From a virus, in the IMG/VR virus record IMGVR_UViG_3300046167_000390, positions 1-27,752 of that record: a stretch of 27,752 nt of DNA. One strand, written 5' to 3'. Made by a program: the position numbers and the translations under genes. Below, piece after piece: positions 1 to 27,752 of the stretch. Every line of letters starts with the position of its first letter. The first letter of the stretch is position 1. The notes beneath the pieces were generated by a model. It did not search any database. It saw only the letters and a program-made list of their open reading frames with translations, and was not told the DNA's origin.

Positions 1-14
1 AGTTGTGTTCGCAT
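1..14 (-). CDS. Start of a gene running off the left edge
   Basis: An ATG sits 18 bases downstream of a strong promoter box (32-39) on the minus strand and opens a frame reading MRTQ before the window ends. Only four codons are visible, so no function can be given. The short leader matches that of the other early promoter near 4.02 kb. The start itself is an inference from that spacing. Confidence 0.35.
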
Positions 15-31
15 AATTGTTATTATTTACA

Positions 32-62
32 CAAATATACAAACTTTTTTATTATAAACAAA
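32..62 (-). promoter_or_regulatory. Bacteroidetes-type promoter at the left edge
   Basis: Read on the minus strand, TATATTTG (32-39) is a perfect match to the Bacteroidetes -7 consensus TAnnTTTG, and TTTG (59-62) lies 19 bases upstream as the -33 box. It sits in the only gap between the nuclease gene ending at 74 and the next gene to the left, pointing into that next gene. Host primary sigma factor use is inferred from the consensus. Confidence 0.65.
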
Positions 63-73
63 TTATAAACAAA
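55..73 (-). repeat. TTTGTTTA doublet over the -33 region
   Basis: Two copies of TTTGTTTA (55-62 and 66-73) are spaced 11 bases start to start, about one helical turn. The downstream copy contains the -33 TTTG. The same doublet with the same 11-base phasing occurs at 4045-4063 before the replication operon, which suggests a shared protein-binding site or UP-like element. Confidence 0.5.
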
Positions 74-487
74 TTATTTTTTAAAATCGTTTATATTAAT
101 TATTGATGCTTGACTTTCATCTAACAAATAACAGGGCTTTAATACTTTCTTTTTTGTCCATAGGGTTGTGTCTGGGCAATACATATCTTTACTCTTTAAG
201 TCCTTTAATTCGTTTAGCCAATACATATAATTACCTTTAGGGTCGTTTACAAAGTATAATGCTATCTTACCTGTTTCTATTAGCTTATCGTACTTGTAAA
301 CCTCTAACATCTTTTCTTTGTAGTATTTTTTTCTAAACTTAAATTCTATTATACACTCTTTGCCTTTTGGTGTCGTGCCTATTGCATCGTAATGCTCAAA
401 ACCCTCTCCTGTGTGCTTTAAGTTCCACCCATCTAAGTTTAATAAGTGTATTACTGCTTGTTCCCATTTGTGTACATCTTTTATCAT
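74..487 (-). CDS. Putative PD-(D/E)XK nuclease-like protein
   Basis: A 137-residue protein. A conserved core reads HYDAIGTTPKGK (32-43) followed by IIEFKFRKK (46-54), giving the D34...E48-x-K50 pattern of the PD-(D/E)XK nuclease fold, with a helix rich in Lys and Tyr after it. I see no extra domain. It is the last gene before the left-edge promoter and overlaps its upstream neighbour by four bases (ATGA), so the two are translationally coupled. The role could be DNA processing in replication or recombination. The nuclease call rests on one motif and could be wrong. Confidence 0.5.
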   Translation of the reverse strand: MIKDVHKWEQAVIHLLNLDGWNLKHTGEGFEHYDAIGTTPKGKECIIEFKFRKKYYKEKMLEVYKYDKLIETGKIALYFVNDPKGNYMYWLNELKDLKSKDMYCPDTTLWTKKKVLKPCYLLDESQASIININDFKK

Positions 488-702
488 TTATTGTATAGTC
501 TATCAATATCCGCTATCCATCGTTTTAATTCTTTGGGTCTGCAACTACACGGCTCATAATATGTGTGATTATAATACTTTGCGTGAAGCGTACATAATAG
601 CTTGTATTGTGGTTTACTTAGTTTCGTTGTAACCTCTGCTTTAAATTGTTCCCATTGTTCTTTGTCTTTTAATTCCATAAGTCTAAATCTATATCGTTCC
701 AC
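484..702 (-). CDS. Small conserved phage protein with CxC motif
   Basis: Up to 72 residues, with no assigned function. The C-terminal part CSCRPKELKRWIADIDRLYN, with its CxC pair and WIxDI stretch, resembles a small family I know from flavobacterial phages. The longest frame starts at 702, but a second ATG at 678 (MELKDKEQ) lies only a few bases before the stop of the upstream gene at 669. That spacing fits the tight coupling elsewhere and may be the true start. The Cys pair could bind metal together with other Cys residues in the protein (position 37), but this is a guess. Confidence 0.6.
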   Translation of the reverse strand: MERYRFRLMELKDKEQWEQFKAEVTTKLSKPQYKLLCTLHAKYYNHTYYEPCSCRPKELKRWIADIDRLYNK

Positions 703-818
703 TCATCTCGTCTTTTGTCACACCCACAATCTTTGCCAAGTGCTTTGCTAATCTTTTTTACAATCCAATGAATACCTGTATAATAAGTAATGTAGTATAC
801 TAAATCCCCTAATCTCAT
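669..818 (-). CDS. MRLGDLVYY-type small protein
   Basis: A 49-residue protein that begins MRLGDLVYYITYYTGIHWIV and continues with KDCGCDKRRDEWN. The pattern of a short hydrophobic N-terminal helix followed by CGCDKRR is a recurrent small protein in flavobacterial phages and cellular prophages; its function is not known to me. Its ATG overlaps the stop of the nuclease gene at 815 (ATGA), so it is coupled to it. The Cys-x-Cys with flanking basic residues suggests metal or nucleic-acid binding, without proof. Confidence 0.75.
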   Translation of the reverse strand: MRLGDLVYYITYYTGIHWIVKKISKALGKDCGCDKRRDEWNDIDLDLWN

Positions 819-1219
819 AATAATTCATTTATTGGTAATATAATTCCTTTACTCGCCATATAATCGCCCCCTTTTTTATCTCGGTTTGTATTTATGTATT
901 TTCTGCATTTATCTTTTAAATCCTTTGTTTTTATAATATATAATTTATCTAAATATATATAATATATATCAGCTTTAGTAGCTGCAATCCCACTCGGTTT
1001 TCCATTACAGGAATACTCTACATAAAAATTCCCTGTTAATTTATATTGTGCATCGCTTTTAACCTCAACACCTATTTGCAGTTCTGGTATATATATATCC
1101 CAATCCAAACAATAACCATCTATTATATATGCTTTAGGATATTTTTGTTGAATATGCAATAACGCTTTCTTCTCATACTGTTTGCCATTTTTTAAATCGT
1201 GCTGAAATTTATTTGTCAT
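815..1219 (-). CDS. PD-(D/E)XK endonuclease, possibly resolvase-like
   Basis: A 134-residue protein. The active-site pattern is clear: D41 in LDWDIYIPE, then E52-V-K54 in IGVEVKSDAQ, followed by a lysine-bearing strand and helix (SGIAATKADIYYIY, 76-89). This arrangement is shared by Hjc-like resolvases and several phage structure-specific nucleases of similar length. It lies between the sigma factor gene, which it overlaps by four bases, and the MRLGDLVYY gene. A role in resolving branched DNA during replication or before packaging is likely but not shown; a homing-type or degradative nuclease is the alternative. Confidence 0.6.
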   Translation of the reverse strand: MTNKFQHDLKNGKQYEKKALLHIQQKYPKAYIIDGYCLDWDIYIPELQIGVEVKSDAQYKLTGNFYVEYSCNGKPSGIAATKADIYYIYLDKLYIIKTKDLKDKCRKYINTNRDKKGGDYMASKGIILPINELL

Positions 1220-1710
1220 AATTTATCTTTTATATGTTTCTTTGCGTTTACATAAGTGTTGTATAATGAATAATAGCTTATGCCTGTTTCCCTACTCAAT
1301 CCTGCTACGCTTTTACCACTTGCGCAAATCTCAAATACCTTTCTATCGTACCAATACATATCGTTTAGTATATTGTCTATTTGATTTTTTTGTTTAGCGT
1401 ATTCTACCTCATCTATTCCTAATTCTTCTATTTGTTGAAGTTCGTTTATTTCTTCTATGTATTCCTTTATTTGTCTTGCTTCTTTTTTATGGGTGTTTAA
1501 GTATATACCCCTTAGCACCTTCCAACAGTAATAAATATTTACATCTTCGTTGTGCCACAGGTCTAAACCCTTATCTACGTCTTGGATAAGCTGTATATAC
1601 ATTTCCTGTACTATATCCTCTGCGGTGCTTTTATTACACCCAAAGGCATAAACAACTCTTAGCCAATCTTGATGGCGTTGATAAGCCACTTCTACAAGAC
1701 TTTTTTTCAT
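1216..1710 (-). CDS. Phage RNA polymerase sigma factor (ECF-like)
   Basis: A 164-residue protein with the two-part layout of group IV sigma factors. Residues about 8-45 resemble region 2, including STAEDIVQEMYIQL (28-41), the counterpart of the AEDxxQExF motif that contacts core polymerase and the -10 element. Residues 124-164 form a region 4 helix-turn-helix (SVAGLSRETGISYYSLYN). The linker (50-115) is rich in Glu and Lys. It overlaps the ATPase gene upstream and the nuclease gene downstream by four bases each. A phage sigma factor would explain why late genes here carry a start-proximal motif unlike the host TAnnTTTG box. An HTH regulator that does not bind polymerase is the alternative. 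Confidence 0.7.
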   Translation of the reverse strand: MKKSLVEVAYQRHQDWLRVVYAFGCNKSTAEDIVQEMYIQLIQDVDKGLDLWHNEDVNIYYCWKVLRGIYLNTHKKEARQIKEYIEEINELQQIEELGIDEVEYAKQKNQIDNILNDMYWYDRKVFEICASGKSVAGLSRETGISYYSLYNTYVNAKKHIKDKL

Positions 1711-2573
1711 TCTAATAATTTCTTTTTAGGTACTACAAAATATTCTAAAGGGTCGTATATCTCGCCAACTACAAAAGGCAATCCAAACTCATTAATACTA
1801 AAGCTAAACGTTTCAAAAGCATAACCCCTTGACCGTTTACAACTTACTGTAACCCATTCTTTGTTTACTGTATTTGCTTCTAATTGTATTTGTGTTTCTG
1901 TTTTCTTTTCTAAAAAACTTCCTAAATGTCCTGTGGGCTTGTCGCTTCCGTAATTGCTATGTATTACTGTAATGATGTGGCAATTAAATTTAGCACTCCA
2001 TTCCATTATTTTCTGAACACATAAATTACTTTCTTCTAAATTGTTTACATCGCTTACCAAATCGGCAATGCCATCTATTATAACAAGTCCATTTTTGTCT
2101 TTATTTTCTTTAAGGATAAATTCTATAAATTGTAGTCTTTGTTTGTAGCTAATTGTACGAAGCGCAAAGGTCTGATAACAACCTACGTCTTTAACGTTTG
2201 CCATATCTATAACTCTTTTAAATACTCTTTGAGAATGCCAATGTCCTTGCTCTGTATCAAAGTGTATTAAACACTTACCCTCTCTATGTCCTTTTATCTT
2301 ACCACCAAAATTGTTTCCACCACTCAAAAATACTGATGCAAGTAGTGATACAAAAAATGTTTTCTTTGTTTTAGGTGGTGCTTGTACAAAGCTAAAGTTC
2401 CCATAAGTTCCTATTGGTATAGGGAACGTTAATTCGCCGCCTTTTGTGTCTATTGTTTTTTCGCCTAAACTCAATGCAGTTGGTGGGTACTCCATAACTT
2501 CGGTAGTGTCTATTGTACACTCGTCTTTTATAAGTTCCATCAGCATATTTTGTGTAGTTTGTTCTTCTGTCAT
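1707..2573 (-). CDS. RecA/DnaB-like P-loop ATPase, putative replicative helicase
   Basis: A 288-residue protein of the RecA-like ATPase superfamily (AAA_25/RepA type). The Walker A loop is APPKTKKT (65-72), preceded by a strand (NFSFVQ). The Walker B strand is GLVIIDGIADL (162-172), and a sensor-like strand ITVIHSNYGS (201-210) follows. The phosphate loop has Pro and Lys where the consensus has Gly, as in some KaiC/RepA-type proteins. The protein is short enough to lack a primase domain. Its position just after the SSB and annealing-like genes and before the sigma factor suggests a helicase or DNA-dependent ATPase in replication. No separate primase or polymerase is visible in the window. Confidence 0.7.
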   Translation of the reverse strand: MTEEQTTQNMLMELIKDECTIDTTEVMEYPPTALSLGEKTIDTKGGELTFPIPIGTYGNFSFVQAPPKTKKTFFVSLLASVFLSGGNNFGGKIKGHREGKCLIHFDTEQGHWHSQRVFKRVIDMANVKDVGCYQTFALRTISYKQRLQFIEFILKENKDKNGLVIIDGIADLVSDVNNLEESNLCVQKIMEWSAKFNCHIITVIHSNYGSDKPTGHLGSFLEKKTETQIQLEANTVNKEWVTVSCKRSRGYAFETFSFSINEFGLPFVVGEIYDPLEYFVVPKKKLLE

Positions 2574-2598
2574 TTCTTTAGTTAGTTATTGTTTTCTA

Positions 2599-2606
2599 TA
2601 AAGGTA
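2599..2606 (-). promoter_or_regulatory. Possible -7 box after the SSB terminator
   Basis: TACCTTTA on the minus strand matches TAnnTTTG at 7 of 8 positions and lies 26 bases before the ATPase start. It directly follows the SSB terminator, where a restart would be expected. No TTG is found at the -33 spacing, so this is a weak candidate. Confidence 0.3.
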
Positions 2607-2607
2607 T

Positions 2608-2630
2608 AAAAAAAGGGGCTAAAAAGCCCC
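2608..2630 (-). terminator. Intrinsic terminator after the SSB gene
   Basis: On the minus strand GGGGCT, a TTTT loop and AGCCCC form a 6-bp GC-rich stem followed by seven T. It begins 17 bases after the SSB stop and precedes the ATPase gene. It would limit read-through from the SSB operon into the helicase, sigma and nuclease genes. Confidence 0.85.
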
Positions 2631-2646
2631 CTTGATTATGAAAAAA

Positions 2647-2952
2647 TTAAAATGGTAGGTCTGCTGCTTCTTCTTTTGGGTGTTCCTGTACAGCTTCCTG
2701 TACTTCTTTTTCAGCGTTTACAATAGTTCCGTTGTTCCAGACAACCTTACCATTGCCTAAATACGTCTTTTGTTTTTTCGCTTCTCGTTCTTCTTGTGTT
2801 TGACTAACATAGATACCTGTGTTGTTTCCGTATCGTGTTTCGTCGTTTACAGACATTGTTAAATTGACGTATACAGCACCATCTTTACCTGCTATAAACT
2901 TCTCTTTTGGTAGTTTGTCCACTCTTAAACTAAAATTAATTAATGCACTCAT
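2647..2952 (-). CDS. ssb: Single-stranded DNA-binding protein
   Basis: A 101-residue protein. The N-terminal part (1-55) has alternating strands like a compact OB fold (INFSLRVDKL, VYVNLTMSVND), then a Glu-rich linker (80-97), and the last four residues are DLPF. An acidic tail ending in Asp-Leu-Pro-Phe is the hallmark of bacterial-type SSBs, where it recruits replication and repair partners. The protein is shorter than cellular SSB, as usual for phage versions. It lies between the annealing-like gene and a strong terminator, so it probably is the last gene of the 4.0-2.6 kb transcript. The OB fold itself is inferred from pattern only. Confidence 0.75.
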   Translation of the reverse strand: MSALINFSLRVDKLPKEKFIAGKDGAVYVNLTMSVNDETRYGNNTGIYVSQTQEEREAKKQKTYLGNGKVVWNNGTIVNAEKEVQEAVQEHPKEEAADLPF

Positions 2953-2964
2953 ATTTATTTGTTT

Positions 2965-3378
2965 TTAAAGGGTTTTATATTCTGTTTTTTGTTTTTTAAA
3001 ACTTTCGCTTTCATCTTCGCCAAATACACCAAGTTCGTAAAATCCTGTTAGTTTAAGGACTGCTCGGCTCATTGCACGTTTTTCTGCCATTTCAGCAACA
3101 TACCAAGAATTAGTATTACCGTCTTTATATGTGTCGCCTTTTAATGCGCTTCCAAAGGTTTCTATGCTTTTACCATCTTTTTCTGCAAGTGCTTTAAATA
3201 CTGCAAAATTTGGCTCACATTTTATAACCTCATAATTTACACTCATTTGTTCAATAGCCATAATTTTATCTATGCCCTGTCTTGTGACGATTGTGTAGTG
3301 ATTGTTTTGGTGTTTAAAAAAATCGTCTTTAGTTAAATTGTACTTTTTGTACAACTCTGTTAGTTTTTGTTTATTCAT
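2965..3378 (-). CDS. Putative recombination protein, ERF/Rad52-like (tentative)
   Basis: A 137-residue protein. The most conserved-looking stretch is WYVAEMAEKRAMSRAVLKLT (92-111), followed by GFYELGVFGEDE. An AEKRAxSRAxLKL helix of this kind recurs in flavobacterial phage proteins and resembles the terminal helix of ERF- and Rad52-like single-strand annealing proteins. The first half carries short strands (VNYEVIKCEP, FAVFKALAE). Its position directly upstream of SSB fits an annealing role, perhaps with the exonuclease gene at 26.3-27.0 kb. I cannot demonstrate the fold; a different DNA-binding role is possible. Confidence 0.45.
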   Translation of the reverse strand: MNKQKLTELYKKYNLTKDDFFKHQNNHYTIVTRQGIDKIMAIEQMSVNYEVIKCEPNFAVFKALAEKDGKSIETFGSALKGDTYKDGNTNSWYVAEMAEKRAMSRAVLKLTGFYELGVFGEDESESFKKQKTEYKTL

Positions 3379-3382
3379 TGTT

Positions 3383-3652
3383 TTAATTTATAATTGTTAT
3401 TATATCCTCTAAATTATATGTGTCTTCAAAAATAGAAATATATTCATCTTCAGAAATATCCTTATATACTTTTTTGTCCTCAACAGGTGTAAAGTTTATT
3501 GAAGTGTACATAGGTTCATTTTTTTCATTAAAATAAAAATCATCTAAATATGCATTACTTACAATACCTATTACTTCTTGTTGAAAGTCATCATATTCAA
3601 CTTTAAAAACTACTTTTAATCCTATTAAATCTTTTAATTTACTTATTGTCAT
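3383..3652 (-). CDS. Hypothetical acidic protein
   Basis: An 89-residue protein with no motif I recognise. It has short predicted strands (LKVVFKVEYDD, SINFTPVEDKK) and an acidic C-terminal part with many Asp, Glu and Ile residues. The strand-rich pattern could be a small beta-barrel. It is coupled to the upstream 46-residue gene by an ATGA overlap and sits four bases upstream of the annealing-like gene, so it belongs to the replication operon. Confidence 0.65.
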   Translation of the reverse strand: MTISKLKDLIGLKVVFKVEYDDFQQEVIGIVSNAYLDDFYFNEKNEPMYTSINFTPVEDKKVYKDISEDEYISIFEDTYNLEDIITIIN

Positions 3653-3789
3653 TGTTCTTTATTTAAATATTCTACTTCTAATATTGCTTCTAAGTATTCT
3701 ACTCTACTTTCTAATGCTTTTACTCTTGCATTTAAATAGTCTATTGTCGTTGGGGTTGCTGCTCGTTTAACGTCCTCGTAATGTGTCAT
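3649..3789 (-). CDS. Small coiled-coil protein
   Basis: A 46-residue protein. Residues about 17-44 (IDYLNARVKALESRVEYLEA and on) form a heptad pattern with Leu and Val at core positions, predicting one short coiled coil that could dimerise. Its stop overlaps the next start (ATGA). It lies two bases downstream of the 66-residue gene in the operon driven by the promoter at 4020-4052. Small proteins of this shape often act as accessory or anti-host factors, but there is no evidence for a particular role. Confidence 0.6.
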   Translation of the reverse strand: MTHYEDVKRAATPTTIDYLNARVKALESRVEYLEAILEVEYLNKEQ

Positions 3790-3791
3790 AG

Positions 3792-3992
3792 CTATTCAGT
3801 AAAGTAATCAAAAGGACTTGAAACATTGCCACAAAAGGTATTTAAGTCCATTATAGTTCCGTACTTTAACTCTGATACAAATTCTACTTCGTCTAAAGCA
3901 TCTGTAATACTCGCTACTAAGTTAGGGTACTGTAAATTCGCTGCGCTTAGCTTGTCCTCATAATAAGGGTGTAATCTGTTTAATAGTGTCAT
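3792..3992 (-). CDS. First gene of replication operon, hypothetical
   Basis: A 66-residue acidic protein (MTLLNRLHPYYEDKL and on), mostly helical by composition, with one Cys and a C-terminal SPFDYFTE. I do not recognise a family. It starts 28 bases from a strong promoter box, so it is the first and probably an abundantly expressed early product. Downstream come a coiled-coil mini-protein, a hypothetical protein, the annealing-like protein and SSB. Confidence 0.65.
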   Translation of the reverse strand: MTLLNRLHPYYEDKLSAANLQYPNLVASITDALDEVEFVSELKYGTIMDLNTFCGNVSSPFDYFTE

Positions 3993-4015
3993 ATTGTTTT
4001 TGTTTTAATTAATGA

Positions 4016-4063
4016 TAAACAAATATAACAAAAAATATTTTTAATAAACAAATTTTAAACAAA
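4016..4063 (-). repeat. Three TTTGTTTA copies around the early promoter
   Basis: TTTGTTTA occurs at 4016-4023, 4045-4052 and 4056-4063. The last two are 11 bases apart and cover the -33 box, exactly as at the left-edge promoter (55-73). The third overlaps the -7 box. The arrangement looks like operator or activator half-sites on one face of the helix. Confidence 0.5.
4020..4052 (-). promoter_or_regulatory. Early promoter of the replication operon
   Basis: On the minus strand TATATTTG (4020-4027) is a perfect TAnnTTTG box, with TTTG (4049-4052) 21 bases upstream. Transcription would begin near 4013, giving a leader of about 20 bases before the gene starting at 3992. It follows a terminator at 4081-4105, so it starts a new unit. 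Confidence 0.7.
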
Positions 4064-4080
4064 CTTTTTTTTTAGAACAC

Positions 4081-4105
4081 AAAAAAACCACCTTTTTATA
4101 GGTGG
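4081..4105 (-). terminator. Intrinsic terminator between NinG and replication operon
   Basis: On the minus strand CCACCT and AGGTGG pair across a 6-base loop and are followed by seven T. It ends transcription coming from the NinG gene or from a possible short RNA start near 4160, just before the promoter of the replication operon. Confidence 0.85.
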
Positions 4106-4160
4106 CTTATTCGTCTGTTAAAAACAGCATTAAAGAAAACAATAACAAACAATTTAGTTG
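4081..4160 (-). ncRNA. Candidate short RNA of about 80 bases
   Basis: TATATTTG (4167-4174, minus strand) is a perfect -7 match placed about 80 bases before a strong terminator, with no convincing open frame between them. The interval contains a small inverted repeat (CTGTT, TTT, AACAG) upstream of the terminator hairpin. A TTG at -33 is missing, which weakens the promoter. The gap may instead just be the 3' end of the NinG transcript. Confidence 0.3.
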
Positions 4161-4220
4161 GTTACTCAAATATACTACTTATTAATGTATTAAATGTAAA
4201 ATGTTTTTAGGACTTATTAA

Positions 4221-4622
4221 CTAAAAGTTTTGTTTGTCTTTTAGTTCCTGTAGTTTAGTCTTGTATTCGTTAAATATTTCTAACCATTCTGGGTCTGTTA
4301 GTTTTAGCACCCCTCTTGACTTTTGCAAAAGTTCCTGTGATAGTTCCTGTCCTAAAGCTATACTATATTCATATTGCCTACCATACTCAAATCTATTACA
4401 CTTCCTACATTGTGCGTGTACGTTCCTTTCATCGTACCTTGTTATTAAGTGTTGTCTACCAATAAAGTGTCCTGCATCTGTTTCTGTGAAGTGTACCCTT
4501 TTATTACAAGATATACAATTACAATATCCTGTATTGTTATCCGCATCTCTACGTCTTATATACTCGTGAAAAGGTTTGTCAATCTTATTCTTCCAATATT
4601 TTAATGTTTTCTTTTTTGCCAT
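4221..4622 (-). CDS. ninG: NinG/Rap-like recombination endonuclease
   Basis: A 133-residue protein of the lambda NinG (Rap) family, which cleaves recombination intermediates such as D-loops and Holliday junctions. Residues 36-39 (CISC) form the first Cys pair. DAGHFIGR (49-56) carries the HNH-type His, and NVHAQCRKCN (67-76) supplies the second CxxC, giving a zinc-bound beta-beta-alpha nuclease core. The helical C-terminal part (100-130) is typical of the family. It stands alone between its own promoter (4758-4788), a leader of about 130 bases, and a terminator (4081-4105). Standalone NinG-like HNH nucleases are common in Bacteroidetes phages. Confidence 0.85.
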   Translation of the reverse strand: MAKKKTLKYWKNKIDKPFHEYIRRRDADNNTGYCNCISCNKRVHFTETDAGHFIGRQHLITRYDERNVHAQCRKCNRFEYGRQYEYSIALGQELSQELLQKSRGVLKLTDPEWLEIFNEYKTKLQELKDKQNF

Positions 4623-4692
4623 TTCGCTATTGAATACACTACAGGTATCTTATATTTATTTATAACTTATTTATTTTTTATTAATTTATTTC

Positions 4693-4734
4693 TCTATTTA
4701 TTTAGAAATATATTTATATCTATATATTTAGAAA
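4693..4734 (-). repeat. Two 16-bp direct repeats in the NinG leader
   Basis: On the minus strand TTTCTAAATATATAGA (4719-4734) and TTTCTAAATAAATAGA (4693-4708) differ at one base and are 26 bases apart. They lie within the very A/T-rich stretch of about 170 bases between the holin and NinG genes, downstream of the promoter. They could be protein-binding sites, iterons of an origin or simple A/T drift. Confidence 0.45.
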
Positions 4735-4757
4735 ACAATTTTTTATAATAAATGGTA

Positions 4758-4788
4758 CAAAGTTATATATTTATTTTGGATAATTCAA
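4758..4788 (-). promoter_or_regulatory. Promoter of the NinG unit
   Basis: On the minus strand TAACTTTG (4758-4765) matches the -7 consensus perfectly, and TTG (4786-4788) lies 20 bases upstream. It begins ten bases after the holin stop. The expected transcript has an untranslated leader of about 130 bases before the NinG start at 4622, unusually long for this genome. Confidence 0.7.
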
Positions 4789-4796
4789 GAAAAAAA

Positions 4797-5279
4797 TTAT
4801 TTTTTCCAATTCTTAGTAATCTTTTCAGCACTTCGCATACCAAAATAACCACCATAAACCAATAATAATAATGAAGAAAGTAAATCAATCCAATTAGGGT
4901 CTATTTTAAAACCTTCTAATGAACTATCTAAGATAATATATACAAATAATGTAGCGGTTAAAAAAGCGAGTGTTAGCGGTCTTATATTGCGTGTTAAATA
5001 GCTGTCTGTTTGGTTATCACTTACCCATCTCTTTGTAGTTTCTTGCATTTCTAACATATCGTACCTAAGTTCCTCTAATAATAGTTCCTTATCCGCTTCT
5101 GATATTTGTGTGCTACCCTCTATTTGTTTTGCAAGGTCTTTTAAACTGTCAATACCTGTTATGCTACCTGCTGCGTCTAATATACTCGGCGCAACGTTTT
5201 TACCTTGTTTTACAAGCCATCTAAGAGCATCGCCTACCCTTGTTGTTCCGTTTCGTTCTTTGTAGCTTTTTTTTGACAT
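4797..5279 (-). CDS. Putative holin (3TM holin-like)
   Basis: A 160-residue protein. The first 85 residues are charged and helical. Two hydrophobic segments follow (about 101-119, PLTLAFLTATLFVYII, and 130-147, WIDLLSSLLLLVYGGYFGMR), with a basic tail. The layout and the RNIRPL sequence before the first segment match the GTA holin/3TM holin family. It directly follows the M15 peptidase gene (three-base gap), the classical lysis cassette order. Holins form membrane lesions that let the endolysin reach the cell wall. A generic membrane protein is the alternative. Confidence 0.65.
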   Translation of the reverse strand: MSKKSYKERNGTTRVGDALRWLVKQGKNVAPSILDAAGSITGIDSLKDLAKQIEGSTQISEADKELLLEELRYDMLEMQETTKRWVSDNQTDSYLTRNIRPLTLAFLTATLFVYIILDSSLEGFKIDPNWIDLLSSLLLLVYGGYFGMRSAEKITKNWKK

Positions 5280-5282
5280 AAT

Positions 5283-5684
5283 TTATTTAGTTGAATAGTC
5301 CCACCTTGCTCTGGTCTTGCGTATGTCGTAATGTACAAAAGTATCATACAAACCTAAACCACCTTGAAGCATTACACCAAAGTCTATTAAATCTTCTATA
5401 ATAGCGTAAACCTCAATAGGTTTTAAACTCTGTATTGTAATATCCGCTGCTTTTCCGTATATATGTTGTGAAGTTTCAGAGCCACCTACGTTGGCGTTAT
5501 GTGGTACGCATCTATAAGCACTATTTATTTTTATAGGTCTACCTACATAATCTCTAAGTATTTGTAATTGTGCTGCAAGTTTTATTACATTCTCGTAAAC
5601 CTCTAAAGGCATACTCGTTTGGTTTTTGCACCTATCACAAGTACCCTTGCATTTAAATTCCTGTCTTTTAAAGTTCTTTGTCAT
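5283..5684 (-). CDS. Endolysin, M15-family peptidase
   Basis: A 133-residue peptidase M15 (VanY/D-Ala-D-Ala carboxypeptidase type) that would cut peptide cross-links of peptidoglycan. The zinc ligands are visible: H74 in SQHIYGKAAD, D81 at the end of the same motif, and H118 in FVHYDIR. An N-terminal Cys cluster (12-19) is family-typical in Bacteroidetes phages. An in-frame start 45 bases further upstream (5729) exists, but I chose MTKNFKRQEF because the upstream small membrane gene ends over this start (5668) and the extra residues are merely the out-of-frame reading of that gene. No signal peptide is seen, so it depends on a holin. Confidence 0.85.
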   Translation of the reverse strand: MTKNFKRQEFKCKGTCDRCKNQTSMPLEVYENVIKLAAQLQILRDYVGRPIKINSAYRCVPHNANVGGSETSQHIYGKAADITIQSLKPIEVYAIIEDLIDFGVMLQGGLGLYDTFVHYDIRKTRARWDYSTK

Positions 5685-5835
5685 TTTTTTTCCTGTGCGT
5701 TTCGTATATTTTTTGAAACGTATATACAATAGAAGCCAATAAAAGAATAATCTTTAGACTATTCTCAACGTGCGTAAAACTTACCCCTAAGCTAATAGCA
5801 TTAAAAAAAGCTATTCTCAAATCTTGTACACTCAT
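5668..5835 (-). CDS. Small membrane protein in the lysis cassette
   Basis: A 55-residue protein with one hydrophobic segment (27-40, SLKIILLLASIVYT) followed by a basic tail (QKIYETHRKKND). Its 3' end overlaps the endolysin start by 17 bases and its start overlaps the upstream mini-gene by four. One-segment proteins of this size beside endolysins often are holin or antiholin partners. That role is inferred from position; the sequence only shows a single-pass membrane protein. Confidence 0.65.
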   Translation of the reverse strand: MSVQDLRIAFFNAISLGVSFTHVENSLKIILLLASIVYTFQKIYETHRKKNDKEL

Positions 5836-5930
5836 AGCATTAACCCTTTTAAAAAGTTATTCCATTTAGCGATTAACCAAAATTGTAACGCTTCTATTTT
5901 ATCTGCTAAGTATCTTAGTCCTTTTACCAT
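5832..5930 (-). CDS. 32-residue mini-protein
   Basis: A short frame (MVKGLRYLADKIEALQFWLI and on) that is amphipathic, basic and rich in aromatic residues. Its stop overlaps the next start as ATGA, and it begins four bases after the preceding gene's stop at 5935, which supports translation. It could be a peripheral membrane peptide of the lysis cassette. At this length the call depends on context alone. Confidence 0.45.
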   Translation of the reverse strand: MVKGLRYLADKIEALQFWLIAKWNNFLKGLML

Positions 5931-5934
5931 TTTA

Positions 5935-6255
5935 TTACATTTTATTTTCTAAATAATCAATACCATAAAAGTTGTGTACTGGTTCGCCGCTTGGCGTTAC
6001 TGCATAGCTTTTCCACCCATAAGGGTGTTCTTCTATTCCGTTCCAAACAACATCAATTAGGTATTTATCACTTAATACTGGCTCAACGTATTCTTCTGTT
6101 TTTTCATCAAAATAACCCTCTTCCAATACTTCGTGACCTAATCTTACAACAGCGTGGCTGTGCGTTGGGTTATTTTCCTTATCTACTCCCAAACCTTTTA
6201 TTTTAGTTTCAGCTTGTTCCTCGCTTTCAAAAATATATTTTCCTACTTTTATCAT
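5935..6255 (-). CDS. Conserved hypothetical next to the fibre gene
   Basis: A 106-residue protein. It begins MIKVGKYIFESEEQAETKI, continues with an NPTHSHAVVRLG stretch, and ends with VTPSGEPVHNFYGIDYL. I have the impression of a recurrent small protein after fibre genes in flavobacterial phages, without known function. It overlaps the fibre gene by four bases, so it is translated with it. A chaperone or a small virion component at the fibre is plausible. Confidence 0.6.
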   Translation of the reverse strand: MIKVGKYIFESEEQAETKIKGLGVDKENNPTHSHAVVRLGHEVLEEGYFDEKTEEYVEPVLSDKYLIDVVWNGIEEHPYGWKSYAVTPSGEPVHNFYGIDYLENKM

Positions 6256-7943
6256 AGTGTTGTTAATTCTTCTGCTTCTTCTCTTGTTAATGCTCTATCG
6301 TAAACTCTTATATCGTGTATTTTACCCTCCATAAAAGTACCTGTTAAATTAGGGTTTGAAAAAGTTAATTTATTTAACCCTGTTGGTAAAACTTCATCAT
6401 ATTCAAAGTAAACTCTGCTTCCGTTTACATAAAAAACAATCGCGTCTTCATCAGCGAAAGTTATAGCTAATTTATTTCTTGTGTCAAAAGTTAAAGGGTT
6501 GTAATCACTAAATACAGTTGTGCCTCCTGTAACTGTTAAAGCCCTAACACTTGTTCCTGTACCTTGATATTCAATTGTATGCCTATTATTTGCAGTGCCA
6601 TCGCTTATTTGTATTTCCATACCACCGCCACTTTTAAAAGGCGTTGCATCTACAAACAAAGTACCCTCTGTAATATCAAACAAATTACTATCTTCAACAA
6701 AACACTCATCTTTTAATCTTGTTACTGTACTTGCTTCTGTTTTTATATAGCTTGATGCATAGCTTCCGTCCTCTATCTGCGCACCCCATATATATACACT
6801 TTCGTTTTCTTCTGGTTTTATGCCAAATGATTGTGACGCCGATGCTGTATGCGTTGCGGTTAATCTGTACCAACCATTGCCAAAATCTTCAATAGTGCCT
6901 GTCATACTTCCACCCTCGGTGTCTACTATTCCATTTCCTAAATCAAAAACAACTCTATTTGTAGATGAACTTGCATTAAATATTTCAATAAGACGTGAAT
7001 TAGACATTTTAACAAATATAGATGCTGTTTTTTCTGTAGTGTTCCAACTACTAAACCTATAAACTCCACCACCACTTGCGGTTGAGGTTAAAAGGTCGGC
7101 TGTTAATGTTCCGTTTGGTGCAATTATTTGATTTGTTGTAATTGTGGAATTTGATTTAAACCAAGCACTTTGATTAAATTGCTCTGAATATGTAAAACCG
7201 TTTGTTCGTTGGCTTTCTAAAAGTAAACTCGGACAGTTGCTGTTATACCAATCTAATCTTGGTACATCTGTAAAAGTTTCTACTGTTTCTGTAACTTGAC
7301 TGCCCTCTGTTTTTATGTAATCAGACAAAGCACCTTCGCTAAGCATAGCACCCCAAATATATACTGACTGTGCACTTGTGGGAATAGTAAACCCTAATGT
7401 TTGACTTGAAGTACCTTGATGAGTACCTACACATCTAAACCAACCATTCGGCAAAGAAATAATTTGACCGCTAAAATTACCACCTACACTTTGAACAGTA
7501 CCAGTATCTAAATTAAAAATAATTTCATTACTTGGAGATGATAAGTTTGTTATTCTAAAAGTCGATGATGTGTTTTTCTTTACATATATTGAAGCGGTTT
7601 TAACTGCTGTACTCCATTCGTTAAAATCTGCTAAACCACCATTGGAAGCTGTTGAAGTTAATAAAGTGCTTAAAGAAGCACCATCTGGAGCAACAATAGA
7701 AGAAATACTATCAGTAGAATTACTGTTAACCCAATTACTTTGCGTAAAATCTTCACTATATAAAAACTCATTAGTAATACTACCGCTTGTTTTAGCTTCC
7801 TCTATTAAACCATCTTTACGTACTCTTGTACCTATTGACTGTCTTGTAAAGTCAAAATCGCCTGTAGCATCATTAGGCAAAATAGAATATACTTTACCGC
7901 TTTTATATCCGCTCGGTATTAGTGCTAATTTAGGATTGCTCAT
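6252..7943 (-). CDS. Receptor-binding fibre with duplicated lectin-like domains
   Basis: A 563-residue virion protein. The N-terminal 50 residues (SGYKSGKVYSILP, then TRVRKDGLIEE) resemble the attachment segment seen in Bacteroidetes phage fibres. Two homologous modules follow, about 60-215 and 250-410. Each runs from a YSExF-x-S-x-W start through APxGxxxxxLLTSTAS and NGWxR to SVYIWGA and YIKTE, typical of beta-sandwich carbohydrate-binding domains. Residues about 425-560 form a LamG/concanavalin A-like domain (ITFADEDAIVFYVNG, KIHDIRVYDRALTREEAEEL). It probably binds host surface glycans. The position just before the lysis genes is usual for such proteins. Confidence 0.75.
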   Translation of the reverse strand: MSNPKLALIPSGYKSGKVYSILPNDATGDFDFTRQSIGTRVRKDGLIEEAKTSGSITNEFLYSEDFTQSNWVNSNSTDSISSIVAPDGASLSTLLTSTASNGGLADFNEWSTAVKTASIYVKKNTSSTFRITNLSSPSNEIIFNLDTGTVQSVGGNFSGQIISLPNGWFRCVGTHQGTSSQTLGFTIPTSAQSVYIWGAMLSEGALSDYIKTEGSQVTETVETFTDVPRLDWYNSNCPSLLLESQRTNGFTYSEQFNQSAWFKSNSTITTNQIIAPNGTLTADLLTSTASGGGVYRFSSWNTTEKTASIFVKMSNSRLIEIFNASSSTNRVVFDLGNGIVDTEGGSMTGTIEDFGNGWYRLTATHTASASQSFGIKPEENESVYIWGAQIEDGSYASSYIKTEASTVTRLKDECFVEDSNLFDITEGTLFVDATPFKSGGGMEIQISDGTANNRHTIEYQGTGTSVRALTVTGGTTVFSDYNPLTFDTRNKLAITFADEDAIVFYVNGSRVYFEYDEVLPTGLNKLTFSNPNLTGTFMEGKIHDIRVYDRALTREEAEELTTL

Positions 7944-8407
7944 TATCTCTCTGTTAAAATTACTGTACTATCAACATAACGCCAAACTCCGTTTGACTGC
8001 CATCTAATAAATATTTTATCATTTCTACTTATTTCTAAATCGTGCGCAAAGTCAAATGTTAAGCGCATATTTTCGCTCGGTGTATAAGTTAAGGTTTTAG
8101 TGCCTATTTGTGTTACTTCATCGTTTTTGTATATTTGTATTGTTGCGCTTGTTCCTGTTGGTGTTCCGTATGTTACACCTCTACTTGTATATTTATTTGC
8201 CGTAATTGTAACGCTTGTCACATAGCAATCAAAAGGAACAGGAATACTACCATAAGAATAAGGAAATTCAGTAGATGCGCCACCTTGATACAAAGTATAA
8301 TTACTTGTACCACCTAAATAGTGCCTACGATTAAACGCCAATCGTTCAGAAGTAATACCTCTTGTGATAGCGTTTCTTGATTTTTTTTGTATTATACTAT
8401 TTAGCAT
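7943..8407 (-). CDS. Putative virion protein upstream of the fibre
   Basis: A 154-residue protein. After a basic start, residues 30-154 are strand-rich (YTLYQGGASTEFPYSYGSIP, SVTITANKYTS, ATIQIYKND, KIFIRWQSNG), consistent with a jelly-roll or beta-sandwich domain. Its stop coincides with the start region of the fibre gene (shared base 7943), so they are co-translated. Likely a head fibre, spike or fibre-attachment protein, judged from fold impression and position. Confidence 0.55.
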   Translation of the reverse strand: MLNSIIQKKSRNAITRGITSERLAFNRRHYLGGTSNYTLYQGGASTEFPYSYGSIPVPFDCYVTSVTITANKYTSRGVTYGTPTGTSATIQIYKNDEVTQIGTKTLTYTPSENMRLTFDFAHDLEISRNDKIFIRWQSNGVWRYVDSTVILTER

Positions 8408-8531
8408 CTCTATACGTTTGGTAGCAAATCGCTACAGCTTGGTCTTTTTTATACTCCTTGCTTATTTCTGCTACACACCTCACTATAAAATCTTTTTGCT
8501 TCTCGTTTGCTCTTGGTTTTGGTATCGGCAT
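8397..8531 (-). CDS. MPIPKP-type small phage protein
   Basis: A 44-residue protein: MPIPKPRANEKQKDFIVRCV, then QAVAICYQTYR. The pattern MPIPKP...F--RC......Q..A.CY..W/Y is a motif I know from phage head genes, often found as a separate small gene or at the end of the protease. No enzymatic role is known to me. It overlaps a second plausible gene (8449-8583) in another frame for 83 bases, and its 3' end overlaps the next virion gene by 11 bases. Confidence 0.65.
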   Translation of the reverse strand: MPIPKPRANEKQKDFIVRCVAEISKEYKKDQAVAICYQTYRDAK

Positions 8532-8583
8532 CAATATATTTTTTTAGTTTGTTAAGGTTTGTTTGTTTTACTTTATACCTCAT
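8449..8583 (-). CDS. Overlapping 44-residue basic protein
   Basis: A frame beginning MRYKVKQTNLNKLKKYID with an ATGA overlap to the preceding connector gene (8580-9080), so its start is well placed for coupled translation. It is very basic (many Lys and Arg). From 8449 to 8531 it shares DNA with the MPIPKP gene in a different frame. It may be a real short gene or a leader whose translation delivers ribosomes to the MPIPKP start. Confidence 0.45.
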   Translation of the reverse strand: MRYKVKQTNLNKLKKYIDADTKTKSKREAKRFYSEVCSRNKQGV

Positions 8584-9080
8584 AGTACCCAACCATTAAA
8601 AGTTGTATCTGTATCTGGGCTAATATCCTCGTTTGTGTTGCTTAAATACTCTGGGAATAAGTTATTGTTAAAACACAAATAATCTACTAATCGTGTAGAA
8701 TAATAGTTGGCGTACTCTCGTGCCTTTGCTACTAAATAATCTACCTCGTTTTTATCTACGTTCTGTGCTGTTTCTGAACTGTGTTTAAGTACAGATTTGT
8801 TTGTAATCGTGTACGCTGCAAACGGTATATAGTTCATTTGAGCAAACCAAATAAGTGCAGGTTGTACATAGGTATTAACCAATGTTAAATAATCGCCTGA
8901 TAATGTATCTGCAATTATATCTTCGCTAATTTTGTTGTATAAATCCGTACCTAACAAATTTTGTATATCTATTTGTTGGGCTACCTTAACAAACTGTATC
9001 ATTTTATCTATATCAACGTTGCCATCAATAATAGAATTTTTTTTAAGGTCTGTTGTGCTTATAAATAATGCTGTTGCCAT
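8580..9080 (-). CDS. Putative head-tail connector (DUF6712-like)
   Basis: A 166-residue, mainly helical protein. The start (FISTTDLKKNSIIDGNVDIDKM), the middle (PALIWFAQMNYIPF) and the end (DTDTTFNGWVL) agree with a protein family of Bacteroidetes phages that I recall as DUF6712, found right after portal genes. The position following the portal and before the fibre genes supports a neck or connector role. It starts immediately after the portal C-terminal frame stops (9081). Confidence 0.6.
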   Translation of the reverse strand: MATALFISTTDLKKNSIIDGNVDIDKMIQFVKVAQQIDIQNLLGTDLYNKISEDIIADTLSGDYLTLVNTYVQPALIWFAQMNYIPFAAYTITNKSVLKHSSETAQNVDKNEVDYLVAKAREYANYYSTRLVDYLCFNNNLFPEYLSNTNEDISPDTDTTFNGWVL

Positions 9081-9293
9081 TTAGTTTCTAAATTTCATTT
9101 TGTTCCAATACTCTGCTGTATAACCCTTATACTTCATATCCTTTGGTGCAACAGGTACTTTTTGTGCGTTCGCCTCTGGCTTAAAACCTCGTTTTCTTGC
9201 CTCTGTTGTGCTTATTGCAGTTCCTAAACCTTTGCCACCCTCTTTGCGTACATACGTCTTACGAAGCCATTTATGACTACATCTCGCACCACC
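9081..9293 (-). CDS. Out-of-frame C-terminal part of the portal
   Basis: This frame continues the portal homology with GGARCSHKWLRKTYVRKEGG and ends KMKFRN, just before the next gene. An ATG upstream (9338) opens the frame but would read portal DNA in the wrong frame (MERVEAIP), so an independent start is unlikely. Taking out one G from GGG at 9292-9294, or one A from 9295-9297, joins the two frames into YKGGARCSHKW and a 612-residue protein. It is either a base-insertion error, a mutation or a +1 frameshift site. Confidence 0.6.
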   Translation of the reverse strand, partial: GGARCSHKWLRKTYVRKEGGKGLGTAISTTEARKRGFKPEANAQKVPVAPKDMKYKGYTAEYWNKMKFRN

Positions 9294-10920
9294 CTTTATA
9301 AAGCCAAATAGAATAGGTATCGCTTCCACCCTTTCCAAAACCTGCGTTTACAGCTTTGTTTTCCATAGCTACAATGTCCTCTTTACGATACACCTTTTTT
9401 GCACTTACCATTTTAGAACAAAACTGTCTTGACGTTGCCTTTGTTCTTGCAGGGCTATACATATAGCGTACTAAAAACTCATTACCTTCTTCTTTTGTTT
9501 GTTTACTTGTACCGTCTTGCTCACTCTCTCTATAAGGTTTTGCGCTTCCTGTACTTACAAACTCCCATATTTTAGATAGTAAACTCTTATCTTTTGGTTG
9601 GTTAAGGTCTGTTATTACCTCATCTAAACCATCTTCTTCGTCATAGTTTACCTCTCTTTCGTCTATTACCTCAAATTCTTTTAGTAGTTCTTCTTCGTCC
9701 TGTCCTAAATCTATTAGCGCATCAGCTATATCGCTACCTAATTCGTCTGGTAATTCCTCACTTAAACAACACTCTTTAGATAATTTTACACCTGTTTCTT
9801 CTTCTCGTGTTTCTTCGTCCACTACGTTTTCTAAGTCTGTAAACTCTAATGGTTGTAACGTCTTAAAATATAGTTTTAAGCTAATATTATTATAAGCAAG
9901 TATTTGGTCAAAGGCATCTATTAAAAGTGTCTGAAATGGTCTAATAACGGTGTTATCCATTAGTATACTTGCGGTCTTTAGTTCGTCCGCATTATTACCA
10001 AGTCCGCTACTATCCTTAATACCTAAAAGCATAGGCGATACAACTCTATGTGCTACCATAATCTTTTTACCACTCTCATCGCTTAGGAATTGGTATTGGT
10101 TATGCGCCTCACTTAGTTGTATTGGCTCTATTGTTGCAGCACTCTCTGGGTTGTCGTTAAACGCTAAAATAAACTTACCTGCGTTACTACTTCCGCTAAA
10201 CTTTTGGTATATTCTGTTTTCTAACATTTGGCGTTCCTCTGCATTAGGCGTACCATTGTTGAAATTGATAAGCATACTCGGTGCAAGTCCGTTAAGTATG
10301 TTGTTTAAGTGATAGTTTGATATTTCTTCCTCTAACTCTGCATATTGCAATCCACCTTGATAATCTGGGCTTGAATAGTATTTATATCCTGCTCTGTATG
10401 GCTTTACATATACTATCTCAATAGCTTCTGTAGAATAACCAAAAGCAGGTATTCTTGTGCAATCTTTTACGTTCTTTACTTTACTCCAATCATCAGAGTA
10501 GTAATACGCTTCTATTTCGCCTTTTTCGTTGCATTTTTCGGCTCTTAAATTTTCTACAGGGATATGTTCTACTCTTGCTACGCTTTTACGGTCTTTTGAG
10601 TATATAACTTGCATTGAACATTGCCCCATAAGTTTAAGGTCATAACACAATTTGCGTACACAATCTTTGTGGAATAAAGTCATCATTTTAGCATACGCCT
10701 CTGGCTTTTTGCTGCTATCTAAAGCATCTAAACCTTTGCCATATATCATCTCACTAACTCCGTTTATAATAGCGTTATTTGTTGGGCTACCATTGTAACG
10801 GTCTATTAGATAACTAAAATAATTGTTATCAGTACCATACGCCACCCATTGCTTATTGCTTTTTTCTACAATCTCTGGGCTTGTATAGGTGCTTAAATTA
10901 ACTACTCTTAAATCGTTCAT
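9277..10920 (-). CDS. Phage portal protein (C-terminus frameshifted)
   Basis: A 547-residue frame for the portal, the dodecameric ring through which DNA enters and leaves the head. Portal-like features are the helical N-terminal part (about 40-110), SPDYQGGLQYAELEEEI (184-200), AHRVVSPMLLGIKDSSGLGN (289-308), and the long helix with NTVIRPFQTLLIDAFDQIL. Residues 400-450 are very acidic. A C-terminal domain begins at about 485 (RYMYSPARTKATSRQFC, then YRKEDIVAME). The frame ends KGWCEM, but homology continues in the next frame to 9081. The gene follows a 123-residue virion gene at a three-base gap and shares its promoter-like motif. Confidence 0.8.
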   Translation of the reverse strand: MNDLRVVNLSTYTSPEIVEKSNKQWVAYGTDNNYFSYLIDRYNGSPTNNAIINGVSEMIYGKGLDALDSSKKPEAYAKMMTLFHKDCVRKLCYDLKLMGQCSMQVIYSKDRKSVARVEHIPVENLRAEKCNEKGEIEAYYYSDDWSKVKNVKDCTRIPAFGYSTEAIEIVYVKPYRAGYKYYSSPDYQGGLQYAELEEEISNYHLNNILNGLAPSMLINFNNGTPNAEERQMLENRIYQKFSGSSNAGKFILAFNDNPESAATIEPIQLSEAHNQYQFLSDESGKKIMVAHRVVSPMLLGIKDSSGLGNNADELKTASILMDNTVIRPFQTLLIDAFDQILAYNNISLKLYFKTLQPLEFTDLENVVDEETREEETGVKLSKECCLSEELPDELGSDIADALIDLGQDEEELLKEFEVIDEREVNYDEEDGLDEVITDLNQPKDKSLLSKIWEFVSTGSAKPYRESEQDGTSKQTKEEGNEFLVRYMYSPARTKATSRQFCSKMVSAKKVYRKEDIVAMENKAVNAGFGKGGSDTYSIWLYKGWCEM

Positions 10921-10923
10921 AAT

Positions 10924-11295
10924 TTATATAATTATATACTCGTTGTCATAACTATCCTCAACTGTATATTCGTTTTTGTTTATACTATAATAATCGTTGC
11001 TTATTTGATTAACCGTTTGGTCTGTACAAAATACCTTGTCCCTATATATTACATCTCTGTAACCTAATCTTTGTTCTTGGGATTTTTTTAATTCCAAAAT
11101 ATAAAAATCGCCTTCTGTCAATGTGCCAAAATCAACTGTAAATTGTAAATAGTCCCCACTTGTTGTAGGTATAGTTTCAACATCTATAGTTGTATTAGTG
11201 CTTTCACTTGTTAATTCTACTATAATATCATCAACATCAAATGTTCTTGGTATGATATTAAAAGTTTTATTTCCGCTTGTTTGTATGAGTTGCAT
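10924..11295 (-). CDS. Conserved hypothetical virion protein
   Basis: A 123-residue strand-rich protein (FDVDDIIVELTSES, YLQFTVDFGTL, DFYILELKKSQ) ending in the acidic YTVEDSYDNEYIII. The sequence YRDKVFCT before the tail is one I associate with flavobacterial phage structural regions. It starts inside the 33-bp late motif, being the first gene of the portal unit, and follows a terminator at 11341-11369. A minor head or tail protein is likely from position. Confidence 0.55.
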   Translation of the reverse strand: MQLIQTSGNKTFNIIPRTFDVDDIIVELTSESTNTTIDVETIPTTSGDYLQFTVDFGTLTEGDFYILELKKSQEQRLGYRDVIYRDKVFCTDQTVNQISNDYYSINKNEYTVEDSYDNEYIII

Positions 11296-11325
11296 ATTAA
11301 TATATAAACAAAACTAAAATATTTT
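11293..11325 (-). promoter_or_regulatory. 33-bp late motif, copy before the portal unit
   Basis: On the minus strand AAAATATTTTA, five bases, then GTTTATATATTAATATG, whose last three bases are the start codon of the 11295 gene. It matches the copy at 23290-23322 at every position outside the five-base spacer. It directly follows a terminator, which favours a promoter role. Confidence 0.6.
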
Positions 11326-11340
11326 GTATTGTATGGGTAT

Positions 11341-11369
11341 AAAAAAAGGGCTACCTAAAAAGATAACCC
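11341..11369 (-). terminator. Intrinsic terminator after the tail-tube-like gene
   Basis: On the minus strand GGGTTATC and GGTAGCCC pair over eight positions, two as G-U, across a 6-base loop, followed by seven T. It ends the 11392-11919 gene, and the late motif of the next unit begins 16 bases further on. Confidence 0.85.
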
Positions 11370-11391
11370 TTAAATTTAAAACCCTAAATTA

Positions 11392-11919
11392 TTATGCAGT
11401 TGGGTCAATCTGTGAAGCAGAAGCATCAGCAGTAATTACTGACCCTGTTACAAAGTATGGTGGCGCAGTTTCCTGTGCTACCGCTGTAATTGTATATCCT
11501 GTTAAATCTCCCATTGCAGCACCAGTTACAATAGTACCTCCATTTACATCAGCGCCGTGTTCTAATCCCATAACGAAATAGTTTCCGTTGTAGTCCTCTA
11601 TTGCGATGTGTGGTCTTGCGTGTGCAATTAGTTTTAGTTCTTCTTGTGTCGCTTTGTCTTGGAATGTCAAAGTTAGGTTAAGTGTACTCTCATAGAAAGT
11701 TGTACCATTCTCTCTTGAAGAATTGATAGCGGTTTCTAAAGAAGAATTACCCTTAACATCAAATTGAAACCAATCAGGTGTACCGCTAAATGCAGTAATT
11801 TCACCTGCAGCGATGGTTGCATCGCCTAAAGTACCAAAATCAGCAAAGTAAATAGTTTTAATACCACCTACTGCACTTTTGCAAGGTACTTTTCTTCCTG
11901 TTGTTAATGAACAAGCCAT
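11392..11919 (-). CDS. Putative major tail (tube) protein
   Basis: A 175-residue protein starting MACSLTTGRKVPCKSAVGGI, with alternating strands and NSSRENGTTFYESTLNLTLT (63-82), ARPHIAIEDYNGNYFVMGLE (101-120) and GAAMGDLTGYTITAVAQE. This is a family I associate with flavobacterial phages as an abundant structural protein. The mixed beta architecture and the strong terminator right behind fit a highly expressed tail-tube protein. It lies just after the capsid gene, a usual place for tail tube genes. A head decoration protein is the alternative. Confidence 0.5.
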   Translation of the reverse strand: MACSLTTGRKVPCKSAVGGIKTIYFADFGTLGDATIAAGEITAFSGTPDWFQFDVKGNSSLETAINSSRENGTTFYESTLNLTLTFQDKATQEELKLIAHARPHIAIEDYNGNYFVMGLEHGADVNGGTIVTGAAMGDLTGYTITAVAQETAPPYFVTGSVITADASASQIDPTA

Positions 11920-11940
11920 ATTTTTAAAGTGTTTTTAAAT

Positions 11941-11968
11941 AAAAAAGGGTAGGGTAATTCCCCCACCC
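11941..11968 (-). terminator. Intrinsic terminator after the capsid gene
   Basis: On the minus strand GGGTGGGG and CCCTACCC form an eight-pair stem with one G-U pair and a 6-base loop, followed by six T. It starts 25 bases after the extended capsid stop at 11993 and lies 22 bases before the next gene start (11919), with no clear promoter between them. Partial termination would set a capsid to tail-protein ratio. Confidence 0.8.
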
Positions 11969-11992
11969 CTTTCTACGTTGATTAATTAATTA

Positions 11993-12043
11993 TTATACAG
12001 TTCTGTAAACGATGTCAGATACTTGAGCATACTGTACACCAGC
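11993..12043 (-). CDS. Out-of-frame C-terminus of the capsid protein
   Basis: After MRFT the capsid frame reads CWCTVCSSI and stops. One base further, the other frame reads AGVQYAQVSDIVYRTV and stops at 11993. The MRFTAGVQY junction is what the capsid family would be expected to show, and removing one C of the CC pair at 12045-12046 restores it, giving 310 residues. See the capsid entry. Confidence 0.6.
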   Translation of the reverse strand, partial: AGVQYAQVSDIVYRTV

Positions 12044-12926
12044 AGGTAAATCTCATTACTACTCTTACATTCATACTTCCGTTTATTTCGGCTTGGTCAA
12101 TCACACGCACCTCATTCATATCATTGAGTAAACCTGTCCCAAAGAATAAGTTTGATTTTTCAGCAGCGATAATAGTACCGGCAGCAGCACCTCTTGCAGG
12201 TACTACAGGAATACCATCAAAGAAAAGGTTTCCTAATACTTGGTTGTTTCCTTTGTTTTCATAACCTGCAGCACCTTGTCCACCAGATTGAAAACCACCC
12301 AATGAACGTGTATAAGCACGAATAACATCAGAAGCTGCGTAAATTAGCAAGTCATCGCTTCCGTAAACAGCAGTAGGAATAGCATCTACAACAGCGCCAA
12401 GTTCAGAAACTACATTAGCAGATGTAATTGCAGCACCTGTCAAATCTTGCCCTGCAGGTAGGTCAGCATCTGTATCTAATTTAATTGAAAAACCATCAAA
12501 CTGTCCACTATCACCGCTATCGCCAGACCAAATATTTCTTTCTGTACGGTCTGCTACTTTTGCAGCAACGTGAGCCAATACAAAATCAGAGAAGTTTGCA
12601 GGTAGGTTATCGAAAGCACTAAAGCCCATTTGAGCAGCTTCCCAATCGCTATGCAAATCTTTCTTACAAATGTCAAGATTTACTTGAAATTCCTCTGGTT
12701 GTAGGATTTTTTCAGTTAAAGTTAAAGTTCCTTGTCCTGTTTGAAAATCACAAGTAGCGTCTTGAACGATATCGTCAGTAGATGCTTTCTTGATAACAGA
12801 CTTAAATTTAACATTAGGCATTACTGTAATAAGTCCTTTGTCTAATGTGTCAGCAGATAATAAAGCAGCAGCGATATACTTGCCACTAAATTCCCCTGCA
12901 TAAGTTGAAGTAATTGATACACTCAT
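12015..12926 (-). CDS. Major capsid protein (C-terminus frameshifted)
   Basis: A 303-residue frame for an HK97-fold-like major capsid protein. Indicators are its size, its place directly after the acidic scaffold gene, the terminator behind it, and the patterns ILQPEEFQVNLDICKKDLHS (75-94), AAKVADRTERNIWSGD (121-136) with an FDGF loop, and IPVVPARG near residues 240-247. Codon choice is richer in GCA and GCT than elsewhere, as for an abundant protein. The last nine residues (CWCTVCSSI) do not fit; the expected C-terminus continues in the next frame to 11993. Three Cys in nine residues after a Cys-poor protein is itself a sign of a wrong frame. Confidence 0.8.
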   Translation of the reverse strand: MSVSITSTYAGEFSGKYIAAALLSADTLDKGLITVMPNVKFKSVIKKASTDDIVQDATCDFQTGQGTLTLTEKILQPEEFQVNLDICKKDLHSDWEAAQMGFSAFDNLPANFSDFVLAHVAAKVADRTERNIWSGDSGDSGQFDGFSIKLDTDADLPAGQDLTGAAITSANVVSELGAVVDAIPTAVYGSDDLLIYAASDVIRAYTRSLGGFQSGGQGAAGYENKGNNQVLGNLFFDGIPVVPARGAAAGTIIAAEKSNLFFGTGLLNDMNEVRVIDQAEINGSMNVRVVMRFTCWCTVCSSI

Positions 12927-12950
12927 TTTATTTTAGTTTTTAGTTGTTTA

Positions 12951-13577
12951 TTAATTATTAAATTTTGCCATTACTCTATCTAAAGTACTCATTCTTCTAT
13001 TAGGTGCGATATTGAATTTAGATAAATTTTGTTTTGTTTCTGGGTTTGCCTTAATTGGCTCGGCAGCAGGTGCGTTTAGTTCTTCTTGTACTTCTTCTGG
13101 CACTTCGTTTAGTTCCACTTTTTCGTGTTTGCAAAGTTCCTCAGTTACAAGGTTGCCTAATTCATCTGCGCTTAAATCCTCTTTTGGCTCTAACATTGCT
13201 TTAATTTCTTCAAGCATTGATTTAACCTCTGCTAATTCTTCTTTAGTAGCATAAACCTCTTTTTCTTCTTTTTCTTCAAGTTCCACGTCTTCCGTTGCTT
13301 CTACTTCTTCGGTTTCTTCTTCTTCCGCTTCTTCGGTTTTAATCTCTGCAATTAAACCTTCTTCGGTTACTACTAAAATACGTCCGTCCTCTAATTGGTA
13401 TTCGCCAACAGGAACAGCTACTTTTTCATCTTCGGTAACAATAAAAATTTCCTTACCTGCTTCAAACGCTTCTGCCTCTAAAACAGTTCCGTTTTCTAAC
13501 GCTTGTTGTTCTAACTTAACTTCTTCGCTAAGGTTTAGAACTTCTTTGATTTTACTAATCATATCGTTCGTGTTCAT
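12951..13577 (-). CDS. Putative capsid scaffolding protein
   Basis: A 208-residue, strongly acidic protein. An N-terminal beta-rich part (about 22-80: LENGTVLEAEAFEAGKEIFI, VPVGEYQLEDGRILVVTEEG) is followed by a Glu-rich stretch (82-107), a coiled-coil-like helix (108-135) and a basic end (RRMSTLDRVMAKFNN) of the kind that contacts capsid protein. The layout and the position immediately before the capsid gene fit an assembly scaffold. It starts inside a copy of the 33-bp late motif. Confidence 0.65.
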   Translation of the reverse strand: MNTNDMISKIKEVLNLSEEVKLEQQALENGTVLEAEAFEAGKEIFIVTEDEKVAVPVGEYQLEDGRILVVTEEGLIAEIKTEEAEEEETEEVEATEDVELEEKEEKEVYATKEELAEVKSMLEEIKAMLEPKEDLSADELGNLVTEELCKHEKVELNEVPEEVQEELNAPAAEPIKANPETKQNLSKFNIAPNRRMSTLDRVMAKFNN

Positions 13578-13607
13578 ATTAATATATAATGGTTAAAAAT
13601 TAATTTT
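13575..13607 (-). promoter_or_regulatory. 33-bp late motif, copy before scaffold and capsid
   Basis: On the minus strand TTATATATTAATATG ends on the scaffold start codon and is preceded, at the same five-base spacing, by the A/T-rich block AAAATTAATTT. The last 13 bases match the copies at 11293 and 23290. Confidence 0.55.
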
Positions 13608-13613
13608 GTATTT

Positions 13614-14141
13614 TTAAATAAATTTACGCAATCTATCTCTTAATTTAGAAAAAGAAGCCGTAGGAATTTTAACACCTAAATCTTTTGCGGCTTTTTCTGC
13701 TTGTGCAATTAACTTATCAAAAGCAGTAATATTTTTTTGTGCAGATTTTATTAATGGCTTGTTTTTGTTTTCAAATCTTTCTATATTTTTTTGGTAATCT
13801 TTCATACTCCTCCCGTATGACTTGAAAGCATTTTCTGCTCTTTGATATTCTTGCTCTGTACTTAAATATTCTCTTTTCAATTTAAAGTATTTAGCTTCTA
13901 ATTTTTCTTTATTTTTTTCTGCTCTTTGATAGTCCTTAAATGCTTCGCCTAAAGATTTTTTGTTAATAGATAAAATTCTATTATTTTCTTCTATTTGTTT
14001 TATTAATTCTTGTGATGGCTTTTGAAGTTTATTTAAATCGTCCATTACACCTAATTCTAATTTTTGCGTTGCAAGGTGTGTTTCGCTAAACTGTTTAATT
14101 GGCTCGTTAATATGCTTTAAAGCTTTTTTGTAATTTCTCAT
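13614..14141 (-). CDS. Basic coiled-coil protein of the head region
   Basis: A 175-residue protein, almost entirely helical, with heptad-like patterns from about 45 to 150 (EENNRILSINKKSLGEAF, KNKEKLEAKYFKLKREYL) and a basic C-terminus. Aromatic residues recur with YQRAE repeated at about 70 and 97. No family is recognised. Its place between small virion genes and the scaffold suggests an internal head or assembly protein. It is not the tape measure, which is the 596-residue protein upstream. Confidence 0.5.
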   Translation of the reverse strand: MRNYKKALKHINEPIKQFSETHLATQKLELGVMDDLNKLQKPSQELIKQIEENNRILSINKKSLGEAFKDYQRAEKNKEKLEAKYFKLKREYLSTEQEYQRAENAFKSYGRSMKDYQKNIERFENKNKPLIKSAQKNITAFDKLIAQAEKAAKDLGVKIPTASFSKLRDRLRKFI

Positions 14142-14160
14142 TTTATAGTTATTTAGTTAA

Positions 14161-14610
14161 TTATGCTTTTTTCTGAATTATAAACCACTCACTTCCATCA
14201 CTCCAAACATATATACCCTCGTATTCCTTATTAATCTGATAGTAGTTTGTTGAGCCATCTAATGTATCGCCACCGCTTGGTGTTAAATAAACCCTTGTGT
14301 TTGTGTTAAAACCACCGTTTGAAATAAATCTAATTGCTCTATTTGTGTTGTCCGATGCGCTTGGTAAATTAAGTGTCATATTACCACTTGCACCACTCCA
14401 CGTTAATTTTACAAGTTTGATATTTGAATACTCACTGTCTGAAAGGTTTACAGTTTGGTCTGCCGATACAGTTATGTGTGTAGGTACTAAATAATTTATA
14501 ATATCGTTTACTGTACCTTTTTTAGTAGTGTCACTTTGTACAAATACTAAATTTTCTGTACCATCTAAAGCGGTTGTATTGTCTAATTGTGTAATTTTTT
14601 TATCTGCCAT
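14161..14610 (-). CDS. Putative head-fibre-like structural protein
   Basis: A 149-residue protein. It opens MADKKITQLDNTTALDGTEN, the start pattern of many phage fibre-like and structural proteins (KITQL, then a region on loading or value definition), followed by a strand-rich part (VKLTWSGASGNMTLNLPSA, RAIRFISNGG) and GIYVWSDGSEWFIIQ. The second half looks like a short beta-structured fibre domain. It overlaps the CCDGS gene by one base. A head decoration or fibre role is inferred. Confidence 0.55.
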   Translation of the reverse strand: MADKKITQLDNTTALDGTENLVFVQSDTTKKGTVNDIINYLVPTHITVSADQTVNLSDSEYSNIKLVKLTWSGASGNMTLNLPSASDNTNRAIRFISNGGFNTNTRVYLTPSGGDTLDGSTNYYQINKEYEGIYVWSDGSEWFIIQKKA

Positions 14611-14822
14611 TACAATATAATTTTACTGTTATTCTCTTGTAGTATAAGGTCTGTATTTTCCTGTAATAAATAATCAAATTGTTTTGTTGTCGTACCTATG
14701 CCTTGCGCCCTTAAACTACCATCACAACATTTAATAGAGTAGGTATTGTCCTCACATAAACAAGCCCTGCGTCCACCTTTTGGACTTGTTCTACTTGGTG
14801 TAAAAAACTTTCTAAATCTCAT
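14610..14822 (-). CDS. CCDGS-AQGIG small protein
   Basis: A 70-residue protein with a basic N-terminus (MRFRKFFTPSRTSPKGGRRA), then CLCEDNTYSIKCCDGSLRAQ followed by GIG. The C-x-C...CCDGS-x-xAQGIG signature is one I recall as a recurrent mini-protein between head genes of Bacteroidetes phages. Four Cys residues at 21, 23, 32 and 33 suggest metal binding or a cross-linked structure. It is coupled through ATGA with the basic mini-protein upstream. Confidence 0.65.
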   Translation of the reverse strand: MRFRKFFTPSRTSPKGGRRACLCEDNTYSIKCCDGSLRAQGIGTTTKQFDYLLQENTDLILQENNSKIIL

Positions 14823-14947
14823 TTACCTTGTCCTATATATAGTTTCTTATAGTTCTTACTTGACTTTAATTGACTTGTTTTGCTTTTAGCGTGTATGCCT
14901 TTACGTCTTACCTTTTTGCGTTCTATTTTAACCGCTACTTTTCTCAT
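14819..14947 (-). CDS. 42-residue very basic mini-protein
   Basis: MRKVAVKIERKKVRRKGIHA followed by KSKTSQLKSSKNYKKLYIGQ-GK. Nearly half of the residues are Lys or Arg. The pattern GxHAKxK...SKNYKKxYxGQG is one I know as a small conserved protein in flavobacterial phage head regions. It overlaps both neighbours through ATGA. Such a charge suggests binding to DNA or to the acidic scaffold; the sequence does not tell which. Confidence 0.7.
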   Translation of the reverse strand: MRKVAVKIERKKVRRKGIHAKSKTSQLKSSKNYKKLYIGQGK

Positions 14948-15990
14948 TTAATAGGAATACAATTAGGTACTAATTTACCATTTTTCATTTTCATTCCGTA
15001 TTGCTCATATCCTGCGGTGCAAGGTGCTTTAAGGTCTATAAGGTCTAACTCTTTTAATTTGCTTAATGCCCAACGTTTACCTGCCTTACCACCCCATAAT
15101 AAATAAGAGATAGTACCACAAGCGGTCGTGTCGCTTTCATCGTAGTATTCTTCTGCTCTTGACAAATAAGAATACATACGCTTGATAGTTTCTACGCTAA
15201 TAGGTTTGCCCTGTGCTAATTGTTGCGCCCTTACCTTACCCACTTGCGTTGCACATTTGTTGTTTACTTTTTCGTTAAGTTCTAAACCTCTCTTTGCGTT
15301 GTTTCTAACCGCTTGTGGATAATCGGTATAGCTTTCAAGTATCATTTTCTTACCACCCTTTACTCGCTTATCGTTTTTTATGATGGCTCGTATCTCGCTT
15401 AATAAATACTCGGCTTCGTCTTGGTCTATTTCTTTTAATAGTTCATCACTACTAAATTCGTTTATTTTTTCCTGTGGGCGTTCCATCTTATCCGCAAAAT
15501 AGCCCTCTATACTAAACCCTTTTACCTTACCTGTCTTTACAAACTCATTCCAAATTTGTTCGTTGTTTACCTTAACACTTCCAACCCACGTTCCTAATGG
15601 TAAATCCATTCCGTATTTTACCGATTTGTCGTGCACCTTGTCCTCTACCAACCAACTCTCAACTAATGATAGTCCGTTTATTTGGTATTGGTGTTCTAAG
15701 GTTGAGTTGTTTTGTTTACCTTGCATAAGGTACATTTGCGACGCTTTTAAGACAGTATCTTTTGAAAAATATATATAGTATTCATCTTCTCCGTTTCGTC
15801 TGTATATGGGCTTATTAGGTATTAATAACGCACCCATTAAAATACGCTTTTCTTTGTCTACTTCTGCAAGTTTAAATTCTTGACTTTTTAAAGCAATAAA
15901 ATCTTCTTCTATTGCAGGGTTTTCCACTACGCTAATAGCTTCAATACCTATTTCTTGTTCTTCGTCTAAAATTAGTTCTACTATTCGCAT
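14944..15990 (-). CDS. XkdF-type prohead protease with C-terminal domains
   Basis: A 348-residue protein. The first 170 residues match the XkdF-like serine protease family that processes capsid and scaffold: EAISVVENPAIEEDFIALK (17-35), the His-bearing STLEHQYQINGLSLVESW (96-113; H100) and TGKVKGFSIEGYF (153-165). Residues about 216-320 form a second domain common in Bacteroidetes phage head proteins (TDYPQAVRNNAKRGLELNE, ACGTISYLLWGGKAGKRWAL). The end (CTAGYEQYGMKMKNGKLVPN-C) is a third small conserved motif. It starts at a copy of the late motif and overlaps the tape-measure frame by ten bases. Catalytic residues are inferred, not verified. Confidence 0.7.
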   Translation of the reverse strand: MRIVELILDEEQEIGIEAISVVENPAIEEDFIALKSQEFKLAEVDKEKRILMGALLIPNKPIYRRNGEDEYYIYFSKDTVLKASQMYLMQGKQNNSTLEHQYQINGLSLVESWLVEDKVHDKSVKYGMDLPLGTWVGSVKVNNEQIWNEFVKTGKVKGFSIEGYFADKMERPQEKINEFSSDELLKEIDQDEAEYLLSEIRAIIKNDKRVKGGKKMILESYTDYPQAVRNNAKRGLELNEKVNNKCATQVGKVRAQQLAQGKPISVETIKRMYSYLSRAEEYYDESDTTACGTISYLLWGGKAGKRWALSKLKELDLIDLKAPCTAGYEQYGMKMKNGKLVPNCIPIK

Positions 15991-17771
15991 ATTATTATAT
16001 AATGTTTTTTAATTATTTTTGTATTTATAAGGGTCGCACCCTCAACAATATTGTTTTCTAAACTCTGTGCGGTTGTTACATCATTAGCTACAACATACGC
16101 CTGTACTGGCTCTTGTGTTTGTCCTGCTACCGCTTCTGCTAATTGACTTGTTTCTGTTGCGCCTACAATATTGAATTGTGGGGGTTGTGAAGCTGCGGTT
16201 GTTGTTGGTACGCTTCCGCCTCCTTTTCCACTACTGTCTACGCTTTTAATCGCTGCAATATTTTGCGCTGCCACAGCACCTGCTAATGCAGCTTGTACAA
16301 CAGGATAAGCAGGGAAGAAAGTTGTGATAGGCGATTTTTGTGCGGTTGTATATGCGTTCTGAACACCCTCAACACCACTAATTGTTGCACTTGCTAAAGC
16401 CATCGCTTTACCTATTTTACTGTCCTTACCTGCTAAATTTGCTATTTGGTCAAAAGTTCCTTTAGCATCTGCAAGTGTTTGTTCTTTTCTTAATCTCTCT
16501 AATTCTGCTTTTTCATTTATACTTTTCTTTTCTGCTTCGTCTTTTTGCTTTTGTAGTTCTAAATCCTCATCATTGAATTGCTTGTTTAATTCTAATAATT
16601 GTTCATCATAAACCCTTTTAGCTTCTAATAATAAATTATTTTTTTCTACCTCATCAGTAACCTGTCTGTCAATTATTTCTTTTTGTTCTTCATATTGTTG
16701 TAATAATTCAGCGCGTTGTATATCTCTTTCGCTTTTACCTATAAGAGCAAGTTCTTTTTGTATTTCTTTTTGTTCTCTTAATAGAGAATTTACATTTGTT
16801 TGTTGCTCACTTCTAAATCCTGTTATTTGTGCTTCAATAGCTGCTTGTTCGTTTAACGCTTCTTGATACGCTTTTTGAAGTTCTATACTTTCTTTGTTTT
16901 TCTCTAATTCTGCCGCCGCTGCTGCTACTAATATTGCAGCATTGTCTTTCATCGCTTTTTCTTGGTCATCTAAAACCTTTGCTAAGTCCTCATTAGCTTT
17001 TATCCTTTCTTCAATACTTTTGCTTTCGTCATCTCGTATCTGTCTTAAACTTTCTGCTTGTCTATCGTATTTTTCAATTAAACCTTGATTTTTAACCGCT
17101 GCCAACTCGGCTGCTTTTGCTAATTTTACATTTTCCTTTGCGGATTTTATAGTTTCGGTTGTATAGTTTTTTATTGCCTTTGTTGTTTTTTCTACAAACT
17201 CTGCGCCTTTATCAAACGTATTATTTACACCTGTTAATACGTCTAAACTCTCTTTTCCTGCGCTTTTAACATCATCTAAAGCACCTGCAAAATCGCCACT
17301 AAATACTTTCTTAACCGCACTTGCTAAATATCCTAAAGTATCTAAAAAACTTTCAAATCGTTCAACAATATTTGCCTTAATACTTTCACCTAATTCCTTA
17401 ACACTCTCTAATGGGTTTTCAAATATTGCTTTGAAAAAATCTACAACTTCACCACCATTATCAACAACGAAATTTACAAAGTCATTAAAGGCAATACTTA
17501 CCGCTTCAAATACAGTATTAAACGTATCTGCAACCTTTTGGTTTTGATTAAATACTTCTGCAAGTTTACCAAAAGCTGCGATAACCAAACCAATACCTGC
17601 TGCTTTTATTGCTGTGCCTAAACCCTTAAAACCTTTGCTTATACCACCTACGCCTTTTTCAGCTTTAATAGCACCTTTGTCTAATTGGTTTAATTCGTAA
17701 TTAATGTTTTCAATACCTTTTACAGCATCTTTACTATCTACATTAATATCTATTGTTTTTTCTATTGCCAT
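15981..17771 (-). CDS. Tail tape measure protein
   Basis: A 596-residue protein. The N-terminal part reads IDINVDSKDAVKGIENINYE, then GLGTAIKAAGIGLVIAAFGKL (50-70). The middle (180-440) is a long helical coiled coil rich in Glu, Lys, Ala and Gln. Residues 455-510 are small and hydrophobic (GKAMALASATISGVEGVQNA, PVVQAALAGAVAAQNIAAI), and the end QPPQFNIVGATETSQLAEAV is typical of Bacteroidetes tape measures. By the usual rule of about 0.15 nm per residue the tail would be near 90 nm. The last residues after VEGATL are odd and may be out of frame (see findings). Confidence 0.75.
   Translation of the reverse strand: MAIEKTIDINVDSKDAVKGIENINYELNQLDKGAIKAEKGVGGISKGFKGLGTAIKAAGIGLVIAAFGKLAEVFNQNQKVADTFNTVFEAVSIAFNDFVNFVVDNGGEVVDFFKAIFENPLESVKELGESIKANIVERFESFLDTLGYLASAVKKVFSGDFAGALDDVKSAGKESLDVLTGVNNTFDKGAEFVEKTTKAIKNYTTETIKSAKENVKLAKAAELAAVKNQGLIEKYDRQAESLRQIRDDESKSIEERIKANEDLAKVLDDQEKAMKDNAAILVAAAAAELEKNKESIELQKAYQEALNEQAAIEAQITGFRSEQQTNVNSLLREQKEIQKELALIGKSERDIQRAELLQQYEEQKEIIDRQVTDEVEKNNLLLEAKRVYDEQLLELNKQFNDEDLELQKQKDEAEKKSINEKAELERLRKEQTLADAKGTFDQIANLAGKDSKIGKAMALASATISGVEGVQNAYTTAQKSPITTFFPAYPVVQAALAGAVAAQNIAAIKSVDSSGKGGGSVPTTTAASQPPQFNIVGATETSQLAEAVAGQTQEPVQAYVVANDVTTAQSLENNIVEGATLINTKIIKKHYIIICE
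15988..16020 (-). promoter_or_regulatory. 33-bp late motif, copy before the protease
   Basis: On the minus strand ATTATATAATAATATG ends on the protease start codon, with AAAAATAATTA at the conserved five-base spacing upstream. It differs from the consensus TATATATTAATATG by two positions. It lies within the last codons of the tape-measure frame as it stands. Confidence 0.45.
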
Positions 17772-17902
17772 TTTATTTCTTGTTTAAGTGCCTTGTAACC
17801 CTCTTTTAGTGTTGTAGGTAATTTGTGTTTACCCTGTGCTATGCGGATATTTTCCGTTTCGCCATTAACGTATTTTAAGCTATCTAATATTAGTTTTATC
17901 AT
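17762..17902 (-). CDS. 46-residue mini-protein before the tape measure
   Basis: A basic frame MIKLILDSLKYVNGETENIR with TLKEGYKALKQEIKWQ at the end. Its start overlaps the stop of the 858-residue tail gene (TAATG) and its 3' end overlaps the tape-measure start by ten bases, so it is embedded in a chain of coupled genes. No family is recognised. It might be a small assembly factor for the tail. Confidence 0.55.
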   Translation of the reverse strand: MIKLILDSLKYVNGETENIRIAQGKHKLPTTLKEGYKALKQEIKWQ

Positions 17903-20478
17903 TAGTCTGTTGTTGCGGTTAATGTTACTGGAAATGAATATGCTTTATCTCCATCAATGTCGTATCGTGCGCTTACACCTATCTCATAAGTTGTTCCACT
18001 TTCTAATGGGTATATTTCAAGCGATAGTAACTCGTCTGGCGTCGCATAAACCCCACCATCTACATAAATTCTCGTAGCATCAGAGCCACTTGCAGGAAGC
18101 CAGCTTATAGTTATTGAGTTGCTTGATGTAGAACTGACTTGAACATTTGTTGGTCTGTCTAAATATGCAAATTGTTCGTTTGCTACGTTACTCGCAAACT
18201 CTGGTTTATTATATAATTCTAACTTTGATTTGTTGGTTAATAGGTTTGTTTTTATGCTATTAATTCTAAATACAGTATTAGCAATTATAAGTTGGTCATT
18301 TAGCTTTAATTGTGTTATTATGCTTAAAGGCAAATAAGCGTCTACTTTCAACATTCTACCTTTTCTGTCAAAAACTGTTTGCACATAATCCAAATATCCT
18401 TCTTCAAATAAATTAGTAGACGTTGAAGGGTTTGGTAATTCGCCAAACCACTCATCAGCTTCTAAACCAAAATTAAGTTGCATTTGAGTGTTCCAACCCC
18501 AAGTAAACCCACCAATGTTTGATGGTCTACGATAATTACTTGGTGTGCTTCCGTCTATTGTTAGTTCACTATTCGTATTGGCTTCATAATCAATAAAGAA
18601 CAATAATGGTTCACCTATTGTTGGTTCAAACTTTTTATCTAAAAAAGCACCCTGTCCAATATATGTTAGGTTACCATCTTCATCGCTTAAACGTTCGTAC
18701 ATCATTTTTTCAAAAGGTATTTCTACTTTGTAAACGCTTCCGTCAAACTCTGCACTTGTTTCTGGATAATTTTCTTGAGAAAAGGGTATACCTTGTATTT
18801 CGTCTGAATACTGAACTAAAAATGTTTTTTTGCTTTTAAATTTAAACTCCATTTCTCTGTGTGGGAATATCCTTTCAACAGTTGAAGTAGACATATCCAC
18901 ATATTTTGTAATATCATAAGGCGTTCCTGTTCCATCTGCGCCACTTCTTATAAAAACACTTGATAATTCAACTTCAATATTATCGCCATCTTTATAAACA
19001 ACACAATTAAACATTTTAAACAAACCACTTAAAAAGTCCATTACCTTCATTTCTGGCATTTGTTTACTAATGATAAAATCATTTTGTACGTTAGGACTAT
19101 CAACATCATAAACCGCTGTCCATTGTACACCACCGAAAGAAATCCTTTTTGTAATTTCTAATCTTTGGGTCATCGTTATATTGCTATCCGCTTCCACTTC
19201 CAATGTAATGTCAAAAGGGTAGTTCTGGTCACTACCTATAAAATCAGTTTCTACTGAAACAGTACCGCTTGAATTACTAAACGTTTCGTTTGCATAAGTG
19301 TAATTATTAAAAGAATTAATTATCCTTACAGTAAAATCTTGCGTTGTTGAAGTCGTTACAACTGCTTTTATTTTGTATCTATTAACAGATGCAGGTGGCT
19401 GCCAAAACAAAGTTCTTACATCTTCTGATACACCACTACTCAACCCTGCATTAAACGTAAAATTATTAGGGCTGTCATCAATGTTTCTAAACCTATTGCT
19501 TGAAATTCTTGTACCCCCACCCTCTTCTGCATTTGATACAAAACCCTCATTTTTATGCAACCACATATACATATTGCTAAACTTCACTGAATTAAAAAAC
19601 CCTGTTAAATTTATTTGCGGATAAGTGTTGTTAATTGCGTCAATAATTGCTCTACATCTTATTGCAGGTTTTAAATCAACCCAACTTAGTTCAGTGTCTG
19701 TTATATTATCCCTATATCCTGTGGTGGCATCTGGATAACGCATATTTTTACTGTGATGAATATTAGGCACAAGTATATCTATGCTCCCATAAGTAGAAGT
19801 AATTGAACTATCAGAGGCGGTAAAAAAGTTGGTTATGTTAGCTTGAGTATAATCAAAATTCAACGAACTTGGATAATTAAGACCAGACAATTTTGTATCG
19901 CCTAACACCTCTTTAAGTTCCACTGCATCGCCATAAAACACCACTTTATAAGCGTGTGCCTTATTGTCTTTTAATGATACGCTTTGAAATTGTATTTGTC
20001 CTTTTTTGTAATCTATTCCGTTAAGCTTTATTATAGCATCGTGCCTGTACCTTGCATCAAAACTGTTTTCAATATCAAAGTTCTCATAGTGTCTAAATAG
20101 TTTGTTATTTAGCTTAGAAGCAGGAAGATTAAATTGTTGGCTAAAAGGCGTGAACACTTTTTTAATGTCTTTTATATTTAAAACACTATCTGTTATTACG
20201 ACGCTTTCATCTTCAAACAAATCTGCTCTGAAATAATCGCTTTCAATTCTGTATAAATCTGCACTTGGGAATAAATCAGCAGAAATAGTTAATTGTGTAT
20301 CACTATCAATTGCGGTAATTTTTACCGTTTCTTGTGTTCTAAGGTTTGTAACAATATCGCCTACCTCAACAATCTTAGTAAATTCTGCTTGACTGTCTAT
20401 AAGTTTATTTGTCGCAAAACTCTTAGCAGAGCCATTAATTCTTTTATAACCTTTTATGTAAAGTTCTATTATCTGCAT
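17902..20478 (-). CDS. Large tail protein with C-terminal fibronectin III domain
   Basis: An 858-residue protein, mainly strand-rich. The middle part contains NDFIISKQMPEMKVMDFLSG (465-484) followed by a Cys-Val strand, like a baseplate hub or distal tail protein. Residues about 770-858 are a fibronectin type III domain (DRPTNVQVSSTSSNSITISW, YPLESGTTYEIGVSARYD). The tail assembly genes around it support a tail-tip or receptor-proximal role. Its start is fused to the previous gene's frame through TAATG at 20476-20480. It is the largest gene in the window. Confidence 0.6.
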   Translation of the reverse strand: MQIIELYIKGYKRINGSAKSFATNKLIDSQAEFTKIVEVGDIVTNLRTQETVKITAIDSDTQLTISADLFPSADLYRIESDYFRADLFEDESVVITDSVLNIKDIKKVFTPFSQQFNLPASKLNNKLFRHYENFDIENSFDARYRHDAIIKLNGIDYKKGQIQFQSVSLKDNKAHAYKVVFYGDAVELKEVLGDTKLSGLNYPSSLNFDYTQANITNFFTASDSSITSTYGSIDILVPNIHHSKNMRYPDATTGYRDNITDTELSWVDLKPAIRCRAIIDAINNTYPQINLTGFFNSVKFSNMYMWLHKNEGFVSNAEEGGGTRISSNRFRNIDDSPNNFTFNAGLSSGVSEDVRTLFWQPPASVNRYKIKAVVTTSTTQDFTVRIINSFNNYTYANETFSNSSGTVSVETDFIGSDQNYPFDITLEVEADSNITMTQRLEITKRISFGGVQWTAVYDVDSPNVQNDFIISKQMPEMKVMDFLSGLFKMFNCVVYKDGDNIEVELSSVFIRSGADGTGTPYDITKYVDMSTSTVERIFPHREMEFKFKSKKTFLVQYSDEIQGIPFSQENYPETSAEFDGSVYKVEIPFEKMMYERLSDEDGNLTYIGQGAFLDKKFEPTIGEPLLFFIDYEANTNSELTIDGSTPSNYRRPSNIGGFTWGWNTQMQLNFGLEADEWFGELPNPSTSTNLFEEGYLDYVQTVFDRKGRMLKVDAYLPLSIITQLKLNDQLIIANTVFRINSIKTNLLTNKSKLELYNKPEFASNVANEQFAYLDRPTNVQVSSTSSNSITISWLPASGSDATRIYVDGGVYATPDELLSLEIYPLESGTTYEIGVSARYDIDGDKAYSFPVTLTATTD

Positions 20479-20606
20479 TAACGTATGTTGTTTATCGTGT
20501 CAAACGCAAAATCTATTTCTATTGTGTAGTTTATTAGCTTGTCGTTTAAGTGTGTTTTGTAATTCAAACTGCTACTTGCTACGTTTATAGGAAGTGTTTT
20601 GTTGTT
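20478..20606 (-). CDS. Out-of-frame C-terminus of the 338-residue tail protein
   Basis: After GAACAACAAAACACTT the next frame reads TLPINVASSSLNYKTHLNDK and ends IDFAFDTINNIR at a stop that overlaps the next start as TAATG. Such exact coupling and the sensible protein argue that it is coding. Removal of one base in 20590-20607, for example in the A-run at 20597-20600, joins it to the upstream frame and yields 369 residues. It could also be read by +1 frameshifting. Confidence 0.6.
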   Translation of the reverse strand, partial: NNKTLPINVASSSLNYKTHLNDKLINYTIEIDFAFDTINNIR

Positions 20607-21588
20607 CTAACTCTATCCAACAATCTTCGCTTAATTGCATTTGCTTAAATACCTCGTTGTAAACCTCTGGATAAAACCCTGTATTTAGTGTTAGTTTTTC
20701 CGTACCGTTTTTAGTTAATATTTTCTGTTGGTGTCTACTTATATCATAAGCACCATTAACAATTATATTACGCTTAAAATCTTCCTTTTTAGTTGTTAGT
20801 ACCTCGTTTGTTCTTTTGAAAAACCATATATCTTGTAATGCGCCGAATTTATTTACAAACGTTACTTTATAAGGTTGGTATTTACACTCCTCTATATTGT
20901 CTACAGTTAGTTTAATAACACCATCAGTAGTATCTATGTATATCGTGTCAAAGTCAAACAATGTAAAGTCGTCTACAAACTCTTGTAAACATACGCTATT
21001 CTCAAACGTTCCACCGTCTTGTATTACTCTGTTTTCGTATTCGTCTGCACCATTTACACCATTTGTAATGTATTCTATTTGCTCATCACTTTCTGTGCTA
21101 CTTGTAACCGCCTTTGTGTATACTTGTTGTCCGTTTAGTTCGTATGTTACTTGTGTGGTCTTTGATGTATCTACAGGAATTGTTGCAGGTGCATCGTCTA
21201 ACTTTAATACCTTAGTATTTGACTGTAATAAACCACTATCATTCTGAGGGTTTGCTTCGTCCTCATAATAACCATAACCATCAAAACCTGTTAATTGTGT
21301 GTAGCTTGTAAAACTTCCTGCGCTACCTCGTATATAGTTTTTAGTTCTGTAGTCCACCCATACATTGGCACTTGAATAATCGCCATCAAAAGTTTGTAGT
21401 ATATAATCTCTAACTATCTCGCCTATTTCAAACGTTACATTATTACTTACAGCAAATGAGGTTAATTCAAACTTATTACTCCTATCGGTTGTTTGCGTCC
21501 CTGTGTATACATATAGTTCCATATCTACCTGTGATAAGTTGGTAGCACTTAGGTTTATGTAGTATGGGCTTCTTGCGTTTATTTTCAT
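20572..21588 (-). CDS. Tail protein (C-terminus frameshifted)
   Basis: A 338-residue frame. It starts MKINARSPYYINLSATNLSQ, with VDMELYVYTGTQTTDRS, a start I associate with large tail genes of flavobacterial phages. Strand-rich segments continue (VTFEIGEIVRDYILQ 51-65; VTYELNGQQVYT). YKVTFVNKFGALQDIWFFKR (239-258) is a notable conserved-looking core. The frame ends abruptly SYKRSK, whereas the last 36 or so residues of the family-like end lie one base out of frame (20478-20606). It overlaps the gp10-like gene by four bases. Distal tail or tail-tip component is most likely. Confidence 0.6.
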   Translation of the reverse strand: MKINARSPYYINLSATNLSQVDMELYVYTGTQTTDRSNKFELTSFAVSNNVTFEIGEIVRDYILQTFDGDYSSANVWVDYRTKNYIRGSAGSFTSYTQLTGFDGYGYYEDEANPQNDSGLLQSNTKVLKLDDAPATIPVDTSKTTQVTYELNGQQVYTKAVTSSTESDEQIEYITNGVNGADEYENRVIQDGGTFENSVCLQEFVDDFTLFDFDTIYIDTTDGVIKLTVDNIEECKYQPYKVTFVNKFGALQDIWFFKRTNEVLTTKKEDFKRNIIVNGAYDISRHQQKILTKNGTEKLTLNTGFYPEVYNEVFKQMQLSEDCWIELEQQNTSYKRSK

Positions 21589-22091
21589 TTCTTTATGTTC
21601 AGTTGTATTTGTTTCTCTAATCCTATTGAGTATGCCTGTACTAATTCATCTGGCAAACGCTTAAACGCTGCTTCAAATGGCTTAGTAAAAAACAAACTCG
21701 GCTTTATTCCTTTCTTATATACTGCTCTTGCTATTAAGTATTGTAAACTTTGTCTGCTTAAAAACTTACCGCCCTTGCCTCTTGGTGCAATACCTTTTCT
21801 CACTATCCATTTATCAAACGCCTTTCTTGGTGGCATTTTAGTTGTATAGGAATAAGGTGTATTGTATTTCTTTTCTGTTCCGCTTACCCCTCTGTCTTGG
21901 AACATACCATAATCAGCCATTTTAAACGCCATAGAAGTTGTATCTCCTTTTTGTGATACTTCGTACCCTAAACTATTATAAAGTTCCTTAGAAGCGTTCT
22001 TTTTGCCCTTAGTTAAGTTGCTTCGGCTTTGTTGTATAACGTACTTAGCAAACTTATTTAGTTCATCTCTTAAATACTTATCTGCTAACAT
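21585..22091 (-). CDS. HK97 gp10-like tail completion protein
   Basis: A 168-residue basic protein. The N-terminal helix (YLRDELNKFAKYVIQQSRSN) leads to KNASKELYNSLGYEV and FKMADYGMFQDRGVSG (54-69), a pattern reminiscent of HK97 gp10-like proteins that act at the head-tail joint. A basic segment (MPPRKAFDKWIVRKGIAPRG) and SLQYLIARAVYKKGI-KP follow. It lies between the tail terminator-like gene and the large tail genes. The family call is by resemblance. Confidence 0.5.
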   Translation of the reverse strand: MLADKYLRDELNKFAKYVIQQSRSNLTKGKKNASKELYNSLGYEVSQKGDTTSMAFKMADYGMFQDRGVSGTEKKYNTPYSYTTKMPPRKAFDKWIVRKGIAPRGKGGKFLSRQSLQYLIARAVYKKGIKPSLFFTKPFEAAFKRLPDELVQAYSIGLEKQIQLNIKK

Positions 22092-22555
22092 ATATCTATA
22101 TCGTTCTTAACAAACACATTAAACGTTGCACTCCACCCTGCTAAACGATTATCAAACCTTTCGTAAAATGGCTCTAATGTTGCATCGCCATCTAATTGGT
22201 ATTGGTCGTTATATAGTGTGCCTTTTCTAAGCACCATTACTAATTTGTTTAGAACAGCCAATTGTGTGTTTAATATATCTTGTTCATTGTTGTTTCCTCT
22301 GAATATATCACTATTAGCTTCTTTGCTCTCATCTACTATGTCCATAGCTAAAATACTAATGTTAAACGTTAGTACCTGTTCCTGTGTTGTGACGTTGTTT
22401 ATGATTATATGACTAAGTGGGAATATACTTTGTTTAGCTAAATCTATGTCGTATATATCGCCTGTTGTAACGGTGTTTACATTTACATCTTCTAATAATG
22501 TTCGTTCTATTGCTGTAGTTAATAAATAAAATCCTCTTATACCTATGTTGCTCAT
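22085..22555 (-). CDS. Tail terminator-like protein
   Basis: A 156-residue protein. It starts MSNIGIRGFYLLTTAIERTL and contains the strand HIIINNVTTQEQVLTFNISI. It ends with DATLEPFYERFDNRLAGWSA followed by TFNVFVKNDIDIC. That ending (ExxxERFxNxLAGW, then strand, then xxDIC) is typical of a small protein near the tail chaperone in flavobacterial phages and suits the tail terminator fold. Position next to the chaperone supports this. No catalytic motif is present. Confidence 0.5.
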   Translation of the reverse strand: MSNIGIRGFYLLTTAIERTLLEDVNVNTVTTGDIYDIDLAKQSIFPLSHIIINNVTTQEQVLTFNISILAMDIVDESKEANSDIFRGNNNEQDILNTQLAVLNKLVMVLRKGTLYNDQYQLDGDATLEPFYERFDNRLAGWSATFNVFVKNDIDIC

Positions 22556-22561
22556 TCTATG

Positions 22562-23292
22562 CTATTTAAATTTGCTTTTTATTTGTCTTGCCTCTATTTC
22601 GTTTTTTTCTTTAGTGTATGTTAGAAATGTCAAACATTCGTGTACTCCTAATTTAGTGATATGTTCAAACTTTGTAACATCTCCGTTAGATAGTCCATAG
22701 ATGCTGTTGTACCACCCCCATTTGGCATTGAAGTTAGATACTCCGCTAAGGTCTGCTCGTTCTTCTTGTCCAAACAGTTCAGCATAGCTATCGATAAGTC
22801 CTTGCCTAAATTGTAAAAAAAAACAACTGCACCTAATACAGCATCTAAAGGCATATCCTTTGCTATTTCGCTTGTGTTAGGGTCATACTCTTTTATCGTA
22901 TATCTATTGCCCTGTCTGTGTTCTATTGGTCTGTATAGTACGTTTACTGCTCTGTGCAAATTGTCGTTATCGCCAATAAAGGTATCTAAGTCCACATACT
23001 CGCCAAAACTCATATCCTCAAGCGATGGGATAAACCCATACTCAACACCGTTTAATTTGAACATAGATATTAGTTGATGCTTAGTGTCGAACATACCGAT
23101 GATGATACTACATATCTCTACTATGTCTGTAGCTTTCATATTTCGCACCACTATTGGTGGCACGTTGCAAAATATCTCAATGGTCTTTAGTTGTAGGTCT
23201 GTTTCGCTTAGTCCCTCTAACTTTGCATATTCTTGATACTGTCCTAAGGTTATCTCGTTTAGGGTTGTCGGTATTCTTAAATTTACATTCAT
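22562..23292 (-). CDS. Tail assembly chaperone with -1 frameshift product
   Basis: Two products can be read. The unshifted frame gives 214 residues and stops at 22648. At codons 158-159 the run of nine T (22815-22823) offers the heptamer T TTT TTT, a canonical -1 slippery site. A -1 slip yields 159 shared residues plus 84 from the other frame: LQFRQGLIDSYAELFGQEER and on through KWGWYNSIYGLSNGD to a stop at 22562, a total of 243. The added segment is a compact domain with WGWY and EARQIKSKFK. This parallels the lambda G/GT tail chaperones. The gene sits after the large terminase and starts inside the late motif. Confidence 0.7.
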
Positions 23293-23322
23293 ATTAATAT
23301 ATAAACGTTTTTAAAATATTTT
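23290..23322 (-). promoter_or_regulatory. 33-bp late motif, copy before the tail chaperone
   Basis: On the minus strand AAAATATTTTA, five bases, and GTTTATATATTAATATG ending on the start codon of the tail chaperone. It overlaps the terminase stop by two bases and fills the 28-base gap. The match to the copy at 11293-11325 is exact outside the spacer. Confidence 0.6.
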
Positions 23323-24529
23323 AGTGAACAATATACTTACCTCTATTTGGGTTTTGTAATTGATAACCTACAGCGTACCTAACCGCATCTATTAAGTGAT
23401 TATACTTATCTATTGGTGTGTTTGATTTGCGTTCCAACCAACGATAGTTATTTAGTTCTTTGATGAGGTTTGTGCTGTCTGGACTTACAACAAGGTCGTA
23501 ATCTTGTAGTAAACTAATTCCGTACGTTACACTCCCCTGTCCTTTAATTGATGGCTTTACACTACACCCTTTTGCTTTTAGTTCTGTTATTAATCGTGGC
23601 TCTGCGCTATCGCCTATTATTAAACCATCTCTTGCGTGTTTTAAATTAAGTTCAGCTATTTGTGAAGTTGTTAATCTTGGTAGGTATACGCATTCCTTTA
23701 AGTATATTGTTTTAGTGCTTGTATCTATGTTTGTTTCTATTAGTGTTGTAGGGTCTGCTGCAAAACCGTAATCTTGACCCCATACGCTTACACCCTTTCT
23801 TTTAAACTCGCCTATTGTCCAATTATTAAATATAACCCCCTCTGCTTTGTTTAGCCACGCACCTAACATTTGTTGTTTGTACTTCTCTGGTCTACGTTGT
23901 CGCATTTGTTCTATCTGCTCTATGTAGCTTTTAGAGAGGTTGTCTATGTTGTCTAAGTATGTGGTGTGTATGTAGGTTGTATTGCCTTTGGTTATATTAC
24001 TTCCTTCCTGCACCCCTCTATCCTCAAAGAAACGTTTGTATATAAAATGCTCTTTAGTTGTTGGGTTTAGTATTAGGATAACCCTGTTTTGTTTACCTTG
24101 TTGTCTTACCGATAAATCAATAGTATCAAACTTCTGTTCGTCTGTTAGTTCTTCCGCTTCATCAACCACCCAAGTTGTAATACCTTGTAATGATTTTAGG
24201 TTTGCGGTTTGGTCGCCACTTGAGGTTTTTATACCTCTGAATATTATCTTACTTCCTGTCTGTTTGTTTATTATCTCGTCTTTAGTTATGTGGAAGTGTT
24301 GTGTAAATCCAAACAATTCTAACTTGTCTATAAATTCTGGTATGATGGATATGTATGCAGAAGTTAGGGTGTAGCGTGTAAACAGTATTGTATGTCCTGC
24401 TTCGTATGTTAGCATCACCAAAAGGGCGTTCACTGAAAATGACTTACCAGACCCACGCCCACCACTTACAATATAATACCTACTGTTTTCGCCTACAATA
24501 GTTTTGTATTTGTTATGTACGTTAATCAA
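23321..24529 (-). CDS. terL: Large terminase subunit
   Basis: A 402-residue packaging motor and nuclease. The ATPase half has Walker A GGRGSGKS (23-30), Walker B TWVVDEAEE (119-127) and a coupling segment LILNPTT (152-158). The nuclease half carries the acidic triad of the RNase H-like fold at D253 (GQDYGFAADP), D307 (LIIGDSAEPR) and D381 (YNHLIDAVRYAVGY). The architecture matches the PBSX/Terminase_3 group. It overlaps the small subunit gene by eight bases. Length and all key residues are intact, in contrast to the frameshifted portal and capsid. Confidence 0.92.
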   Translation of the reverse strand: MINVHNKYKTIVGENSRYYIVSGGRGSGKSFSVNALLVMLTYEAGHTILFTRYTLTSAYISIIPEFIDKLELFGFTQHFHITKDEIINKQTGSKIIFRGIKTSSGDQTANLKSLQGITTWVVDEAEELTDEQKFDTIDLSVRQQGKQNRVILILNPTTKEHFIYKRFFEDRGVQEGSNITKGNTTYIHTTYLDNIDNLSKSYIEQIEQMRQRRPEKYKQQMLGAWLNKAEGVIFNNWTIGEFKRKGVSVWGQDYGFAADPTTLIETNIDTSTKTIYLKECVYLPRLTTSQIAELNLKHARDGLIIGDSAEPRLITELKAKGCSVKPSIKGQGSVTYGISLLQDYDLVVSPDSTNLIKELNNYRWLERKSNTPIDKYNHLIDAVRYAVGYQLQNPNRGKYIVH

Positions 24530-24791
24530 CGAATTTAATTAAATCTCTAAAATTGATGTTTAAGCCCTCTGAACTGTTTATGTCTACACTATCTTTTGGT
24601 TTGCCATACCTATAACCTAAATACAGTTGTAACGCTCTCATATCGCCTTTAGCTACTAACTCGCCTAACTTTGACAATGCTTCGTCTTTGTCTATTATAG
24701 CGTCTAAGCGTTCTATTAGTTTTTGTTCCTGTGCCTTTGGTTTTCTTCCTGCGCCTTGTCTTGCGCCACCATTATTTTTTCTTTTGTCCAT
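24522..24791 (-). CDS. Small terminase subunit-like protein
   Basis: An 89-residue protein starting MDKRKNNGGARQGAGRKPKA, an N-terminal pattern frequent in small terminase subunits, followed by helices (EQKLIERLDAIIDKDEALSK, ALQLYLGYRYGKPKD) and a short acidic tail. The subunit binds the packaging site and regulates the motor. It directly precedes and overlaps the large terminase. It is shorter than many relatives, so a minimal version of the DNA-binding domain is assumed. Confidence 0.7.
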   Translation of the reverse strand: MDKRKNNGGARQGAGRKPKAQEQKLIERLDAIIDKDEALSKLGELVAKGDMRALQLYLGYRYGKPKDSVDINSSEGLNINFRDLIKFVD

Positions 24792-24796
24792 AATTG

Positions 24797-24819
24797 AAAA
24801 AAGATTGTTTAATCAATCT
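24797..24819 (-). promoter_or_regulatory. Hairpin in the terminase leader
   Basis: On the minus strand AGATTG and CAATCT pair across a 6-base loop and are followed by five T, between the late motif (24817-24849) and the small terminase start (24791). It could be a weak terminator or attenuator, or a palindromic operator. The stem is only 6 bp and A/T-rich. Confidence 0.4.
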
Positions 24820-24849
24820 ACTAATATATAAACATAATTATATTTTTTT
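24817..24849 (-). promoter_or_regulatory. 33-bp late motif, copy before the terminase
   Basis: On the minus strand GTTTATATATTAGTAGA with AAAAAAATATA at the five-base spacing. The end differs from the other four copies and contains no start codon; the ATG of the small terminase lies about 26 bases further on. This separates the motif from a start codon and argues for a promoter function. Confidence 0.5.
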
Positions 24850-25372
24850 AGCAGAGTACAGGGTTTTTAACAGGTCTGTTTAATGTAGCACCTTTTACTT
24901 CTTTTATTTTCTTTTGTGGTTTAGTAGTTGCTATTAATTTGTTGTATACCTTTAATCTTGTGTTTATAAAGTTTTCTAATGTGTTATCCTCCCACTTGCT
25001 TACTATGTCTATTAGGTCGTTTATTAGTGCTTCTTTATATGTCTTAGGGTTTTGGTTTTTAAGCGTATCTGCTATTGGCTTTATTTTCTTTTTAGTTGCA
25101 CAGGGTTGTATAGGTAAATCAAAGTCTTTTATTATTTGGTTGAATACCCTTTTATCTCGTTCCTGTAATACTTTAAAATCTCTATAATGATATAACGCTG
25201 CATCGTGTTTTAGCCCTATTTCTTTCCCTAATGACTGAAACGTATATCCTAATTCTCTTGCAAGTCTACAATACACTTTTCTTGCGTATGAGTACTCACG
25301 TTGTCTATTGCGTTCTGATATATCAAATTTATAGTATTTGTTTAGTTCTTCTTTAAGTTGTTGTAGTGTCAT
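24848..25372 (-). CDS. DnaA domain IV-like HTH protein
   Basis: A 174-residue basic protein. Residues 28-68 (YSYARKVYCRLARELGYTFQ, SLGKEIGLKHDAALYHYRDF) resemble the DNA-binding domain IV of DnaA: a helix with R-x-V...L, then a helix-turn-helix in which IGLKHDAALYHY stands where DnaA has GRDHTTVxHA. There is no ATPase domain, so it is not an initiator by itself. The basic C-terminus (KKIKPIADTL, KPQKKIKEVK) may contact DNA. Its gene immediately precedes the terminase unit, so it could be a replication factor, a packaging-site binder or a late regulator. Confidence 0.6.
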   Translation of the reverse strand: MTLQQLKEELNKYYKFDISERNRQREYSYARKVYCRLARELGYTFQSLGKEIGLKHDAALYHYRDFKVLQERDKRVFNQIIKDFDLPIQPCATKKKIKPIADTLKNQNPKTYKEALINDLIDIVSKWEDNTLENFINTRLKVYNKLIATTKPQKKIKEVKGATLNRPVKNPVLC

Positions 25373-25755
25373 TATTCTATCTTTGTAAATTCTGCGGTTT
25401 CTGTTTCGTTTATTTCTTCTTTGTTTTCAAAATACTTATCTACTAAGGCATCTATCATTACAAGTTCGTCAATAGAAGCTGTTTTTATTTTGTGTATTAA
25501 GCTATCTATTTTGTTGAGGACGTTTATGCACATCTCTGGGTTATTGTGATATACCGTGTTAAACCCCTCTTGATATACTTCTTCTAATAGTTTATTAGTC
25601 TTGCCTACTTGGTATTTTATGTTTTGTCTAAACGCCTTACTTCCTTTTAGTTCATCGTTTGCTTCCAAAAGTAATTGTGCTATTAGTACACTCTTTAAGT
25701 AGTTTAGGTGCTTGTCTGATATTACTTCGTTTATTACTTGTTCTTCTCTATCCAT
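25372..25755 (-). CDS. Conserved hypothetical helical protein
   Basis: A 127-residue helical, acidic protein (ISDKHLNYLKSVLIAQLLLE, NNPEMCINVLNKIDSLIHKI, ASIDELVMIDALVDKYFEN). No catalytic motif is visible. It overlaps the DUF3310 gene by 22 bases at its start and the DnaA-like gene by one base, so it is part of the same operon. Similar helical proteins occur at this place in other flavobacterial phages as I recall them, without function. Confidence 0.55.
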   Translation of the reverse strand: MDREEQVINEVISDKHLNYLKSVLIAQLLLEANDELKGSKAFRQNIKYQVGKTNKLLEEVYQEGFNTVYHNNPEMCINVLNKIDSLIHKIKTASIDELVMIDALVDKYFENKEEINETETAEFTKIE

Positions 25756-25961
25756 TTTTCTTGTTCGTTTCTTATGTATTCTATTTCACGTCTTAAATAA
25801 TCTGCAGCTTTTTCTAAGTCCTTTAATTCACTTTCTTTTTTACCTGCTCTGCAAATATACTTAATTATATTACCTCTGTTAAAATTAAGGTTGTAATCTT
25901 TTATAAAGTCTATAACGTCATAGCCCTTACCATTCTCATAGTGTAAATATGTTGCTCTCAT
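25734..25961 (-). CDS. DUF3310 protein
   Basis: A 75-residue protein. HYENGKGYDVIDFIKDYNLN (7-26), FNRGNIIKYICRAGKK (27-42) and ELKDLEKAADYLRREIEYI (45-63) are the hallmarks of the DUF3310 family, small phage proteins that occur near nucleotide metabolism and replication genes. Its biochemical activity is unknown; a nucleotide-kinase-like annotation sometimes given to the family is not supported by any motif here. It is coupled by ATGA to the upstream 56-residue gene. Confidence 0.8.
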   Translation of the reverse strand: MRATYLHYENGKGYDVIDFIKDYNLNFNRGNIIKYICRAGKKESELKDLEKAADYLRREIEYIRNEQEKWIEKNK

Positions 25962-26128
25962 ATTATTGCATTATCTAATTGTTGTATAAGGTGTCGTATC
26001 TCACTACGTTCAAACTTGCCTGTAATCTCTGCATTGTACGTTTTAAACGATAAGTGGTACATATCTTTTTCTGTATCGCCTTTTTTTTCTTTTTTTCCTA
26101 AATACTCAATCTTTAAATCAAATTTCAT
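25958..26128 (-). CDS. 56-residue hypothetical protein
   Basis: A small protein, strand-rich in the first half (MKFDLKIEYLGKKEKK, MYHLSFKTYNAEI) and with a C-terminal helix (SEIRHLIQQLDNAII). The beta-beta-beta-alpha appearance is compact and could be a complete mini-domain. Stop and next start overlap (ATGA). It begins eight bases downstream of the preceding gene's stop. No function is inferred. Confidence 0.6.
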   Translation of the reverse strand: MKFDLKIEYLGKKEKKGDTEKDMYHLSFKTYNAEITGKFERSEIRHLIQQLDNAII

Positions 26129-26135
26129 AGTTTAT

Positions 26136-26264
26136 TTATTGTATGTGTTTATACCATTTGCGAATACGCTTTGTATTCGTTCTTTTTCTGTTTGCTCTTG
26201 CTATATCTTTTTTTAGCATATCTTCATCAGTACAAGGTATGAATTTTATTTTATCCTTTTTCAT
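26136..26264 (-). CDS. 42-residue basic mini-protein
   Basis: MKKDKIKFIPCTDEDMLKKD followed by IARANRKRTNTKRIRKWYKH. The C-terminal half is highly basic, with an Arg/Lys helix typical of nucleic-acid contact. The ATG overlaps the stop of the exonuclease gene (ATGA), which supports expression. I do not recognise a family. Confidence 0.55.
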   Translation of the reverse strand: MKKDKIKFIPCTDEDMLKKDIARANRKRTNTKRIRKWYKHIQ

Positions 26265-27040
26265 AACTCCCCTGTTAAACAATAGTTATCTAAATCTGCA
26301 CCCTCTATAAAGAATTGATTATATAGGTGTAGTGCTTTTTCTACTTTTTCTTCGCCTCTAAAGTAAAATTCTTCTGAACAGTTAAATATACCAATATCTA
26401 AACTGCCTTTGTCCAAAGCTAAGAAATAAAAGTCTTTGTACTCTTTTTGGAATAGGTTGCAATACAAATAGCATTGTACATCATATCCGTACTTGTTAGC
26501 ACTCCAACTAAAGTCTTTTATGTTTGTAGTAGTTTTTAAGTCTACTATTCTATTTGCGCCTAATACATCTGCCTTACCTCTAAAGGGCATATCTAATACG
26601 TTGTCTATTGCAGGTATTTCAAACTCCGCCTTTGTAATTAGTTCCTTTGCGTGTTCGTTTCTATAAAACGCATCTACCAATCTATCCGCATCGTTCTTTT
26701 CTTTCATTGTAAACACTCTTGGATTTTCTGCCTTAGCTTCTCTAAATTTCTTTGTGTTCTTGCTTTGAACATCTATAAAGGTTTGTGCTGCGAAAACCTG
26801 TGGCTCTAATATAGCGGTGTGGAATAGCCACCCATCCCTTAGTGCTTGACTTGTACCACTACCATACTTCAAGCTAAAATTGTATGTCTTTGGGCTTGAT
26901 AGAAGCTGTTTTAAGCTACTACTACTCAAAGCAAGGGTGTTTAGTTCCCCATAGTAAAACTCGTCATCTTCCATACGCTTAAGCAACTCTGCTCTGTCGT
27001 AATATTTATTGTCTAATAGTTTTATTTTATTCAAGGTCAT
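26261..27040 (-). CDS. RecE/DUF3799-like PD-(D/E)XK exonuclease
   Basis: A 259-residue nuclease. The order of motifs is that of the exonuclease VIII-like family: LSSSSLKQLLSSP (39-50), DGWLFHTAILEP (69-80; H74), AEFEIP (138-143), RGKADVL (154-160; D158) and IVDLKTTTN (165-173; D167, K169), then YGYDVQCYLYC (184-194; Q189). Together they make a two-metal site for degrading one strand of double-stranded DNA from an end. Such enzymes pair with an annealing protein. The ERF-like gene at 2.97-3.38 kb and the SSB could be the partners. Sequence is intact in all motifs. Confidence 0.8.
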   Translation of the reverse strand: MTLNKIKLLDNKYYDRAELLKRMEDDEFYYGELNTLALSSSSLKQLLSSPKTYNFSLKYGSGTSQALRDGWLFHTAILEPQVFAAQTFIDVQSKNTKKFREAKAENPRVFTMKEKNDADRLVDAFYRNEHAKELITKAEFEIPAIDNVLDMPFRGKADVLGANRIVDLKTTTNIKDFSWSANKYGYDVQCYLYCNLFQKEYKDFYFLALDKGSLDIGIFNCSEEFYFRGEEKVEKALHLYNQFFIEGADLDNYCLTGEL

Positions 27041-27149
27041 AATTTTTACAAGTTTCAGAACAGTATGTTTGTCCGTTGGTTTCTGTGTCGCACATTCTAC
27101 AGGTGCTTATTTCGTCTGGTGCATCTATGTAATCGTCCCAAATATTCAT
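27027..27149 (-). CDS. 40-residue zinc-binding mini-protein
   Basis: MNIWDDYIDAPDEISTCRMC then DTETNGQTYCSETC at the core: two Cys pairs (C17-x-x-C20 and C30-x-x-x-C34) spaced like a treble-clef or zinc-ribbon knuckle. The protein is acidic otherwise. Its start forms an ATGA overlap with the upstream coiled-coil gene and its end overlaps the exonuclease start by 14 bases. A regulator or adaptor is possible. Confidence 0.6.
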   Translation of the reverse strand: MNIWDDYIDAPDEISTCRMCDTETNGQTYCSETCKNYDLE

Positions 27150-27421
27150 ATTTCGTATTGTTTTAATTTGTTTTCTAATTCTTCTATTTGTTCTCTTTGT
27201 TTTTGTATCATATCGTTTTTTTGTTGTCTAACTAATGTTATCCTTTTGCGTAATACCTCAACCTCTGTTTGTTGTCCGTTTACAAACATACCTATTTCGT
27301 TCATTGCCTTTACGCAATTTCTAAGGTCGGTGTTTAATGGCTTGGCATCTTTCCACTCCATTATCTTATCGGCTAACCAATTAAACCACAAATGATATGC
27401 TTGTTTCTGTAATAAATCCAT
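27146..27421 (-). CDS. Coiled-coil protein of the early region
   Basis: A 91-residue protein. An N-terminal aromatic part (MDLLQKQAYHLWFNWLADKI) precedes a helix with heptads from about 55 to 90 (VEVLRKRITLVRQQKNDMIQ, KQREQIEELENKLKQYEI), predicting a parallel coiled coil. No family is recognised. It overlaps both neighbours (TAATG at its start, ATGA at its end) and belongs to the early chain. Possible oligomeric adaptor. Confidence 0.6.
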   Translation of the reverse strand: MDLLQKQAYHLWFNWLADKIMEWKDAKPLNTDLRNCVKAMNEIGMFVNGQQTEVEVLRKRITLVRQQKNDMIQKQREQIEELENKLKQYEI

Positions 27422-27609
27422 TAGTAAAAAAGTCCAACTATAAACCCAAGAATAAATGTTACTGTTGCAAATAGTATTATAGATAAACGAATAATATATG
27501 CTCTTGCTTCTTCTTTTTCTTGTTCTTGTTTTTCTAACTCTTTTTGAGTGTAAACCTCAATCCTGTTTTTGCGTGTTTGGATATGTAATCCTGTTTTTGT
27601 TTTCTTCAT
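27421..27609 (-). CDS. Small single-pass membrane protein
   Basis: A 62-residue protein with a basic cytoplasmic-type N-terminus (1-40, rich in Lys and Glu) and one hydrophobic C-terminal segment (about 43-62, IRLSIILFATVTFILGFIVG). No signal peptide cleavage site is seen. A tail-anchored layout like this occurs among superinfection exclusion and host-takeover proteins, but that role is only a guess. Confidence 0.6.
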   Translation of the reverse strand: MKKTKTGLHIQTRKNRIEVYTQKELEKQEQEKEEARAYIIRLSIILFATVTFILGFIVGLFY

Positions 27610-27610
27610 T

Positions 27611-27752
27611 TTATTGTATGTTAAATATTATACTTTTTATATATAGTTCTCTATTCTCTAAATGCTTCTTAATACGCTCTGTTAAACTACCTTTTGTTTT
27701 TAGGTGTATAAGTGTAGCTTGTATCTGTGCTAACTCTTTTTTTAAATCTGTT
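27611..27752 (-). CDS. C-terminal part of a coiled-coil gene at right edge
   Basis: The 3' end of a gene that begins beyond the window. Its last 46 residues (TDLKKELAQIQATLIHLKTK, GSLTERIKKHLENRELYIKS, then IIFNIQ) are basic and helical, with a hydrophobic heptad pattern. It ends one base before the start codon region of the membrane protein gene. Its identity cannot be told from this part. Confidence 0.5.
   Translation of the reverse strand, partial: TDLKKELAQIQATLIHLKTKGSLTERIKKHLENRELYIKSIIFNIQ

Follow-up and report, generated by a model that had tools for sequence, protein, structure and literature searches.

Organisation of the late gene region

The window, i.e. the complete stretch of 27,752 nucleotides analysed here, is the IMG/VR record (IMGVR_UViG_3300046167_000390) of a tailed phage, the source being a marine phage of flavobacteria. 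Its terminase, tail, protease, scaffold and portal genes are encoded on the minus strand, as is a putative sigma factor (Table 1). Five copies of a bipartite motif, all located on this coding strand, were confirmed where the original prediction had placed them. Scored with a weight matrix built from the five copies themselves, the copies reached 32–39. Elsewhere in the window, on both strands, no site scored above 8.8, and none of 100 third-order Markov simulations gave a score above 18.9. The copies had been proposed to stand where late gene groups begin, and the same five late genes are preceded by the motif in related phages. The designation of the first tail-block gene as a tail chaperone is tentative, as the gene belongs to a PHROG of unknown function. 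The proposed position of the last copy directly behind a terminator could also be verified (stem 11371-11346, tail TTTTTATACC). The third copy is located inside the 3' end of the upstream ORF.

Table 1 Positions of predicted promoters, associated genes and further features in the window.
Feature	Position	Strand	Remarks
Late promoter 1 (terS-terL)	24817..24851	-	-35-like 24851-24846; -10 TTATATA 24831-24825; predicted +1 = A 24819; 28-nt leader from predicted +1 to terS ATG at 24791; based on sequence and conservation of -35, -10, T-1 and purine+1
Late promoter 2 (first tail-block gene, probable tail chaperone)	23290..23324	-	-10 23304-23298; predicted +1 = A of ATG 23292, leaderless
Late promoter 3 (XkdF-like protease)	15988..16022	-	-10 16002-15996; predicted +1 = A of ATG 15990, leaderless
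Late promoter 4 (scaffold-like gene, then capsid)	13575..13609	-	-10 13589-13583; predicted +1 = A of ATG 13577, leaderless
Late promoter 5 (gene before portal)	11293..11327	-	-10 11307-11301; predicted +1 = A of ATG 11295, leaderless
Intrinsic terminator	11339..11371	-	Immediately upstream of promoter 5
Phage ECF-like sigma factor	1216..1710	-	164 aa, regions 2 and 4; based on identity searches and covariation with promoter triplet
terS	24522..24791	-	Under promoter 1 (predicted)
terL (Terminase_3)	23321..24529	-	Under promoter 1 (predicted)
First tail-block gene	22648..23292	-	Under promoter 2 (predicted)
XkdF-like protease gene	14944..15990	-	PF14550; under promoter 3 (predicted)
Scaffold-like gene	12951..13577	-	Under promoter 4 (predicted); putative role from place before capsid gene
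First gene of portal unit	10924..11295	-	Under promoter 5 (predicted)
DnaA_C-type HTH protein gene	24848-25372		Directly before terS promoter; weak match to DnaA domain IV (PF08299, E 5.7e-5)

Motif anatomy and predicted transcription start

The two-part layout of the originally described consensus was retained, whereas the conserved upstream block begins two bases further upstream than described and reads C[AT]AAAA instead of AAAA. The second half has an invariant core, TTATATA at -12 to -6, and occurs as GTTTATAT in three copies and as CATTATAT in two. Four of the five copies abut an ATG, in line with the description as a 33-bp start-proximal motif, but the ATG is no part of the motif since relatives retain it with the ATG 12–37 nt further on. 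Without the ATG requirement, the motif consists of C[AT]AAAA (-32 to -27), NNNTATA (-12 to -6), T at -1 and a purine at +1. An alignment of the lineages by their ATG shows three elements common to all: C[AT]AAAA or its A-rich core at -32 to -27, TAT[AT] starting at -9, and a T at -1.

The distance between motif and ATG varies among relatives. The terS leader measures 20–37 nt. For the tail gene, half of the relatives have the ATG directly at the edge of the motif, and in most of the remaining ones it is shifted downstream by 12 nt. At nonredundant sites with such a displaced ATG (12–37 nt), T-1 and a purine at +1 (21 A, 4 G) were both present in 25 of 25 cases, while the bases from +2 onward were variable; conservation therefore stops at a pyrimidine-purine initiator, the usual look of a transcription start site. 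The same T-1/purine+1 pair was found in all 31 terS sites of the CGT class (see below).

At sites anchored to an ATG, the numbering of the sigma factor SigH places +1 on the A of this codon, and the transcripts should therefore be leaderless. From codon 2 onward, variation is far greater at third than at second codon positions. Because this third-position-biased change begins at codon 2, the ATG is the true start, and the coding constraint implies that it must be transcribed. A -10-like signal about 10–12 bp before the start codon, characteristic of leaderless ‘TA-led’ bacterial genes (PMC3160421), is present in promoters 2–5 (TTATATA at -12 to -6) and in most anchored relatives, although a housekeeping sigma factor is assumed for the ‘TA-led’ genes. 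Predicted folds of the terS leader RNA were no better than those of shuffled sequences (z -1.5 to +0.2), and thus gave no indication of a hairpin in this leader.

Conservation and concerted change of the motif among relatives

For comparison, 238 loci (2.3 Mb) were recruited by terminase, sigma and scaffold proteins. These contained 432 motif sites above the threshold on the coding strand and one on the other. An equal rate before random internal codons, which the original prediction had named as evidence against itself, was not observed: the ATG-anchored form occurred 73 times on the coding strand of 20 related genomes and not at all on the other strand, with four occurrences in reversed-sequence controls. 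In long related records, the sites precede the same genes as in the window (terS, first tail gene, protease, scaffold gene and portal-unit gene). The motif still heads the terminase module in three records (G001-G003) despite a terminase only ~30% identical to that of the window, and where sequence has been inserted after terL, it remains with the tail gene. Based on terL, the nearest named relatives are the Nonlabens (Persicivirga) phages P12024L and P12024S (56%), and a contig assigned by binning to an uncultured Polaribacter gave a portal match of 67%.

The triplet at -12 to -10 differs by lineage: the window's group has TTA, a second group CTA, and others CGT or CGA; these classes were assigned from ATG-anchored sites only, and the spacing of the A-block puts CGTTATATA sites in the wrong register as TTATATA. 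Among the 27 genomes with at least two anchored sites, 25 showed identical triplets at all of them, and one deviant site each (GTA, ATA) was found in two genomes. Such a concerted change across sites points to a trans-acting factor.

A phage-encoded ECF-like sigma factor

The putative sigma factor matched TIGR02937 (sigma70-ECF) over 15–165 of 165 positions (E 6.8e-9), and 28 of 29 aligned relatives also matched this model. The scores stayed below the curated cut-offs of NCBIfam (35.6 vs 42.9 bits) and Pfam Sigma70_r2 (21.8 vs 24), and we therefore refer to the protein as ECF-like and place it in no ECF group. With only regions 2 and 4 and a short linker in 164 aa, it has the architecture of ECF sigma factors. 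An AlphaFold2 model (pLDDT 84.8) had its best matches among structures of SigL, SigH, SigK and RpoE; the best Foldseek matches were mostly ECF sigma factors, and VIA Z values of 8.8–9.3 over ~140 residues were obtained for 5zx2, 1or7 and 9m9d. Two other features associated with ECF sigma factors were not found. The window holds no motif before the sigma gene and no sites other than the five, and thus lacks an autoregulated promoter of the kind associated with ECF sigma factors. The combination of an AAC -35 and a CGT -10 element, a hallmark in an older classification (PMC8103513), is likewise absent: the -35 element is C[AT]AAAA, the triplet in the window is TTA, and CGT occurs only in some relatives and in P12024L.

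Each of the 22 long related records contained the sigma gene, among them all 11 that had been picked without using sigma. Records shorter than 24 kb often lacked it; in the two checked for gene order (G023, G024), it would be expected past the contig end. A search of 50,697 phage records for close cultured relatives of the sigma factor gave none at E 0.01. The neighbours of the sigma gene encode an ATPase and a VRR-NUC-like protein.

To relate sigma residues to promoter bases, mutual information was scanned over all sigma columns of 36 representatives with no position picked beforehand. The top columns were N72 for -11, G68 for -10 and K75, tied with A156, for -12. G68, N72 and K75 align with N88, N92 and R95 of SigH in a register based on weak alignments to SigH and SigR (E 0.9 and 0.18), which agree and are backed by the structure search. 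The SigH open complex, with the element G-11 T-10 T-9, shows N92 in contact with the -11 pair and N88 in contact with the -10 base (PMC6411747). The region 4 recognition helix YYSLYNTY is nearly constant across classes, and so is the -35 element. The sigma tree contains only five class changes (2–4 independent pairs, p 0.5–1), and the covariation is therefore without formal significance. Columns of other phage proteins reached normalised scores of up to 0.83 through shared descent in sets of ~30 genomes, with one score of 1.0 in a 15-genome set; the sigma contact columns were top or nearly top in each compared set. One locus (L331) breaks the residue pattern, combining N, I and E with CGT.

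A corresponding signal in cultured phages

P12024L and P12024S (Inhavirus) also encode a Sigma70_r2 protein and carry a promoter-like signal by the ATG of late genes, but their sigma factor is only 28% identical to that of the window, the letters of the -10 element differ and the -35-like element is AAAACAAA. The P12024L sigma factor gp35 has N, D and R at the three specificity positions, suggesting a C-G-T triplet. CGTTA indeed occurs at precisely -12 relative to six annotated starts (gp01, gp05, gp08, gp42, gp45 and gp46; 0.08 expected, p 2.9e-10 uncorrected), of which the gp01 site, CGTTATT, was known before the triplet was predicted and the other five came from a later search. No other 5-mer at a fixed offset is as enriched at P12024L starts, and P12024S has the same six sites. 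RAP44 and Harreka_1, which have a related terminase, showed no match to the sigma profile and neither of the two motifs. The literature searched contained no description of P12024L or P12024S promoters.

Proposed mechanism and alternative explanations

The five copies are very probably late promoters that are read by the phage ECF-like sigma factor, with transcription starting mostly at the start codon. From the observed anatomy, conservation, and strand and position specificity of the motif, its concerted turnover and its covariation with sigma residues, we infer sigma binding, the exact start sites, late timing and leaderless translation as follows. Host core RNA polymerase carrying the phage sigma factor would bind the five promoters, with region 4 contacting the A-rich -35 element and region 2 the -10 element TTATATA. 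RNA synthesis would begin at the purine after T-1. In promoters 2–5 this purine would be the A of the start codon, yielding leaderless mRNAs, while the terS ATG would follow a leader of ~28 nt in promoter 1. The occurrence of several copies at the heads of late operons is in line with late promoters of a phage sigma factor. The original prediction had favoured a phage-specific promoter with near-leaderless transcripts and had named this sigma factor; concerted turnover, covariation, the T-1/purine+1 pair, the terminator and the layout in P12024L all argue for it.

A start a few bases away from the predicted +1, with very short leaders or a 5' end inside the ATG and use of another start codon, would still be sigma-dependent and is rather unlikely. 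The spacing between -10 element and start differs by 1–2 nt among sigma factors, and only two of the six P12024L sites have T-1. In the window's group, however, T-1 and the purine at +1 are invariant at displaced sites, and the coding constraint from codon 2 requires a transcribed ATG. It is very unlikely that the motif is instead a phage promoter read by a host sigma factor together with a phage activator, such as the DnaA_C-type HTH protein encoded directly before the terS promoter. A homologue of this protein was found in only 11 of the 22 related records, all of which contain the sigma gene, and the motif is present where no HTH homologue was detected (G001-G004, G006, G008, G017 and G018); we therefore rejected it as the regulator. 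Moreover, covariation falls on the sigma positions expected to read the -10 element. A host promoter of the TAnnTTTG type, the Bacteroidota housekeeping form with this box 4–5 nt ahead of the transcription start, was rejected as well: as originally stated, none of the five copies has this -7 box in place, and its number in the window is at chance level (50 found, 47 expected).

The original prediction had also considered a translation enhancer, i.e. an element of the start codon context that acts in the mRNA. Four copies do abut the ATG, and in Flavobacterium an A at -3 acts as a positive determinant (PMC6847099). This explanation is nevertheless highly improbable, as the form of the motif is kept when the ATG has moved 12–37 nt away or the downstream gene has been replaced. 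One copy lies just behind a terminator, the 32 other gene starts in the window lack the motif (with A at -1 in 21 of them), and a ribosome signal would not be expected to switch triplets together with a sigma factor.

Comparison with known systems and implications

Phage sigma factors with dedicated late promoters have been described. In phage 7-11, the sigma factor SaPh711_gp47 redirects the host polymerase to bipartite late promoters (GTAAtg-(16)-aCTA) that head late gene groups, comparable to the proposed situation in the window, and, relative to a related phage, the promoter sequence has diverged but the genomic positions have stayed similar, as in the window's group (PMC8948821). Phage 7-11 is an enterobacterial phage, however, and gp47 and phi32_gp36 share only 15% identity and differ in promoter layout; in the window's group, a single layout persists, the -10 triplet shifts with the sigma residues and most predicted starts coincide with the ATG. 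Middle and late genes of phiEco32 are also under a phage sigma factor, phi32_gp36, which recognises tAATGTAtA promoters (PMC8948821). These consist of a single element and gp36 has no recognisable region 4, in contrast to the two regions and the bipartite motif of the window. Mycobacterium tuberculosis SigH (5zx2; PMC6411747) shares the two-domain fold and reads the -10 element with the equivalent positions N88 and N92, but it is a cellular stress sigma factor with GGAACA/GTT promoters, and the sequence similarity is very weak.

In Flavobacterium johnsoniae, 87% of the predicted transcripts have leaders of more than 10 nt (PMC6847099), and leaderless late phage mRNAs would therefore be unusual there. 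The motif itself is not described in the literature searched on promoters of such phages. While phage sigma factors with their own late promoters and leaderless genes are both known, the literature searched contained no account of their combination, conserved family-wide and with a code that switches.

We tentatively suggest that a family of flavobacterial phages may have fused the starts of late transcription and translation. Leaderless head and tail mRNAs made with the phage sigma factor might be translated by a 5'-AUG route, although most mRNAs of the hosts themselves carry leaders, while sigma factors and promoters may have co-diverged into mutually exclusive codes. Our analysis thereby provides a predicted late-transcription code for an abundant and almost uncultured group of marine phages, in which sigma residues are tied to promoter bases, and P12024L on Nonlabens/Persicivirga is a cultured phage in which this code can be tested. 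The group also offers a natural series of sigma-promoter pairs with specificity switched in step, suited to studying how a regulator shifts along with the full set of its sites. A further question arising here is whether Bacteroidota translate late phage mRNAs in leaderless form.

Features associated with the predicted late promoter motif

In the otherwise closely related genomes G001-G003 (L242-L247), the terminase module is divergent, with a large subunit (terL) that is only ~30% identical to that of the window. The predicted late promoter motif still heads this module. In the cultured Nonlabens phage P12024L, GTTTATATATTATTTATATAG-like sequences were found on both strands (L085 28 on the + strand and a corresponding site on the - strand). 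They resemble the motif of the window, yet do not fit the late sites of P12024L; they may be early promoters or a repeat linked to an origin.

The SLYNT codons in the recognition helix of the phage sigma factor (AGTTTATATAATAC, 3' part of 1216-1710) also look like a -10 element, and codons of this type occur in relatives at L069 4273 and L036 606. This likeness is probably coincidental because a purine at +1 is missing.

Features upstream of terS
Feature	Position	Strand	Remarks
Inverted repeat in terS leader	24819-24792	-	GATTGATTAAACAATC; 3' of promoter 1 (terS-terL)
Protein with weak DnaA domain IV (Bac_DnaA_C) match	24848-25372	-	Directly upstream of terS

The Bac_DnaA_C-type protein is confined to roughly half of the related records. 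The inverted repeat is preserved among relatives with different spellings (TTTGATTAATCAAA, CTTGAATAATCAAG and CAGTT...AACTG). Its predicted RNA folds were not better than those of shuffled sequences, and it may therefore represent a DNA site, for example for the terminase small subunit.
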